Positions 1 to 64,000 of a stretch of 64,000 nt of DNA are shown here, piece by piece (the first letter of the stretch is position 1; every line of letters begins with the position of its first letter). This DNA comes from Terriglobia bacterium. GTDB taxonomy: Bacteria > Acidobacteriota > UBA6911. The translations under genes were made by a program, and so were the position numbers. The notes beneath the pieces are model-generated. The model worked only from the letters and a program-made list of their open reading frames with translations, was not told where the DNA came from and made no database searches. The stretch covers positions 1 to 64,000 of the forward strand of contig JAIQGI010000031.1 of NCBI GenBank assembly GCA_020072565.1. Reading direction: 5' to 3'.

Positions 1-210
1 ATGTTCGTTTGAGCATAATCGTGGTCGGTCCGCCCTTCAACAACGGAACAAGGAACCATCTCGAAAAATTGCACTCCCGGCTCTGGACAATGCTGGGGAA
101 TGCTCTGCACCCAAAATCGGGTGCAGACCAACTATAAGGACCGCTTCGATCTTCCCGCCGAAATCAAGGCCCTGTTGGACAAAAAACAGGGATTTCAGAA
201 TGAGCATTGA
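1..210. other. Unassigned window edge
   Basis: No gene can be supported. A short plus-strand open stretch closes with TGA at 208-210 and could be the tail of a decayed gene, but I do not recognise it. It abuts the M56 peptidase remnant on the opposite strand, so a deletion junction probably lies near 210-243. Confidence 0.4.
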
Positions 211-646
211 ACCCGGCTTCGGAACTACAGCTTGAAGTGGAGCGCACAACGCCGTAAGTTGCAGGACCGGGAATTTCCGGCGAGATCAGAATCTCAACGG
301 CGCGGCCGATGTGGGGCGCCCTCTGCTCCACCTCCGGGGGCAGCACCTGAAGGCGATGCGCCTTGCGGCGTAATAGCCTCAGTTTCAGCAGCCCGAGCGC
401 CAGCCAGCCGACCCGGATCGCGCAGCCTGCAGCGAGTATGAGCAGCAGGGCCTGCCGGGAGATTGAGGCCCAGTCCGTGGCCGGCGCACGCGAGGATCCC
501 GGCATGGGCGCTACGGTCCCGCCAGTCACGGGCGTCTCAATCGCAGCCACCTTAGCACAGGGGATCGAAGGCGCTTGTCGCGGCGCGAGCAGCGGAATCA
601 ACAGACAGGAGAGGAGGGACGCGGGCGGCCCGACCACGCTCGACAA
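164..646 (-). pseudogene. BlaR1/M56-type membrane peptidase, truncated remnant
   Basis: The minus strand encodes a Pro/Ala-rich segment, one membrane helix (around residues 67-87) and then a stretch ending in PEIPGPATYGVV. That stretch is typical of the region just before the catalytic HExxH helix in M56 (BlaR1/MecR1-like) peptidases. Recognisable similarity stops near base 240, and the rest of the frame is unrelated. The zinc motif and the following sensor part are missing, so this is a 5' fragment that cannot be a protease. M56 proteins normally sense cell-wall or antibiotic stress beside a BlaI repressor; no such gene is present here. The family assignment rests on the short motif and the helix pattern. 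Confidence 0.55.
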
Positions 647-775
647 AGTCTATTTTCGAGGCAGGAACCGAATCGAAAACCGCAAGTCAGGGAGAAATTC
701 CCTGATTTGCACTCTCCGCATGGGTGGATGAATCACGAAAGCCTTGGCTGGCTTGGCCCCGCCGTTTCACGCGGT

Positions 776-791
776 TGGCACGGCCGTTGCA
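776..791 (+). promoter_or_regulatory. rpoN-dependent promoter: Consensus sigma-54 (-24/-12) promoter
   Basis: The bases read TGGCACG, then four bases, then TTGCA. This is an exact match to the sigma-54 consensus, with GG at 777-778 and GC at 789-790 in the required 10-base spacing. It points rightward toward the glycine-zipper remnant and the 66-residue protein. An NtrC-type activator with a GAFTGA loop is encoded about 1.3 kb downstream. No upstream activator palindrome was identified. Confidence 0.6.
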
Positions 792-840
792 TGGGTATGG
801 CCAGGAGCGCGTGCCGCTGCATAGGCGGCATTATCGGCAT

Positions 841-1158
841 TTAGATGTTTTTCTGAAGATCACATTGGACGCCATCCAGGATTCGAGTGGGAGCTGGGAC
901 CGCGTCAGCACCACCAAGATCTCGGTTGTGAGTCAAAGCCATGAGAAACAAAACGGCGCCCTCATCGGGGGCGGCGCAGCGGTGGGAGCCGTCATTGGAG
1001 CGATCGCGGGCGGCGGCAAGGGTGCTGCAATCGGCGCGGCATCCGGGGCTGATGCCGGAACGGCTGGGGCCTATGCTGCCGGCAGGAAGAATGCAGCCTT
1101 TTCTGCGGAAAAGGTGCTGAAATTCCGGACCACCAGCGAAATTGCGCCGAATCAATAG
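841..1158 (+). pseudogene. Glycine-zipper protein, probable N-terminally degraded
   Basis: The frame holds a glycine zipper ([20 protein letters not shown]) continuing into alternating Gly/Ala and then a short tail with KVLKFRTTSEI. This is the usual ending of acidobacterial glycine-zipper envelope proteins. Upstream of about 940 the translation does not look like a signal peptide or the beta-rich N-terminal domain these proteins normally carry, and no ribosome site precedes a convincing start. The open frame formally extends back to 724, but that part lies across the sigma-54 promoter. A short functional product cannot be excluded. Confidence 0.5.
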
Positions 1159-1562
1159 GGTTCGCGCCCCGCCCGCCGGCGACCGCGGTTGGCCCGGGGG
1201 GACCAATCTTACATCGGTGAGTGGGGCGCTCCATTTTGGCCTGCCGGGATTCGGGCCCGGCGAGTCTTTTAGCCCGCCCGGAGTTATTTCCGGGTGCCGG
1301 CCGGCGCTGGAGCGCGGCACCGGCCCAACGCAGCGGAGCCTCAACTCCGCCCGTATCGCAAATATTGTTGTTTGTTCAGGCTTATAAGTGCAGCTCGGGT
1401 CAGGAATGCATTGCATGTCTGCCAGCGAAGGCACAGCAAATTCTGCAATACCATCCACGATCAGATTCGCATCACCGCTCGACCGCTCGCCCATCTGCCT
1501 GGAAATGGAAAGGTCTAAGTCCGCAATACCTGTAACTGTGAAGTAATGAAAGGAGCAGCAGG
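1159..1562. other. Gene-free stretch
   Basis: Reading both strands gives only short overlapping frames without recognisable domains. The last 15 bases carry a good ribosome site for the next gene. No terminator with a T-run and no RNA gene were seen. Confidence 0.5.
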
Positions 1563-1763
1563 ATGGCAACGGCAACGAGAATCCAATTGGTTTCACCTCT
1601 CCGGGTCACTCAAGCCAAGGTCGATTATCAGCAAAGATGCCGCTGTGGGCACTACCGATACGAGCACCATCCGTCATTCGGTTGTATGCAATGGGACGAA
1701 AGACGCCAGAAAGGGTGGTGCGATTGCGACGGCTTCGCCGTCCGAAAGATGTTTGCCTACTAA
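1563..1763 (+). CDS. Small Cys/His-rich putative zinc-binding protein
   Basis: This 66-residue protein has an AAAGGAG ribosome site seven bases before ATG, which supports it as a real gene. After about 20 variable residues it has CRCGHYRYEHH, then a Cys about 12 residues on, then WCDCDGF. The spacing C-x-C-G-H...H...C...C-x-C suggests one compact zinc-binding unit. Similar short C-x-C-G-H modules occur alone or at protein ends in many bacteria, with no established function that I know. It lies alone, downstream of the sigma-54 promoter region and upstream of the NtrC-type regulator, with about 330 bases to the latter. Zinc binding is inferred from residue pattern only. Confidence 0.65.
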   Translation: MATATRIQLVSPLRVTQAKVDYQQRCRCGHYRYEHHPSFGCMQWDERRQKGWCDCDGFAVRKMFAY

Positions 1764-2096
1764 GAGATCGTGACGTCCCCCTGTGCCCCGGATCGTGTCC
1801 GCACAATCAGGGGAGCGGGGGGACATCCAAATTTGTAGAGCGGGGAAATTTTCCCGCAAATTGACCTTCTCCCGCACTCGGCTCACGGGTATACTAGGCA
1901 TTCACAGGGGGGCTTGCGATCACACATGCCCGACTCGGAGCCATGAGACCTCAAAAAGCACCCGCCAGAACACTGCAGCAGAAACCTGATTCCCTGACGC
2001 CCATGCTGGCGTCTGCAAATCCATGGCCGAACGGAGAATTCGCGTGACAGCCTGCGCTGGCGTGATGTTTCCTGCAACTGAATACAGGTAGTCGGC
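1764..2096. other. Gene-free stretch upstream of the NtrC-type regulator
   Basis: No gene is supported. A TATACT hexamer at 1890-1895 could be a -10 box, but the nearest good -35 (TTGACC at 1861) is 23 bases away, too far for a standard sigma-70 promoter. The ribosome site of the following gene is weak. Confidence 0.35.
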
Positions 2097-3455
2097 ATGA
2101 TCAACCGTAAGACGAAGATAATGGTGGTGGATGACGAAGAGGCCATGAGAGAAGTCCTGGAGATGCGTCTGCAGGGATGGGGCTTCGACGTGCGCAGCGC
2201 CTGCGACGGCCTCGAGGCTCAGGATTTGGCGCTGAGCTACGATCCCGACATTATTATCTCTGATGTGGTGATGCCGGAGCTTTCGGGACTGGACCTGCTG
2301 CGCTCCCTCAAGGCGGATCGTGCCGACCGTCCGGTCGTGCTGGTGACCGCGCAGGGCAGCATCGACCTGGCGGTAGAAGCCATGAAACAGGGTGCGCAGG
2401 ACTTCGTCACAAAGCCTCTGGATTATGGCAAATTACGGGCCATCCTGCAGGTTGCGGAGAATGACCTGGAACTCCGACGCAAATCCCAGCGCCTCCTTTC
2501 CCAGCTGGATCAGGGCGGCTTCGGCAATTTCGTCGGCAGCAGCAAAGCCATGCGCGAAGTCTACAGTCTCATCCAGAGCCTGAGTTCTACGGATGCGTCC
2601 GTCATCATCACCGGGGAGAGCGGCACCGGCAAAGAGCTCGCGGCACGCACGATTCATCAGATGAGCAGCCGCTCGACGGGACCGTTCATCGCCGTGAACG
2701 CCGCGGCGATTCCGGAGAACCTCATGGAGAGTGAAATTCTCGGCCATGAGAAAGGCGCTTTTACCGGAGCCATCGGATTGCGCGCGGGCTGCTTCGAGTT
2801 GGCGAACCGGGGAACGTTGTTTCTGGACGAAATCGCGGAAATGCCCCTGGCGCTCCAACCCAAGCTGCTGCGTGTGATCGAGGATCGCCGGGTGCGCCGT
2901 GTGGGCGGCAGCCACGAGTTTTCCGTCGACGTGCGCGTGATCGCCGCCACCAACAAGCATCCCTGGGCTGCTGTGGAAGGCGGCCGGCTGCGCGAGGATT
3001 TGTACTATCGGCTCAATGTTTTCACCATCGCGCTGCCCCAGCTGCGCGAGCGCAAGGGGGACATTGCGTTGCTGGCACATTACTTCATGCGCGAGTTCAA
3101 CCGGAAACATGATACCAGGGTCGAAGGGCTGCGCGAGGAGGCGGTCGAGCTGCTCAAAGCCTACCCATGGCCTGGCAACGTGCGGGAGTTGAAGAATGTC
3201 ATGGAGCGGGCCGTCATCCTGGCGCGCGGCAAGTGGATCGAGAGCAGTCATCTTCCTGCGTATGTCGTGACGCCTCACGCCGGCTCCGGCGCGAAGATCG
3301 TGCTTCCCATCGGCGTCACGGCCGCTGAGGCCGAGAAGGAGCTGATCCTGAAGACCCTGGAGAACACAGGCCAGAACAAGGCGGAGGCAGCACGTCAGCT
3401 GGGCATCGACGTGAAGACCATCCGCAACAAGCTCAAGTTTTATGGGCTCGAGTAG
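2097..3455 (+). CDS. Sigma-54-dependent response regulator (NtrC family)
   Basis: This 452-residue protein has the full three-part NtrC layout. A receiver domain spans about residues 1-120 with acidic pocket DD at 12-13 and phospho-acceptor Asp56 (SDVVMP). A central AAA+ ATPase has Walker A GESGTGKE at 173-180 and the sigma-54-contacting GAFTGA loop at 220-225, followed by Walker B LFLDE. A Fis-type helix-turn-helix lies at the C-terminus (NKAEAARQLGIDVKTIRNKL). It should bind upstream sites as an oligomer and open sigma-54 promoters after phosphorylation. The cognate kinase gene follows after 45 bases. Together with the lipoprotein further on, the set resembles GlrR/GlrK/QseG. The consensus sigma-54 site at 776-791 is a candidate target. 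Confidence 0.93.
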   Translation: MINRKTKIMVVDDEEAMREVLEMRLQGWGFDVRSACDGLEAQDLALSYDPDIIISDVVMPELSGLDLLRSLKADRADRPVVLVTAQGSIDLAVEAMKQGAQDFVTKPLDYGKLRAILQVAENDLELRRKSQRLLSQLDQGGFGNFVGSSKAMREVYSLIQSLSSTDASVIITGESGTGKELAARTIHQMSSRSTGPFIAVNAAAIPENLMESEILGHEKGAFTGAIGLRAGCFELANRGTLFLDEIAEMPLALQPKLLRVIEDRRVRRVGGSHEFSVDVRVIAATNKHPWAAVEGGRLREDLYYRLNVFTIALPQLRERKGDIALLAHYFMREFNRKHDTRVEGLREEAVELLKAYPWPGNVRELKNVMERAVILARGKWIESSHLPAYVVTPHAGSGAKIVLPIGVTAAEAEKELILKTLENTGQNKAEAARQLGIDVKTIRNKLKFYGLE

Positions 3456-3500
3456 CGCACCGGAGATCTCAGATCCCGGCAGAAACGCTGGCGTCCGATA

Positions 3501-5006
3501 ATGAAGATATCCACAAAGATCATTTCGGGTTACGGGATTCTCATCACCCTGATGGCGGGACTGCTGGGCTACCAGGTCTTCACCATTCACCGGATGCAGA
3601 AGATCATCAAGAATATTAAGGAAGTCAACTTCGACGCCGCCTATAACGCGCTGGAAATGAGACGCGACATCGATCTGGTGGAGGAGTTTACGAAAAAGTC
3701 GTTCGCCTCGGATGATCCGGGCTACCGGGACCGGCTCCAGGAATATTGCACCAACTTCGAGACCGACCTGGATAATTCAAATTCCGCGAGGCTTTTCCGT
3801 GCCTGGTCGACCTTTACAACGGAGCTCTCGCGCCAGCAGCTTGCACTGCAATCCCAGGAAACTCTGGGCGTGCCCGGTGTCCTGGTCGATCAGCTGGAGC
3901 AGTTGAAAAACGAGATCCGCAGCGCCTACCAGGAGGCCATGAACGGGATCAACGCCGAAGTCAGCGTCTTCCTGCGCACCAGCAGATTGGCCGAAACCAT
4001 TTCCTGGATCGTGGCGGCGGTCGCGCTGCTGTTGAGCGCCCTGGTCTCCCTGCTGATCGTCCAGTCCATCTCGGCGCCGCTGAAGCAGCTCACGCAAGGC
4101 ACTCGTGCGATCACGGAAGGAAAATTCTTCTACCGTCTGGACACGACCCGGCGCGACGAGTTCGGGCAGCTCGCCAAGGATTTCAACACCATGACCCACC
4201 GCCTGAACGAGCTTGATCAGATGAAAAAGGACTTCGTGGCGCACGTATCCCACGAGCTGAAAGTGCCGTTGGCGTCCATGCAGGAAACGATCCAGCTTCT
4301 GCTCGAGCAGCTCCCCGGCCCGCTGGGCGACAAACAGCGGCGCCTGCTTGAACTCAACCTCGCGAGCGGGCAGCGGCTCTCCGCCATGATCGGCAACCTC
4401 CTCGATCTCTCGCGCATGGAAGCGGGAGTGCTGGAGTACGAACTGAAAAGCAACGATCTGGCCGGTCTGGCCCGGACTGCGGCAGCAGAGCTGCAGCCTG
4501 TTGCGGGCGAAAGGGATCTGACACTGGAACTTGAAGTCCCCGAACAACCCCTGATGGTAGAATGTGACGGGGATCGGATCCTGCAGATCATCAGGAATCT
4601 GCTGGGCAATGCAGTCAAGTTTTCCCCGAGGGGCAAAGCGATCCGCGTGCGCGTGGCGCGGGCGCCTCAAATTCCGGCTGGAATGCCGGAGTTCTGGCGC
4701 GGGAAAGTCCTATTCCCTGCCGACGGGAAGGAATTCGCGCTGGTGACCGTCGCGGATTCCGGCCCGGGCGTGCCCGATCAGCACAAGAAAAAGATCTTCG
4801 AGAAGTTTCATCAAGTAAAGCAGGGGAAGAAGATACCGGGTCAGGGTGCAGGCCTCGGCTTGGCGATCTCCCGCACCATCGCCGAGGCGCACCGCGGTGC
4901 GCTCTGGGTCGAAGACAATCCTGAGGGGGGCAGCATTTTCTATCTTATGATTCCCCCGGGGGAAAGCGGCGGCGAAGTTACGTACCGGGCATCATCACCG
5001 ATCTGA
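3501..5006 (+). CDS. Membrane sensor histidine kinase with HAMP domain
   Basis: This 501-residue kinase has an N-terminal membrane helix (about 8-28), a periplasmic helical sensor part, a second helix (about 168-192), a HAMP linker, a HisKA dimerisation domain with phospho-acceptor His251 in HVSHELK, and a C-terminal ATPase domain with N-box (NLLGNAVKF), DSGPGV and GLGLAIS boxes. The all-helical sensor region and lack of PAS domains match GlrK/QseE-like kinases. It follows the NtrC-type regulator and precedes a lipoprotein gene by 28 bases, so the three are probably one operon. By analogy with GlrK it may sense envelope state; the signal itself is not visible. Confidence 0.92.
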   Translation: MKISTKIISGYGILITLMAGLLGYQVFTIHRMQKIIKNIKEVNFDAAYNALEMRRDIDLVEEFTKKSFASDDPGYRDRLQEYCTNFETDLDNSNSARLFRAWSTFTTELSRQQLALQSQETLGVPGVLVDQLEQLKNEIRSAYQEAMNGINAEVSVFLRTSRLAETISWIVAAVALLLSALVSLLIVQSISAPLKQLTQGTRAITEGKFFYRLDTTRRDEFGQLAKDFNTMTHRLNELDQMKKDFVAHVSHELKVPLASMQETIQLLLEQLPGPLGDKQRRLLELNLASGQRLSAMIGNLLDLSRMEAGVLEYELKSNDLAGLARTAAAELQPVAGERDLTLELEVPEQPLMVECDGDRILQIIRNLLGNAVKFSPRGKAIRVRVARAPQIPAGMPEFWRGKVLFPADGKEFALVTVADSGPGVPDQHKKKIFEKFHQVKQGKKIPGQGAGLGLAISRTIAEAHRGALWVEDNPEGGSIFYLMIPPGESGGEVTYRASSPI

Positions 5007-5034
5007 GAATTACGGAATGGTCTGAGCTGAGCGG

Positions 5035-5640
5035 ATGAAAACGAAGAGTCTGGCCCTGTCAATCCTGGCAATTTCCATGTGGGTATCCGCTTGCCACAAG
5101 AAACCGGTAGGTCCGCTTGCTACTCCTCCTCCGGTGTTGCAGCCGGTGCCGGTTTCCCCGCCGCCGGTCCCGGTGCCGGCGACCTGGCCCGAGCTGCCGC
5201 TGCCGCCTTCACGGCTTCCCGCTCCACCCGAACCGCCACTCCCAAGGAGCTTCCGCGATGGAGAGGCAAGTTTCCAGAGCGGCAAGTATGCGGAAGCGAT
5301 CCGTTTCTATGAAAGATATCTCCGGGAAGATCCCGTCATCCAGTATAAGGACGTAGCCATGTTCAGGCTGGGGATATTGTACACGCTCTCATGCTCGTCT
5401 CCCGAGTGCCGAGCCAAGTCGCTGGAGAAGTCCGAAGAGCAGTTCAAGCGCCTCGTCTCCCAGTTTCCGCGAAGCCCTTACAGCGCGGAAGCCCGGTTCA
5501 TCCTCAGCTTGCAGACGGAAATCGAAAAGATGAAAACAGAGGCCAAGACGCGGGAAGAAAAGATTAAGAAACTCACGGACGAACTCGATCGCCTGAAAAA
5601 AATCGACCTCGAACGCCAACCATCGCGGATTAAGAAATAA
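5035..5640 (+). CDS. QseG-like TPR lipoprotein with C-terminal coiled coil
   Basis: This 201-residue protein begins with a lipoprotein signal (hydrophobic stretch ending WVSAC, probable lipidated Cys20). A Pro-rich linker (about 25-72) follows, then two TPR-like helices around FQSGKYAEAIRFYERYL with a second repeat, and a charged C-terminal coiled coil (about 160-200). In enterobacteria the outer-membrane lipoprotein QseG is encoded with GlrK and GlrR and stimulates the kinase. Here the lipoprotein lies third, after regulator and kinase. Sequence similarity to QseG is not provable by eye, so the link rests on lipobox, coiled coil, size and gene neighbours. Confidence 0.72.
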   Translation: MKTKSLALSILAISMWVSACHKKPVGPLATPPPVLQPVPVSPPPVPVPATWPELPLPPSRLPAPPEPPLPRSFRDGEASFQSGKYAEAIRFYERYLREDPVIQYKDVAMFRLGILYTLSCSSPECRAKSLEKSEEQFKRLVSQFPRSPYSAEARFILSLQTEIEKMKTEAKTREEKIKKLTDELDRLKKIDLERQPSRIKK

Positions 5641-5711
5641 TCGCTGACCGGGAATCTCTCCAGGCAGGCGCGCCACTGCATAGATTTGATGGGGATATGG
5701 GCGGGACGAAG

Positions 5712-5996
5712 TCAGGCCGACTTTCCGAGCAGTTCCTCCGCAGCCATTGAGCCGCCCTGCCGCGCACGATGCGGCTTAAGCTCCGGAAAAAGCTCTTCGT
5801 CCGCCGATTTGTCAAACAACTCCTGCGCCGCCCGGGCTTCCCCATCAAAAGCGGCGTTCTGCCCCATCGCGGCACAGAGGCCCCGATTTACGCCCCGCGC
5901 CGGCCGCAGTTCCCTGATCGCGTCGATGAGAACAATGATGAGCAGGCCCGCCAGCCATCCCAGTATTTCCCAAGTTGTGATACGCCCATCCAGCAT
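5712..5996 (-). CDS. Small single-helix membrane protein, unknown function
   Basis: This 94-residue protein has a ribosome site AGGGGAG four bases before its ATG, supporting the minus-strand frame over the overlapping plus-strand frames. One membrane helix lies at residues 9-27 (WEILGWLAGLLIIVLIDAI), followed by a basic stretch and a soluble, Ala/Glu-rich tail. It converges with the lipoprotein gene. No family was recognised. The frame also overlaps other open frames, so translation is likely but not certain. Confidence 0.5.
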   Translation of the reverse strand: MLDGRITTWEILGWLAGLLIIVLIDAIRELRPARGVNRGLCAAMGQNAAFDGEARAAQELFDKSADEELFPELKPHRARQGGSMAAEELLGKSA

Positions 5997-6275
5997 GGTG
6001 CTCCCCTGCTGAAATCAAGTCCGCATTTGCACCCTGAGAGGCAGGTTCTGCGTCAGTTCTTAACCCGTCGGAGTCTCAGGATAGTTGTGCCCCGGCTGCG
6101 GGGACGACCCCAATCAACAAAGCAAACACTGTGCCGGAAGGGTCCCGATAGCCTAATCTGCTTGAATGCAGTCAATTAGTTGAATCTGAGGAGCGCGGGG
6201 TCGATAGAGGCCAGGGTTCCGAGCGGGAGATTTTCCCTGAAAATTCGAGGAATGAGGCCACGGGCGATATCCAAA

Positions 6276-6929
6276 TCAGGATTCGAGAGAGGTGAGTCCT
6301 TCGCGGATTGCATACTTGGTAAGCTCGGCGACGCTGTGGATGTTTGATTTTTCCATGATTTTCTGACGGTGCGCTTCGACGGTCTTGACGCTCAGTTCCA
6401 GGGAATAGGCAATCTCCTTGGTGGTCTTTCCTTCGGCCATGAGCTGAAGCACCTCCCTCTCCCTGGCAGTCAGCACGGAAAAGACGGAAGCCTCCGCCAT
6501 GGGAAGTTTGCTCAAATAGTCGTTGAGCACGACGTGAGTGATGTGCGGGCTCAGGTAGATCTGGTCGGCAGCCACAGTATGGATGGCATTGGCAAGTTCC
6601 TCGAAGGCACATTCCTTGAGGAGATAGCCCGAAGCGCCTACCTTGAATACTTCTTTGACAAACCGGCTGTCTGAATGCATTGACAATGTGATGATCTTCA
6701 CTCGGGGGGTGTCGGCCACCACTTGCCTGGCGGCCTCTATGCCGTTGAGGTCCGGCATGCTGATATCCATGATCACAACGTCGGGCAATAGCTCCTTGAC
6801 GAGGCGCACGGCGGTTCTGCCGTCGGCTGCTTCGGCCACGACTTCCATGTCCGGCTGCTTCTCGATCAAAGCGCGCAAGCCGTCCCGCACAATTTTGTGA
6901 TCGTCCGCCAGGAGAATCTTGATACTCAT
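6276..6929 (-). CDS. NarL/FixJ-family response regulator
   Basis: This 217-residue protein has a receiver domain (about 1-120) with DD at 9-10, phospho-acceptor Asp in VVIMDISMP and Lys near 105 (LLKECAFEE). It ends with a LuxR-type DNA-binding domain (LTAREREVLQLMAEGKTTKEI, with the recognition helix near VKTVEAHRQKIMEK). The ribosome site GGGAGGG lies six bases before ATG. The start overlaps the stop of a truncated histidine kinase by four bases (ATGA), so it once formed a coupled two-component pair. The kinase is now only a C-terminal remnant, which leaves this regulator an orphan unless another kinase serves it. Confidence 0.92.
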   Translation of the reverse strand: MSIKILLADDHKIVRDGLRALIEKQPDMEVVAEAADGRTAVRLVKELLPDVVIMDISMPDLNGIEAARQVVADTPRVKIITLSMHSDSRFVKEVFKVGASGYLLKECAFEELANAIHTVAADQIYLSPHITHVVLNDYLSKLPMAEASVFSVLTAREREVLQLMAEGKTTKEIAYSLELSVKTVEAHRQKIMEKSNIHSVAELTKYAIREGLTSLES

Positions 6930-7135
6930 TTAGATCCCTCCCTTGCTGAAAATTCTTTTTGCCTGAGCAGCGCGACCAGCGTCGCGCTGGTTCCGCTGCC
7001 GGACTTTGAGGCAACCGGGAGCCGGCCACCGAGACCGTGCAATCCCTCGCGGATACTGAAGAGGCCGAAACCGCCGGCTCGACCCGGCCGACTGCTGCTG
7101 ATATCGAATCCTACACCGTCATCCACCACATTCAC
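6926..7135 (-). pseudogene. NarX/DegS-type histidine kinase, C-terminal remnant
   Basis: The frame retains only the last part of the ATPase domain: DDGVGFD (G1 box), GGFGLFSIREGLHGLGGRL (G2 box region with the LGGRL motif of HisKA_3 kinases) and GSGTSATLVALL. A few more residues of the same frame (QDGEILVNV) read through upstream to about 7160, then similarity is lost. No HisKA_3 dimerisation domain, phospho-acceptor His or sensor part is present, so it cannot work as a kinase. It overlaps the regulator start by four bases. Truncation rather than frameshift is likely because upstream frames hold no kinase motif. Confidence 0.8.
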
Positions 7136-7159
7136 AAGGATTTCGCCGTCCTGTTTGCA

Positions 7160-7777
7160 TGTGGAGTCCCGACTTGGCCGGCCGGCGCATTTCGAATTCG
7201 TGCATGCCCCGCTGACTGAGCACCAGGCCGCTTATCGGAATCATGCGGGTTGCTGTGTACCCGGCATCCATCTTGGCATATTGATAGTAGACGACTGCAG
7301 ATGCTGCCAGCAGAATCGTGGCCCAATCCATCCATGCTCAGTGCGCCCGCTGTTGAGACGCTCATCCGCTCGTCACCCAATTTACTAGTCTGGCACCTCA
7401 AAACCTTGTCGTTCAACGGAAGCGGCTTCGACGTGCGGCTGCTTGCTGTCGCGCTCCCCTCAGAAATTGTGCGGACCCCATGCCCATTTTTCTCCGCGAG
7501 ATCGACAGCAGGCGCCGTCGGCTGGTCGTCTCCCCGCCTGATCGCACCATCCGGTCCGCGCACGCTGCCTCAGAAGCCGGAGATTTCCGATAAATCTTTT
7601 CCTTTGTAAAAGCATGACCTGTGTCATAATACACGCCGCCGCGCATACGCGCTTCCTGCCAGGCATACTTGGATGAGGAATCCGGATTTCCTCCTTGGGA
7701 GGAGCGGCCCCAGCGTGATGGGAAGCGAGCGTGGCTGAAATTTCTAAAACATTAACCCAATTATGTAGACGGTCGCG
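7160..7777. other. Gene-free decayed stretch
   Basis: This is where the body of the lost kinase would be expected. Frames on both strands are short and mutually overlapping, with no kinase, PAS or membrane-sensor pattern I could trust. The right end must contain the promoter of the TPR gene; AT-rich bases at 7738-7770 are candidates but no convincing -35/-10 pair was found. Confidence 0.45.
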
Positions 7778-9505
7778 ATGAAATCACTAACTAGCAGGTC
7801 ATTATTTGGATTCGGTCTTCTCCTTTCAATCCTGTTCCTGACCGGGACGATTTTCGCTGCTGCCACCAACACGCTGAACGTCAAGTGCGTGGATGACTCG
7901 GGCAAAGCCCTTGTCGGGGCCAAAGTGCAGATCATGGCGTTCGGCACCGGCGGAAAATTCAAGGACGCGAAAGCAGACGCCACCGGAATAGCACATTACG
8001 AGAAGCTCGAGGATGGCGCCTATCGGGTCGTGGTGCGACCGGAGGGCCTCGCACCGGGTCTGTATGAGCCGGTCTTCCTCAAAAACAGCGCGCAGGAAAA
8101 CATCACGGTCAAGTGTCCGGTAGGGGATCCTCTGAAGAAGTTCTATTGGGAGGATGATGCGCTGAATGCCAAAGCGTTCGAATTGCTGAAGCAGGCAGTA
8201 GGCTTGCTGAACGAGCAGAAATATGCAGAAGCGGAGAAGCTGTTCCGTGACTCTCTCGACATGAGTCCGTCGAATCCCGACGCGCTTTTCTACTACGCTG
8301 TGAATCTGGCCCAGGAAAAGAAGTGGGATCTCGCCAAGGAGAGTTTTCAGAAATCCTATGACATGGCCACCGCGCTCGTGATGGGCACACCGCCGCCGCC
8401 CAAGGATCCCAAAGGCACGCCGCCCGCGCCGAGCCCCTTTGCGACAGTTCAAAACAACGCCAAGACCATGCTTACCATGCTGCCGGGCCTGAAGCTGAAG
8501 GTCGAAGGCAACGATGAATTGACCCAAAAGAACTACAAGCTGGCAATCACCAAATTTGAAGAAGCAGTAAAGTTGATCCCCACGGATCCCGACGCTTTCT
8601 ACGGCCTGGCGCTCTCGCTGGGATACGACAAGCAGTGGGATGCTGCCGGAAAGGCAGCCGACAAGGCGATCGCACTCAGGCCTGAGGATAAGGGCTATCT
8701 GGACCTGAAGAAGCGCCTTGGCGACAATGCCGTCTTGGAGAAGGCTAAGGCGGTCGCCGATCAGGGGGATACCATGTATAACAGTAAGGACTATGCCGGC
8801 GCCCTCAAGAAATATGAAGAGGCGCTGCCGCTGCTCCCTGATCCTGCGTTGCAGGCAAGCGTCTGGGTCCAGATCGGCAGATCACGCACTCAGCTCAAAC
8901 AGGCAGACGCCGCTGTGGAAGCCTATAATCGCGCCATACAACTGGCGCCGCCGCAGGATGCGCCCAAATACAAGCAGGCCCTGGCCGACCACTACAAGAT
9001 AGTGGCGGAGCAATACCTCAATGACAAGCAGTACGATCAGGCCTTTGCCGCTTATGCTCAGGCCGGCATTCCCATTTTCAAGCTCGGCCAGGATTGGGCC
9101 AAGAAGCCCGAGACCGAAGATCTGGCCATTATGGCCTTCCAACAGGTGATAAAAACCGAACCTCTGATTCCCGAGGCCTACTTCGAGCTGGGTTCATTGT
9201 ATTACTTCAACAAGAAGGACTATGCCAAGGCCAAGGAGTATCTCACCAAGTACCTGCAGGCGGGAAAGGACGACAAGACCCTCGAAAATGCCCGCAATAT
9301 CCTGCAGGTAATAGAGAAGAAGAAGCAAGTCAACCGGCGACATCAAATATCAACGCTGAGGGCGCAGAGAAAGGACTCTTTTCTGCGCCCTCTGCGTTTA
9401 GATTCTATGCTGCTCGCGACCGGGTTAGCGCGATGCCTTCGAATCGGAACTGCGCCTGTCATTGATGCCGTAAGCCACCCGGCTCACCGGGTCGACAAGT
9501 ATTGA
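7778..9505 (+). CDS. Secreted TPR-repeat protein with carboxypeptidase-like regulatory domain
   Basis: The frame gives 575 residues. A signal peptide (about 1-28, ending FAAA) is followed by a beta-sandwich of carboxypeptidase-regulatory type (about 32-110: NVKCVDDSGKALVGAKV, then TGIAHYEKLEDGAYRVVV). At least six TPR units follow, clear at AEKLFRDSLDMSPSNPDAL, AITKFEEAVKLIPTDPDAF and AVEAYNRAIQLAPP. It should act in the periplasm as a scaffold. The homologous part ends near VIEKKKQ (about base 9330). The last 55 or so residues read through a long hairpin and into the opposite gene's 3' end, so the native stop was probably lost when a repeat arrived. Confidence 0.85.
   Translation: MKSLTSRSLFGFGLLLSILFLTGTIFAAATNTLNVKCVDDSGKALVGAKVQIMAFGTGGKFKDAKADATGIAHYEKLEDGAYRVVVRPEGLAPGLYEPVFLKNSAQENITVKCPVGDPLKKFYWEDDALNAKAFELLKQAVGLLNEQKYAEAEKLFRDSLDMSPSNPDALFYYAVNLAQEKKWDLAKESFQKSYDMATALVMGTPPPPKDPKGTPPAPSPFATVQNNAKTMLTMLPGLKLKVEGNDELTQKNYKLAITKFEEAVKLIPTDPDAFYGLALSLGYDKQWDAAGKAADKAIALRPEDKGYLDLKKRLGDNAVLEKAKAVADQGDTMYNSKDYAGALKKYEEALPLLPDPALQASVWVQIGRSRTQLKQADAAVEAYNRAIQLAPPQDAPKYKQALADHYKIVAEQYLNDKQYDQAFAAYAQAGIPIFKLGQDWAKKPETEDLAIMAFQQVIKTEPLIPEAYFELGSLYYFNKKDYAKAKEYLTKYLQAGKDDKTLENARNILQVIEKKKQVNRRHQISTLRAQRKDSFLRPLRLDSMLLATGLARCLRIGTAPVIDAVSHPAHRVDKY
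9352..9398. terminator. Long hairpin repeat between convergent genes
   Basis: AACGC-t-GAGGGCGCAGAgAA pairs with TTtTCTGCGCCCTC-t-GCGTT around a short loop, giving a near-perfect 20-pair stem. It lies between the TPR gene and the convergent gamma-glutamyltransferase gene and is probably a bidirectional terminator. Its CGCAGAG core recurs in the hairpin at 11617-11711. Confidence 0.6.
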
Positions 9506-11149
9506 ATTCCCGTCGCCCTGTCTTCCCTGCATCCTGACGTTGTGCCCCATACCCTTTAGCCGCGCCGCCACATCCGCAGGAATCGCCCCTTCCTCGAATG
9601 TGGTTTCGTCGGGGAGCCACTGATGGTGCATCCGCGCGGAGTCGACCGCCTCGCGGCCGTTCATGCCGAATTCCAGGACGCCCAGAACAATGCTGAGAAC
9701 CGTGTTGATAATGGTCCGCCCGCCGGGCGAGCCGGTGATCAGCACGACCTTGCCGTCGCGCGTCACAATGGTTGGTGTCATGGAGCTCAACATGCGCTTT
9801 TCAGGGACGATCAGGTTGGCTTGGGTGCCGATGTCGCCGGTGACGTTGGTTTCGCCGGGCTTCTTATTGAAGTCGCCCATTTCGTTGTTGAGCAGAAAGC
9901 CAGCACCTTTGACCACCACCCTGGAACCGTAGCCCCCTTCCAACGTGAAGGTGTTGGAAACAGCCATGCCGTCTTTGTCGATTACGCAGAAGTGGGTCGT
10001 TTCGTCGCTCTCCCCAGGCTGGGCCCTGGTCACGATATCCTTGCCGAGCTCGACGCTGCTTGATGCCCTGGCGGGATTAATCGTCGCGGCCAGATCCTTC
10101 GCATATTTCTTCGAAGTAAGTTTTGCCACCGGAACCCGCACGAAGTCCGGATCCCCTAGAAACCGCGCCCGGTCGAGATAGGCCCGGCGCATCGCCTCGA
10201 TCATCAGGTGCAGAGTCTCCGGGGCAAAGCGTCCGTTCCTCTTCAGGTCGAAGTTTTCCAGGATATTGAGCATCTCGATCAGCCCGACGCCTCCCGAAGA
10301 GGGGGGCGGCATGCAGATAAGCGCGTAACCGCGATAGCGGCCGGTCACAGGCGTGCGTATCTTTGCCTTGTACGCGGCCAGGTCTGCTTTCGTGATCAAT
10401 CCGCCGTTGGCCTTCATGTCTTCAGCGACCCGGTCTGCAATCCAACCCTTATAAAAGACATCGGCGCCTTTGTCGGCTATGGCGGCCAACGTTTTTGCGA
10501 GGTCTTTCAGGACGATGCGGTCGCCCTCGGTCCACTTCCCTCCGCCGGGCTTGCCGTAGGCCTCGACCGACGAGGGGTATCTGCCCATGACGCCGCCGAG
10601 CTGCCGGTTGAGCTCATTCGCCAGGCCCCGCGGCATGACGAATCCATCTCCTGCCAGTTGCACGGCTGGGGCGACGACATCTTTCCAGGGAAGCTTGCCG
10701 TAGCGTTTGTGGGCGAGTTCGAGGCCGCGCACGGTGCCCGGCACTCCCGGAGCCAGATACCCTTCGTTTGTGAGTTTGCGGTCGATCTTGCCTTGTGCGT
10801 CCAGGTACATATCCGGCTTGGATTTCAACGGCGCCTTTTCACGATAATCAAAGGCAACGGCTTTCCCCGAAACCTCGCGAACAATCATGAATCCGCCACC
10901 ACCGATATTCCCCGCCGCGGGATGGGTAACCGCCAGAGCAAACGCGGTCGCAACCGCGGCATCCACAGCGTTGCCGCCCTTGTGAAGGATAGCGGCACCC
11001 ACATCGGAAGCAAATGACGAGGTCGATACGACCACTCCGGTCGTCGACGGCACTCCCAAATCGGGAACAGGATTCACACCGGTTTGGGCCATGCCGAGGA
11101 AGCCTGTGCACAATAGGATCGGAATCAGAATCCGATAGATTGGTTTCAT
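9425..11149 (-). CDS. ggt: Gamma-glutamyltransferase, secreted
   Basis: This 574-residue proenzyme cleaves gamma-glutamyl bonds (glutathione and related peptides) in the periplasm. A signal peptide (KPIYRILIPILLCTGFLGMA) is followed by the large-subunit signature (GGNAVDAAVATAFALAV, NIGGGGFMIV). The small subunit begins at the autocleavage nucleophile Thr in DETTHFCVIDKDG, with later GSPGGRTIINTV and PPPSSGG motifs intact. I chose the ATG at 11149 because GGAGAG lies seven bases upstream; an in-frame ATG at 11164 and an extension to 11206 are less likely. It converges with the TPR gene. All residues needed for activity appear present. Confidence 0.93.
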   Translation of the reverse strand: MKPIYRILIPILLCTGFLGMAQTGVNPVPDLGVPSTTGVVVSTSSFASDVGAAILHKGGNAVDAAVATAFALAVTHPAAGNIGGGGFMIVREVSGKAVAFDYREKAPLKSKPDMYLDAQGKIDRKLTNEGYLAPGVPGTVRGLELAHKRYGKLPWKDVVAPAVQLAGDGFVMPRGLANELNRQLGGVMGRYPSSVEAYGKPGGGKWTEGDRIVLKDLAKTLAAIADKGADVFYKGWIADRVAEDMKANGGLITKADLAAYKAKIRTPVTGRYRGYALICMPPPSSGGVGLIEMLNILENFDLKRNGRFAPETLHLMIEAMRRAYLDRARFLGDPDFVRVPVAKLTSKKYAKDLAATINPARASSSVELGKDIVTRAQPGESDETTHFCVIDKDGMAVSNTFTLEGGYGSRVVVKGAGFLLNNEMGDFNKKPGETNVTGDIGTQANLIVPEKRMLSSMTPTIVTRDGKVVLITGSPGGRTIINTVLSIVLGVLEFGMNGREAVDSARMHHQWLPDETTFEEGAIPADVAARLKGMGHNVRMQGRQGDGNSILVDPVSRVAYGINDRRSSDSKASR

Positions 11150-11337
11150 AAGAAATCTCTCCATGGGTGATGACGCCTTCCAGAATAAGAGCATCCTGCA
11201 GGGCAAGCAAGAAGAAAGGGGCGCATCCTCTGTGGTTCAGACGCGGGGGAAATAACCAGTCACCCATGACATGAATGACATAAACAGAGGGCAAAATTGC
11301 CGAGGGCAAGAATGGGGCAGGGAAATGCGTAGCAAGC

Positions 11338-11562
11338 GCGTTCTGGACGCCGCCGGCATGGTGGTAGCGCCGGGCTTCATCGATATGCTGGGGCAATCCG
11401 AGATCTGAGACAATCCGCGACCTGGCGACGTTCGAGAATCCGAACCGGCTTGCCGAGGGCATGCACTATGTGCTGGTCAACGGAGTGCCCGTCATCGACG
11501 GCACCAAGATGACCGATGCGCTTCCCGGAAAAGTCCTGCGCGGTCCCGGCTACGGCAGATAG
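11338..11562 (+). pseudogene. D-aminoacylase / N-acyl-D-amino-acid deacylase, internally deleted
   Basis: Two pieces of one amidohydrolase lie back to back. The first reads VLDAAGMVVAPGFIDMLGQSE (cut here by a stop), which is the early metal-site region of D-aminoacylase-type enzymes. The second, in another frame, reads DLATFENPNRLAEGMHYV, then LVNGVPVIDGTKMT and LPGKVLRGPGYGR, which is the normal C-terminus. Roughly 400 central residues, including the rest of the metal site, are missing. The product cannot be active. The junction lies near 11405. The two motifs and their order make the identification good despite the small size. Confidence 0.8.
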
Positions 11563-11616
11563 CAGAAACGGAGCAGCCCCGCGCGCGTGAAAGCCAGCTC
11601 GAGCTTCAATGGCTCA

Positions 11617-11711
11617 GCGCTGAGGCCGCGAAGGGCAGCAGAGAGCAAAGAGCATCTTAACCACAATCCCGAACTCTCCGCACGCTCTGCTGCCCTCCGC
11701 AGCCTCTGCGT
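11617..11711. repeat. Long imperfect inverted repeat
   Basis: GAGGCcGCGaAGGGCAGCAGAG at the left pairs with CTCTGCTGCCCTcCGCaGCCTC at the right, with a loop of about 40 bases. It sits between a plus-strand remnant and the minus-strand nitroreductase, i.e. convergent ends, like the hairpin at 9352-9398, with which it shares the CGCTGAGG and CTCTGCG outer parts. It is probably a member of a dispersed family that may also terminate transcription. Confidence 0.6.
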
Positions 11712-11743
11712 CAGTCTCCTGCCTTTCTCCATTCTCCGGCAAT

Positions 11744-12259
11744 TTATAGTTCGTGGACCAGATCCTCGATGGCGCGGCGCGAGGTCGGTTCCGGCTTCTC
11801 TGCCGGATACCCGATCGGCAAAATCGCCACGGGTATGATCTCCTCTGAGGCGCGGATTGCGCGCCGCACTTCATCGTCGTGGAAGGCGCCGACCCACACT
11901 GTGGCCAGCCCAAGGGCGGTGGCGGCAAGCATCGCATAGGTGCACGCGATGGTGGCGTCCTGCGTAGCATAGAGCTGCGTGCCTCGCCGTCCATATTTTG
12001 GAGCCGCGCGTGCCGGCCGGGCACAGAACACCAGTGACACAGGTGCTCCGGCTACGAATTCCTGCCCCAGAGAGGCACGGGCCAGTGCCTTGCGGTCCGA
12101 TGCCCCCCTCACGACGAAGATCTCGTAGGCCTGCAAATTCCCGGCCGATGGCGCCTGGTTGGCCGTATGGACTATTCTGCGCAACTTCTCCTCTTCCGGT
12201 GCCCGTTCGGTAAACGCCCGGATCGACCGTCTTGCCTCCACTACATCAAAGAATTCCAT
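11744..12259 (-). CDS. Nitroreductase-family flavoprotein
   Basis: This 171-residue protein has the family's FMN-binding start (VVEARRSIRAFTERA), the QAPSAGNLQ loop and the C-terminal GLATVWVGAF and IGYPAEKP segments. Family members are FMN-dependent NAD(P)H oxidoreductases acting on nitro compounds, quinones or flavins in the cytoplasm; the substrate cannot be told. I used the ATG at 12259 because homologues begin at MEFFDVVEARRSIR; the open frame extends to 12325 without similarity. No operon partner is present. Confidence 0.88.
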   Translation of the reverse strand: MEFFDVVEARRSIRAFTERAPEEEKLRRIVHTANQAPSAGNLQAYEIFVVRGASDRKALARASLGQEFVAGAPVSLVFCARPARAAPKYGRRGTQLYATQDATIACTYAMLAATALGLATVWVGAFHDDEVRRAIRASEEIIPVAILPIGYPAEKPEPTSRRAIEDLVHEL

Positions 12260-12626
12260 TTCCGGATTGGTCTCCCATTCTCTTCGAACAGCCACGAATC
12301 GATATAGACAGCCCAGCCGTCCCAACGGATGAGCGCCGATATTTTAAAGCATTTTCCCTCTCTTCGCTTACAATAGCTGCGAAGCATGCGATTTCCACAA
12401 GATGCTCGTGGAGAAACACCGCTCCTGAAGGAAGCATTCCGGTATGATCCATCAGCATTGAAGAAATGCCTGCCATGAATTACGTCGAGCGGCGAGAGTG
12501 CAACCAAGGCTGGATAAGCAAGGTTCGATGACCGACCGGACGCCGAAGAACTTTCTTGGCATCCTGGCGCCTGGGCATTTTCTCTGCTTGTCCATATGGA
12601 TCTAATTCTTCCCGGAGGGCACAGCC
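12260..12626. other. Divergent intergenic stretch
   Basis: It separates the minus-strand nitroreductase from the plus-strand GalT gene and must hold both promoters. No clear promoter pair, RNA gene or small gene was recognised. The last 20 bases carry the GGAGGG ribosome site of the GalT gene. Confidence 0.45.
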
Positions 12627-13625
12627 ATGCCGGAAATCCGCCAGAACATCATCACGCGCCAATGGGTCATTATCGCAACTGAGCGCGCACGACGCCCGGA
12701 CCAGTTCAGGAGCGCAGAGGGCCCCCGTAAAGACCTGCCACAGCATGATCCCACCTGCCCGTTTTGTCCCGGCAATGAAGCCATGACGCCGGCCGAAACC
12801 TACCGTTTCCCGCAAACCGGTTCCTGGCAGGTCCGCGTATTCCCGAACAAATTCGCCGCCCTCTCCTCCGAAGGGGAACTCATACGGAATACTGACGGCC
12901 TGAAGCGGACCATCTCCGGAGTAGGCGTGCATGAGGTCATTGTTGAGAGCCCAATACATAATGTTGCGCTGGCGCTCATGACCGATGCCGAGGTTGAGAG
13001 GATCCTCGCGGCATGTCTCGATCGCTATAACAGGGTGTTTGCGGACCGGCGGGTGGAGGCAGTCACGCTGTTCAAGAACCACGGTGCAGCGGCCGGCACT
13101 TCGCTGGTTCACCCTCACTTGCAGCTCATCGGAACTCCGGTGATCCCCACCGTGGTACGGGAACGTCTCGAATGGGCGCTCCGTTTTTACGACGATAACG
13201 GCGCCTGCATTTTTTGCGCCACGTTGAACGACGAACTGCGGGATCAGAAACGAGTGGTGGCCGAGAACAAGCACTTTGTCGCGTTCATCCCGTTTGCGGC
13301 GCTCTCGCCCTTTCATTTGTGGATCTACCCGCGCCGGCATTCTGCCTCGTTCGGATCCATCTCGGCAGATGAAATTGCGAGTTTCGCCCGCATCCTGCGG
13401 ACAGTTCAGCGCAAGCTCTATTTCGGCCTGAATGACCCGGACTTCAACCTGGTGATGCGCACGGCACCGCGTGAGTCGAACCACATTCGTTACTATCACT
13501 GGTATATGAGCGTGCTGCCGCGCATAACCAAGGCAGCGGGATTCGAGCTGGGTTCGGGCATGTTCATCAATGTGAGCCGGCCTGAAGATTCGGCAGCCTT
13601 TTTGCGCGGCGTGCCCGACGATTAA
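12627..13625 (+). CDS. galT: Galactose-1-phosphate uridylyltransferase family protein
   Basis: This 332-residue protein has both HIT-fold halves of the GalT family. CPFCPGN (about residues 49-55) gives the zinc cysteines, and ESPIHN and the active-site VHPHLQ supply the histidines, the second His of HPH being the expected uridylylated nucleophile. The C-terminal half has FHLWIYPRRH and HWYMSVLPRITKAAGFELGSG. GGAGGG lies seven bases before ATG. Family members exchange UMP (or AMP in ADP-glucose phosphorylases) between a nucleotide sugar and a hexose-1-phosphate. HPHLQ instead of HPHGQ and no neighbouring Leloir genes mean the sugar is uncertain. Confidence 0.82.
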   Translation: MPEIRQNIITRQWVIIATERARRPDQFRSAEGPRKDLPQHDPTCPFCPGNEAMTPAETYRFPQTGSWQVRVFPNKFAALSSEGELIRNTDGLKRTISGVGVHEVIVESPIHNVALALMTDAEVERILAACLDRYNRVFADRRVEAVTLFKNHGAAAGTSLVHPHLQLIGTPVIPTVVRERLEWALRFYDDNGACIFCATLNDELRDQKRVVAENKHFVAFIPFAALSPFHLWIYPRRHSASFGSISADEIASFARILRTVQRKLYFGLNDPDFNLVMRTAPRESNHIRYYHWYMSVLPRITKAAGFELGSGMFINVSRPEDSAAFLRGVPDD

Positions 13626-13683
13626 GGCCGGCGTGAGACCATACCACCGCTGAAACCGCCGCGCTCTTTGCATCAGCAACCAT

Positions 13684-13714
13684 TTGACGCATCACCGCGG
13701 TCCTGGCGTATAAT
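13684..13714 (+). promoter_or_regulatory. Candidate sigma-70 promoter
   Basis: TTGACG at 13684-13689 and a perfect TATAAT at 13709-13714 lie upstream of the ECF sigma factor/kinase pair. The spacer is 19 bases, slightly long, so strength is uncertain. The start codon is about 80 bases downstream. Confidence 0.5.
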
Positions 13715-13793
13715 CTCGGTGCCACGCCGCCCGTTCGTGGGGGGCAGTTCGCTCACAGGACATGAGCCCGTTGTTTCGTCTTTTTGCTGAACC

Positions 13794-14369
13794 ATGATGA
13801 AGTCAGGTGCGCCGGATTCCAAGGACAGGACGACCGGAAAAAGTAAAACTTCCGACCGGCGAGCCGTCTCCAAACTCATGCCCGCCGTCTATGACGAACT
13901 CCGAAGGCTGGCTCGTCATTATCTCAGGCGGGAACGGCCGGGGCAATCGCTGCAGGCAACCGCGCTCGTCAACGAAGCCTATTTGAGATTGAAGAAGGAC
14001 AAACGGCAGCCGTGGCAGGACCGCACCCATTTTCTCGCCATCGCAGCCACCTCCATGCGCCAGATTCTCGTGGAACGGGCGCGTGCGCGCAACGCCGCCA
14101 AGCGCGGAGGTGCGCAGATCCGGATTACTCTGGACGAAGCGGTTGCAGCCGGCGGAGAGAAATCGATCGACTTCCTGGCGCTCGACGAGGCGCTGACCCG
14201 GCTGTCTGCGATGGATCCTGAGCAGGCGCGCATCGTCGAGCTTCGCTTTTTCGCCGGCCTGAGCATCGAGGAATCCGCGGAAGCCCTGGAGATTTCTCCG
14301 GCCACCGTGAAGCGGGGTTGGAGCATGGCGAAGGCATGGCTCAAGCGCGAGATGCGAGAGGAAGACTGA
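13794..14369 (+). CDS. ECF-subfamily RNA polymerase sigma factor (TIGR02999-like)
   Basis: This 191-residue sigma factor has region 2 (LMPAVYDELRRLARHYLRRE, then QATALVNEAYLRL with the DRTHFLAIAATSMRQIL stretch characteristic of this family) and region 4 (DPEQARIVELRFFAGLSIEE with the helix-turn-helix SPATVKRGWSMAKAWL). It directs core polymerase to unknown promoters. Its stop is followed after one base by the GTG of a serine/threonine kinase, so the two are translationally coupled. In this family the partner kinase, rather than a classical anti-sigma factor, is thought to control activity. Two adjacent ATGs (13794 and 13797) are possible starts. Confidence 0.9.
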   Translation: MMKSGAPDSKDRTTGKSKTSDRRAVSKLMPAVYDELRRLARHYLRRERPGQSLQATALVNEAYLRLKKDKRQPWQDRTHFLAIAATSMRQILVERARARNAAKRGGAQIRITLDEAVAAGGEKSIDFLALDEALTRLSAMDPEQARIVELRFFAGLSIEESAEALEISPATVKRGWSMAKAWLKREMREED

Positions 14370-14370
14370 C

Positions 14371-15921
14371 GTGAAGCCGGAACGCTGGCAGCAGCTCAAA
14401 GATGTGTTCAACAGGGCACTCGAACTGGATCCTGCGCATCGGGCGGCGTTCCTTGACGCAGCGTGCGCAGGCGACGGCGCGCTGCGCACGGAGGTTGAGT
14501 CCCTGCTCGCCAGCCACGAGGATGCGGACAGTTTCCTGGAACAGCCCGCTGTCGAGACCGCAGCAGGACTGATCAAGAGCGATTCGGGTGACGCGCTGAT
14601 CGGCCGCAGGCTGGGGCCTTACGCGGTTACAAAAAAACTCGGCCAGGGCGGCATGGGTGTTGTCTATCTTGCTGAAGACACGCGCCTGGGGCGTCCCGTG
14701 GCCATCAAGGCCCTGACACCCCAGCATACCTGCGACGCCGAGCACCGCGAGCGCCTGCGGCGGGAAGCCAGAGTTGCTGCGACCCTTTCACATCCGGCGA
14801 TTGCCACCGTGTACGCGCTCGAGGAATACGGCGGCAACCTCTACATCATCTGCGAGTATGTGCGTGGTCGTACGCTCTTCGAGGAACTGGCCCTGGGTCT
14901 GCTCGCACCATCGCTCCTGCTCTATACCGCCACCGAGGTAGCACGCGCGCTGGCAGCCGCCCACGAACAGGGCATCATTCATCGCGATCTCAAGCCGGAA
15001 AACGTGATGATAACCCCGGAAGGCGCTATCAAGATCCTGGATTTCGGACTGGCCCGGTTTCAGGCCAGCCGTCACCAGGACTCGACCTTGGCAAGCAGGT
15101 TGACCGGCGCCGGCACCTTTCTGGGCACTCCCGCGTACTCCTCCCCCGAGCAACTGCTCGGCCTGGATGTCGATTTCCGCACCGACATTTTCTCCTTTGG
15201 GGTCATGTTGTACGAAATGGCATCCGGCAAGCATCCATTCGCGGCCACTGATTCCATAACGACAATCGCACGAATCCTCGAAGCAGAACCCGTCGCGCTT
15301 GCGCGCGTCCGGCCCCTGGTACCCCCCGAGCTGGATCAGATCGTGCGCCGCTGCCTCCACAAGATCCCGGGACAGCGCTATGGCGCGACACGCGAACTCG
15401 TAGCCGACCTGGAGCGGCTCAAGAGTGCCGACGCTTCATCGCAAACACCCTCGCAGCCGGACCAGGAGCAAGCCGCAGTCCCCGTTCGCACTCCGCGGCT
15501 GCGCCCGCTCTGGTGGTGGCAGTTTCATCAAGCCTGGGTCGGCTGCATGTATTATGGGATGTTGTATCCGATGTGGAGGGTGAAAGTATGGACGCCCGGC
15601 AGCTGGGGACCGCTGTTTTTCTTCATGTCCGTAGCGGCGGTGGGAGTTGCGGCCAACCTGCGCTTCTATCTCTGGTTTGCGTCGGCATTTTACCCCGCCG
15701 AGCTTGTCGATCTGCGCCGGCACATTTCCCGGTGGATTCGCGTTGCCGACATCCTCTTTGTCTCACTGCTCCTGATAGGCGGCATTGCAATTCATGGCGC
15801 CCACGAGGTGTGGGCCACGTTGATCTTCGGTGTCGCCGTCGGCAGCATGGGAGGTTTCCTGCTCATCGAACCCACCACTACGCGCGCGGCCTTCGCGGCC
15901 GAAGACAAGACCGCTAAATGA
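14371..15921 (+). CDS. Membrane-anchored serine/threonine protein kinase (PknB/Hanks type)
   Basis: This 516-residue protein starts at GTG one base after the sigma-factor stop, with GAGGAAG as ribosome site. Residues 1-70 form a helical N-terminal part typical of kinases paired with such sigma factors. The kinase domain (about 80-345) has GQGGMGVVY, VAIK with the catalytic Lys, HRDLKPEN catalytic loop, DFG and the activation segment ending GTPAYSSPEQ. After a linker, residues about 385-505 form three to four membrane helices rather than the extracytoplasmic sensor repeats often seen. It probably phosphorylates the coupled sigma factor or its targets at the membrane; this link is inferred from coupling. 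Confidence 0.92.
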   Translation: MKPERWQQLKDVFNRALELDPAHRAAFLDAACAGDGALRTEVESLLASHEDADSFLEQPAVETAAGLIKSDSGDALIGRRLGPYAVTKKLGQGGMGVVYLAEDTRLGRPVAIKALTPQHTCDAEHRERLRREARVAATLSHPAIATVYALEEYGGNLYIICEYVRGRTLFEELALGLLAPSLLLYTATEVARALAAAHEQGIIHRDLKPENVMITPEGAIKILDFGLARFQASRHQDSTLASRLTGAGTFLGTPAYSSPEQLLGLDVDFRTDIFSFGVMLYEMASGKHPFAATDSITTIARILEAEPVALARVRPLVPPELDQIVRRCLHKIPGQRYGATRELVADLERLKSADASSQTPSQPDQEQAAVPVRTPRLRPLWWWQFHQAWVGCMYYGMLYPMWRVKVWTPGSWGPLFFFMSVAAVGVAANLRFYLWFASAFYPAELVDLRRHISRWIRVADILFVSLLLIGGIAIHGAHEVWATLIFGVAVGSMGGFLLIEPTTTRAAFAAEDKTAK

Positions 15922-15957
15922 GATTCGCTCGTGCTTCGTGCCAGCGTGCAGGCAGAG

Positions 15958-16809
15958 TCATTCAAGTGGGCGGGCGCGGGCCAGACGCCCGCGCATGGAA
16001 CCAAGCGTGCGCTGCATTGACTCGCGCGCAGTGCTGTCGATCAAGGGACGGATCACGGGCTCCAGCAGGGCCGGGACGGCCCGGCTGAGGGTGATGGACT
16101 CACACTCGACTATAATCCCGCCCCGCACCTGCTCGTAGCGCCAATAGGAGTTCAACCGCCACAGAAAGCCCCGGTCTTGTCCCTCCGGCTTTTCGCGCTC
16201 CCTCTCGGAATTCGGCATTTCCAGCTCGGCAATTCTCGTTGCCACGCTTGTGCTTGACGCCCGGTTCTTCCCGTACCGGTGTACCTGCACGATATGCTCG
16301 GTGTTGTAAACCACCGTGATGAACTTGGAGCGTTGCAGCTTGAGAAATATCCGGACCGAGTCGGGCCCGCGTTCCAGGACACTCGAGCGCAGGACATCTT
16401 CCTGGCAGGTGTCCTCCACTGCCGGATTCGTTACCCGCGAAAGAACATCCCCAAGATCCGCCCCGGGAATGAACACGCTCCCACGCCAGTGGTGAATCAT
16501 GCCCCCCAGAACGAGGATCTTCTCCCCCGCTTGATCCACCGTTTCCATCCTCTTCACGGGTATATCGCCTGCAAGTACGGCCTTCCGCTCGGACAACGCC
16601 TCAATGCCAGGCTGGAAATCGAGCGCCAGAAATCCCCTGTTGGACTTCAGCTCATCGGCGATTCGCCGCTCGGTCGCCTTTACATACGCGGTCCAGGCTT
16701 TCAGGGTCGCAGGTTGCAGCTCGGTTGCCGGCACCACGACCGGCAACATCAGAAATGCTCCGAAAAAAAGGATCGCGCGTAACATGAGACGCATTGCCTG
16801 GCTGTTCAT
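15958..16809 (-). CDS. Secreted protein, possible START/SRPBCC-like fold, unknown function
   Basis: This 283-residue protein has a strong ribosome site (AAGGAGG four bases before ATG at 16809) and a signal peptide (LMLRAILFFGAFLMLPVVVPA). The mature part ends with WRLNSYWRYEQVRGGIIVE, then ESITLSRAVP and a basic helix. A long beta-rich body followed by a C-terminal helix resembles lipid-binding START/SRPBCC folds, but this is inference. Its start overlaps the stop of the GtrA gene by four bases, so it is the last gene of a three-gene operon. It may act on a lipid or polymer in the periplasm. Confidence 0.7.
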   Translation of the reverse strand: MNSQAMRLMLRAILFFGAFLMLPVVVPATELQPATLKAWTAYVKATERRIADELKSNRGFLALDFQPGIEALSERKAVLAGDIPVKRMETVDQAGEKILVLGGMIHHWRGSVFIPGADLGDVLSRVTNPAVEDTCQEDVLRSSVLERGPDSVRIFLKLQRSKFITVVYNTEHIVQVHRYGKNRASSTSVATRIAELEMPNSEREREKPEGQDRGFLWRLNSYWRYEQVRGGIIVECESITLSRAVPALLEPVIRPLIDSTARESMQRTLGSMRGRLARARPLE

Positions 16810-17330
16810 GGCTCCTCCTTGGGTAGCGGTCGAGTAGATGAGGGTCGAACCTTCCGGATAAGAGCGCCTGACTTCCTCGATGCCCCGCGGAACACCCATC
16901 GGTCGCTGATAACGTAGTTCAGAATCGCACAGACCACGATTGCCAGCGAGTTGGCCGCGATATAGTTAATCAGGAGGGTATCGAGAAAGACGCGCATAAA
17001 GATGAGGTTTCCCACGATGGACAACACACCGTTTGTGAGATTAAAGTTCAGGAATCTCCGGCATGCGCCTGTCCAGCCCGGATCGCCGCGATCGGCCCAG
17101 GTCCAGTGCTCATGCCAGAAGAAGTTGTGAATCACAGCCGCTTCCACCGCCAGGGCGGTGGCAGGCACATAGTTCCATCCGAGCCAGCCCATAAGGAGGG
17201 CCAGTGTGCCCAATTGCACCAGGAAACCCATGGCTCCTACCGCATTGAATACCAGCCAGCGGCGCAGCGATGCCGGCATTTCCCGGGACGCTTCGGAACT
17301 GCGACGCAGCAACAGCGAATCTCCTGTCAT
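16806..17330 (-). CDS. GtrA-family membrane protein
   Basis: This 174-residue protein has four membrane helices, the family's start pattern (RRWLVFNAVGAMGFLVQLGTL) and the HNFFWHEHWTW motif plus C-terminal NYVISDRWVF. GtrA-type proteins are thought to flip or help transfer polyprenyl-linked sugars for surface glycans. The ATG overlaps the stop of the upstream phosphatidyltransferase by four bases, and its own stop overlaps the next start. Tight coupling with a CDP-alcohol enzyme suggests a role in a membrane-linked lipid or glycan; the substrate is unknown. Confidence 0.88.
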   Translation of the reverse strand: MTGDSLLLRRSSEASREMPASLRRWLVFNAVGAMGFLVQLGTLALLMGWLGWNYVPATALAVEAAVIHNFFWHEHWTWADRGDPGWTGACRRFLNFNLTNGVLSIVGNLIFMRVFLDTLLINYIAANSLAIVVCAILNYVISDRWVFRGASRKSGALIRKVRPSSTRPLPKEEP

Positions 17331-18007
17331 CGTGGTAAGGGTTCCGCCCTGTAAAGGGCCATGGTGTTCCGAATCGCCGACACGGTCAGTGCCAAGGCCA
17401 TTCCTATGATGGATACGATTCCCCCGACATCGAACAGCAGAAAACGCCCGGCAGGGCCCAGCCCGACCGTCGGGTCATGAAGGAGATAGAGAGTGCCGAT
17501 GGCGAGAATAATGCGCAACTCCGTCGGGCCGAGTCGCAGAAAATCCATGCGGAACACTCCACGCACATGCGTTGCCAGATAGACTTCCGCTTCCACCATC
17601 ATGAAGGCGGTGAGCATCCCGAGTGCCACCAGAGGGCTCATGAAACCGGAGAGGGCCAGCCCGCCAAGGAGAAAGAAAGTGCCGACCAGGTCGACCACAT
17701 GATCTACATAAAAGCCGTACCGGGGTCTCTGCCTGTTGCGCACCCGCGCCAGCGTGCCGTCGAGGCTGTCTCCAAACCAGTTCACGGCGAGCGCACAGAC
17801 CACCAGGAGCAAAGCGAACCGATTCCAGCTGGCTGCCCAGTAGGCAGCGCCGGCCAGAAGCATGGCGCACAGCCCGAGCAATGTCAGGTGGTCGGAATTT
17901 ACCCGGTTCGGCATGCGCTCTGCCAGATACCCCAGCACTCGGCGTTCCGCCGCGGCCAGAAGGCTGGCCTGTTCTCGGACATGCATCTGATTTGCTTGGA
18001 TTTGCAT
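17327..18007 (-). CDS. CDP-alcohol phosphatidyltransferase-family protein
   Basis: This 226-residue membrane protein carries the complete catalytic motif DG-x2-AR-x8-G-x3-D-x3-D (DGTLARVRNRQRPRYGFYVD followed by HVVD), with five to six helices. Such enzymes join an alcohol (inositol phosphate, glycerol phosphate, serine and others) to a CDP-activated lipid or alcohol. The ATG at 18007 was chosen because AAAGGAG lies five bases upstream; the open frame runs 126 codons further without similarity. It is the first gene of the operon with GtrA and a secreted protein. The acceptor alcohol cannot be told from sequence. Confidence 0.85.
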   Translation of the reverse strand: MQIQANQMHVREQASLLAAAERRVLGYLAERMPNRVNSDHLTLLGLCAMLLAGAAYWAASWNRFALLLVVCALAVNWFGDSLDGTLARVRNRQRPRYGFYVDHVVDLVGTFFLLGGLALSGFMSPLVALGMLTAFMMVEAEVYLATHVRGVFRMDFLRLGPTELRIILAIGTLYLLHDPTVGLGPAGRFLLFDVGGIVSIIGMALALTVSAIRNTMALYRAEPLPR

Positions 18008-18458
18008 CGTTTCTCCTTTCTCCGGGGATGAACAACCCGAAAACGAGTGAGCTCTGCAGTTCGGGCACATCCACGTCTGACTGGTAATGTGAAATTGAGG
18101 CCCAAAACGGCTCATCCAGTCTGCAATCTGAGTGTGGACATATCCTCGTCTCATACCAGGGAATCCCCGAGTTCTCGGCCCTCGCTCCTTCTGGCTCGCC
18201 TCTTGAGCGTAATCACACGCCCTCCGATTCGGCCAAGGCCGCCCGGGTCGCAATCCGCTATCAAAGACCAACCCGGCGCAATATAATGAGCTAACGGCTA
18301 TCGCAATTACGCGCTGCCCGAAGTGCGCGGCTTGGAGAGTACCCCATGATCGGCAAGACCACCTCAGGGGGAGCAACCTTCGCACACTGAACCTAGTCCA
18401 ACGCTTCCTTCGGATCTCCGAGAAATTTCGGGCAGCATCGAATCGGCACGCAGGATCG
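18008..18458. other. Divergent intergenic stretch
   Basis: About 450 bases separate the phosphatidyltransferase operon from the SnoaL-like gene. No gene or RNA was recognised on either strand and no convincing promoter pair was found. Confidence 0.4.
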
Positions 18459-18899
18459 GTGGAGGGCTTGGTGGTGACACGTGAAGAGATCAGCGCAGTT
18501 CTGGGGGAGTGGCTGGAAGCGTGGAAGAGCCGTGACGCAGTAAGCCTCGCGGCTAAATACTCCGAAGATGGCGTCTATACCAGCATGTTGGCAGACACGA
18601 TCCGGGGGCGCCAGGCGATCGAATCCCTGTATCGTAGCTGGTTCTCCGCTTTCCCCGACATGGTCTTCGAAGTCGAGAGCCTGGTCATCGAAGGGGAGCG
18701 AGCAGCAATCCTCTGGTCGCAACGGGGCAGGCATCTGGGGGATTTCTGCGGGCTGGCGGGAACGGGCCGGAGCTTCCTGCTGCATGGCGTTTTCTTCATG
18801 GCTCTCAATGAAGGTCAGATCATAAGCATGCGAAGCATTTATGACTTTACCGGTCTCCTCTTGCAGGTCGGAGTCCTGAAAGCGAAGCCGGCAATGTAA
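18459..18899 (+). CDS. SnoaL/NTF2-like protein
   Basis: This 146-residue protein matches the small cone-shaped SnoaL/NTF2 fold: an N-terminal helix (EISAVLGEWLEAWKSRDAV), LAAKYSEDGVYTS, GRQAIESLYRSWFSAFPDMV and alternating beta strands ending ISMRSIYDFTGLL. Members are polyketide cyclases, isomerases or ligand-binding proteins. The start is a GTG at 18459; GTGs at 18471 and 18474 are alternatives. An aldo/keto-reductase-like gene follows by 21 bases, suggesting co-transcription. No substrate can be assigned. Confidence 0.75.
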   Translation: MEGLVVTREEISAVLGEWLEAWKSRDAVSLAAKYSEDGVYTSMLADTIRGRQAIESLYRSWFSAFPDMVFEVESLVIEGERAAILWSQRGRHLGDFCGLAGTGRSFLLHGVFFMALNEGQIISMRSIYDFTGLLLQVGVLKAKPAM

Positions 18900-18920
18900 A
18901 ACCGGGCGGGATATATACAC

Positions 18921-19721
18921 ATGGAAATCATGAATCTTCGGTGCAGGGTTGCGCTGGGAAAGACAGGGCTTCAAGTAAGCCGAATCGGTCTGGCCTCGTC
19001 CTACGGAGTCGGGGGCGATGCCGTCGAGGCGGCCTACCACGAGTATGGAATCAACTACCTCTATTGGGGAACCAGGCGCCGCGAGGATTTCGGCGCGGGC
19101 ATCCGCCGCCTCACGCGGCGCAAACGCGACGACCTGGTTGTAGTCATCCAGAGCTATGCCCGGCTGGCAGGGTGGCTGACCTCGAGCTTCGAGCGCGCCC
19201 TGGTACGGTTGAAACTGGATTACGCCGACATTCTTCTGCTCGGGCTACATAATCATCCGCCCTCGCCCCGCCTCATGGATGCCGCCCTCCGGCTGCGCGA
19301 GAAAGGCAAAGCGCGCTTCCTGGCCGTTTCGTGTCACAAGCGCGCCACGTTCCGGCGCTACATCGGGGATGGCACTTTTGACGTTCTGATGTTCCGTTAT
19401 AACGCCGCCCACCGCGGAGCTGAAAAGGAGGTCTTCCCCAATCTTGATCAATCCGGCAGGCCGGGAACCGTGGCCTATACGGCTACCCGCTGGGGAAGCC
19501 TTCTCAACCCAAGGAGAATCCCGAAAAACGAACGCCTGCCTTGCGCAAGCGACTGTTACCGCTTCGTCTTGAGCCAGCCCCAGGTTGATGTCTGCCTGGC
19601 TGGCCCGGGCAATTTCGCGCAGATGCGCGAGGGGCTGGCGGCGCTCGATCGCGGCTCGATGAGTGAAGAGGAACTGGACTGGATGCGCCGGATCGGCAAC
19701 CACATCCATGCCAAAGCATGA
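18921..19721 (+). CDS. Aldo/keto reductase-like protein with degenerate active site
   Basis: This 266-residue protein has the family's start (LGKTGLQVSRIGL), the central ERALVRLKLDYADILLL strand and the C-terminal cofactor region (LSQPQVDVCLAGPGN). It is somewhat short for the barrel. Where active enzymes have FFDTA...Y, this one has YLYWGTRR, and the strand that usually ends in Lys reads VVVIQS. Asp, Tyr and Lys of the catalytic tetrad thus seem replaced, and only a His (VSCHKR) fits. It may be a non-reductase binding protein or act by another chemistry. It overlaps the next gene by four bases (ATGA). Confidence 0.75.
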   Translation: MEIMNLRCRVALGKTGLQVSRIGLASSYGVGGDAVEAAYHEYGINYLYWGTRRREDFGAGIRRLTRRKRDDLVVVIQSYARLAGWLTSSFERALVRLKLDYADILLLGLHNHPPSPRLMDAALRLREKGKARFLAVSCHKRATFRRYIGDGTFDVLMFRYNAAHRGAEKEVFPNLDQSGRPGTVAYTATRWGSLLNPRRIPKNERLPCASDCYRFVLSQPQVDVCLAGPGNFAQMREGLAALDRGSMSEEELDWMRRIGNHIHAKA

Positions 19722-21865
19722 AAAACTCGCCGCGGAGCGTACTCGCAGCACTGGTCGGCATTCAGATGAAAGTGCCCTCGGGGAAAGTAATGACCATTTT
19801 CCTGTCAGTGATTCTTCCTCTGGCATTGCCGGGGCACGGGCAGTCTCCACAACCACGGATCGATCAGTTCCGCTGTCAGCGGACCGTCGTTCCCGGCGGA
19901 GCGGGCCCGAATCGTCTCGAGATTGATGTTGCGCTGCTTGCCGCCGCAAGCCCATTCCTGGAGTTGTCGCACGGAACCACAGGCGCCGGCCAGGAACCAA
20001 TGATCCTCGCGAAGGGCGGGCTTGGTGATCTGCGGCTCTATGATTCCGCAAACCGGGAAGTACCTTACCTCCTGGTGGCGCCGCCGATGCCCGAGCCGCA
20101 ATGGGCTGAGGGGCGTCTGTTGCCTGTGGCGGCTACGAAAAAATCCAGCGGATTCGAGATCGATCTTGGACAGCCTCTCCAGGTCGACAGCCTGCGGCTG
20201 GCAGGCGTACCCGCGCCATTTCTCAAACGTGTCCAGCTGGAAGGAAGCGGAGACCGGAGCCGCTGGACGGTGCTGGTTGAGGAGGGAACGCTTTTTGACC
20301 TCCCGGCGGAAAAACTCAAACGGCTTGAACTCGACTTCGATCCGGGGGCGTACCGCTACTTTCGCATCACCTGGGACGACAGTGCGAGTGCCCGTGTCCC
20401 TTTGCCAGGCACGGCCTCGGCCCGTCTCGTTTCCACAGGAGCGCTCCCTCCCCCGCTGCGTGCCCCTGTGCAGTACGAGCGCCGTGCCAGCGAGCCGGGT
20501 GTGAGCCGGTACCGGCTGCGCCTGCCCGGTGCGGCATTACCGGTAACGGCAATCGAGCTCGCTTCGGCCGACGGGAACGTACTGCGAAAAGCGCGCGTAA
20601 CCGAGGGCCGGCTTTCGGCGGATGAGATGATGCCCCAGACGCTGGGCATGGCCACTCTGTGGCACACGGTTCGCGGGGCGGCATCAGCGACCACGCTTCG
20701 TATCCCCATCACGGCGCCGCAGGAAGCGGAGCTCGAGCTTACAATCACCGACGGGGACAGCCCGCCGCTCGACATTACCGCGGTCTCGGCCATCTGCACG
20801 TATCTTCCCTGGATCTATTTCGAGAGTTCGGGGACCAAGCCATTGACGGCACGCTTCGGGCATCCGGGTCTTGGCGCTCCCCAATATGATCTGGAGCCCA
20901 TGCGCGCTTCGATTGCAAAGCTGCGGACGGCGGAAGCCCACTGGGGAGAGATGCGCCGACAGAAACCACTGGTCGAGAGCCCGGAATCCGGTGCGGTGCC
21001 CGCGACGAGTGCACCCATCGCCGTGGGTTCTTTCCGTTACTCGCGTAAAATCCCGAGCAGCAAGCCCGGGTTGAATGCCCTGTTACTGGATGCTGCCGTC
21101 CTGGCACACACACGCATGTTCGACCTTCGAATCGCCGGTGCGGATGGGCACCAGATCCCATACCTGGTCGAGAAACTGGAGGAGCCGCTCACCGTGAACC
21201 TGCCGGCTCCGGAAAAAACGCAGGCGCCCGGCGTCCGCTCCGCCGGCAACCGGTCTGCACCCGGATCGCAGAGCTATTACCGGCTTGTGCTTCCGTATGC
21301 CAATCTTCCGGCCGCGCGCCTCGTGTTGACAACAAGTGCACGCGTCTTCCGGCGTGATGTGCGCATCGTGGTCGAGAGGAATCCGTCCGATGAGCGCCAG
21401 GAGCCCTGGACGAATGAGATTGCCACGGCAACGTGGAGCCATTCCGAGCCCGAGACTCCCGCGCCCGCTCTCACGCTCCAGTTGCCGTCCTTGGATACTG
21501 CGGAAGCCAATTTGGTAATAGAAGAAGGCCATGACAGCCCGCTCCCGGTTGTGTCTGCGAGTCTTTTGCTCCCTTCGTATCGGATGCGATTTTTCCGCGA
21601 GACGGATGCCGATCTCACGCTTTATTGCGGCAACGACAATCTGGGAGCACCCCGGTACGACCTCGCGCTGCTGGCACCGCGCCTCAGGGGAGCGGCAGCG
21701 GAGGAGATTTCCTTCGGCCCCGAAAAACCATCGGAGTCACTCCAAGTGAAAGCGCAGCCACTCCGGACGAAGTGGTTCCGGTCAGTCCTGGTGGCAGCGG
21801 TTGTTGTGCTTCTTGTCCTGATCGCGCGCCTCATCAAAAGAAGCGAAGCCGGCAACCCGGATTGA
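19718..21865 (+). CDS. DUF3999-like exported protein with C-terminal anchor
   Basis: This protein of up to 715 residues has an N-terminal export signal (MTIFLSVILPLALPGHG) and a C-terminal membrane helix (VLVAAVVVLLVLIARLI) followed by a basic tail. The body holds two similar halves, each with a DLRLYDSANREVPYL-type strand pattern (second copy MFDLRIAGADGHQIPYLV), as in DUF3999 proteins. The role is unknown; it is probably a periplasmic beta-rich domain held in the inner membrane. The first ATG overlaps the previous stop (ATGA); the ATG at 19790 would put the signal peptide at the very N-terminus and may be the true start. DUF3999 genes often neighbour DUF2339 genes; one of those lies at 38.3 kb. 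Confidence 0.65.
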   Translation: MKNSPRSVLAALVGIQMKVPSGKVMTIFLSVILPLALPGHGQSPQPRIDQFRCQRTVVPGGAGPNRLEIDVALLAAASPFLELSHGTTGAGQEPMILAKGGLGDLRLYDSANREVPYLLVAPPMPEPQWAEGRLLPVAATKKSSGFEIDLGQPLQVDSLRLAGVPAPFLKRVQLEGSGDRSRWTVLVEEGTLFDLPAEKLKRLELDFDPGAYRYFRITWDDSASARVPLPGTASARLVSTGALPPPLRAPVQYERRASEPGVSRYRLRLPGAALPVTAIELASADGNVLRKARVTEGRLSADEMMPQTLGMATLWHTVRGAASATTLRIPITAPQEAELELTITDGDSPPLDITAVSAICTYLPWIYFESSGTKPLTARFGHPGLGAPQYDLEPMRASIAKLRTAEAHWGEMRRQKPLVESPESGAVPATSAPIAVGSFRYSRKIPSSKPGLNALLLDAAVLAHTRMFDLRIAGADGHQIPYLVEKLEEPLTVNLPAPEKTQAPGVRSAGNRSAPGSQSYYRLVLPYANLPAARLVLTTSARVFRRDVRIVVERNPSDERQEPWTNEIATATWSHSEPETPAPALTLQLPSLDTAEANLVIEEGHDSPLPVVSASLLLPSYRMRFFRETDADLTLYCGNDNLGAPRYDLALLAPRLRGAAAEEISFGPEKPSESLQVKAQPLRTKWFRSVLVAAVVVLLVLIARLIKRSEAGNPD

Positions 21866-21982
21866 ATCCGCAGGCTGGATCCCGCCTCTCGCCGATGACT
21901 ACAGAAACTCCGGGAAGCTGCGGAGAAATGGCCTGATGAGAGCTGAGAATCAAAGCGGAAAAACGAAGGGTCCCTTTTTGCC

Positions 21983-24601
21983 TCATTTCATCTCGAGCGC
22001 GACGGTCCGCCGCATATATTCCTGTGGCGAGGAGGGAAACTCTATGAGCAATGCGCCATTGGTTTCGAGGCCGGCCCATCGTGCGCCGTCAACTCTGGCC
22101 GGCTTTCGAGGAGTCCGCGCTTCCAGCGAGTAAGAATTGCCGCTGTGCCCCTCGAGGTCGATCGTGTATCGGTCACGTTCTCGATCCCAGGAGACGCGGA
22201 GAACTTTCAGTTGGCGGTTTGAATCCCCCGGCACGGCAGCATCCATGGGTTCCAGAATCTGGAGGCCCGGCGTCAGCTCATAGAGAACGACGTCGTTCCC
22301 GGAAAGCTGGAACTCGACACTGCAGTGCAGATCCTCACCATAGGCTTCAATGCAAGGCACAGGTTTTCCATTGAGCAAGACCCTGCGTACCTGAGACCCG
22401 GCCTCGAATCCGGGCGATAACTCGAGCCTGAACCCCGCCAGCCCCGCCGACGGAATCCGGAAAATGGCCTCTTCCCGACTGCGCATCCTTTGCAGGTGCA
22501 GTGACCCGTTGCCAACCCTGAGGTTATTTATCGTGACGAGTCCCCAGCGCACCGGCAGGTGGGGCTCCATCCGGATTTTCTTTTCATAGGCCGATGGGTA
22601 AAATCCCAGCATCCCCTTCACCAGGGGCGTCAGGACACCGGACGAGGAAAACAGCTGGTGAGGCACGGCGGCATCCATGGGCGCATAAAAATCTCCGGAG
22701 AGCAATTCGGGGACAAATCCCAGGGCGTTCATGCGGGTAAGGCGCACATTCTGAATCCAGTGAGAAAACCCGGCGCCGGCGCGATGATTGCGGAATTCCG
22801 CCCAACTCAGAAGCCCGTTCAGAAAGGGCCAGACGGCACCATTGTTGTAGCTGATCGGATCATAGAGCTTGCTGGCGTTCGTGAGCATGCGGGCACCCCA
22901 GTCGGAACTGATCTCGGCTCCGGCAAGACGATCGAGCATTTGTGCTGCGCGCGCCGGTTCGATCAATCGAAACAGAAGGGGCACTGCCGGCCACACCGTC
23001 AGCTCGTCACTCCGGCCTCCTCCCTCGGTCAGCGCGAAGGAAAGGATCCTGCGCTCGGGATTCCAGAACAGCCGGTTCAGATTCGCCAGAGCCAGATCAA
23101 ATCCGGCTTTGGATTGCACGGCGATGTCATTTTCCAGGAGAACGCCGGCCAGGCGCTGCATCGCCCGATGGGCTTCGACGCTGACCCCGGCAAGATAGAC
23201 ATCCGTGGCAAGCCGGTCGAGCAGCGTCCCTGTCTCTACGGCAGCCAAGCCGGCCTTCGAGTTGTTCATGAGCCCGTCCTGGTCCGAGTCGGTCGACAGG
23301 CAGTAGGCATAGGCTTTCTTCAGCGACTCCCACGACTCCTGCAAAAACGCCCGGTCGCCCGTGTGCTGGAAGAAATTCTCGATGGCAATGATGTAAAGAG
23401 GGGTCGTGTCGGCATGGTAATAGGCATAGGGAAATTGCGTGAACCACGGAATCATTGCCCCGGCCTGAGAAAGCTCATGCATCATCTTGCCGTCCGCACG
23501 CTGGTTGCCGCGCAGGAAGGCAAGCTCCTGTTTGAGAGTGGCAAAATCCCCTGTTGATGCCACGGCAAATGAATTGATGAAGGTGTCTCCGCCGAAATAC
23601 CAGCCGAATCCCGGACGAGTGCTCGTTCCCGAAAGCCCCAGCCCGGCCACTTGGCCACAGCCGAGCTGCGGGTTGCAGACAAGACCGGTATCGAGCGCAA
23701 CCTTGGCCCACTCGACCGCACGGTCGATTTCGGCGTCCGGGGATTTGAGTTGAAGATAGTCATTCCGGATGCGCGTAAAATGCTCCACGTTTCGTCGGTA
23801 GAGTGACTGGGCCTCCGCCAGCAAATGAAGATACGACTCCTGCACCTTGGCCGCTGCCTCGAGCCCGCCGGCGATTGCGATCGGAATGAAATTCTGCCGC
23901 GCGTACTCCGGATCGACGTCGATGTGAAACTGAGTCGGGGCGTCGGGCAGATTGTGGGCAGGTTGAGCAGAGTAGCGCGTGGCTGCCGGGGATCCGATGA
24001 TCGCGGCGTGTTTGCGGAGGCTCTCGCTGAGGATGAATGCTTTCAGATTCTCGTCCCAATAGCTGTACTGGCCTCCCAGGCCGCCGGGCCACATCGGGAG
24101 CAGATCGATGAGGAAATTGGCCGTGACCGACACCTTGCGGTTGGAACTGATATCGAGCAGAATCAGGCTGCCCGGTTCCTCGGTCGGCGTGAACACGTGA
24201 GCCCGCACAACAAAGGCCGGATGCGAGTAGGTGATGGTCGTACACTCAGGCCTGACCGTAATCCACTCGGCAAGATCCGCTGCACTCAAGGGATAGGAAT
24301 AGCCGTCAACATTGAACTCCAGGCGCAGGTTGTGAACGACCTTCATGGGGTAGATCCACGATTCAAAGGTTCCCTCCTCGCGCCCCATCAGAACTGCCCG
24401 CCGGCCTGCGGATTCGATGTACTTGCCCCGGCGCACCGGCTGCGAAAATTGAATCGGACTGTCCGCAATTGTGAATTTCTTGATCACCGGCAGAGAGGCG
24501 GCAGGTCTTGTTTGCCGGGCCGGTATCGAAGGGGAAAGGAAGAACGCAAGAACCACCGGACAAATGCGAAGCGCACGGCGAGTGCGTAATGAGCGCATCA
24601 T
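21983..24601 (-). CDS. Secreted six-hairpin glycosidase, amylo-1,6-glucosidase-like
   Basis: This 872-residue protein has a signal peptide (RTRRALRICPVVLAFFLSPS) and a long alpha-helical catalytic part resembling the glycogen-debranching C-terminal and GH63/GH15 (alpha/alpha)6 folds. Typical segments are GWYFGGDTFINSFA, LRGNQRADGKMMHE, FPYAYYHADTTPLYIIAIE and SDQDGLMNN, with acidic residues suitable for catalysis. The first about 250 residues are a beta-rich substrate domain. It probably hydrolyses alpha-glucans or related oligosaccharides outside the cytoplasm. GGGGAGGG before ATG at 24601 supports this start over 24646. It stands alone. The exact GH family cannot be fixed by eye. Confidence 0.75.
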   Translation of the reverse strand: MMRSLRTRRALRICPVVLAFFLSPSIPARQTRPAASLPVIKKFTIADSPIQFSQPVRRGKYIESAGRRAVLMGREEGTFESWIYPMKVVHNLRLEFNVDGYSYPLSAADLAEWITVRPECTTITYSHPAFVVRAHVFTPTEEPGSLILLDISSNRKVSVTANFLIDLLPMWPGGLGGQYSYWDENLKAFILSESLRKHAAIIGSPAATRYSAQPAHNLPDAPTQFHIDVDPEYARQNFIPIAIAGGLEAAAKVQESYLHLLAEAQSLYRRNVEHFTRIRNDYLQLKSPDAEIDRAVEWAKVALDTGLVCNPQLGCGQVAGLGLSGTSTRPGFGWYFGGDTFINSFAVASTGDFATLKQELAFLRGNQRADGKMMHELSQAGAMIPWFTQFPYAYYHADTTPLYIIAIENFFQHTGDRAFLQESWESLKKAYAYCLSTDSDQDGLMNNSKAGLAAVETGTLLDRLATDVYLAGVSVEAHRAMQRLAGVLLENDIAVQSKAGFDLALANLNRLFWNPERRILSFALTEGGGRSDELTVWPAVPLLFRLIEPARAAQMLDRLAGAEISSDWGARMLTNASKLYDPISYNNGAVWPFLNGLLSWAEFRNHRAGAGFSHWIQNVRLTRMNALGFVPELLSGDFYAPMDAAVPHQLFSSSGVLTPLVKGMLGFYPSAYEKKIRMEPHLPVRWGLVTINNLRVGNGSLHLQRMRSREEAIFRIPSAGLAGFRLELSPGFEAGSQVRRVLLNGKPVPCIEAYGEDLHCSVEFQLSGNDVVLYELTPGLQILEPMDAAVPGDSNRQLKVLRVSWDRERDRYTIDLEGHSGNSYSLEARTPRKPARVDGARWAGLETNGALLIEFPSSPQEYMRRTVALEMK

Positions 24602-25098
24602 CGATAGCCCTCCCCGAAGCGAATTTGTACCCTGATTGTATCCCAATCACGACGTCTTTATGCCAACATGATTTTCCTCCGGGAGGTCAGGCGGGTTTGA
24701 ACCGATTACATAAACGCCGATCAGCCTGGATGGTAATCCGCGTTCTCCGTTTATGCTTGTTTATCAGCAGTTTCATCGTTTTCGCAGTTGCAGATTCCGA
24801 AGCGGTTTTTATTGCATCTTCCGGAATCCATGGCGGTATGATCGTGTCGATCGACACGAGCGCATGCGGCAGCCAGGTGCGGAACAGTCCCATGCGCCGG
24901 AAGGCACCCCGCGACGCATGAAAATGGAGGCTGCTGCAGACAACCACGAATGGCACATTCGTGACAGTCGTGTCATTCGTGGGCGCATTCCGTTTTTGAG
25001 GAGCCATTTCCAGAAGAGGTGGAATTGCGATGCGCGTAAGCGCGGCGACTTGTCTGGCGTTGATCTTCCTCAACAAGTCTCTGAAGGAGGTTGCCTTG
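24602..25098. other. Intergenic stretch with an inverted repeat
   Basis: No gene is supported. A short plus-strand frame at 24730-24921 begins with a hydrophobic segment, but I could not assign it. The stretch contains the inverted repeat at 24944-24982. The last part holds AAGGAGG, the ribosome site of the hydrolase gene. Confidence 0.4.
24944..24982. repeat. Inverted repeat CCACGAATG...CATTCGTGG
   Basis: CCACGAATGGCAC at 24944-24956 pairs with GTGTCATTCGTGG at 24970-24982, with a single G/T wobble and a 13-base loop. The arms resemble the CATTCGTGG-type intergenic repeat found in many environmental bacteria. It lies ahead of the hydrolase gene and may also fold in RNA. Confidence 0.6.
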
Positions 25099-25881
25099 AT
25101 GAACTTTGTTGATTCGTTCGACGGAGTAAGAATAGTTTACACATCACACGGAGACGGCCTGCCGGCACTGATATTCATTCACGGGGGACTCGCGGATCGC
25201 ACGCATTGGTCCAATCAGATCGAATTTTTCGGGGATCGTCACAAAGTCATTGCGCTTGACCTGGCAGGGCATGGCGAATCCGGCTGCAGCCGCGCTGCAT
25301 GGAGCATGCAGGCGTTCGGCGGTGATGTGGTGGCCGTGCTCGAAGCTGAGAAGGTGAGCCGGGCGGTGCTCATCGGCAATTCACTGGGGGGCCCCGTGGC
25401 TGCTGAAGCGGCCCTGCTGGCGCCGGAGCGCGTCATAGGCATCGTGGCGGTGGACACGTTCCACGAATTCAACCTGCACGTCGATGCGGCCGAAGTGAAA
25501 GCGCGTGCCGAGGAGTTCCGCAGCGATTTCGCCGGCTCCGTGAAGAAGATGGTGGCAATGCTGTTTCACACCGACGCCGATCCGGCTCTGATGAGCGAGG
25601 TCGAGGGGCGCCTCTCCAGAACATCCCCGGAGGCCGTGTGGGGCATGTTTCAAGCCTTTTCCGGCTATGATCTGGCCGCTTCCGTGCGCGGATTGAAGGT
25701 GCCCATCCGCTGCATCAACGGTGATCTCTTCCCGATGAAAATCGAATCGAACCGGCTTCTCTATGCCGACTTCGACGCCGTAGTACTGCCGCATACGGGC
25801 CACTACCCCATGCTCGAGTGTCCCGAAGAGTTCAATCGCCGTCTCACTGCAATCCTCGCGGACTGGTCACGTCACCGCTGA
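25099..25881 (+). CDS. Alpha/beta-hydrolase fold protein
   Basis: This 260-residue protein has the oxyanion motif FIHGGLADRTHW, the nucleophile elbow GNSLGG (Ser), an acidic residue near INGDLF and the C-terminal catalytic His in LPHTGHYPML. It is probably a cytoplasmic esterase or related hydrolase; the substrate is unknown. The ATG at 25099 was chosen because AAGGAGG precedes it by eight bases and homologues begin near NFVDSFDGVRIVY; the frame opens earlier at 25030. It is followed by a GntR-controlled ABC transporter after about 170 bases. Confidence 0.87.
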   Translation: MNFVDSFDGVRIVYTSHGDGLPALIFIHGGLADRTHWSNQIEFFGDRHKVIALDLAGHGESGCSRAAWSMQAFGGDVVAVLEAEKVSRAVLIGNSLGGPVAAEAALLAPERVIGIVAVDTFHEFNLHVDAAEVKARAEEFRSDFAGSVKKMVAMLFHTDADPALMSEVEGRLSRTSPEAVWGMFQAFSGYDLAASVRGLKVPIRCINGDLFPMKIESNRLLYADFDAVVLPHTGHYPMLECPEEFNRRLTAILADWSRHR

Positions 25882-26050
25882 GGGACACGGATGAAGGCCG
25901 ACCGGCGCCGACATATTGTCCCTTGCCCGCGGCAGAAGAGCACCCTCCCGTCACAACCAATTCAAAAAAAGTATCCTATGTACTAATGCCGGTGTGTTGG
26001 TGTGCCGATACAGTGGAACGCAAGCACCCACAGGAGGGGGGATCCGGGAG

Positions 26051-26458
26051 ATGAACCTGATGATTCAAGTGAATCCGCAGGATGCGATACCGCTCTGGAA
26101 GCAGATCGAGGAGAGGTTCCGCCGGCTCGTTGCCTCCCGGGCTCTGCTTCCCGGTTCCCCGATTCCTTCCGTGCGCGATCTTGCACGGGAACTGCGCATC
26201 AATCCGGCAACCGTAGTTCGAGCCTACCAGCGACTCACCGAGGATGGCATCCTGAATGTCCGGCGTGGCGAGGGAACCTTTGTCGCGGACACCCCGCCGG
26301 CGATGCGAAAGATCGAAAGAGCTCGATTGCTCCGCGAGAGCGCGCTGCGCTATGTGAGCCTCGCGGCAACCATCGGCGCAACGGAAGAAGAGGCGGCAGT
26401 TGAGGTTGAAGCCGCATGGCAAAGCCTGGTTTGCGCACAGGGAGGAGGCGGGAAGTGA
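26051..26458 (+). CDS. GntR-family regulator, YtrA type
   Basis: This 135-residue protein has a winged helix (PLWKQIEERFRRLVASRALL, then IPSVRDLARELRINPATVVR and GTFVAD) and only a short C-terminal helical tail. That is the layout of YtrA-subfamily regulators, which repress the ABC transporter genes they precede. The next gene starts at GTG 26455, overlapping its stop by four bases, so the operon is tightly coupled. A GGAGG-rich leader precedes ATG 26051; ATG 26060 is also possible. Autoregulation is likely by family precedent. The inducer is unknown. Confidence 0.88.
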   Translation: MNLMIQVNPQDAIPLWKQIEERFRRLVASRALLPGSPIPSVRDLARELRINPATVVRAYQRLTEDGILNVRRGEGTFVADTPPAMRKIERARLLRESALRYVSLAATIGATEEEAAVEVEAAWQSLVCAQGGGGK

Positions 26459-27378
26459 AAGCGGAAGACGCTGTGGTGCGTGTTGAGAATCTCACAGTCC
26501 GATACGGCAGCAAAACCGCGTGTGCGGACATTTCTCTCGCGATCCCGCGAGGATCGGTCTACGCGCTGTTGGGGCGCAACGCCGCGGGCAAATCTTCCCT
26601 TGTGCGTTGCCTCGTCGGCCAGCAGAAACCGCAGTCGGGCGGCGCGTTCCTTTTCGGAAGACAAGTGTGGAGCAACCGCACCCAGGCGATGAAAAAGGTG
26701 GGAGTGGTGCCGGAAGAGCCCGATGCGCCTCCTGAAATGACAGCGAAGCAGCTCGCGGCCTTTTGCTCCCGCCTCTACCTTGGCTGGGACCATGAATCGT
26801 TTGCGGCGCGCCTCACACGTTTCCGGATCCCCTGGAATGACCCTTTCAAGAATCTCTCCAAAGGACAGAAAGCGATGCTCCTCTTCTCGCTTGCCCTTGC
26901 TCCCCACCCGGAGCTCCTGGTGCTGGATGATCCGACGGTCGGGCTGGATGCCGTGGCGCGGAAAGCAACCCTCGAGGATCTGGTGGGCGACTTGGCCGAC
27001 CGGGCGCCTACGGTCCTGGTGGCGACCCACGATCTGCAGGGAATCGAGGGAATTGCTGACCGGGTGGGAATCCTCAAGGAAGGCCGGCTGTTACTGAACA
27101 CACAGTTGGAAGATCTGAAGTCGCGGTATCGCAAGATCAGATACCTGAGGAAAAGCGACCGGGCCGTGACCACGCCATGTGCGGAGCTGGAATCATTTGC
27201 AGCTGTCAATGTGCGCTGGAGCAGCACGGGTGTCGAAACCGTAGTTTCGGATTTTGACGAAAACAGGTTCGAGCGATTCCGTTGCTCCAACGAAGGCCAC
27301 GAGGCGGAAGCCTCGCCGATGTCTCTCGAGGAGATTTTCGTTGCCGTAGCCGGAGAAGAAACGGGGGGCGCATCATGA
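26455..27378 (+). CDS. ABC transporter ATP-binding subunit
   Basis: This 307-residue protein has Walker A GRNAAGKSS, Q-loop, an LSKGQK signature and Walker B LLVLDDPTVGLD, with Asp where many ABC ATPases have the catalytic Glu, as in some YtrB/BcrA-like subunits. The C-terminal 80 residues form an extra regulatory-type domain. It starts at GTG 26455 overlapping the regulator stop (GTGA), with GGAGG upstream; the frame opens earlier at 26416. It pairs with the permease that follows by four-base overlap. The complex likely exports a hydrophobic or cationic compound, or acts in envelope stress as YtrBC does. Confidence 0.88.
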   Translation: MKAEDAVVRVENLTVRYGSKTACADISLAIPRGSVYALLGRNAAGKSSLVRCLVGQQKPQSGGAFLFGRQVWSNRTQAMKKVGVVPEEPDAPPEMTAKQLAAFCSRLYLGWDHESFAARLTRFRIPWNDPFKNLSKGQKAMLLFSLALAPHPELLVLDDPTVGLDAVARKATLEDLVGDLADRAPTVLVATHDLQGIEGIADRVGILKEGRLLLNTQLEDLKSRYRKIRYLRKSDRAVTTPCAELESFAAVNVRWSSTGVETVVSDFDENRFERFRCSNEGHEAEASPMSLEEIFVAVAGEETGGAS

Positions 27379-29399
27379 AATGCCTGTTCTTGGTCGCACG
27401 CCGCGAGATCGCCGCGAATAGCCACATACTTTTCGTTGCGTCAGCGATCGGATTGCTGCCTCTCCTCCTCCCCTTTGCGCCAGGGTTGGATCTCTGGCCC
27501 TATGCGGTGGTCCGGAGCGTGAGTTCAGTATTTTGCGCTGTTGCCTTGGCTTTCATGCTGAGTGTCGCTCTCGGATGGTCGGTTATCGGGAAGGACCTTG
27601 CAGAACGCCGTTTGAGCTTTTACTTTTCAAGACCCATACCCTCAGGTGCTATCTGGGGAGGAAGGTTTCTTGGTGCCGCACTGATAGTCCTGGTTGCTGG
27701 GATTCTGGAGCTCCTCCCCGCTGCACTGTTGAGCGGAGATATGTTCCAAACGGTTGTGCATTGGATGGGATCTCTGATGAGTTGGCTGCGATCGCCATAC
27801 AGGAGCCTGCCGTGGCTGCACATGTTGCCGCCTTCCTCCTGGTGGTGGCTTTTCCCTGCAGTCGTTGGCGCAATCTGCATCTTTTTGCTCGCTTTCTCAC
27901 ATGCGCTGGGAATTATCGTGCGTTCGCGATCCGCTTGGGCAGCGTTGCACTTTCCTTTGATCTTCTGCGCTGTTTTATGGGCAGCAGGTTCCGCGCGCAG
28001 ACTCATGGAGGGTCACGCGATCAAGCTCCTGTTCTGCTCCGGAGTTCTGCTGGCCTGCGTCGTCATGGTGGCGCTCTGGGCGGCTCTGGGAACGCAGGTA
28101 TCCCTGGGCAGAACCGAGCCACAGCGCGGTCATCACGTTCTCTCCCGAGTTCTCTGGCCTTTGATCTTTGTGGGGCTGCTCGGCTTCGATGTCTGTTCCC
28201 GTTGGATCGTGAACGCCGCCATCCAGGATCTGGTCAAAGTATGGGCTGTGGGAGGAACGAACAACGGGACGTGGATTTCGGTGTCCGGCCGCGCCGCAAA
28301 CCGGGGCAATTACAATGCCACCTTCGTGTTCGATACCGCTACAGGACGCTCGTTGAGAACCGGCGCTGCGGAGGGCGGCGGATGGACGCAAGACTTGCCG
28401 CTGATCTCCCGGAACGGAAATCGGGCCGTCTGGCTCAAGCGGAACGACGCCAATGGAATTCAGTCGCTTTTCACGGCCGATCTGGATGCTCGTTCTCCCG
28501 AACCGGTCCGAGTCTCAATCCCCATCAGCGGGATCACGGAATTGGCAATCTCCGGCGATGGGACACGCGTTGCTCTGCTGCAGACGAATCTTGTCGGCAT
28601 TTACAGACTCCCGCAGGGGGAATTCGTGGGCGGCACGTCGCTGCACTGCCCGGATACCGTCGCCTCCGCCGTGCAATTTCTGGCGGCGGACATGGTGCGT
28701 ATCTATGTCTCGAGCAGCGACACGCGCGTACCCGGATCCTCACGCATCGAAATCCTCGAATTCGAAGCCGCCGCGAAAATCGTCAAGACTACTGGAAGAA
28801 TCTTGGCTTTCACCTTCGTCTTCCTGCCCTCTGACCCGTCGCTGCAAAGGATGGCAGTTTGGCGCATGGGGCGCCAAGGCGTGCAGGTTTCGCTCTGCGA
28901 TGCCCGGACCGGTGAAGAAAGGAAGGGTCTCTTGCCCGAGGGGATTACAGGTGCCTTCCCGCATTTCATCTCGGACGGGAGAGTCGTGATCCTGAACAAG
29001 CAGGAACAGGGCCGCGCCCGGATGCACGTATTCAGCTCGGAGGGTGACTTAGAGCGCGTCATCGAACTTCCCGGAACTGCGGCCATCCTCGGGACAGAAT
29101 ACGCGCCGGCACGCCTGGTCGTAGCTGTGTCGCAGGACCCGCACCGGCCGGACTGGGCTCTTTACCTCGTCGATCTCGGAAATGGGGAAACGCACCGCAG
29201 CGCGGGCAACCTCCGGCCCATTAATTTGGGTGATTACCGTCCCCCTGTCTTTAGATGCGGCGCCAGCACTCCAGGGGGTTTGGAGAGCCACCTCTACATG
29301 TCGCCAGAACTCGGGCTCGTCCAGTTTGATCCGCTGAGCGGGACAGAACGCACGCTCATCGGATCCGCCGATCTCGCGGCTAGGCGGACAAACCGATAA
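27375..29399 (+). CDS. ABC-2 type permease fused to an extracytoplasmic WD-like domain
   Basis: This 674-residue protein starts at an ATG overlapping the ATPase stop by four bases. Residues 1-270 contain about six membrane helices of ABC-2 permease type (RREIAANSHILFVASAIGLL, KDLAERRLSFYFSRPI, ALGIIVRSRSAW). Residues about 290-670 are soluble beta-strand repeats such as GTRVALLQTNLVGIY and DLERVIELPG. These look like blades of a beta-propeller and lie on the outer face if the helix count is right. The fusion is odd: such permeases normally end after the helices. The propeller may sense or capture the transported substrate. Confidence 0.75.
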   Translation: MKCLFLVARREIAANSHILFVASAIGLLPLLLPFAPGLDLWPYAVVRSVSSVFCAVALAFMLSVALGWSVIGKDLAERRLSFYFSRPIPSGAIWGGRFLGAALIVLVAGILELLPAALLSGDMFQTVVHWMGSLMSWLRSPYRSLPWLHMLPPSSWWWLFPAVVGAICIFLLAFSHALGIIVRSRSAWAALHFPLIFCAVLWAAGSARRLMEGHAIKLLFCSGVLLACVVMVALWAALGTQVSLGRTEPQRGHHVLSRVLWPLIFVGLLGFDVCSRWIVNAAIQDLVKVWAVGGTNNGTWISVSGRAANRGNYNATFVFDTATGRSLRTGAAEGGGWTQDLPLISRNGNRAVWLKRNDANGIQSLFTADLDARSPEPVRVSIPISGITELAISGDGTRVALLQTNLVGIYRLPQGEFVGGTSLHCPDTVASAVQFLAADMVRIYVSSSDTRVPGSSRIEILEFEAAAKIVKTTGRILAFTFVFLPSDPSLQRMAVWRMGRQGVQVSLCDARTGEERKGLLPEGITGAFPHFISDGRVVILNKQEQGRARMHVFSSEGDLERVIELPGTAAILGTEYAPARLVVAVSQDPHRPDWALYLVDLGNGETHRSAGNLRPINLGDYRPPVFRCGASTPGGLESHLYMSPELGLVQFDPLSGTERTLIGSADLAARRTNR

Positions 29400-29731
29400 A
29401 AAGCTCGTGAAGCCCTCCCCAGGAGCTTCCCCAAACGAGCCACGAGAACTCGAAAGCTCAAAGAATCCCAGGAGACGTGTCGATCGGCATTCCTGGGGAT
29501 GCGTGCGGGTGCGAATTTGCGCCTGCCCGCGTGAGCGACTCGCATGGAAAAACAGAACTGATCCTGCTGCTTCTTGCTCCCGCGCCCCATTTCACTCTGT
29601 TCCGGGGCAGCGCGGCAATCAGCCGGGGCGCGATTGAAAGTCCCTGCATCTTGCGCAACATCTCCTGCTGGATTTCAATAATAGGGTGAGAGGACGTCCA
29701 ACGAGGTAATCATGTTCCACAGGAGGATCCG
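29400..29731. other. Gene-free stretch
   Basis: Only short overlapping frames. CTCGTG and CACGAG near 29403 and 29441 could form a small hairpin after the permease gene, without a T-run. No gene was recognised. The alcohol dehydrogenase remnant begins next. Confidence 0.4.
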
Positions 29732-29947
29732 ATGGAGGTCGTGGTGCCGACGCTTCTCAGCGGGCGCACGATCTCCGGCTGGCCTTCGGGTAATCCCAAG
29801 GACTCGGAGGACACCATGAATTTCAGCGCGTTGAGAGGGATACGAGCCATGGTTGAGACCTTCCCTTTGGAGGATGCCGCAAAGGCCTACGAACGCATGC
29901 TGGCCAACAAAGTGAGATTTCGCGCCGTCCTGACCATGAAGTCCTGA
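29732..29947 (+). pseudogene. Zinc-type alcohol dehydrogenase, C-terminal remnant
   Basis: The 71-residue frame reads GRTISGWPSGNPKDSEDTMN, then FSALRGIRAMVETFPLEDAA and AYERMLANKVRFRAVLTM. This is the characteristic end of medium-chain, zinc-dependent alcohol dehydrogenases. The nucleotide-binding and catalytic domains (some 270 residues) are missing. An AGGAGG precedes ATG by chance or as a relic, but a protein this short would not fold as an enzyme. A deletion remnant between the ABC operon and the purine genes is the best reading. Confidence 0.85.
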
Positions 29948-30010
29948 CAGGCACTCTCTATCGAGCCTCGGATTACTGAAGGCAGAACAAGGGGCTGTCG
30001 CCTTCCTCTT

Positions 30011-31408
30011 TCATTCGGCTCCATCCCAGCAATAAGTGCAGAGTTTCTCCTTGGGGAGGCCGATTGCAGCCACGAGGTCATCGAGTTTTTGATATTGGAG
30101 CGTGGTCAGGTGGAGTCGCGCGCGGATGCGCTCCACCATGGCACAATATTTGCCGCTGTCCGGATTGGAGTACTGCTCCAGATGGGCATCGCTGCTCCCT
30201 TCGAGCTCTCTGACGGCCTTGCGTCCCGCCAGGTCCAACTCCGAACGCGAGCGTGAAAAATTCAGGAACTTGCATCCGAACACGAGCGGCGGGCAGGCAG
30301 GCCGCATATGGACTTCGTGCGCGCCGCAGTCGTAAAGGCGCCGGATGGTATCCTGGAGCTGCGTGCCGCGGACGATGGAGTCTTCGGCGAAGAGGATTCG
30401 CTTGCCTTCGATCAGCTCCCGCACCGGGATGAGCTTCATGCGGGCCACAAGGTCGCGCACGCGCTGGTCGACGGGCATGAAGCTGCGCGGCCAGGTCGGC
30501 GTATATTTGACATAAGGGCGCACGTAGGGAACGCCTGCCGTGTTCGCGTAGCCGATGGCGTGAGCCACACCCGAATCCGGAATGCCTGCCACGCAGTCCA
30601 CCTGCACAGTGTCGTTGCGCGCGAGTGCGGCGCCGCAGCGGTAGCGGGTCGCCTCCACATTGATGCCCTCGTAGCACGACGCGGGGTAGCCGTAGTAGAC
30701 CCATAGAAACGAGCAGATCTGCAGCCTCTTGCCCGGCGCCTTCTTGGTCTCAATCCCGTCTTCCTTAACGAGCACGACCTCGCCGGGGCCCAGATAGCGC
30801 TCGATCTCGTATCCCAGGTTCGGGAAGGCACAGGTCTCGGATGTCACCGCGCAAGCCCCGTTTCTCCGGCCGATGACGACGGGGGTGCGTCCGAGCCGGT
30901 CCCTGCCGGCGTAAATACCGCGGTCGGTTAGCAGCAGCAGGGAGCACGATCCTCGGATGGTCGCGAGTGCGCGCTCGATGCCGTCTTCAAACGTGGCCTC
31001 CTGGTTGATGAGGGTGGCAATCAGTTCGGTCGGATTGATCTCGCCACCGCTCATTTCGGAGAAGTGCGCCTTCTGGAGGTAAGCCTGACCCATCAGCTCC
31101 CGCGCATTGCCGACCACCCCTACCGTTACGATGGCATACACACCGAGATGCGAGCCGATGATAAGCGGCTGGTCTTCATAATCGCTGATAATGCCGATAC
31201 CGCTGCGGCCTTGCATCTTCTGTATGTCGTCCCCGAACTTCGAGCGGAACTGGGCGTTGCTGATATCGTGGATGTAGCGGGCGATGCTGCCGCTGTTCAT
31301 GACTGCGAGCCCGCCGCGGCAAGTTCCCAGGTGAGAATGGTAGTCCGTGCCGAAAAACAGATCCGTGACGCAATCGTCTCTGGAGGCGACCCCAAACAAA
31401 CCGCCCAT
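30011..31408 (-). CDS. Amidophosphoribosyltransferase-like protein lacking the catalytic Cys
   Basis: This 465-residue protein has the PurF layout: an N-terminal glutaminase (Ntn) domain and a C-terminal phosphoribosyltransferase domain with VAGIPDSGV and the PRPP loop LFAEDSIVRGTQL. Normal PurF begins, after Met or a propeptide, with a Cys nucleophile (CGIxG). Here the start, fixed by GAGGAGGG five bases before ATG 31408, gives MGGLFG: Gly replaces Cys. The usual LQHRGQ is also changed, to GTDYHSHLGTCRGG. Glutamine hydrolysis at the N-terminus is therefore not expected; phosphoribosylation with free ammonia or another role is possible. Gene is divergent from PurL, so a purine role is likely. 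Confidence 0.85.
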   Translation of the reverse strand: MGGLFGVASRDDCVTDLFFGTDYHSHLGTCRGGLAVMNSGSIARYIHDISNAQFRSKFGDDIQKMQGRSGIGIISDYEDQPLIIGSHLGVYAIVTVGVVGNARELMGQAYLQKAHFSEMSGGEINPTELIATLINQEATFEDGIERALATIRGSCSLLLLTDRGIYAGRDRLGRTPVVIGRRNGACAVTSETCAFPNLGYEIERYLGPGEVVLVKEDGIETKKAPGKRLQICSFLWVYYGYPASCYEGINVEATRYRCGAALARNDTVQVDCVAGIPDSGVAHAIGYANTAGVPYVRPYVKYTPTWPRSFMPVDQRVRDLVARMKLIPVRELIEGKRILFAEDSIVRGTQLQDTIRRLYDCGAHEVHMRPACPPLVFGCKFLNFSRSRSELDLAGRKAVRELEGSSDAHLEQYSNPDSGKYCAMVERIRARLHLTTLQYQKLDDLVAAIGLPKEKLCTYCWDGAE

Positions 31409-31622
31409 AGTTGCCCTCCTCAAAATGATTGGGCCCGCATTGTCGCATGCTCTGAATCCCGAAACCACGAGTTTTCGATGTTTTCCCGGTCCGGCAGTAT
31501 CCCAGTGCGCCGGTTTTCGATGAGATCGGGTTTCTCCGCATCGTGAAGTTCCGGCAGCCGGGGAAATGCTCGTGAAATTCGCGGTCAAAGATTGTAAAGT
31601 TACATGCTTCGGGGAGCGAAAA

Positions 31623-34600
31623 GTGAGTCTCATACGACGGTTCTACCGGCTGGTCGGCAAAGATCACGAGAATTGTTTCTACGTCGAGGTCGGCGGGCCG
31701 CTGCTCTCGCATGAACTGTCAATCCTGAGATGGCTGCTCGCAGAGACCTTCGAACCTCGAAAGCTGAGTGACAAGTCGTTTCTCGCGGCCGGCATTGGCG
31801 AAACGGTCGAGGTTGGCCCCCGCCTCAACTTCGAAACCGCCTTCTCCACCAATTCAGTGGCGATTTGCCGGTCCTGCGGCTTGCACAAAGTCTCACGTGT
31901 CGAGAAGTCGCGGCGCTGGATCCTGCCGCAGCACGAAGACCGGAGCCGCTTCCTCGCCGGCCATCACGACCGCATGACCGAATGCCCGTATCCGTCCGCT
32001 CTCGAGAGCTTCGAAACCGGGCTCGTCCCCGAAGCGGTCCTCTCCATTCCCTTTCTCGAGAAAGGGCCGGAGGCGCTGCGCGCCATCAACCGCGAATTGG
32101 GCCTGGGGATGGACGAGTGGGATCTCAGCTTCTATCACGACCTTTTTGCCAACAAGTTCCGGCGCAATCCGACCATTGTCGAGTGCTTCCAGCTCGCACA
32201 AGCCAACAGCGAGCACTCGCGCCACTGGTTCTTCAAAGGCAAGCTGATCATCGACGGTAAGACCGCGCCCGAAACGCTGATGGAGATCATCAAGTCCACC
32301 CTGCGCGCCAATCCGTCCAACAGCGTGATCGCATTCAAAGACAACTCGAGCGGCATCCGGGGCCACGAAGTCGCCACTGTCATTCCGACAGTGCCTGGAA
32401 AATCCTCGCCGTTAGTCTGGTGGAACGGCACATACGACATCATCTTCACCGCGGAAACGCACAACTTTCCGAGCGGCGTGGCGCCCTTCCCCGGCGCGGA
32501 GACCGGGACCGGCGGGAGAATCCGGGACGTCCACGCGACCGGCAGGGGCGCGCTGGTAATCGCCGCCACCGCGGGCTATTGCGTGGGCAATCTCAACATC
32601 AGGGGATTTCCGATCCCGGGCGAAGACGGCTCGTTTGCCTATCCGGCCAACCTCGCCAGCCCCATGCAGATCCTGATCGGCGAGAGCAACGGCGCTTCGG
32701 ATTACGGCAACAAGTTCGGCGAACCCCTGATCCAGGGCTTTACCCGATCTTTCGGATTGCGTCTTCCGGACGGCACCCGCAGGGAATGGGTCAAGCCGAT
32801 CATGTTCACCGGCGGCGTCGGCCAGCTGGATTCCCGCCACATCCAGAAGGGCGAGCCGCGAGAAGGGATGCTGGTGATCCAGATCGGTGGTCCGGCTTAC
32901 CGGATCGGAATCGGAGGCGGGGCGGCGTCGAGCATGATCCAGGGTGAGAACAAGGAGGAGCTCGATTTCAGCGCCGTGCAGCGCGGTGATGCCGAAATGG
33001 AACAGAAGATGAATCGCGTCATCCGCGCGTGCGTCGAGATGGGGGAACGGAACCCGATCGTGAGCATCCACGATCAGGGAGCCGGAGGCCCGTGCAATGT
33101 TCTCACCGAGCTGGTAGATCCTGCAGGCGGACGAATCGAAATCCGGAACATCACACTCGGCGATCGGACGATGTCGGTGCTGGAAATCTGGGGCGCTGAA
33201 TATCAGGAACGTACGGCCCTGCTCTTGAACCCTGATCGGCTGGATGAGTTTCACTCGATTTGCGCGCGGGAGAAGGTAACCTGCGAAGTACTCGGCAAAG
33301 TGACCGGGGACGGGCGCATCGTGGTGCACGACGCCCAGGATGATTCCACGCCGGTGAATCTGGAACTCGCTCCCATCCTCACGAATATTCCCCAGAAAAC
33401 TTTCAAACTGGAACGTATCGGCCGGCGATCCGACCCGCTGCGCCTTCCGGTGAGTTTGCCGATCAGCGATGCGATGCAAATGATCTTTCGCCTGCCATCG
33501 GTCGGATCCAAGGGCTACCTGGTGAGAAAGGTCGATCGCTGCGTAACCGGGCTCGTGGCGCGCCAGCAATGTTGCGGTCCCTTGCACCTGCCGGTTTGCG
33601 ACGTGGCCGTCGCCGCACAGAGTCACTTCGGCATTACCGGCGCCGCGATCGCGATTGGCGAGCAACCGGTCAAGAGCCTTGTGAGCGTAGCTGCCGGAGT
33701 GCGCATGGCCGTGGCCGAAGCGCTGACAAACATGGTTTGGGCGCACATCTCCGACCTCTCCCACATCAAATGCTCCGTCAACTGGATGTGGGCCGCGAAG
33801 ACACCCGGAGAAGGGGCGGCGCTTTACGACGGAGCAGTTGCGCTGCGGGATCTGATGGTCACCCTGGGGATTGCAGCCGACGGCGGCAAGGACAGCCTGT
33901 CCATGGCCGCTCGTGTCGGCGATGAAGTGGTGAAAGCGCCCGGCCAGGTCGTCATCTCCGCATACGCCTCGATGCCCGATATCACACGCGTAATTACTCC
34001 CGACATCAAACATCCCGGCGAGAGCCGGCTGATGCTCCTCGATCTTGCTCCGGGGAAGAATCGGCTCGGAGGCTCAGCACTGGCGCAGGCTTTCGGACAG
34101 ACCGGGAACGAGTCGCCGGACGTGGAAGATCCTCAGCTTCTCAAGCAGGCGTTCCTGGCGGTGCAAAACCTCATCGCGCAGGGATTGATTCTCGCCGGGC
34201 ACGACCGTAGCGACGGCGGCCTCGCCACCACCGTTGCCGAGATGGCCATGTCCGGCAATTGCGGCGTCAGGATCATGCTGGAGGAAAAGACCGAATCTAT
34301 CCCACAGCTCTTTGCGGAAGAACTGGGGCTGGTGATTGAGCATCTGCCCCGCGATGAAGACCGGATCTGCGCCGTGCTGCGAACCGCGGGTGTGCCGTTC
34401 AGATCCCTGGGTGAGACGCAGGCGGATCGCAGAGTCGTGATGACGCGCGGCGGGCAGCCGGTGCTGGATATCGCCACGCCGGTTCTGCTTTGCTGGTGGG
34501 AGGAAATCAGCGATCAAATCGAACTGCTGCAGATGAACCCCGTCTGCGCGCGAGAGCAGGCCTCGAACCATGATCGCCCGGGCCCCCGGTATCGTCTCGG

Positions 34601-35447
34601 TTTTGAGCCGCAGCCGACGCCAGGGCCCATCCTGCTGCGGGAGCGGAAACCCAGGGTGGCGATTCTGCGCGAAGAGGGAAGCAACGGTGATCGGGAGATG
34701 ACCTCCGCCTTCTTTGCCGCAGGATTCGAGCCGTGGGACCTCACCATGTCGGACCTCCTGAACGGCGGCGTCTCGCTGGACGGGTTCCGGGGTCTGGTGT
34801 TCGTCGGCGGTTTCTCGTATGCCGACGTGCTCGACAGCGCCAAAGGGTGGGCGGGCATCATCCGCTTCCATGACCGGCTGCGTGAGATGTTCGATGCCTT
34901 CTATCGGAGCCCCGACACCTTCACACTCGGGGTCTGTAACGGCTGCCAGCTGATGGCGCTGCTCGGGTGGGTACCGTGGGCCGGGATCCCCGATACCACC
35001 CAGCCCAGGTTCATTCGGAACGCCTCGGAGAGGTTCGAGTCGCGTTGGGCGACGGTAAAGATCGTGAAGAGTCCGGCAATCATGTTCAAGGACATGGAGA
35101 ACTCAACTCTTGGAATCTGGGTGGCGCACGGGGAGGGGCGCATGTACTGTCCCGACCCCGGCATCCTGCAGGAAGTAAGAGAGAAAATGCTCGCACCCTG
35201 CTACTTCGTGGACGACGAAGGAATCCCGACGGAGAAATATCCTTTCAATCCCAACGGCTCGACTCTCGGCATCACGGCCTTCTGCTCCCCGGACGGCCGA
35301 CACCTGGCAATCATGCCGCATCCTGAGCGGTCGTTCCTGAAATGGCAATGGCCCTGGATCCCCGAATCCTGGAAGCACGATGTGCGGGTTTCCCCCTGGC
35401 TGCGGATGTTCCAGAACGCCCGCATCTGGTGCGATGGGAGTAAGTGA
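31623..35447 (+). CDS. purL: Phosphoribosylformylglycinamidine synthase, large single-chain PurL
   Basis: This 1,274-residue enzyme makes FGAM from FGAR, glutamine and ATP, step 4 of purine synthesis. It has an N-terminal PurS-like part, the FGAR signature (QLAQANSEHSRHWFFKG), two AIRS-type ATP-binding halves (GTGGRIRDVHATGRGA, then DGGKDSLSMA and HDRSDGGLATTVAE) and a C-terminal glutaminase domain from about residue 1,010 with nucleophile Cys in GVCNGCQLM and His in MPHPERSF. The GTG at 31623, six bases after GGGGAG, fits better than the ATG at 31566. It is divergent from the PurF-like gene across about 210 bases. Confidence 0.93.
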   Translation: MSLIRRFYRLVGKDHENCFYVEVGGPLLSHELSILRWLLAETFEPRKLSDKSFLAAGIGETVEVGPRLNFETAFSTNSVAICRSCGLHKVSRVEKSRRWILPQHEDRSRFLAGHHDRMTECPYPSALESFETGLVPEAVLSIPFLEKGPEALRAINRELGLGMDEWDLSFYHDLFANKFRRNPTIVECFQLAQANSEHSRHWFFKGKLIIDGKTAPETLMEIIKSTLRANPSNSVIAFKDNSSGIRGHEVATVIPTVPGKSSPLVWWNGTYDIIFTAETHNFPSGVAPFPGAETGTGGRIRDVHATGRGALVIAATAGYCVGNLNIRGFPIPGEDGSFAYPANLASPMQILIGESNGASDYGNKFGEPLIQGFTRSFGLRLPDGTRREWVKPIMFTGGVGQLDSRHIQKGEPREGMLVIQIGGPAYRIGIGGGAASSMIQGENKEELDFSAVQRGDAEMEQKMNRVIRACVEMGERNPIVSIHDQGAGGPCNVLTELVDPAGGRIEIRNITLGDRTMSVLEIWGAEYQERTALLLNPDRLDEFHSICAREKVTCEVLGKVTGDGRIVVHDAQDDSTPVNLELAPILTNIPQKTFKLERIGRRSDPLRLPVSLPISDAMQMIFRLPSVGSKGYLVRKVDRCVTGLVARQQCCGPLHLPVCDVAVAAQSHFGITGAAIAIGEQPVKSLVSVAAGVRMAVAEALTNMVWAHISDLSHIKCSVNWMWAAKTPGEGAALYDGAVALRDLMVTLGIAADGGKDSLSMAARVGDEVVKAPGQVVISAYASMPDITRVITPDIKHPGESRLMLLDLAPGKNRLGGSALAQAFGQTGNESPDVEDPQLLKQAFLAVQNLIAQGLILAGHDRSDGGLATTVAEMAMSGNCGVRIMLEEKTESIPQLFAEELGLVIEHLPRDEDRICAVLRTAGVPFRSLGETQADRRVVMTRGGQPVLDIATPVLLCWWEEISDQIELLQMNPVCAREQASNHDRPGPRYRLGFEPQPTPGPILLRERKPRVAILREEGSNGDREMTSAFFAAGFEPWDLTMSDLLNGGVSLDGFRGLVFVGGFSYADVLDSAKGWAGIIRFHDRLREMFDAFYRSPDTFTLGVCNGCQLMALLGWVPWAGIPDTTQPRFIRNASERFESRWATVKIVKSPAIMFKDMENSTLGIWVAHGEGRMYCPDPGILQEVREKMLAPCYFVDDEGIPTEKYPFNPNGSTLGITAFCSPDGRHLAIMPHPERSFLKWQWPWIPESWKHDVRVSPWLRMFQNARIWCDGSK

Positions 35448-35461
35448 TCCTGAGAGTGCTT

Positions 35462-36706
35462 TTATGACGACTTCCGCTGACGGATCTTCATGAGCAGAAG
35501 GCCGATCATGCCCAGCAGGATCACGGCCGATACTGCCATCCCTTTACGCCGATACGCAAGATCGGCAAGCGCCTGCCAGCCGCTTTGCTCGGAAGCCGCG
35601 GCTATGCTATCGCCTTCTTTGATGGGTTTGTTCAGCACTGCCGGATCGAAACTGTGAACCTGGACGCGAGCCAGAACCAGGCGGTCCCGCCCCTCGGCAA
35701 GCTGGTAGATCGGGCGGCTGACTTCCATCCCCGCCCGTTGCGCCTGATCGAGTACCTTGGTGGCAGCAGCCAGATGAGTCTCCAGACCGGTAACTCCCGC
35801 CTTCATTTGCAGCGCCGCGTTGTAGCCGGCACTTCCCTTCTCGTGACAGGTTGCGCATGTGGCGGGTTCTTCCACTCCGAGCATGGCGTCGGAGGGGTGC
35901 ATGATTTCATGATTCTGATGGCAGGTCACGCACGCCGCCCACTTGTTCTCAGCAAAGGCCTTCCGGTGAGGGCCTTTGTTGAACAGGTCCCACTGGGTGA
36001 CATGACACTGGCCGCACACGTTTGCAACCGCATCGACGCCCGGAGGGGTGGCGCCATGGTTGCCGTGGCAACTGTTGCATGTCGGCGCCGAAAGATCACG
36101 CTCCTTCATCAGAGCCTCGCCGTGCACACTCTTGCCGTAAAGCGCCTGCTGGTCGGTGGGGATGCCGTAAGACGCCATGCGCTCCGAGTCGCTGTGGCAG
36201 CGGCCGCAGGTGGCGGCAACGTTGGTCACATAGACGGGGCTGTTCGGATCTTTCGCCTGACGGATGCCATGGTATCCGTGACAGTCGATGCAGGTGGCCA
36301 CATTCGGATCACCTGCCTGATATTTCTTGCCGTGTACGCTCGTCAGATATTCGCTGTACTGGTCCACGCGCGCCTGTGGATTGTACTTGCGCATGAAATC
36401 GGGATTGCTGTGGCAGGAGGCGCACAGTACGGCAATCTGTTTCCGGGCCGGATGACCGACGAAGCCCCTGCGCGGATTCATGGACTCCTCGGGCTTATCC
36501 TTGGTGGGATCGCCGCCGTGACAATTGGTGCAGGAAAGTCCGTTCTGGAAGTGGATGTCTTGTGCGGAGAGCCTCACCGGCACGTCGAACGGATCGCCCA
36601 GATCATGGTGACATCGGATGCATGTGCTTTCGGTCGCCTTCGGCGCGGTCTGGGCCTGAGCCTGGACCGGTGAAATGAGCATGATGAGCAGTAGTTGCTG
36701 CCACAT
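35462..36706 (-). CDS. Nine-haem periplasmic c-type cytochrome with C-terminal anchor
   Basis: This 414-residue protein has a signal peptide (LLLIMLISPVQAQAQ), nine CxxCH haem-binding motifs (CIRCH, CTNCH, CASCH, CIDCH, CGRCH, CNSCH, CGQCH, CVTCH, CATCH), a helical segment and a C-terminal membrane helix (AVSAVILLGMIGLLLMKI). It should carry electrons in the periplasm, anchored to the inner membrane. It follows cytochrome b by 10 bases, with AAGGA seven bases before ATG, and takes the place that cytochrome c1 has in bc1 operons. It thus probably receives electrons from the Rieske protein and passes them to soluble or outer-membrane cytochromes. Confidence 0.92.
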   Translation of the reverse strand: MWQQLLLIMLISPVQAQAQTAPKATESTCIRCHHDLGDPFDVPVRLSAQDIHFQNGLSCTNCHGGDPTKDKPEESMNPRRGFVGHPARKQIAVLCASCHSNPDFMRKYNPQARVDQYSEYLTSVHGKKYQAGDPNVATCIDCHGYHGIRQAKDPNSPVYVTNVAATCGRCHSDSERMASYGIPTDQQALYGKSVHGEALMKERDLSAPTCNSCHGNHGATPPGVDAVANVCGQCHVTQWDLFNKGPHRKAFAENKWAACVTCHQNHEIMHPSDAMLGVEEPATCATCHEKGSAGYNAALQMKAGVTGLETHLAAATKVLDQAQRAGMEVSRPIYQLAEGRDRLVLARVQVHSFDPAVLNKPIKEGDSIAAASEQSGWQALADLAYRRKGMAVSAVILLGMIGLLLMKIRQRKSS

Positions 36707-36716
36707 GAGACTGTCC

Positions 36717-37784
36717 TTAAGTCCGATAGGCCAAGGCCGACAGGACGACGATATATATAAGAACCAGAGTACCCACGATGGGAAGCAGACTGCGCCGGCC
36801 CGCGCGCGGTTCCGGCGATATGAACGGAGTGATGACTAGCAGCAGTCCCAGCAAGCCGAAGGCCATGATCCCGAGGACCTCGCCGTCCATGCCGAGGATC
36901 CTCGATGGGATGTACTTCAGGGTTTGAAACATGTAAACGAAATACCACTCAGGCTTGATGCCGGCGGGGGCCGGAGAAAACGCGTCAGCTTTTTCCCCCA
37001 ATTCCCATGGAAAGATGGCGGCAAGCACGGCCAGGACAGTCACAGCAGCCAGCCAGCCCACCAGATCACGCAAGAGAAAGTCAGGGACGAATTTCATCCT
37101 CGGCACTCTGGATTCGTCAACAGAAGGGGGCGCGCTCATGCCGTGCTTCTGAACCAGATAGAGGTGTAAGCTTATCAGCACGGTTGCAATCGCGGGCAGG
37201 ATTGCCACATGAAATCCGAAGAAGCGCGTCAGCGTGGCCCCGGTCACCTCGTCGCCCCCGCGCAGGAATCGGAGCAAAAATGGGCCGACCAGGGGCACCA
37301 CGCCGGCGATGTCGGTCCCCACCTTGGTGGCGAAGAAGGCCAACCTGTTCCAGGGGAGGAGGTAGCCGCTGAAACCGAAACAGAGCGCCAGAAAAAAAAG
37401 GAGAGCGCCCGTCACCCAGGTCAGCTCCCTCGGCCGCCGGAAGGAGCGCAGGAACAGAGCGCTGAACATGTGCACGAAGGCGGCCCCGATCATGAGGTTG
37501 GCCGACCAGCTGTGGATCGAGCGGATGAGCCAACCGAACTGGACCTCGGTCATGATGAACTGGACGCTCTCAAATGCATTTTCAGCACTCGGCCGATAGT
37601 AGAGCAAAAGCAGGATTCCGGTGCAGACCTGAACGGCGAACAGGAAAAGCGTCATGCCGCCGAAGTAGTACCAGATGGTGTGGCGATGAACCGGCACTTC
37701 CTTGTGCTCGATCAGCTCCTGGGCTGCGCGCCAGCCCAACCTCTCTTCCAGCCAGTCTCCCCACTTTGATATCCGCCCATTCAT
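36717..37784 (-). CDS. Cytochrome b of a bc-type quinol-oxidising complex
   Basis: This 355-residue membrane protein has the fused layout of cytochrome b6 plus subunit IV. Haem ligand histidines lie in [15 protein letters not shown] and [19 protein letters not shown]. The quinol site PEWY is intact ([16 protein letters not shown]), and eight membrane helices are expected. It oxidises quinol and bifurcates electrons to the Rieske protein and to its own haems. The Rieske gene ends four bases before its start, and a nine-haem cytochrome follows, so the three genes form one operon. Confidence 0.93.
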
Positions 37785-37788
37785 CCCG

Positions 37789-38232
37789 CTACCCCCGCGA
37801 AACTACAATCTCGTCGCCACGCACGTTCACCGTGAACGCCTCCAGCGGCCGCGGAGGCGGGCCGGAGATGTTCTTCCCTGTCAGGTCGTAGCGCCCGTTG
37901 TGGCAGGCACACCAGATCAGCTTCTCGTCCGTGCTGTATTGCACCGTGCAATCCAAGTGAGTGCATACGGCGCTGAACGCGCGATACTCACCCGCCGGAG
38001 TCTGAATCAAAAGGCCGGGCTTGCTGCCGAACTTGAATATTTTTCCCACGTTCGGCCTAAGCTCCGAGACCTTGCCCGCAACCACGCTGCTGGCAGAAGA
38101 CTCGACCACCCGGGGGGGAATCATGAACTTTACGACGGGGTAAAGGATGGCGGCAAGTGTGGCCAAAGCACCTGTGCCCAGGAGATAGTTAAGAGCGTTA
38201 CGCCGCGAAGTCGGCTGTTCGACTGCAATCAT
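37789..38232 (-). CDS. Rieske iron-sulfur protein
   Basis: This 147-residue protein has a twin-arginine-like membrane anchor ([19 protein letters not shown]) and the cluster-binding pair CTHLDC and CACHNGRYD followed by the Pro-loop [11 protein letters not shown]. It takes the first electron from quinol and delivers it to the cytochrome partner. ATG 38232 was preferred over the longer frame (to 38313) because the Tat-like anchor then lies at the N-terminus. It is the first gene of the Rieske/cytochrome b/nine-haem operon, 82 bases after the DUF2339 gene on the same strand. Confidence 0.93.
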
Positions 38233-38314
38233 AGTTACAACCCGATCGATAGAGTAAATTAAGTGTATCAAGATATCCAATATGCCGTTACATGGCAAAG
38301 GAAATCTCAGCAAA

Positions 38315-39958
38315 CTACTGTTTTCGCCCCAGCTGCCGGAGCTTCGTATAGAAGAGAGAGATACCCACAGCCATCAGCCCTAGGAACAAGAAGGCAACGA
38401 CCCGGAACCTCAGATCCAGGCGTGCCAGATCGACCAAAAAGAGGTACAGCACAGTTGCTGCCAGGGTAAAGAGCGACATCCAGCGATACTTCACATTCTT
38501 GAGCAGCTGGCTCAGCAAGAAATATGCCACCGCAGTCGCCGTCCATGATAGCGTCACGTATGACGCGGGCACGGCATGATAGAGCGAGTAAAGCACCATG
38601 ACGAAGGTAGTCGCCAGATAGACGTTGCGCAGCCCGTCGGTTCGAAGCGTCAAGCGCTCTTTCTGCCAGTTCATGACGCGAGCGCTTCCGAGCGCAACGA
38701 GCGCAAAGCTGAAATTGACCAGGTCCGATGGGGGCGAGCTGACCCAATAGGCGAGCAGAATGCCTATATAGATGATCGCGTTCACCACGACGAGGATTCT
38801 GGATCGAAACCAGAGGGCCATAGATACGACGAGGAAGCTCTGCAGCGCCAGCCAGAGGAATGCCTCAGGCACTTTGGCAAATCCATAGATCGCGATGCTC
38901 AGCGCCATGTAACTGCAGCAGGCATATGTCGCCGCGGCAAGCTGGATGTGGGTCCTCAGCCACTGTACCGCTGAACAGGCCAGCAGAAGTAGGCAAGCGG
39001 CCAAAGAAATCATCGCGAAATCCTTGGGGAAAAGCGCCAGCACGGCGAGGGACACGACTGCACAGAAACCCACACAGTTCAGAAACACCACACCTACTCG
39101 GCCGGCGTCCGAGGCGGCATCCCGGTCATAGAAAAGCGTGGGCCACGCAAAGACAGCCGCGCTGAGAAAAAGGTACGTCAGAGAAAACTGATGCACCCCG
39201 ATCCCGCCCAAGGGGCGACCCACGAGCGGATTGTTGAGCAGCCAGAGAACATGTGTGATATAGCCAAGCACGATCGTGAGATTCAGCAGGCGCCACCAGT
39301 CGCGGCGCAACGCCAGGTATACGGCCAGCGCTGAGTGCACTGCAACCAAGGACAGGGCCGCATGGGTGGTATCGCTCAGCAGGGCCGACATCAGCCCGAG
39401 GAGAACGCCCAGGGCTAGAAGAGCCTGGGAGCGGATGACCAACGCGAAGGAAATCTGGAATGCCACGACCAATAAGAGCAGTGCGAGTGCAATCTGCCGG
39501 TCCTTGACCAGAGGAGTCGAGGTGAAGTAGTGGAGCCGAAGGGTAGTGTAGTAGGTAAGCAGCAGGCTCGCACTGACAAGAATGCGCGCAAGATACGGAA
39601 AGCCTCGCTGCCAGACGCGTGCGAGGGCATACAGCCCGGCAGCGGCACAGTAGCCCATCACCGCAGGAAAAAGGTTGTGGCCCTGGTTGAGCGTGTAGGT
39701 CATCAGAAAAACAATGCCCAGAAGGAACACGATGCTGCCTGCCCAGGCCAGACCGAATTCGCCGATGCTCTGCTCCAGTCCCGCTTCTTCCCCAGCCGCG
39801 GCCGGCGAGTCGGCAAGGTGGTTTTCGAGGTTCGGCGCAGGCACAGATTCGGTTGCAGTCAAGCCCAAGTGCATTTCGAGGCGGGCGATTCTCTTCTCGA
39901 ATTGCTGAAGGGACTGGAGGATCGCTTCTAATTCGGGGTCAGAAAGATTCTCTGTCAT
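38315..39958 (-). CDS. DUF2339-family polytopic membrane protein
   Basis: This 547-residue protein has an N-terminal coiled coil ([20 protein letters not shown]), a short linker and then about 14 membrane helices starting at [20 protein letters not shown], as in DUF2339 proteins. The function of this family is unknown; it is often encoded near DUF3999 proteins, and such a gene lies at 19.7 kb in this window. The start ATG 39958 fits the family N-terminus. It lies just upstream of the Rieske operon on the same strand and could be co-transcribed, although no functional link is known. Confidence 0.75.
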
Positions 39959-40071
39959 GGCCCAGCGCGCTCCTCCAGCGCAAGCAGGCTGCATCAAAAC
40001 CCGTGTGCACGGAACAACTTGGAGCAAGTGTACCGTGTGCCGGCTTATTATGCCAGATCTCCGGCCAAAAC

Positions 40072-40216
40072 CAGGGGCCCGGAGCCAGAGGCCAGGAGCC
40101 GGAGGGAGGAACCGTTGATCCTGTTTGCACCTTGTCGAATCTGGTTTCGGGCCGTTTCACGCGGTCAACCTCTTAGGACATATGCATCGCCGTCATTTTG
40201 ACTCCTGACTCCTGAT
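40072..40216. repeat. STRR-like GGAGTCAGGAG-type repeat pair
   Basis: Degenerate copies (CAGGGGCCCGGAGCC, AGGCCAGGAGCCGG) lie at 40072-40102 and the reverse orientation GACTCCTGACTCCTGA at 40200-40215. They flank the promoter side of the acyl-ACP synthetase fusion gene and resemble the short heptameric repeats known from cyanobacterial genomes. Copies also occur at 56361, 56490, 62938 and 63727. Confidence 0.5.
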
Positions 40217-40269
40217 GTGTCTTGAGGTACGGCTTGTGCGCCGAGAGTCGGGTATCGTATGCTGGGTGA

Positions 40270-42987
40270 ATGGAAGCCACAGCGGAATTGACGACATACA
40301 ATGCGCGCTTTGAACAGATCGTGCGGCGCATGCCTGATCGGATTGCGGTTCGTCTCAAGACTCCGGCTGGATATCGCCAGATCACATACGGTGAGTTGCA
40401 CCGGCAGGTGCGGGGCGTTGCCCTCGCCCTCCTGGCTCACGGCCTGCAGCGACAGGCTCGGGCAGCCATCCTTTCCGAGAACAGGCCGGAATGGGTCGTG
40501 GCCTACCTGGGCATCTATATGGCGGGCGGAAGTGTCGTTCCCCTGGATCCTCAGATCTCTCCTGAAGAATGGCGCCGCTTGTTGGACGATTCTGAGACGC
40601 AGGCAGTTTTTGTGAGCGGGCTTTTGCTGCCGAAGCTCCAGGAAGCTCTGCAGGATTCCCCCCTCCGCGATCGGATCATATGTTTTGATCCTGTCGGCTC
40701 CGGCGAGAGCACGCGCTGCCTTGCCGACATGATTGAAGCCGGACAGGGTCTGGTCCCGCCTCCCGCGTTGCCAGAAACCCGTCTCTCTGATGTCGTCGTC
40801 ATCATCTACACCTCGGGGACCACGGGGAAGCCCAAGGGGGTCATGCTTAGCCAGGAAAACGTCGTCAGCGAGATTACGGCAGCGTTTCAGGCCATCCGCG
40901 GCATTGACGAAAGAGATGTTTTTCTCTGTCTCCTGCCACTGCAGCACGTGTTCGCGTCCGTCGTGAGTTTCCTGATTCCCCTGTACGTGGGAGCGCAGGT
41001 GGTCTTTGCCGACACCTTGAAGCGCTCCGAAATCCTGGCGGCTCTTCAGGAGGCGGGGATTTCCGTCCTGGCAACCGTGCCGCAGTTCTTTTACCTGTTT
41101 CACGGGCGCATCGAGGAGGAGCTTGCGCACAAGGGGCGGCTTGGGCGCAAGCTGTTTCGCGGTTTGCTGAGGTTCAACCGGTTCTGCATCAACCGTTTCC
41201 AGCTCAACTTGGGCAGGCTGCTCTTCGGCCGCATCCATCGTAACTTCGGCGCCAGACTCAGGCTGTTCGTCAGCGGCGGATCGGCCTTTGACCCCAAAGT
41301 GGCGCAGGAATTCTATGATCTCGGTTTTACGATCCTTCAGGGTTACGGGCTCACGGAGACTACCGGAGCAGCTGCAGTCACACGCGTCGAGCGCAACATC
41401 GTCGGCTCCGTCGGCCCGGCATTACCGGGAACGGAAATCACGATCCTCGATCCGGGACAAGGCGGCGTCGGCGAAGTGGCGATTCGCGGTCCGATTGTGA
41501 TGAAGGGCTATTACAGAAATGCCCAAGGGACAGCGGGAGTGATGCGCGACGGGTGGTTCCTGTCTGGGGACCTGGGGTGGATGGATGAGCAGGGCAACCT
41601 TTTCATCACTGGAAGAAAAAAGGAGGTCATCGTCCTGCCCAACGGCAAGAATATCTATCCGGATGAGGTGGAAGCGCACTATGCGCAATGCCCCTACATA
41701 AAGGAAATTGCAGTTCTGGGCATAGCCGAACCGGAGCGGAGCGGCGCCGAGCGACTCCACGCCGTCGTCGTTCCCGATTTTGATGCGTTGAAAGCCAGGA
41801 GGATCGCCAATGCCCGCGAGATCCTGCGCGATGAAATCGCCCGGCTGTCACATCAACTGCCTCAGTACAAGCGGCTCATGAGCTACCAGATTCAGAAGGA
41901 ACCATTGCCCTGCACGACGACCCATAAGATCAAGAGACTCGAGCTCAAGCGGATGATCGAGAGTGGTGAACTGAGGGAAGACGAGACCGCCGCCGCCGCC
42001 GAGGCGGATTCAACTGAAGACCGTGAATTGCTGGAGTCTGCCGTCGGTCAGGAGGTGATATCCACTCTGCGTGAGACCTATCGCCGGGATTCCCCTGTCG
42101 AGCTCGATATGAATCTCGAGTTGGACCTCGGATTCGACTCCATGGAACGGGTGGAGCTTCTGGCCAGCTTGGAGCAATCGCTTGGCCTGAAGCTTCCTGA
42201 GAGCTTCGGTGCGGAAATCTACACCGTGCGGGACCTGATCCGCGGCCTGCAGCAGCCGACGGGCGCCACTGCCGCCGCCAGCGCACTCCGGCAGAGCTGG
42301 GGAAGAATCCTCTCTCCAGAATCCTTGGGGCAGGAAGAAAGCATACAATCGCGTTTTTCCGGCACCGCGCTCGCTCTATTCAGATTTGCAGGAATCCGGA
42401 TGGTCTATCTGATCTTCAAGGTCTTTTTTCGCCTGGAGGCGGCGGGGCTGGAAAACCTGCCTCGAGAGGGGCCCTTCCTGATCTGCCCCAATCACCAGAG
42501 CTACATCGATCCGTTGATAGTGCTGGCTCCCTTGCCTTATCGCCTTGTCAAGCAGATCTTCTTCGTCGGCGCCGCAGACTTTTTCAGCAGTCCGTTGATG
42601 AAGCTGCTGGCCCGGGTGGCAAACATCTTCCCCGTCGATCCGGACGCACACCTGCTGCGCGCGATGAAGATCGGGGCCTATGGCTTGCGCAGCGGGCGCA
42701 TCCTCTGCATTTTTCCGGAGGGGGCGCGCTCCTTCGACGGCGGGCTTGGACTATTCAAGAAAGGGGCTGCGATCCTGGCGCGGGAGATTGGTGTGGTCAT
42801 GGTTCCAGTGGCAATTCGCGGCGCCCATGAGGTGTGGGCGCGCGATAGCCGCCGTATTCATCTGCACAAACTGAAGGTCATGTTTGGGGAGCCCTTGAGG
42901 GCCTGCCAGGGGGAAGAATCCGCCCCGTATCAGGCGGACACAATTCAGCTCCGGCAGACAGTTGCCCGCCTGATCGAGCTCAGCTGA
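40270..42987 (+). CDS. aas: Acyl-ACP synthetase / ACP / PlsC acyltransferase fusion (Aas-like)
   Basis: This 905-residue protein joins three activities. Residues about 1-580 are an AMP-forming ligase with IIYTSGTTGKPKG, GYGLTETTG and the C-terminal GRKKEVIVLPNGKN. Residues about 590-670 are an acyl carrier domain whose phosphopantetheine Ser624 lies in DLGFDSMERVE. Residues about 690-900 are a PlsC acyltransferase with NHQSYID (741-747), FPEGARS and PVAIRG. It would activate a fatty acid, hold it on its own carrier domain and place it on lysophospholipid or a related acceptor. The built-in carrier domain makes it unlike enterobacterial Aas, which lacks it. Confidence 0.9.
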   Translation: MEATAELTTYNARFEQIVRRMPDRIAVRLKTPAGYRQITYGELHRQVRGVALALLAHGLQRQARAAILSENRPEWVVAYLGIYMAGGSVVPLDPQISPEEWRRLLDDSETQAVFVSGLLLPKLQEALQDSPLRDRIICFDPVGSGESTRCLADMIEAGQGLVPPPALPETRLSDVVVIIYTSGTTGKPKGVMLSQENVVSEITAAFQAIRGIDERDVFLCLLPLQHVFASVVSFLIPLYVGAQVVFADTLKRSEILAALQEAGISVLATVPQFFYLFHGRIEEELAHKGRLGRKLFRGLLRFNRFCINRFQLNLGRLLFGRIHRNFGARLRLFVSGGSAFDPKVAQEFYDLGFTILQGYGLTETTGAAAVTRVERNIVGSVGPALPGTEITILDPGQGGVGEVAIRGPIVMKGYYRNAQGTAGVMRDGWFLSGDLGWMDEQGNLFITGRKKEVIVLPNGKNIYPDEVEAHYAQCPYIKEIAVLGIAEPERSGAERLHAVVVPDFDALKARRIANAREILRDEIARLSHQLPQYKRLMSYQIQKEPLPCTTTHKIKRLELKRMIESGELREDETAAAAEADSTEDRELLESAVGQEVISTLRETYRRDSPVELDMNLELDLGFDSMERVELLASLEQSLGLKLPESFGAEIYTVRDLIRGLQQPTGATAAASALRQSWGRILSPESLGQEESIQSRFSGTALALFRFAGIRMVYLIFKVFFRLEAAGLENLPREGPFLICPNHQSYIDPLIVLAPLPYRLVKQIFFVGAADFFSSPLMKLLARVANIFPVDPDAHLLRAMKIGAYGLRSGRILCIFPEGARSFDGGLGLFKKGAAILAREIGVVMVPVAIRGAHEVWARDSRRIHLHKLKVMFGEPLRACQGEESAPYQADTIQLRQTVARLIELS

Positions 42988-42996
42988 GAAACCCGC

Positions 42997-43025
42997 CGCC
43001 GGGGGAGAGGGACTGCCTCCCGGCG
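42997..43025 (+). terminator. GC-rich hairpin after the acyltransferase fusion
   Basis: CGCCGGGGGAG pairs with CTCCCGGCG around a nine-base loop, 10 bases after the stop codon. There is no T-run, so intrinsic termination is uncertain. Confidence 0.45.
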
Positions 43026-43038
43026 CCGGAGCGGAGAA

Positions 43039-43221
43039 TTACTTGATTTTGAATACGAGTCCGACGGAGAGACGGAGGTTGTTGCGTCCTTCCTTCTGGC
43101 CGGTCACCGCGTTGTTTGCGGTAATCCTGTCATAGTCTATTGAATGATCGAGAGTCAGATGACGTCCGGCTCCCGATGGTTCAGATTCATACATATCTAA
43201 CAGCCCAGCTTTACTACCCAT
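43039..43221 (-). pseudogene. Outer-membrane beta-barrel, C-terminal strand remnant
   Basis: The last 15 residues read RNNLRLSVGLVFKIK, the alternating pattern of a final outer-membrane beta strand, though real barrels end in an aromatic residue and this ends in Lys. Upstream the frame has no barrel-like repeats or signal sequence. It is probably the tail of a lost porin or TonB-type receptor. The identification is weak because it rests on a single strand. Confidence 0.4.
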
Positions 43222-43316
43222 CAGTCTCCCGAAGCAGGCCGCCCGGGTCTTTCGGGGTGCTGATTAAAGCCGTGTCGCGTCACCCGATCCAGGCCCCGGC
43301 GCCCACTCTGCTGCAA

Positions 43317-44408
43317 CTAATGTCCGAAGTGCACGAAGGCCAGTACAAATCCCGTGATGAAGATATTCAGTATAGACAGAGGCAGAAGGATCTTCCACCC
43401 CAAATGCATCAGCTGGTCATAGCGGAAACGGGGGAGAGTCCAGCGAATGAGGAGGAGAAACCAGCAAAAGAACACCACCTTGAGCGCAAATGCCACAATC
43501 TGCATGAGTGTCACCGCTAAGGCGGAACACAACACGACCGATCCCCAGGGAAAGTGAAATCCGTCCGCCAGCAAGTAAGGAACCTGCCAGCCGCCGCAGA
43601 AAAACGTCGTCAAGAGAGCAGCGATGAGGATGGTCTCCACGAAATCGGTCATGAAAAAGGCACCGAACTTCATGCTGCTGTATTCGAGGAAGTAGCCGAT
43701 GATTTCCGATTCCCCTTCCGGCAGATCAAATGGCACCCTTTTGGTTTCCGCGAAGCCGGCGACAAGAAAGAGCAGGAAGCCAAGGGGCTGAAGAAAAATC
43801 CCCCACCTCGGCAACCATCCCCACAGCAGGGCACCTTGCGCCCGGTTCAATTCTGCGAGGTCCAGCGTCCCGAAGATCATGAGCAGCCCCACAAGCGTCG
43901 CGCCCATGGTGATTTCATAGCTGATCATCTGGCTCGAAGCGCGCAGGCCCCCCAAAAATGCAAACTTGTTGTTGGAGGAGAATCCCGCGAGAAAGGTGCC
44001 GAAAATCCCCATCGACATCATGGCGAAGATGAACAGCAGTCCTATGTTGAACGGAAAGATCTGCAGCTCAATGGTTCTTCCGCCAATCTGAATCGAATTG
44101 CCGAAAGGGATGGCCGCAAAGCTCATCAAGGCGAAAAACAGGGCCACGATCGGAGCGGCCGTATGCAGCAGCTTGTCGCCTCCGGGCGGTACGTAGTCCT
44201 CTTTGAAGAACATCTTCAGAGCGTCCGCAAGGATATGGGGCAAGCCGAACGCGCGGATGCCCAGAATGGGTGCCCGGTTGGCGCCCAGGCGATCCTGCAT
44301 GACAGCCGACTGTTTCCGCTCCATCCAGGTCAACAGCGAGGTGAGCGTCAGCACGCATGTGAGAAAAAAGACGGCTTTGGCCAGGATGATAAGAACATCA
44401 AGCCACAT
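43317..44408 (-). CDS. nuoH: NADH-quinone oxidoreductase subunit H
   Basis: This 363-residue, eight-helix protein lies in the membrane arm next to the quinone site. It has the conserved loop segments SAVMQDRLGANRAPI, DALKMFFKED and ETKRVPFDLPEGESE. The ATG at 44408 starts eight bases after the nuoG stop; the open frame runs far upstream inside nuoG without family similarity. It closes a four-gene cluster nuoA-C-G-H. Membrane-arm subunits L, M and N are not in the window. Confidence 0.93.
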   Translation of the reverse strand: MWLDVLIILAKAVFFLTCVLTLTSLLTWMERKQSAVMQDRLGANRAPILGIRAFGLPHILADALKMFFKEDYVPPGGDKLLHTAAPIVALFFALMSFAAIPFGNSIQIGGRTIELQIFPFNIGLLFIFAMMSMGIFGTFLAGFSSNNKFAFLGGLRASSQMISYEITMGATLVGLLMIFGTLDLAELNRAQGALLWGWLPRWGIFLQPLGFLLFLVAGFAETKRVPFDLPEGESEIIGYFLEYSSMKFGAFFMTDFVETILIAALLTTFFCGGWQVPYLLADGFHFPWGSVVLCSALAVTLMQIVAFALKVVFFCWFLLLIRWTLPRFRYDQLMHLGWKILLPLSILNIFITGFVLAFVHFGH

Positions 44409-44416
44409 ACAGCCAT

Positions 44417-46036
44417 TTACCCCAACTTGAGCATTTGACCCGATTCGCCTACGGTCGCGTAGTCCATTCCCGCAAAAGCCAGAAACCGGGTTCCAATCTC
44501 CTGGAACACCTGCTCCGCGGATACGACGGGCAGCGCCACTCCCAGCGCGGCCGCAAGCTGCGCAAAGATTTCCAGGTCCGGCAGAGACTGCTCCAGCGGT
44601 GGAATTGCGGCATGGATGCGCTGGACCCGCCCCTGGAAATTGGTAAACGTCCCGGTCTTTTCGGCATAGAGGGCGCTGGGCAGCTGGACATCTGCCATGC
44701 CGGCCGTAGCGTGCGCGAAGGCACCGTGAAAGGCAACAAAATCCAGGTTTGCCAAGGCATTGCCTGCCAGATTGGCGTCGTGGCCCCGGGTCAGGTCGTG
44801 ATGGCAGATGTAGAGGAAACGAACTTGGCCTTCGGCGCAAGCCTGGAGCAATTTGTCGCTTCCGGCGCCGGCAAAACCCATTACCTCCGCACCGAACGCA
44901 TTCGGATTCTTATCGGCTGTAACCAGGAAGCCGTCCGAGTAGCCGACCTCGCGCTGGGGAACCCGATACTCGAAGTTCTTCACATTCAAGCCGGTACGGA
45001 AAAGCCGGTCCATCTGGAACAGCTCTTCATTGGTCATCTGCGGCGAGGCGAGCACAGCCACGGCCTGGGGACCGAACTTTTCCACCGTACGCTTTAGGGC
45101 AACCGCGGTGCGCGCGACCGCCTCGTCCCAGCCCGCTGTTCGATGAACTCCTTCCTGCTTCAACGAAGGAACCCGGAGCCGCTCCGGGGCGTCAATCGCG
45201 TGGTACGAGTACCGGCCTTCGTCGCACATCCAGTAGCGGTTGACCTCAGGGTTGAACCGGGGCTTGAGGCGATGAACCCGTCGGCTGTGATAGCGTGGGT
45301 TGAAACGTTCGTTGAAGTGGATCTCGATGTTGCAGCCACGGCTGCACCCGGGGCAGATGGAGGAAGCGCTGCCCAAAAACCAGACTCGGCATTGAAAACG
45401 GAAATCGCGATCGGTCAAAGCACCAACAGGACAGAGATCCACGACATTGCCGGAGTAGGGATTGTCCAGCTCCGCCCCCGGAAATATGGCAATCTCGCTC
45501 AGATGCCCGCGCTCATGCACCGCCAGTTCCGCACTCTTGGAGATCTCCTGGGTAAAGCGGACGCACCGGGTACAGAGAATGCAGCGTTCCTGATCGAGGA
45601 TCACGTGCGGCCCGATCGGCAGAGCTTTCCTGCGCTTTTTCTTGTTTTCATTGAAGCGCGGATCATAGCAGCCATGATCCATGTAATAGTTCTGCAGCTC
45701 GCACTCTCCCGACTGGTCGCACACCGGACAGTCCAGCGGGTGATTGAGAAGCAGAAATTCCAGGACCGATTGACGGTTGCGAAGCACCTCGGGCGTGCGC
45801 GTCCGGACAACCATCCCCCGGGCGATCGGGGTTGCGCACGAGGGTTGAAGCTTAGGGATCTTTTCGACTTCCACCAGACACATCCGGCAACTGCCGACGA
45901 TCGAAAGGCCGGGATGGTAACAGTAATGCGGGATCTCGATGCCGATCGATCTCGCGGCCTCCAGAACGGTCGTTCCTGTGGCGGCCTGCACGGTCTGCCC
46001 GTCAATTGTGAATGTAACCAACTCTTTATCGGACAC
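44417..46036 (-). CDS. nuoG: NADH-quinone oxidoreductase subunit G, short form
   Basis: This 539-residue protein carries the iron-sulfur clusters of the peripheral arm. The 2Fe-2S site is in HYCYHPGLSIVGSCRMC with Cys in PSCATP; the His/Cys cluster site lies in HPLDCPVCDQSGECELQ; the 4Fe-4S site is CILCTRC with later DLCPVGAL; a further CPGCSRGC is also present. The C-terminal molybdopterin-like part is much shorter than the about 900-residue enterobacterial protein. GTG 46036, five bases after GAGG, is preferred to the TTG at 46060. It follows nuoC by seven bases. Confidence 0.9.
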   Translation of the reverse strand: MSDKELVTFTIDGQTVQAATGTTVLEAARSIGIEIPHYCYHPGLSIVGSCRMCLVEVEKIPKLQPSCATPIARGMVVRTRTPEVLRNRQSVLEFLLLNHPLDCPVCDQSGECELQNYYMDHGCYDPRFNENKKKRRKALPIGPHVILDQERCILCTRCVRFTQEISKSAELAVHERGHLSEIAIFPGAELDNPYSGNVVDLCPVGALTDRDFRFQCRVWFLGSASSICPGCSRGCNIEIHFNERFNPRYHSRRVHRLKPRFNPEVNRYWMCDEGRYSYHAIDAPERLRVPSLKQEGVHRTAGWDEAVARTAVALKRTVEKFGPQAVAVLASPQMTNEELFQMDRLFRTGLNVKNFEYRVPQREVGYSDGFLVTADKNPNAFGAEVMGFAGAGSDKLLQACAEGQVRFLYICHHDLTRGHDANLAGNALANLDFVAFHGAFAHATAGMADVQLPSALYAEKTGTFTNFQGRVQRIHAAIPPLEQSLPDLEIFAQLAAALGVALPVVSAEQVFQEIGTRFLAFAGMDYATVGESGQMLKLG

Positions 46037-46043
46037 CGATACC

Positions 46044-46556
46044 TCAGTTTTTCGGTCCAATCAACGGCTGCCGCCGGCGGATCGGATAATCCTTGCGCAG
46101 CGGATGTCCTTCGAATTCCGGGTACAGGAGAATGCGCTTCAGTTCCGGGTGCCCCGTGAACTCGATCCCGAACATGTCCCAGACCTCCCTCTCCAACCAG
46201 TTCGCGCTCCCCCAAAGCGAGGTCGCGGAATCAAGCGTTGGCTTATCGCCCTGCAGTCTCACCTTGATGCGCAGCCGCTGGTTGAAAGGCAAGGAAAGCA
46301 GGTGGTAGACAACCTCAAATCTGGGCTCGCGCCCCAAGTAATCGACTGCCGTGACATCCAGGAGAACGTTAAAGAGCAGCCGCGTGTCCTGCTTCAAGAA
46401 CTCCAGGATTTTTCGCAGCGCGGCGGGCGAAACGACGGCCGTGGCCTCATCATGCGACGGGGAAGCTTCGCAAATCTCCTGAGGGAAATTCTCCGCCAGC
46501 AGCGTCAACGGCCGATGCAGGTCGTTCGAGTTATCAGCCGGATCCTCTACTCCCAT
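46044..46556 (-). CDS. nuoC: NADH-quinone oxidoreductase subunit C
   Basis: This 170-residue protein has the 30-kDa signature (DPGH-like ANWLEREVWDMFGIEFTGHP and RILLYPEFEGHPLRKDYP). It helps form the quinone-binding arm together with NuoD, which is not encoded here. ATG 46556, preceded by GGGAG, overlaps the nuoA end; ATG 46577 is also possible. The order nuoA then nuoC without nuoB between them is unusual. Confidence 0.9.
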   Translation of the reverse strand: MGVEDPADNSNDLHRPLTLLAENFPQEICEASPSHDEATAVVSPAALRKILEFLKQDTRLLFNVLLDVTAVDYLGREPRFEVVYHLLSLPFNQRLRIKVRLQGDKPTLDSATSLWGSANWLEREVWDMFGIEFTGHPELKRILLYPEFEGHPLRKDYPIRRRQPLIGPKN

Positions 46557-46900
46557 TCGAGCGCTCCCGTTTTCCATGCATACACAAAGCCGACACCGAC
46601 AACCAGAAAAAAGATGAACATCTCCATGAATCCGAAAATCCCCAGGCTGCGGAATACTACGGCCCAGGGAAACAGGAAAGCGAGTTCGACATCAAACAGA
46701 ATAAAGAGCAGCGCCATGAGGTAGAAACGGACGGGCACCGGCCTGTGGCCCATGCCTTCCGACGGCATTCCACATTCGAAAGGCTCGTCCTTAATCCGGG
46801 AACGTTTCTTCGGGCCGAGAAAGGTCGAGGCGGCCACAAAGAGTGCGGCAATTCCGCCTACCAGCAGCGCCATCACAAGCACAGGCAAAAGGTCATTCAT
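46547..46900 (-). CDS. nuoA: NADH-quinone oxidoreductase subunit A
   Basis: This 117-residue, three-helix protein has the family's conserved loop EPFECGMPSEGMGHRPVPVR and FYLMALLFILFDVELAFLFP. It sits near the junction of the two arms. ATG 46900 fits the family start; the longer frame to 47008 has no similarity. It is the first gene of the nuoA-C-G-H cluster and overlaps nuoC by 10 bases. Confidence 0.93.
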   Translation of the reverse strand: MNDLLPVLVMALLVGGIAALFVAASTFLGPKKRSRIKDEPFECGMPSEGMGHRPVPVRFYLMALLFILFDVELAFLFPWAVVFRSLGIFGFMEMFIFFLVVGVGFVYAWKTGALEWE

Positions 46901-47421
46901 GGGGGGCACAGCCTCACATCCTGGGGAATGCGAAACCCGAAATGTACACTCTGGCCTGTCGAAAATCAATTCAAAAAAAGCGCAAAAGTGAGCGCTCCTC
47001 TTCAACATAAGGCTCTATAGTGCAACAGCTTAGCCGCTGATACGGGCTCGTTGTCCGCCATGAGGACAACGCACAAGGCCGCGTGCCCGGTTCAAACATC
47101 GCGACGAGCGGGATCCCTTCAGGGTTCGGCGGCAGGGCGGAAAAGCCACGATGCAAGACCGGCTCTGAGAAGCTCAACGCCTGCATTCAGGCTATTTTTG
47201 CTTGCCTTTCCGCGAAACCGGCGCCATTCTCCCCTGGAAGCAACAGCTGAGCGGGCGACGTGAAAACTCAAGGAAATGCAAACCAGCCCCTGACCATTCA
47301 CGCACATTTGTCACCTGACGCGCAAATTCTGTTTTGCAAGAATTCCTTCACGGTATAGGATGGCGGATCATATTCACTACGATATCCAAGGGGCGCAAGT
47401 ACCTGGTTGGCTGGAGTCGAG
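46901..47421. other. Divergent promoter region of the nuo cluster and the ceramide operon
   Basis: About 520 bases with no supported gene. It must hold the leftward nuo promoter and the rightward promoter of the serine palmitoyltransferase operon. TTGCAA with TATAGG near 47334-47360 is a possible but sub-optimally spaced pair (14 bases). GGAG lies five bases before the ATG of the next gene. Confidence 0.4.
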
Positions 47422-48645
47422 ATGAAGAACTCTAATTGGATTAAAGAACGAATTCTGAATTACAAAGACGCCGAAAGACTCATGGCTTTGGGTTTGTATC
47501 AGTTTTTCAGGCCGATCCAATCCGAGCAGGACACGGAAGTCACGGTGGACGGCCGCAAATTGCTGATGTTCGGATCGAACAGTTACATGGGCCTCACCAA
47601 TCACCCTAAGGTCAAGGAGGCTGCAGCCCAGGCGCTGCACAAGTACGGGACGGCATGTGCGGGATCGCGCTTCCTGAACGGCACCCTTGATATTCATATC
47701 GAGTGTGAAGAAAAGATCGCCGCATTCGTGGGGAAAGAGGCGGCGCTGCTCTACTCCACAGGCTTTCAGGTGAACCAGGGGGTAATATCCGCCTTGGTGG
47801 GGCACGGCGATTTCGTCCTGCTCGACAAGCTGGATCATGCGAGCATCGTCGACGGCGCCCGCCTGAGCTTCGGCAAGACCGTCCGATTCAGGCACAACGA
47901 TATGAAGGGGCTCGAGGAGGTATTGAAGCCGATCCCTTACGAACGGGGAAAGTTGATCGTGGCGGACGGGGTCTTCAGCATGGATGGAGACATCGTAGAT
48001 CTGCCCACGATGGTGGAGCTGGCCGAGAAGTACAATGCCATGATCATGATCGACGACGCTCACGCGATCGGCGTGATCGGGGAGGGAGGAAGGGGCACTT
48101 CCTCTCATTTCGGACTGACCGACAAGGTGGAGTTGATCATGGGCACCTTCAGCAAATCGCTCGCGTCGCAGGGCGGTTTCGTTGCCTCTGATAACGCGAC
48201 CATCCACTATCTCAAGCACAACTCGAGGTCGCTCATATTCAGCGCCAGCCCGACCCCCGCCAACGTGGCGGCGGTTATGGCCGCCCTCGACATCATCGAA
48301 TCCGAGCCGGAGCGCCTCCAGAGACTCTGGGACAACACCCACCGTATGTCGGGAAGCCTCAAAGGAATGGGTTATAACCTCGGCCAATCGGTGACACCCA
48401 TTCTGCCCGTCATAGTCGGGGACGACCTGAAATGCCTTCGAATGTCGCTCGCGCTGCAGGAGGAGGGTATTTTCGTAAATCCAGTCGTCTACCCGGGGGT
48501 CGAGGTTGGCCAGGCGCTCTTGCGTGTAAGCCTCATGGCCACTCATTCATTTGAGCAGATTGACTGCGCGCTTGACAAGTTCGAGCGTGTCGGTAAACGC
48601 TTGGGGGTCATCACCTGTGGAATCGGGTGCTATGATCATTCGTGA
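47422..48645 (+). CDS. spt: Serine palmitoyltransferase / alpha-oxoamine synthase
   Basis: This 407-residue PLP enzyme has the alpha-oxoamine synthase plan: GSNSYMGLTNHP near the start, LDKLDHASIVDGARL (His stacking on PLP), IDDAHAIGVIGEGGRG and the PLP Lys in GTFSKSLASQGGF. The family includes BioF, KBL, HemA and serine palmitoyltransferase. Here the neighbours decide: an acyltransferase overlapping by 14 bases and an NAD-dependent epimerase-like gene follow, the three functions known for bacterial ceramide synthesis. It would condense serine with an acyl thioester to 3-ketosphinganine. GGAG precedes ATG 47422. Substrate is inferred. Confidence 0.85.
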   Translation: MKNSNWIKERILNYKDAERLMALGLYQFFRPIQSEQDTEVTVDGRKLLMFGSNSYMGLTNHPKVKEAAAQALHKYGTACAGSRFLNGTLDIHIECEEKIAAFVGKEAALLYSTGFQVNQGVISALVGHGDFVLLDKLDHASIVDGARLSFGKTVRFRHNDMKGLEEVLKPIPYERGKLIVADGVFSMDGDIVDLPTMVELAEKYNAMIMIDDAHAIGVIGEGGRGTSSHFGLTDKVELIMGTFSKSLASQGGFVASDNATIHYLKHNSRSLIFSASPTPANVAAVMAALDIIESEPERLQRLWDNTHRMSGSLKGMGYNLGQSVTPILPVIVGDDLKCLRMSLALQEEGIFVNPVVYPGVEVGQALLRVSLMATHSFEQIDCALDKFERVGKRLGVITCGIGCYDHS

Positions 48646-49756
48646 GGCCGTCACCAGGAATGACATAGACCGATTTATCAGGCTCCCGTGGAAGATTTAC
48701 CGGAATGACAAGAACTGGGTACCGCCGCTCATTCTTGAGCGCAGGGACTTCCTGAACCCTGATAAGAATCCCTTCTTCGAACATGCGGACGTGAAGCTCT
48801 ACCTCGCCTCTGATGAAGCCGGCGATGAAGTGGGCCGCATCGCGGCCGTCATCAATTTCAATCACATCCGGACTCACCACGAAAATGCCGGATTTTTCGG
48901 CCTCTTTGAATGTGCCGATGATCAGACCGTTGCCAACCGCCTGTTCGATGCAGCCGGGAACTTCCTCCGCTCCCAGGGCATGGAGACAATGCGGGGCCCC
49001 GAAAACCTGTGCGTAAACGACGATATCGGCCTTCTCATCGAGGGATTCGGCACGCCTGCCATGATCCTGATGCCCCACAACCCGCCTTACTATGAGCGGC
49101 TGGTCGAGGGCTACGGCTTCAAGAAGGCCATGGATCTTTTCGCCTATTACATTGAGTTCAAGCAGGAACGCATACCGGATGAGGTCCTGCGGTGGGCCGA
49201 AATCAACCGGCGCCGGCACGAGTTCACCATCCGCTCCCTGCGCATGAACGACTTTGCCGCCGATCTGGAGCGGATCCGCACCATCTACACCTCCGCCTGG
49301 GAGGACAACTGGGGAGCGGTGGCCATGACGGCGCGCGAATTCGATCATCTGGCCAGGAGTCTCAAACAGATGGTCGATCCTGATCTGTGCCTGATTGCCG
49401 AGGTCAATGGGGAAGCGGTCGGTTTCTCACTCGCCTTGCCGGACATTAACCAGATTCTGATCCGGCTTAACGGCAGGCTTTTCCCCTTCGGAATTTTCAG
49501 GATCCTCCACCAGAAAGGCAGGATCGATGCGCTGCGCTTAATAACCATGGGAGTGCTCAAGAAATTCCGGCACCGGGGGATTGACACCTGTTTCTACTAC
49601 GAAACTTATCAGAGGGCGCGGGCCAGAGGGATCTGGCGGGGAGAGATGTCCTGGATCCTGGAGAACAATGCCATCATGAACCGGATCATGGAGAATATCG
49701 GATTTAAAGTCTACAAGAAGTATCGTTTGTATGATTTTTCTCTCAGCGCGTCATAG
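48632..49756 (+). CDS. bcerS: GNAT-like N-acyltransferase, probable bacterial ceramide synthase
   Basis: This 374-residue protein starts inside the 3' end of the spt-like gene (14-base overlap) and ends three bases before the next ATG. It has two related halves: an N-terminal part with FIRLPWKIYRNDKNWVPPL and a C-terminal GNAT-type part with DLCLIAEVNGEAVGFSLAL and FRHRGIDTCFYYE. In Caulobacter, the ceramide synthase is a bacterial N-acyltransferase of this kind, unlike the eukaryotic enzyme. It would attach a fatty acyl group to the long-chain base nitrogen. The assignment rests on fold type plus operon partners. Confidence 0.78.
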   Translation: MIIREAVTRNDIDRFIRLPWKIYRNDKNWVPPLILERRDFLNPDKNPFFEHADVKLYLASDEAGDEVGRIAAVINFNHIRTHHENAGFFGLFECADDQTVANRLFDAAGNFLRSQGMETMRGPENLCVNDDIGLLIEGFGTPAMILMPHNPPYYERLVEGYGFKKAMDLFAYYIEFKQERIPDEVLRWAEINRRRHEFTIRSLRMNDFAADLERIRTIYTSAWEDNWGAVAMTAREFDHLARSLKQMVDPDLCLIAEVNGEAVGFSLALPDINQILIRLNGRLFPFGIFRILHQKGRIDALRLITMGVLKKFRHRGIDTCFYYETYQRARARGIWRGEMSWILENNAIMNRIMENIGFKVYKKYRLYDFSLSAS

Positions 49757-49759
49757 TTG

Positions 49760-50743
49760 ATGCGAAAAGTTCTCGTAACCGGAGCTTCCGGATTTATCGG
49801 CGGACATGTAGTGCATGCCCTGCGGTCACGAGGCATTGCCGTCCGCTGCTTGGTAAGGCAAAGCAGCCGCCTGGATTTCATCAGGCCCCTGGACGTTGAG
49901 TTGGCCTCGGGAGACGTTACGGAGGCGGAGACTCTGGCGTCGGCAATCGAAGGCGTCGACGCAGTTGTGCACTGTGCGGGACTCACCAAGGCCCCCTCGC
50001 GAGCCGGCTATTTCCGGGTCAACGAAGGCGGGTCCAGGAATCTTTACACCGCGTGCAGGCGCCGCAAGGACAAGATCCTGAAAATCGTGCACCTCAGCAG
50101 CCTGGCAGCGCTCGGCCCGTCAACCGATGGCAGGCCCATAACCGAAGACTCCATCCCTCATCCGGTCAGCGATTACGGCGAGAGCAAGCTTGCCGCCCAG
50201 CGAGTCGCTGAGTCCTTTGTGGGCGATCTTCCCGTGAGCATTGTCGTGCCGCCCGCGGTCTACGGGCCGCGCGACCTGGACTTCTATGTCTACTTCAGGT
50301 TTGTAAGGCGAGGGATCATTCCGCTCATCGGGATGCGCGCGCACCATCTCTCCCTGATCTATGTGCAGGATCTCGCTGACGCCGTCGCTGCGGTTCTTCT
50401 CAGCGAACACACCGTGGGAAGGTCCTATCTGGTGGATGACGGATGCATTCAAACCTGGACCAGTGTGGCCGACGCAATTGCCTGCGCCCTGGTCAGGAAG
50501 CCGAAACGCGTGCGCATGCCGGTTGCGGCAGCCCGGAGCTTGGGCGCAATCGGGGACATCTGTGCGCGACTCACGGGGAAAGTCTGGCTGATCAACTCGC
50601 AGAAGGTTCGGGAGTTCCTGCAGACATCCTGGACCTGCTCCTCACAACGAATCCGCGATGAATTGGGCTTCCGCCCGCAATATTCCCTGGAAAGAGGAAT
50701 CCGGGAGACGCTTTCCTGGTACCAGGAGAACAAATGGCTCTGA
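49760..50743 (+). CDS. cerR: NAD-dependent epimerase/dehydratase, probable ceramide reductase
   Basis: This 327-residue short-chain dehydrogenase has the Rossmann motif GASGFIGG near the N-terminus, LSSLAALG and the catalytic YGESK (Tyr, Lys). Sugar-binding C-terminal features are ordinary for extended SDR proteins, which act on nucleotide sugars in many cases. As third gene after the spt-like and acyltransferase genes, it matches the reductase of the bacterial ceramide pathway (reduction of the 3-oxo group). The ATG at 49760 is three bases after the previous stop. Confidence 0.8.
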   Translation: MRKVLVTGASGFIGGHVVHALRSRGIAVRCLVRQSSRLDFIRPLDVELASGDVTEAETLASAIEGVDAVVHCAGLTKAPSRAGYFRVNEGGSRNLYTACRRRKDKILKIVHLSSLAALGPSTDGRPITEDSIPHPVSDYGESKLAAQRVAESFVGDLPVSIVVPPAVYGPRDLDFYVYFRFVRRGIIPLIGMRAHHLSLIYVQDLADAVAAVLLSEHTVGRSYLVDDGCIQTWTSVADAIACALVRKPKRVRMPVAAARSLGAIGDICARLTGKVWLINSQKVREFLQTSWTCSSQRIRDELGFRPQYSLERGIRETLSWYQENKWL

Positions 50744-50783
50744 AACCCGATATCCGCCGGTGGTCGTGTGCCGGCTTCTTGGG

Positions 50784-51641
50784 CTACTTTGCCGAGCCGT
50801 TCGCCGGCGGCATGATGCTTACGCCGCCCGAAAGGCGGTCGACCTCGGTTTTGATCAGCGGATTTTCCGGAAAGTCGCGAGCCATCTCTCTCAGCAGGGC
50901 CAGCGCCTGCTGAGGCTGCTTCTCCCGCAAATAGATCACCGACAGCAGGATTTTCGCAAACGGCGGATAATAGCGGCCGCCCTCGACCACCTTCTTTAAT
51001 TCTTCGATAGCTTTCTGCTTATTCCCATCGATCTGATCGAAGCGGATGAAAAGCCGGAAGAAGAAATTCAGATTTCCGACGACGTACTCCACGGATCCGA
51101 GCGTCAGATAGGCATCGTAAAAGGGCGGATTCAAAGCCAGCAGCTTGCGTGCGTACTGCTGGGATTCTTTGGAGAGCGAGTAGCTGCGGATGTATCTCTT
51201 CTCGACCAGGCTGTAGTAATCCGTTTCCACGCCTGAGGCCATGCACAGGGCGAACATCGCGTTGCGGTCTTTCGGGTCAACCGCTAATCGCGCCGCAGCA
51301 CGCTTCCTTGCCTCCCCCGTCATTGCAAACAGCTGTGCGCGCACTGACGGATCGGGCTTCAGTTTCTTCCTGTCGGTGACTTTGTCATTGTCCTCGAAGA
51401 AATCCGTCTCAAGGATCCTCAGACGGTGAAACTCGGAATAGAGGTAGGCAGCGGCATGCACAGAGTACAGAAGGGGGTCATCCGCGTGGCTGCGGAGCTG
51501 GTCATCGAGGATCGAATGCGCCCCCGCAAAGTCGCAGTTGTACAATCGGTTGAATGCCCGGTTGATCGCGGTCGGCGATGGAGAAACTCTCGCCTGTCCC
51601 CCGCCGGCAACCAGCCAAAGCAGAATACAAACTAAATTCAT
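50784..51641 (-). CDS. Secreted TPR-type protein
   Basis: This 285-residue protein has a signal peptide (NLVCILLWLVAGGGQA) and helical TPR-like repeats (FNRLYNCDFAGAHSILDDQL, ARKLLALNPPFYDAYLTLGS, KAIEELKKVVEGGRYYPPFA, QALALLREMARDFPENPLI). It probably acts in the periplasm as a binding scaffold. GAGG lies nine bases before ATG 51641. It converges with the ceramide operon, ending 40 bases from cerR. No function is known. Confidence 0.8.
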   Translation of the reverse strand: MNLVCILLWLVAGGGQARVSPSPTAINRAFNRLYNCDFAGAHSILDDQLRSHADDPLLYSVHAAAYLYSEFHRLRILETDFFEDNDKVTDRKKLKPDPSVRAQLFAMTGEARKRAAARLAVDPKDRNAMFALCMASGVETDYYSLVEKRYIRSYSLSKESQQYARKLLALNPPFYDAYLTLGSVEYVVGNLNFFFRLFIRFDQIDGNKQKAIEELKKVVEGGRYYPPFAKILLSVIYLREKQPQQALALLREMARDFPENPLIKTEVDRLSGGVSIMPPANGSAK

Positions 51642-51881
51642 GATGCACTGCCTCAAGCGTCTCTCGTAGGAAGACGCCGGCTGAGAGAGTACGGGATGCG
51701 GCGCCCGCCCACACCTGAATGAGCGAAAAAACAGGGTGAGAAGATATCAGCCTTGCAAGTGGAGCGTCAAGAAAATCGTTGGGCGTGGAGGTTCTTTGGG
51801 GGCCGGCATTGACTGCCCCGCCGGCAACTAATATCATCCAATGAGTGGGCCGGCCTGAAGTCGGCGGAAACGGTTCAATGC

Positions 51882-53201
51882 ATGCAACTTCCTGGCGCGG
51901 TGTTGTCGATGCGAAATTTTCGGTGGCGGCTGGTTTGGTGTCTGATCCTGATCCCGTTTTTATTGTCGGGCGGAATTGCCCGCGCTCTGCTGCAGGAGGT
52001 CGCGCAGCCCGAAAAGCTGCTCGCGGTCGCGGACGATCTCGTACCCGCGGTGGCTCGTCTTCGGCATCTCGAACCCAAGGCGCCCATCCAAAAAGGGATT
52101 AAGACCCGTGCGGAGATCTCCCAGTTCATCACCCGGGAAGTCTCCGACCATTACGAGAAAAACGAACTCAAGAGTGAAGGAGCCCTGCTGCAGAAACTCG
52201 GATTGATTCCGCCCGACATGGACTATGCCGGATTCATACTCAAGCTTCTTACCGAGCAGGTCGGCGGATTTTACGATCCCGAGAAAAAAGCATACTTCAT
52301 TGCAGGATGGCTCCCGATCGAGGAACAGAAGCCGGCGATGGTCCATGAGCTGACACACGCGCTCCAGGACCAGTACTTCGATCTCAAGGGTATGCAGCAG
52401 CGCGACCGCAAGTCGCATAACGAAGACCTGGCCCTCGCCCACCAGGCTATCGCCGAAGGAGACGCGACGGCGGTCATGCTCGACTTCATCCTGGAGCCGG
52501 CAGGCATGACCTACCTGCAAATTCCAAACTTGGTCTCCTCCATGAGCTCGCAGCTCTCGCTGGTAAACGATCCGTTCGAAGTGCTCAGGAGTGCTCCGGA
52601 CTATATCAGGGAAACCCTGGTTTTCCCATACAGTTATGGCACCGCCTTTATGCAGAAGGTCCGGGCCCACGGCGAGCCCTGGTCCGTGGTCGACAAGATC
52701 TACTCGGACCTGCCGGTCTCGACCGAGCAGATCATCCACCCCGACAAGTACCTGGGCCGGCGCGACAATCCCAAGCCCGTCTCAGTGGAGGACCCGACGT
52801 CACAGTTGGGAAAGGACTGGAAGGTCACTTACAGAAACGTGCTCGGTGAGTTTTCGCTCTACCTGCTTCTGAAACTCAACCTGCCGGAGGAGTCGGCTAG
52901 AAATGCTGCCGACGGTTGGGGCGGTGACCAGGTAATCCTGGTTGAGGAGAACGCGGGCAGCCACGGCGCCGTGTTCGCCGAGAGCGTCTGGGATGATCAG
53001 CAGAGCGCGGACCGGTTCTACGGTGCGCTGTCAACCTGGCTGGCCAACAGGTATCCGAAGGGGCAGAGAGTCGGCGAGTCCGAGAGCGGATTTGGGATGG
53101 TATCGAACGGCGAGTACTCTTCGATTCGGCGCCGCGGCCCGAAGGTTCGCCTCATCGTGGGACTGCCGGAATCCTATGCCGATAAATTCGCCAACCGCTG
53201 A
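51882..53201 (+). CDS. Secreted zinc metalloprotease-like protein (HExxH)
   Basis: This 439-residue protein has a signal peptide (WRLVWCLILIPFLLSGGIARA) and the zinc motif HELTHALQDQYFDL (about residues 155-168), followed about 40 residues later by AIAEGDATAVMLDF, whose Glu could be the third ligand, as in gluzincins. The remaining part is helical. It is likely a periplasmic protease; no peptide substrate is known. Starts at 51882 and 51909 are both possible. It lies divergently from the TPR gene. Confidence 0.78.
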   Translation: MQLPGAVLSMRNFRWRLVWCLILIPFLLSGGIARALLQEVAQPEKLLAVADDLVPAVARLRHLEPKAPIQKGIKTRAEISQFITREVSDHYEKNELKSEGALLQKLGLIPPDMDYAGFILKLLTEQVGGFYDPEKKAYFIAGWLPIEEQKPAMVHELTHALQDQYFDLKGMQQRDRKSHNEDLALAHQAIAEGDATAVMLDFILEPAGMTYLQIPNLVSSMSSQLSLVNDPFEVLRSAPDYIRETLVFPYSYGTAFMQKVRAHGEPWSVVDKIYSDLPVSTEQIIHPDKYLGRRDNPKPVSVEDPTSQLGKDWKVTYRNVLGEFSLYLLLKLNLPEESARNAADGWGGDQVILVEENAGSHGAVFAESVWDDQQSADRFYGALSTWLANRYPKGQRVGESESGFGMVSNGEYSSIRRRGPKVRLIVGLPESYADKFANR

Positions 53202-53231
53202 AGGGGCTGCGTCGGCAAGCCTGCAACCAGG

Positions 53232-54419
53232 CTAGTACCACATCACTCTCACGACGCGCGTCTGAGAAAACCGGTCGTGCAGACATCTTGACTGGCGGTC
53301 CAGGCATCCCCACAAAAGGCCGACACCCAGTGCCGCAAGGCCCAAAAGGAAGGTGCAGCAGCGAACGAGAATCTGGCCGGCGCTCAGACTCCGGATCGAG
53401 GCGCCCACTACTCTCAAGTCCGTGAGCATCATGCCCACGGTCTGGCTCGCCATCCCCAGAAAGAAAAATGAGTACACGAAATAGGTCAAGAGGAACAGGA
53501 GGGCATAGTAGATCATGCTAACGCTGTCCAGCATTTCAATGCCTTCAAGAACATCCACTGAAAGGATTATCATACCCGCGCATATGGCGATGATGATGAG
53601 ATCTACCAATCCGGCCAGGGTGCGCGAGAGCAGGATCAGCTTGCCCTCCCTTGGCTCGCCTGGCAGCGTTTGCGAGATTCTGATCTCGCGATCATGCTCG
53701 GGCTCGATCTTCCGATCCCGCCTGGGCTCTGGCGCCATCCTGGGTTCCGGGCCGCGCGCCGGTTCAAGCTTCGGCGCCGGCATTGGTTTGGATTCCGGTT
53801 TAGGCTCCGGCGCAACCGGCTGTTCACGCGCTGCCTGCTTAGCCACGGCGGCATCGATCAAGTTCTGAATGTCCTGCTTACGGCTGAGTTCCGCCTTCTC
53901 CACTGAAGGGCGGACTACCACATCCCCCACGGGAGGCTCCAGGGGTTTGGGTTCCGAGGCCTGAGGCTCCGGTTTTGCGGGTTCGGTTGGGGAGGTCGAC
54001 AGTTGATCGGGAGGAACAGCGGCATCGGCCACGGGCGGCAAATCGCGAACCGCAATGCGCGCAGCACGCCGAGGCTTTCGGGGACCGGCCTGCCTGAGCG
54101 AAGGCGGTTCCGGTTCTTCAGCGACGGACTCCCGCGTTTCCGCAGTCTCGGCCCCGGCAGCGGCCTCGGAAGCCGCGGTACCGCCGTTGCCGGCCTCGCG
54201 TTTCAGCTTGATTTCCTGAAGACGACGCGAAAGCTCCTGGCGCCACTCTGGAAGTTCCCGGGACTCGGATCCGGCTGCATCGGGGGCCGCGCTCTCAGCG
54301 AGCGGTCGACCGGCAGCTTCCGGCTCCAAAGGTTCCCCGGACATGCCGATCCGAAAACCGCAGACCAGACAAAGTCCATCACTGTCGATCTCTGTACTGT
54401 GGCACCCGGGACAATTCAT
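53232..54419 (-). CDS. Zinc-ribbon and RDD-domain membrane protein
   Basis: This 395-residue protein begins with a small zinc ribbon (CPGCHSTEIDSDGLCLVCGF). A very long acidic, Pro/Glu/Ala-rich linker (about residues 30-225) follows. The end is an RDD domain with three helices (LAGLVDLIIIAICAGM, MIYYALLFLLTYFVYSFFFL, QTVGMMLTDLRVVG) and its signature Arg-Asp-Asp type residues. RDD proteins may transport or sense small compounds; the family is poorly known. ATG 54419 is used because the ribbon then starts the protein. It is divergent from the small membrane gene. Confidence 0.75.
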   Translation of the reverse strand: MNCPGCHSTEIDSDGLCLVCGFRIGMSGEPLEPEAAGRPLAESAAPDAAGSESRELPEWRQELSRRLQEIKLKREAGNGGTAASEAAAGAETAETRESVAEEPEPPSLRQAGPRKPRRAARIAVRDLPPVADAAVPPDQLSTSPTEPAKPEPQASEPKPLEPPVGDVVVRPSVEKAELSRKQDIQNLIDAAVAKQAAREQPVAPEPKPESKPMPAPKLEPARGPEPRMAPEPRRDRKIEPEHDREIRISQTLPGEPREGKLILLSRTLAGLVDLIIIAICAGMIILSVDVLEGIEMLDSVSMIYYALLFLLTYFVYSFFFLGMASQTVGMMLTDLRVVGASIRSLSAGQILVRCCTFLLGLAALGVGLLWGCLDRQSRCLHDRFSQTRVVRVMWY

Positions 54420-54509
54420 AGGCGTAAGAGAGGTATCCGGAAACGAGCGGATTATAGCACAAGGCACACAGCGAATTGTCCCCCAATCTGGTATACTGAG
54501 AAGGGATAA

Positions 54510-54836
54510 ATGTATAAAACTTTCGGGCAGCGCATCTCAGTGCTGGGCCTTCTGGCCCTGCTTTTCGTCGGGGTGTACGGCATTGCCCGCTATTATGCGC
54601 CGGTGATCGTCGCCTATGTGGTCAAACAGGCCCTGATACAGAAGTCCCCCGAGGGTATGAATCCGAGCCTGGTTCAGGAGCGCTTCGAGGCGTTATTAGC
54701 CTCTACTCCACCAGAGGCTAAGCTTGTGAAACTAGTGACCTTATCCAGCTATCTGGAAAAAACCCAGAAGCTGACTCCCGCGGAACTGGATCGGCTTTTG
54801 GCAACCGTTGGTACAACACCAGTTACAGGCTTTTGA
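54510..54836 (+). CDS. Small membrane-anchored protein, unknown function
   Basis: This 108-residue protein has one N-terminal helix (VLGLLALLFVGVYGIARYYA) and an amphipathic helical part. AAGGG lies four bases before ATG, supporting translation. An extended -10 TGGTATACT at 54489-54497 lies just before it, but would place the start of transcription inside the ribosome site. It is followed after about 95 bases by an ECF sigma factor, so it may belong to that operon. No family was recognised. Confidence 0.6.
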   Translation: MYKTFGQRISVLGLLALLFVGVYGIARYYAPVIVAYVVKQALIQKSPEGMNPSLVQERFEALLASTPPEAKLVKLVTLSSYLEKTQKLTPAELDRLLATVGTTPVTGF

Positions 54837-54931
54837 AGATTTTGGAAACTTTTGGGCACCAGGCGATGTCTAAATGATTGAAGAGGCACATCTGGCGCTA
54901 TGGTTGAACCCATATTGTGGCGGATGGTCGC

Positions 54932-55558
54932 ATGAATACGGGTTTTCCGGATGAATTAGTAATAGCCAGGTACGAAGATAAAAGCGTTGCGCTGGAACGG
55001 AAGGAGAGTCAGGCCCCGGTAGCCGAGGCGTTTGAGGAGATCTTCAAGCGCTACCATTCGATGGTGTTCAGCCTGACAATCCGAATTCTGGGGGATCGGG
55101 AGGAAGCCCTCGATGTCTCTCAGGAAGTGTTTTTCTCCGTGTTCCGCAAGCTGCATCGCTTTCGTGGCGAGTCTTCGCTAAAAACCTGGATCTATCGCAT
55201 TGCCATCAATCGTGCCTCGAATCGTTGTCGTTGGTGGAACCGTCTCAGACGTCGCGGGACGGTATCTTTGGACGAACACTTAAGCAACGATGACAGCCGT
55301 ACGCTGTCGGAGTCTTTGGAGTCGGCGGGCAATACGCCTGAGGAGGCGCTCCTGCTGCAGGAAAAACGCCTCGAGATCGAGCGTTCGCTTCAAGGACTAC
55401 CGGTTCAACAACGAGTCGCAGTGATCATGAGAGATGTCGAAGGCCTGTCTTACGAAGAAATAGCTGAACTGCTACGGATTTCACTCGGAACAGTGAAATC
55501 GCGCATCGCGCGAGGACGCGAGGAGCTTAAGCGTCGTCTCAATGGAACTCTGGGATGA
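54932..55558 (+). CDS. ECF-subfamily sigma factor, RpoE-like
   Basis: This 208-residue sigma factor has region 2 (FEEIFKRYHSMVFSLTIRIL, then EALDVSQEVFFSVFRKL and SSLKTWIYRIAINRASNR) and region 4 (LPVQQRVAVIMRDVEGLSYE with SLGTVKSRIARGREELKRRL). It is unlike the first ECF factor of the window and belongs with the RpoE-type group. An anti-sigma factor gene starts 20 bases after its stop. It likely responds to envelope stress; target promoters are unknown. The ATG at 54932 is preferred over the GTG at 54917. Confidence 0.92.
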   Translation: MNTGFPDELVIARYEDKSVALERKESQAPVAEAFEEIFKRYHSMVFSLTIRILGDREEALDVSQEVFFSVFRKLHRFRGESSLKTWIYRIAINRASNRCRWWNRLRRRGTVSLDEHLSNDDSRTLSESLESAGNTPEEALLLQEKRLEIERSLQGLPVQQRVAVIMRDVEGLSYEEIAELLRISLGTVKSRIARGREELKRRLNGTLG

Positions 55559-55577
55559 ATACGCCGGAGGAAGGGTT

Positions 55578-56357
55578 ATGAGATGTGAGAAGGTGCTTGG
55601 CCAGTTATCGTTGTTCCTCGATGAGATGCTCGAGGGGGATCTCGCTGCGGGCGTTGCTCAACACCTGAGAGTGTGCCCGGATTGCTGCCAGGAATTCGCT
55701 CGGTATCAAAAGCTCCAGGATGCACTCGGGAAGCTGCGGCCGACCGAGACCCCGGATTATCTTTACGACCTTGTCAATTTGAGAATCAGCCGCGCCCGAC
55801 AGGAAACCTGGAGGAACAGCATTCAATCGGCCCTCGAGTATTGGTGGTCCAGAATCCGGACCACGGAGGGAATGTGGTACATCACCCGGCTGACGGGGGT
55901 GATGGCTACTGTTGTCTTTTTTATCGCGATCTCCTCTGCGATGAATCCGATTTTTCTGGGCCTGCCGAATCCGTTGCCTGGACGGGTAGAATGGACCCAG
56001 GTTCGAACCTCTGAGCAGCTGGCCAGGAATCTGCAGAGGGCTTGGGGATTTATTTCCGTCGAAGCGCAAAAACCCATCCGGTCGAGCGAACCCAGGATCA
56101 ACGACCAGTACATGGCGAATTTCGCCCAGAGCGCTTCGCGCACTGCCCATGACGACACGGTCTCGGTGCTCACCTTCGTGGATCGCAGCGGAACCGCCAA
56201 GGCTCAGAACATCCTCGAATATCCCGCCGACGATTCGCTGCTCAGCGATTTCATCGACATGATCAACACTGCGGGCTGGAGGCCGGCCAGCCGCAACGGC
56301 AGGGCGGTAGACTCACCGTTGGTTCTCACCTTCAGTAAGATCATCGTCTACGATTAA
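55578..56357 (+). CDS. Anti-sigma factor with zf-HC2 domain
   Basis: This 259-residue protein has the zinc-binding anti-sigma domain at its N-terminus (CEKVLGQLSLFLDEMLEGDL, then HLRVCPDCC), one membrane helix (about 115-135, GVMATVVFFIAISSAMNPIF) and a periplasmic C-terminal domain. AGGAAGG lies three bases before ATG 55578; ATG 55542 would overlap the sigma gene and is less likely. It should bind the neighbouring sigma factor and release it on a periplasmic signal. A strong terminator follows. Confidence 0.88.
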   Translation: MRCEKVLGQLSLFLDEMLEGDLAAGVAQHLRVCPDCCQEFARYQKLQDALGKLRPTETPDYLYDLVNLRISRARQETWRNSIQSALEYWWSRIRTTEGMWYITRLTGVMATVVFFIAISSAMNPIFLGLPNPLPGRVEWTQVRTSEQLARNLQRAWGFISVEAQKPIRSSEPRINDQYMANFAQSASRTAHDDTVSVLTFVDRSGTAKAQNILEYPADDSLLSDFIDMINTAGWRPASRNGRAVDSPLVLTFSKIIVYD

Positions 56358-56360
56358 GCC

Positions 56361-56501
56361 CAGGAGTCAGGAGCCAGATAAAAGAATTGGCTGGTTATCA
56401 AACAGAAACCGCCGCTAAACCCTAAGGTTTGGCGGCGGCTCTGTTTTTGCTGTACGGAAAAATCAAGAGCAGAACTTCTGAATCTCGAATCCTGACCCCT
56501 G
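56361..56501. repeat. STRR-like repeats in inverted orientation
   Basis: CAGGAGTCAGGAGCC at 56361-56375 and TCCTGACCCCTG at 56490-56501 flank the terminator. These are the same GGAGTCAGGAG-type sequences found at 40072, 40200, 62938 and 63727. Confidence 0.5.
56409..56447 (+). terminator. Rho-independent terminator of the sigma/anti-sigma operon
   Basis: CCGCCGCTAAACC pairs with GGTTTGGCGGCGG around a CTAA loop, with one G/T wobble, and is followed by CTCTGTTTTT. The stem is 13 pairs and the T-run lies about five bases after it. It also closes leftward-running cytochrome genes poorly, as no T-run exists on that side. Confidence 0.8.
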
Positions 56502-56503
56502 CC

Positions 56504-58648
56504 TCATGCGGAGCGATGACCGGCCGATTCGGCTTCCTCTTCGGCGATCTCCTGCTCCATCTGCGCCGAGAGGATCTCCTCGAGTTCGCGCGGGTGCTCC
56601 TCAGCCATCTCCTCCTCAGTCAGGGTACCGGTGATGCAGGCCGTGTTGAGCGGATAGACGCTGGGATTGAAGATCACGAAATAGAAATGCCATACCAGTA
56701 TGGCGAGCGTAGCGAGCCAGGCTTCGTAATAATGGACTGCCTGGGCCACATTCCAGCCCAGGAGTGTGAACAGGCCGATAAAGTAATTGTTGAACCAGAG
56801 GATGATCCCCGTCCCCCCCATGACGACCACACCCCAAATGAGCGCCCAGTACTCCGCCTTTTCGATATAGGCAAACCGCCCAAGCTGCGGCTTCGACTTT
56901 GACAGGCCAAGGTAATACTTGGCCATACCCCAAAGCTCGCGCACATCGAGCAGTTTCGGCAGCAGGTCGCGGATCAGTTGCTTGCCCCGGGAGACGCCAA
57001 ATATGTAGTAGAGGTGATAGATGCTGACGCCGATCAAGACAACGCCGGCAACGCGATGCACGATGCCGCGCACGGCGAACATTCTTTCATTCCACTGCCG
57101 GACCGGGACTACCCACCAGGCGTCGGGGAACTTCAACATAAACCCGGTAATCACGAGGGTGATGAAGGAAATCGCCAGAGTGGCGTGCTGAATGCGCTCG
57201 CTCACCGACATGCGCAGGTACTGGGTTGGGCTGAAATGTTCCCCTGCGACCAGGCCGCGGCGCAGGGCGAAGCGGTGCTTCGACTTGTGGGTAAAATCGA
57301 GGAGGTTGTGCGCGATCATCCCGCCGATGATCACCAGGATGAGCCCGACATAAAACGCCCGGATCCAATAGAGGATCGGTTCGGTGGCGGGGGCGATGAG
57401 GAGGTGAACAGCGCCCCTGGTGAAGTTCTCGTTGGCGCCCTGGTGGCACTTCCCGCAAGTGGCCGGAAGGTTGGCTTTGTTGATGGTGGAAGACGGGTCT
57501 GACGAAGGCTTGATGTTATGATAGCCGTGACAACTGGCACAATTGGCCACCTGTACTACGCCCTCCTTTGAGGCCAGGCCGTGATAGCTGTCTTCGAACG
57601 ACGTGAAACGCTGCGAAGCCAGTCCATACTTTTGAGTGAGCATCACGGAGTTGTGGCACTCAGCGCAGACACGGGCGGAGACATTTCTACCGGCCACGCG
57701 GGAACGTGAATCGTTGGGAGCGAAAATCTGATGCTCGCCGTGGCAGTCGGTGCAGTTGGGCGCCTCCTGATTCCCTGCCTTGAGCGCTTTCCCGTGAATG
57801 CTCTCGTAATAAGCCGTGACTACCTGGGGGTGGCACTTGCCACAGGTGTCGGGGACCTTGAACTTGCTGACGAATGACTTCGGATTGCTCCCGATTGCCA
57901 TGTCGTGGGCGCCGTGGCAGCTGCTGCAGCTCGGGGCCTTCAGATCCCCCCTCGCGAGCGTTACGCCGTGAATGCTTTCCTCATATCCGCCGATGAAGCC
58001 TGCAGACAGTCCCACCTGCTGGCGCACCTGCGGGTTGTCGAGATGGCATTTCAAACAGACCGCAGGCTCTTTGGTCTTGTAGAGCACCGATTGTGGGTCC
58101 GTGATGGGGACAATGGCATGGGCCCCATGGCAGTCCACACAGGAAGGGGCCCCTTTGGCCCCGCTGGCGAGAGACGCGCCATGTGTGGAACGGGAATAAC
58201 GCTCGTCTTCGTCCTGGTGGCACTTGCCGCATGTGCCGACGACATGGGCGCGATTGACCCGCGAGTCCGGGTTTTTGGGGGAAAGGATATTGTGCGTGCC
58301 GTGGCAAGCACCGCAGCCTTCCGGTCCGAGAGCCGCCCCGTGTATGCTCTTGTCATAGGTGCCGGCGTCGTGGCATGTCTGGCACTGGACCGGCTTGATG
58401 ACTTTCGCATGCGGGATCCTGGCAGGATTGAATCCCTGGTGGCAGTCGACGCAACCCAGCGATTCATGAGCCGATTGCGCAAGGATGTCCTTGTCGACGT
58501 ATAGCTCGACTTCTTGCCCCTTTTTCTGCTTGACCATGCCGGCCTGGCTGTGGCACGCGAGACAGTCCTCATTGGATTGGCCGAAGCTGGAGCCAGCAAG
58601 AGCCAGGAGCAGAACAGAGACCCAAAGAACGTTACAGGCCGCTTTCAT
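56504..58648 (-). CDS. 13-haem cytochrome c fused to cytochrome b membrane domain
   Basis: This 714-residue protein has a signal peptide, thirteen CxxCH motifs spread over residues about 30-410 (first CLACH, last CGKCH), and then four to five membrane helices (RAFYVGLILVIIGGMIAHNLL, ATLAISFITLVITGFMLKFP, VHRVAGVVLIGVSIYHLYYI, WGVVVMGGTGIILWFNN), with His residues suited to bind two b haems as in formate dehydrogenase gamma subunits. It would take electrons from quinol in the membrane and pass them along a long periplasmic haem chain, or the reverse. It follows the 19-haem homologue by about 65 bases, with a hairpin between. ATG 58648 was preferred to GTG 58663. Confidence 0.9.
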   Translation of the reverse strand: MKAACNVLWVSVLLLALAGSSFGQSNEDCLACHSQAGMVKQKKGQEVELYVDKDILAQSAHESLGCVDCHQGFNPARIPHAKVIKPVQCQTCHDAGTYDKSIHGAALGPEGCGACHGTHNILSPKNPDSRVNRAHVVGTCGKCHQDEDERYSRSTHGASLASGAKGAPSCVDCHGAHAIVPITDPQSVLYKTKEPAVCLKCHLDNPQVRQQVGLSAGFIGGYEESIHGVTLARGDLKAPSCSSCHGAHDMAIGSNPKSFVSKFKVPDTCGKCHPQVVTAYYESIHGKALKAGNQEAPNCTDCHGEHQIFAPNDSRSRVAGRNVSARVCAECHNSVMLTQKYGLASQRFTSFEDSYHGLASKEGVVQVANCASCHGYHNIKPSSDPSSTINKANLPATCGKCHQGANENFTRGAVHLLIAPATEPILYWIRAFYVGLILVIIGGMIAHNLLDFTHKSKHRFALRRGLVAGEHFSPTQYLRMSVSERIQHATLAISFITLVITGFMLKFPDAWWVVPVRQWNERMFAVRGIVHRVAGVVLIGVSIYHLYYIFGVSRGKQLIRDLLPKLLDVRELWGMAKYYLGLSKSKPQLGRFAYIEKAEYWALIWGVVVMGGTGIILWFNNYFIGLFTLLGWNVAQAVHYYEAWLATLAILVWHFYFVIFNPSVYPLNTACITGTLTEEEMAEEHPRELEEILSAQMEQEIAEEEAESAGHRSA

Positions 58649-58685
58649 AAACGCTTTTTCCACCCATTGCCGGTTATAACAACCC

Positions 58686-58717
58686 GGTCATCCCATGTGC
58701 CCGCGAATGGGATTACC
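58686..58717 (-). terminator. Hairpin between the two multihaem genes
   Basis: GGTCATCCCAT pairs with ATGGGATTACC around a 10-base loop (one mismatch), overlapping the stop codon of the upstream gene. No T-run is present on the minus strand, so it may trim or attenuate the transcript rather than stop it. Confidence 0.4.
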
Positions 58718-61481
58718 GGTATGCAAACAACATTGCATAGACGATCCATATCACCATGCTGAATCCGAGGGCGAGCGCTCCCCAGGCGAAGAACCGGATG
58801 GTCTTGACCACGACGGGAGGATAGGGCTCGACCAGATGCTTCTCGAGTTCGCCGCTCTTCACCAGGGCCTCGTATTCGGCAGGCTTGTCGTTGCGGAATT
58901 CCTCAAGAGACATGCGCCCGGTGAAGACCACGATGTCCATGGGAAATTTCTCGGGACGCAGGTGCGTGTTGAAGAAATGGACCGTGAAGATGAAGCCGGT
59001 TGCCAGCAGCGCCTCGTCACTGTGGATGATCGTGGCCACGTTAAGAGACCAGCCGGGCAGGAACCGGGTGAAAAATTCCGGAAACCAGAGCGTCATGCCG
59101 GTTGATCCGATGACGGCGACCCCCCAGAAGACCGCAAAGTAGTCGAATTTCTCCCAGTAAGTCCACCGACCGAAGCGCGGGCGCTCACCCAACCCCACGA
59201 ACCATTTGATCGAGCCGATGAACTCACCCAGATCCTTGAGGGTCGGCAGCATCGTGTCCGGTCCGAAAAGCATGCTGCGCCATGATTTGTGCTCCCGGCG
59301 CTTGCGGCGCACCAGGTCAGTAATGTGGGTGATGAAAACGCCCACCATAATGGAAGCCGCCACACGGTGAATGTAGCCGGCCGACTCGAACCCCCCGAGC
59401 ATGTGCGACACCACCGATGCCCAGGCAGTGTAGGAGAACTTCAGGGTGAGACCGGTCAACGCCAGGCTCATGAAGCTCACGATCATCGTGGCGTGAAGAA
59501 GGCGATTCAGACGCGTGAAACGCAGATACTCGGTGGCCTCGGACGCTGCGTGGGCGCGGCCGTTTGCTCTGCGCATCTGCAGGGCGCGCGGCAGCCATAG
59601 CAGCGTGTGCGCTCCTCCCATCGTGAACGTGCCGATGAGCAGACCGGTCATGCCCCAGAAGGTCCAGAACAGCCAGGGGTACTTGGCCGGATCGTGGTGC
59701 GTTGCGTGCGTCAGGTAGCCGGCGAAGCGACGCGTCGCGCCCGGATGGCACTTCTGGCAGGTCGCGACCACGTTTACCCGGCTGAGATGCGAACGGGGAT
59801 CCGAGACCTTCAGAATGTCGTGCGCGCCGTGACAGTCGTAGCACTTGGCAGTTTTCGTGTACCCCAGCTGCGAGACCTTCCCATGGTAGGTGTCGAAATA
59901 AGTCTTCGCAATTGCCTCATGGCACTTGCCGCACTGGCCCATGATGGTGAGTTTGAAGCCCTCGTTGTCGGTGCGGCTGATCGTGTGCGCGCTGTGGCAG
60001 TCGTTGCAGACCGGAAGCGCGGCACCGGTCTTGGTGACCTTGCGGGAGTGAACGCTGTGCTCGAACTGCTCCTGGATGCCATTGTGACATTTGCCGCATG
60101 TGGCGGGGACATTCTTCGGATTGACGCTCGAATCGGGATTGTCGTGCGGGAGCACACGATGGGCTGTGTGGCAGTTGGTACACATGGCCGTGACTACCAG
60201 ACCGCTCTTCAGCAGGCCCTTGCCGTGAATGCTTTCCGTGTACCGTTCCACGATTTCCAGCTCACTCCCCGTGTAACGCACCGCCGCCTTCTGCCCCTGG
60301 CGATGGCAGCGCGCGCATAGGACCGGGACATTGGTCGGAAATGTGGCGGACGTGGGATCCCCCTTGCCGTGAACATTGTGAGTGCCGTGGCACTCCAGGC
60401 ACGTGGGCGCGTTGGGATCCTTCCTGGCAAAGAGCTGTCCGTGCGTGCTCTGCTGGTACTGCTGCACCACTTCCGGGTGGCAGGAGCCGCAGTCAACCTT
60501 CTGCGTGATCGTCTCGCAGGGGCGGAGGCGCGACGGGCTGACTCCGATGTGGCACTGGCTGCAGGCCTGCTTCACGTGCATCGAATGGCTCAACTCGGAG
60601 GCATCGACGGTTAGCGGCCGCCCGTCTTTCGAGGACTTGATGCCCTTGCCTTCGTGGCAGCGGAGGCACTCCGCGTTGGCCATCCCCTGATCGTAAAATA
60701 CATGCCTGACCTTGTGCGGCTGGTGGCAGTCGACGCATGCCGGAAGCACGTGTAGTTCTTTCTCCCACAGCTCCCCCTTGATCACCTTCCGATGCACCGC
60801 TTCAATCTGGGCGTGGCATTTCGTGCAGGTGGCGGCAATGTTCTTGCGGGCGATCGAGGAGCGCGAGTCGGTGAAAGGCAGAATCTGGTGCGCCGTGTGG
60901 CATGAGACGCATGTCGCCGTCACCGTAAGCCCTTTCTTGAGCAGGGCCTCGCCATGCATGCTTTCCGAGTAGTTCTCGAGAATGTTCGACTCGTGGATCT
61001 CCCGTTGACGCTGAACCAGCGTGCCTTCCTGGTGGCATTTCCCGCACACATAGGGGATGCGCCCCGGAGCGACGGCTGAGCCTGGGTCCTTCACCGGGAG
61101 TATGTCGTGATTGCCATGGCAGTCCTTGCAGCGCGGCGCCAGCGGATCACCACGCGCGACCGCTTTTCCATGGCGGGATTCGGCGTGTAGCTTCTGCTCA
61201 TCGGCGTGGCAATTGCCGCAGGCAACTTTGGCCAGCTTCTCTTCGTGCGGCAATTCCTTGTTTTGCAGGTCACTGTGACAGTCGACGCAGGTGAGCGAGC
61301 CGTGGACCGACCCCGAAAACTTCTTGCCGTCCACGTATAAGGAAACTGCCTTGCCGTCGCGCTGCGTCGTCAGGTCCTTGCTGTCATGGCACATCAGGCA
61401 GTCTTCCACCTTCTGCGCGGCGGCGCAGGCAGGGAAAGACAAGACAGCCATAAACAGCCACAGGAGAGTTCTCGGTCTCAT
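58713..61481 (-). CDS. 19-haem cytochrome c fused to cytochrome b membrane domain
   Basis: This 922-residue protein has a signal peptide (LLWLFMAVLSFPACAAA) and nineteen CxxCH motifs between residues about 30 and 600, roughly one per 30 residues. Four to five helices follow (WTFWGMTGLLIGTFTMGGAH, ATMIVSFMSLALTGLTLKFS, IHRVAASIMVGVFITHITDL, WGVAVIGSTGMTLWFPE), with a further helix at the end (FFAWGALALGFSMVIWIVYA). It looks like a longer paralogue of the 13-haem protein. The haem array could bridge the periplasm. ATG 61481 sets a normal signal peptide; the frame opens earlier at 61643. It is the first gene of the pair. Confidence 0.9.
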   Translation of the reverse strand: MRPRTLLWLFMAVLSFPACAAAQKVEDCLMCHDSKDLTTQRDGKAVSLYVDGKKFSGSVHGSLTCVDCHSDLQNKELPHEEKLAKVACGNCHADEQKLHAESRHGKAVARGDPLAPRCKDCHGNHDILPVKDPGSAVAPGRIPYVCGKCHQEGTLVQRQREIHESNILENYSESMHGEALLKKGLTVTATCVSCHTAHQILPFTDSRSSIARKNIAATCTKCHAQIEAVHRKVIKGELWEKELHVLPACVDCHQPHKVRHVFYDQGMANAECLRCHEGKGIKSSKDGRPLTVDASELSHSMHVKQACSQCHIGVSPSRLRPCETITQKVDCGSCHPEVVQQYQQSTHGQLFARKDPNAPTCLECHGTHNVHGKGDPTSATFPTNVPVLCARCHRQGQKAAVRYTGSELEIVERYTESIHGKGLLKSGLVVTAMCTNCHTAHRVLPHDNPDSSVNPKNVPATCGKCHNGIQEQFEHSVHSRKVTKTGAALPVCNDCHSAHTISRTDNEGFKLTIMGQCGKCHEAIAKTYFDTYHGKVSQLGYTKTAKCYDCHGAHDILKVSDPRSHLSRVNVVATCQKCHPGATRRFAGYLTHATHHDPAKYPWLFWTFWGMTGLLIGTFTMGGAHTLLWLPRALQMRRANGRAHAASEATEYLRFTRLNRLLHATMIVSFMSLALTGLTLKFSYTAWASVVSHMLGGFESAGYIHRVAASIMVGVFITHITDLVRRKRREHKSWRSMLFGPDTMLPTLKDLGEFIGSIKWFVGLGERPRFGRWTYWEKFDYFAVFWGVAVIGSTGMTLWFPEFFTRFLPGWSLNVATIIHSDEALLATGFIFTVHFFNTHLRPEKFPMDIVVFTGRMSLEEFRNDKPAEYEALVKSGELEKHLVEPYPPVVVKTIRFFAWGALALGFSMVIWIVYAMLFAYR

Positions 61482-61934
61482 TCCAGATCTAATGCCCTTC
61501 ACCCGATGGCGTCCGTTCCAGCAACATACCGGCACAAACCAGACACAAGGGGATAGGCGCCAACTTGGTAAACGGAAAATGTAAGCACGAATCAAACCAC
61601 CAAGCGAGGGAATGCGCCGGGGCAGGCAACAATGGACTCGCAAGCAAACAGGTCAGACATCCATAAAGGCAACAATACCAAGCATTAAAATGTGTTATAG
61701 CACCGCATGACAACGGGCGTCTGAATCTCCCTGCATGGACAGCGCACCTGCCGACTCACGGGTGTTTCATTATTAAGCAAATAGTAGTTGTTGAGGTTCA
61801 CCTATTGTCGGGTGAAAAACCCCACCATGAAGCCAATTGCAGATTGCCAAGTCAGGCGAGTCCGATCTCCGGTAAGCAATGAAACTGGGGCAATATGAGA
61901 AGCGGATTCGGAAGACCCGGTCCGGGACACTCCA
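61482..61934. other. Intergenic stretch upstream of the multihaem operon
   Basis: About 450 bases separate the PilZ gene from the 19-haem gene, both read leftward. No gene or RNA was recognised. An AT-rich patch at 61765-61800 could carry a promoter but no standard pair was seen. Confidence 0.4.
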
Positions 61935-62612
61935 TCACTCTTCGAGGCGTTCCTCGCGCTGGGCGCCGAAAACGAACCGGACGACGCGCGCACGCACTGC
62001 CTCGGGGATGCGCGTAAAAGCTAATCCCACATCATATGCGGACGGTTGTGCGTCGGACTCAGTCACAGGTCGGCAGCGCACGACCCGCGCGCTCATCTCC
62101 AACGGTTGACGGTCCTCGCCCGGCAGGGTCAACTTGACCTCGAAGATGGCGCCGACGGCGATCGGCCCGGGATGACGGATGGTGAATCCTCCGGCGCTGA
62201 TGTTGGTCGTTTCACTCCTGATGCGGTGGGAGCGGGTGTGCGCATCTTTGTAGCGCGCGAGCCCGACAACTCTTGCGGTCAATTCGACGGGAGCGAGTGC
62301 CCGGATTCTGACATCGTCCCGCCGTTGGATAACGCGAAGCGAGCTTGAAGGGCGGACGGCAAGGAGGGCGATCGGATCGTCGATCACGTCCAGCACTGTG
62401 GCATCGAACTCGTACACCCTCATATAGCGGCTGAATGAGATCGTCAGGACCTGATGATCGAGAACCGGGATGCGCTCTCCCGCTTCGGTGGGCCAGCTGA
62501 TGAGAAGCTCGTCTGCAGTAATCTCCTCGACGCGGCTCTCACAGTTGGAATACGAGCCGGAGGCGGCTGTCTTCACCTGAATCGGATCGTTCACTTCGAG
62601 AGGCAGGATCAT
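61935..62612 (-). CDS. PilZ-domain protein, YcgR-like cyclic-di-GMP receptor
   Basis: This 225-residue protein has an N-terminal flagellar-brake-type YcgR domain (about 1-95, PLEVNDPIQVKTA to VLTISFSRYMRV) and a C-terminal PilZ domain with the RxxxR motif in VIQRRDDVRIRA and the NISAGGF motif. Such proteins bind cyclic di-GMP and act on motility or surface machinery. No flagellar genes are in the window, so the target is unknown. It stands alone. Confidence 0.88.
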   Translation of the reverse strand: MILPLEVNDPIQVKTAASGSYSNCESRVEEITADELLISWPTEAGERIPVLDHQVLTISFSRYMRVYEFDATVLDVIDDPIALLAVRPSSSLRVIQRRDDVRIRALAPVELTARVVGLARYKDAHTRSHRIRSETTNISAGGFTIRHPGPIAVGAIFEVKLTLPGEDRQPLEMSARVVRCRPVTESDAQPSAYDVGLAFTRIPEAVRARVVRFVFGAQREERLEE

Positions 62613-62671
62613 AACCGATGCTGTCCGTCTTCAGACAATCGAAAAAGGTCTGCCGCACCGATGCGGAGCGG

Positions 62672-62887
62672 TCATGCGACCCTGCCCCGGTCCTGTGCGG
62701 CGCTGCTCGTGTTTCCCCTCGTCCCGGCGATCACATGGAGCGATGGGGCGTTCCCCTTTTTGTCCCGTCCCATATTGATCGTCACCTGGCGGCAGGGCAT
62801 CTCGATATTCTTTTCGTCAAATTCCTTCTTCAACCTGCGATTGAATTCGCGCGCGACGCTCCATCGCTTGAGTGAAGTGCAGTGCAA
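62672..62887 (-). pseudogene. MscS mechanosensitive channel, C-terminal remnant
   Basis: The frame reads REFNRRLKKEFDEKNIEMPC, then RQVTINMGRDKKGNAP. This is the typical end of small mechanosensitive (MscS) channels, where NRRIKKxFDExGIEIPFPQ is standard. All membrane helices and the beta domain are missing, so this is a deletion remnant. Confidence 0.75.
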
Positions 62888-62937
62888 TTGTGGCGAGGAG
62901 TGCAGTGCAGATCAATACTCTTCTGCTTGATGTCGTG

Positions 62938-62954
62938 CCTGACCCCCGACTCCC
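62938..62954. repeat. STRR-like repeat copy
   Basis: CCTGACCCCCGACTCCC is a reverse-orientation copy of the GGAGTCAGGAG-type repeat seen at four other places. It lies between the MscS remnant and the pseudouridine synthase gene, which carries an opposite copy at its 3' end. Confidence 0.45.
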
Positions 62955-62995
62955 GGCTGCAAATTCGCCTGGAGGTTATGGCCGCTGTGTGATAC

Positions 62996-63823
62996 ATGCA
63001 AGACATGAAGATGAAAAGTGCGATGACTCTCGACCGGGTGCTGTCGCGCTTCGGCCTCGCTTCGCGCGCGATGGCAGGCGAGTGGATTCGCACCGGCCGT
63101 GTGAAGGTCAATGGCCGTGTAGTGCGGGATCCCGATGTCTGGGTGCGCCCTGAGGAGGACTCATTCCATCTTGACGGCAAGAGAGTGAAACAGGCGCGCA
63201 AGCTCTACCTGCTCTTCTATAAGCCCAAGGGCGTCATCACGAGCCACGGCGATCCCGGCGCGCGCAACACGGTCTACGACTGCCTCGACAAAAGCTTGCC
63301 CTGGGTGACGCCGGTGGGGCGTCTCGACAGGGATACGTCCGGACTTCTCCTGCTGACGAATGACACTGACTTTGCCAACTTCATCTCCGATCCCGCCTCA
63401 GGAACCGCGAAGACTTACCTGGTCAAGTTGAACGGCATCATCAGCGACGAGACGATCGCGGCGTTCTCCTCCGGAGTGCGCATGAAAAAAGGCGATTGGG
63501 CCCGGCCGCGTTCGGTGCGGCGCGTGGTTGACCGAGGCAAGTACAGCCGGCTGGAAGTAGTGCTCCAGGAAGGGAAAAACCGGGAAGTCCGGCGCATGAT
63601 GGAAGCCGTGGGATTCAAGGTTCTGAAACTGGTGCGGACAGGCATCGGTCCGCTTACCCTCGAAGGTCTGGAAATCGGTAAGTATCGTTCGTTGACCCGG
63701 GCTGAAGTGGCTGCCCTGAGGCAGCCAGGAATCAGGAGACAGGAGTCGGGAGATAGAAACAAAAGCGAGCATGAAAATCAACAGGCGTGTCAGGAGAGCG
63801 ATCCCGGAACCTCTTCGTCCTGA
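62996..63823 (+). CDS. Pseudouridine synthase, RsuA/RluB family
   Basis: This 275-residue enzyme has an S4 RNA-binding domain (LDRVLSRFGLASRAMAGEWI, then VKVNGRVVRDPDVWV), the catalytic segment GRLDRDTSGLLLLTN with the active Asp, and the C-terminal KNREVRRMMEAVG. It converts a uridine in 16S or 23S rRNA to pseudouridine; which site cannot be told. The catalytic body ends near LRQPG (about base 63730). The last 30 or so residues are read from the repeat AGGAATCAGGAGACAGGAGTC and are probably not part of the ancestral protein. Confidence 0.88.
   Translation: MQDMKMKSAMTLDRVLSRFGLASRAMAGEWIRTGRVKVNGRVVRDPDVWVRPEEDSFHLDGKRVKQARKLYLLFYKPKGVITSHGDPGARNTVYDCLDKSLPWVTPVGRLDRDTSGLLLLTNDTDFANFISDPASGTAKTYLVKLNGIISDETIAAFSSGVRMKKGDWARPRSVRRVVDRGKYSRLEVVLQEGKNREVRRMMEAVGFKVLKLVRTGIGPLTLEGLEIGKYRSLTRAEVAALRQPGIRRQESGDRNKSEHENQQACQESDPGTSSS
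63727..63752 (+). repeat. STRR-like repeat inside the synthase 3' end
   Basis: AGGAATCAGGAGACAGGAGT followed by CGGGAG is a run of degenerate GGAGTCAGGAG-type units. It lies within the reading frame of the pseudouridine synthase and opposes the copy at 62938-62954. Confidence 0.55.
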
Positions 63824-63829
63824 CTCTTC

Positions 63830-64000
63830 TTACTGAATCTTCACCACTAGCTTCGTGGTGCCGGTATTGCCGTTGGCGTCGCTCGCGCGCAGTCCGATCA
63901 GGTGTTCGCCCGGGGTGAGATCCGGGGTGGTCAATTGAAAGTCCTCCTCCACGGAATCCGCAATCCCATCGGTCGGAAAGACCAGGAACCATTCGCCGCC
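63830..64000 (-). CDS. Secreted beta-rich protein, C-terminal part (runs off the window)
   Basis: Minus-strand frame of 56 residues ending at TAA 63830-63832. It reads GGEWFLVFPTDGIADSVEED, then LTPGEHLIGLRASDANGNTG and TTKLVVKIQ. The PGEHLIGLRASDANGNTG pattern is that of C-terminal immunoglobulin-like or propeller-adjacent beta strands in large secreted acidobacterial proteins. The N-terminal part lies outside the window, so no function can be given. Confidence 0.65.
   Translation of the reverse strand, partial: GGEWFLVFPTDGIADSVEEDFQLTTPDLTPGEHLIGLRASDANGNTGTTKLVVKIQ

Follow-up and report, generated by a model that had tools for sequence, protein, structure and literature searches.

Bacterial ceramide synthesis has been described as the work of three enzyme families, encoded in Caulobacter crescentus by spt, bcerS and cerR (CC_1162, CC_1154 and CC_1164), and these genes have been reported to be "often found clustered" (PMC11334938). 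In Caulobacter, bcerS lies eight genes away from the others in another operon, and Spt works together with AcpR and AasR (PMC11324152, PMC9386255). CC_1154 is the N-acyltransferase needed for dihydroceramide, and its counterparts are yghO (ECD_02850) and the Sphingomonas aca genes (PMC9386255). Acylation has been proposed to precede reduction in Caulobacter, although the order of these last two steps is still open in the literature (PMC11087976, PMC11324152). In E. coli of the BL21 type, the genes form a spt-acpR-cerR-aasR cluster with a divergent yghO on the other strand and lptFG as neighbours. In Bacteroidota, the three genes have been described as not close together (PMC11334938), and Parabacteroides spt is found beside neither bcerS nor cerR.

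The locus described here comes from a Terriglobia bacterium of the phylum Acidobacteriota and was analysed within a 64,000-nucleotide stretch of DNA (the window). It encodes the same three enzyme families as Caulobacter, but all in one unit and without acpR or aasR. E. coli BL21-type strains have homologs of all three proteins (SPT 41%, YghO 36% and CerR about 29-30% identical), but their cluster differs in strand and neighbours, and their SPT is of the ACP-dependent rhodobacterial type. Homology and gene order make it highly probable that the locus is a single transcription unit for a de novo bacterial ceramide pathway, and production of ceramide-type lipids by this uncultured organism is very probable. 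The gene set itself is known; the locus adds a well-formed example to it and is not a new system.

Layout and setting of the locus

The trio resides on contig C31 of a 7.46 Mb genome that is 98% complete (Table 1). A first-pass annotation had described a tightly packed three-gene unit, and both the ORFs and the spacing hold: spt and bcerS overlap by exactly 14 bases, and three bases separate the bcerS stop codon from the ATG of cerR. Co-transcription is inferred from this overlap and spacing. Third-position GC content is the same in the trio (72-74%) as in the flanking genes (71-75%), which makes the three look like ordinary coding genes of the host genome.

Table 1. Positions of the trio, its surroundings and related genes elsewhere. 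Coordinates refer to the window unless a locus is given.
Feature	Position	Strand	Description
Ceramide trio	47422-50743	+	Three ORFs
spt	47422-48645	+	Predicted serine palmitoyltransferase, 407 aa, Bacteroidota/Sphingobacterium type
bcerS	48632-49756	+	Predicted ceramide synthase-type N-acyltransferase, 374 aa, tandem GNAT fold; stop TAG at 49754-49756
cerR	49757/49760-50743	+	Predicted NAD(P)-dependent extended SDR, ceramide reductase type, 328/327 aa; start TTG 49757 or ATG 49760
nuoA/spt intergenic region (divergent)	47009-47421		Presumed site of the operon promoter
Inverted repeat	47049-47071		Perfect, 8+8, CGTTGTCC-N7-GGACAACG, in the nuoA/spt spacer
nuoA, nuoC, nuoG, nuoH	43317-47008	-	Upstream neighbours of spt
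Acyl ligase fusion	40270-42987	+	905 aa; AMP-dependent acyl ligase, acyl carrier protein and PlsC-type acyltransferase domains
Second bCerS-family gene	L181:8741-9856 (G000:C10, about 94740-95855)		Same genome as the trio
ACP-fused SPT-like enzyme	L182:7522-9030		Genome G010
ACP-fused SPT-like enzyme	L184:3612-5186		Genome G012
ACP-fused SPT-like enzyme	L185:2949-4493		Genome G013

The promoter of the operon is presumed to lie in the divergent nuoA/spt spacer, where no sigma-70-like match was found. This spacer also holds a perfect inverted repeat, whose exact sequence occurs once in the window. Both flanks are occupied by genes on the opposite strand, a gene for a TPR protein downstream of cerR and four nuo genes upstream of spt; the latter set, which is without nuoB and nuoD, is an unusual and incomplete complex I gene group. 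Further upstream, a gene on the same strand as the trio encodes a fusion of acyl ligase, acyl carrier protein and acyltransferase domains. It was considered as the acyl supplier of Spt and rejected, since the opposite-strand nuo genes intervene and its relatives near other trios are few and weak (24-31%).

Gene 1, a predicted serine palmitoyltransferase

Among PDB sequences, the best match of Spt is the Sphingobacterium multivorum SPT (493 bits), as against 326 bits for the best BioF/KBL and 301 bits for E. coli KBL. Its best NCBIfam family is the Bacteroidota SPT model SerpalmtaseCFB (NF047600), with 605.7 bits, under the cut-off of 640. The active site, for which residue roles were taken from the Sphingobacterium enzyme (PMC10196870), is nearly identical to that of the S. 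multivorum and Parabacteroides SPT, which belong to the same clade. Spt is identical at N52, S53, Y54, A79, G80, S81, F83, H138, S185, D210, A212, H213, T241, S243, K244 and R367 (Sphingobacterium numbering), and thus keeps the PLP lysine, the histidine that stacks on PLP, the aspartate to PLP N1 and the serine-binding residues (among those present, in the numbering of the window protein, are K245, H139, D211, H214, N53, S82, T242 and S244). Relative to the Sphingobacterium enzyme, Spt has F in place of Y27, Q in place of L249, I in place of M271 and L in place of F338. The SPT motif GTFSKS is conserved, where E. coli KBL has GTLGKA and the Thermus BioF/KBL has ATLSKA; these enzymes are unlike Spt at positions 80, 81, 242 and 245, the first two being S and V in E. 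coli KBL, and A and V in the Thermus protein. A maximum-likelihood tree was built from 83 rows, one of which (own_C12_AOS, probably in a wrong frame) was disregarded. It places Spt in a fork (94/91) shared by SPTs of Acidobacteriota and Bacteroidota, the solved one among them; KBL and BioF/KBL lie elsewhere in the tree. Scores, residues and tree together support the predicted identity of gene 1 as a serine palmitoyltransferase of the Bacteroidota/Sphingobacterium type, not a BioF or KBL.

The same three-step logic could also yield a sphingolipid analogue, either a 1-deoxyceramide made from alanine or a capnine-type sulfonolipid made from cysteate. Related lipids are made by the same families, and in the Black Sea potential SPT-bearing anaerobic bacteria have been associated with abundant 1-deoxyceramides (PMC11334938). 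However, N52, G80, S81, S243 and H138, with which the Sphingobacterium enzyme holds serine, are all kept, and the score against the cysteate acyltransferase 28eh is 258 bits, far from the 493 bits reached with SPT, which makes such a product very improbable and leaves serine as the predicted substrate.

Gene 2, a bCerS-family N-acyltransferase

No Pfam model reaches its cut-off on bCerS. A translated search of plasmid records brought up its relatives, among which are full-length homologs in Rubrobacter (a plasmid gene, 43% identical) and Streptomyces (40%), with E < 1e-50. The likeness of the trio proteins to those of Caulobacter was judged through the published E. coli and Sphingomonas counterparts: the match to E. 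coli YghO extends over 98% (E about 1e-66), and a Sphingomonas gene is 33% identical over 99% (E 3e-55). In their own genomes, yghO adjoins spt-acpR-cerR-aasR and lptFG, and the Sphingomonas gene clusters with cerR-acpR-spt and lptF-lptG. These comparisons support the assignment of gene 2 to the bCerS (CC_1154/YghO) family of N-acyltransferases, for which N-acylation of a sphingoid base is predicted.

The AlphaFold model (pLDDT 94.4) has a tandem GNAT fold and matches tandem GNATs with Z 21-25, the best being MAB_4324 (Z 24.9, 303 residues, 3.3 A), with a glucosamine N-acetyltransferase at Z 23.6. Eukaryotic N-myristoyltransferases, which have long acyl-CoA as substrate, come lower in the list (Z 16). 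Taken alone, the modelled fold reveals no substrate.

Gene 3, a ceramide reductase-type SDR

CerR belongs to the large SDR superfamily. It matches Epimerase in Pfam, and its best NCBIfam match is HpnA (136.6 bits, far under the cut-off of 367.65). The model (pLDDT 96.4) has an extended-SDR fold (best Z 36). Across 31 homologs, the glycine-rich NAD motif and YxxxK (Y140, K144) are invariant, the fixed residues being T8, G9, G12, F13, G15, Y140 and K144, with S114 almost so. Since SDRs are many, a best-match test was run in ten trio genomes by ranking all their proteins. In each of the ten, the best match of CerR was the SDR adjacent to SPT/bCerS, mostly with a wide margin over the second protein; the next-best SDR of its own genome reaches only 130 bits. 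These results support gene 3 as a putative operon-type CerR of the ceramide reductase family.

The sequence of CerR contains no N-terminal signal-like, export-signal or strongly hydrophobic segment. This fits a cytoplasmic reductase without proving one, as the CerR of Caulobacter is periplasmic, yet also without a predicted transmembrane region (PMC11087976).

As Uchendu et al. have proposed that periplasmic CerR, which resembles NDUFA9, may interact with complex I (PMC11087976), the divergent nuo genes alongside the operon might suggest that CerR draws electrons via complex I; the NDUFA9 chain of plant complex I (8e73) is indeed among the fold matches of CerR. However, it matches no better than many sugar epimerases, and among 80 related loci only one (L075, with a nuoA-like gene) has nuo genes within 10 kb, the nearest Acidobacteriota trios having none beside them. 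A functional link is therefore very improbable, and the nuo neighbourhood is treated as chance.

The trio in other genomes

The first-pass annotation had read the unit as a ceramide trio made up of an alpha-oxoamine synthase, a GNAT-like acyltransferase and a reductase, a reading that is now supported for each of the three families: the synthase falls outside the BioF and KBL groups, and the full-length homology of the acyltransferase to YghO and the Sphingomonas protein sets it apart from unrelated GNATs. Co-occurrence in related genomes, proposed there as a check, is also strong. The acyltransferase is found in 111 of 396 sampled genomes of the phylum and this SPT type in 77, 74 of which carry both (Fisher P = 6e-48, a value that overstates independence because relatives share descent), and spt and bcerS are adjacent (within 2 kb) in 31 genomes. 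The association covers many families and phyla. At more than half of the 80 named genome loci with a bCerS relative, spt is directly adjacent; spt-cerS-cerR follow each other on one strand at 13 loci, and cerR is divergent from spt-cerS at 22. Locus L086, which has the order CerS-SPT-CerR, is outside the 13. The recurrence of this adjacency in many unrelated genomes, together with the co-occurrence within the phylum, shows that the trio does not lie together by chance.

Contiguous trios in the order and strand of the window are found in Acidobacteriota (f23 loci L033 and L162-L164), Myxococcota (Myxococcus), Bacteroidota (Rufibacter, Dyadobacter and Runella), Gemmatimonadota, Rubrobacter and Streptomyces, and also in Nitrospinaceae. 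Their genes often overlap as they do here, and the window trio differs from them in sequence divergence only. The contiguity that the first-pass annotation had set against the partly separated genes of Caulobacter is thus real, but it is not unusual, the trio being adjacent in many bacteria. It runs counter to a published claim, according to which cerS never shares an operon with spt/cerR. The nearest trio operons are in same-phylum genomes (G059, G251 and G293), whose trio proteins are close to those of Acidobacteria bacterium CG_4_9_14_3_um_filter_49_7 (L033; SPT 88-91%, CerS 87-88%, CerR 76-85%); the window trio is more distant from these f23 relatives (SPT 62-63%, CerS 46-47%, CerR 36-38%).

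A chance grouping of a KBL or BioF with an unrelated GNAT and a sugar epimerase is scarcely credible: all three proteins do come from large families and HpnA is the best NCBIfam match of the SDR, but bit scores, active-site residues and tree rule out a KBL/BioF identity for gene 1, the trio is adjacent and co-occurs over many phyla, and the operon CerR is the best match in all ten genomes ranked.

Two observations concern other hosts. In the cultured Bacteroidota Rufibacter, Dyadobacter and Runella (L078, L089 and L091), spt-cerS-cerR are contiguous, a finding at odds with the idea of a scattered arrangement in Bacteroidota. In E. coli, a plasmid (NZ_MG591698, positions 1-7116; L019) carries a copy of the species' sphingolipid cluster (spt, acpR, cerR, aasR, yghO and lptFG) beside glc genes.

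Proposed pathway

The steps of the proposed pathway were taken from work on Caulobacter and Bacteroidota (PMC11087976, PMC9386255, PMC10196870), and the genes were assigned to them by homology and context. Spt would condense L-serine with a long-chain acyl thioester to 3-ketosphinganine, bCerS would transfer a second acyl chain onto the amine and CerR would reduce the 3-keto group, giving dihydroceramide. Because neither acpR nor aasR adjoins the trio, the acyl donor for Spt is probably acyl-CoA, as in the Sphingobacterium enzyme. The compact trio is also a handy cassette for addressing the disputed order and place of acylation and reduction.

Two SPT types in one family

Members of the same family rely on another SPT than the window genome does. 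The window-type enzyme was found in no other sampled member of the family, and the one sampled congener was also without the acyltransferase. Three family-mates (Table 1) have instead an SPT fused at its N-terminus to an acyl carrier protein domain (PF00550) and encoded convergently with cerS, and at two of these loci (L184 and L185) a fatty acyl-AMP ligase and CerR lie beside it. This fused form is absent from the window genome, and a full-text literature search found no report of an ACP-SPT fusion. Spt groups with the f23 SPTs with moderate support (94/91), and the CerS and CerR trees give no resolution between arrival with SPT and prior presence in the family; joint acquisition of the whole trio from the f23 lineage is for this reason not claimed.

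A more speculative proposal, which we regard as unlikely in its entirety, is (i) that trios of this type, including those of Rubrobacter and Streptomyces, are wholly cytoplasmic, co-produced sets with a cytosolic CerR, which would differ from the compartment-split pathway of Caulobacter, and (ii) that a Bacteroidota-type SPT replaced the ACP-fused SPT of the relatives.

The window genome also has a second bCerS-family gene on contig C10 (Table 1), an orphan without SPT or CerR alongside, whose product is 41% identical to the first.
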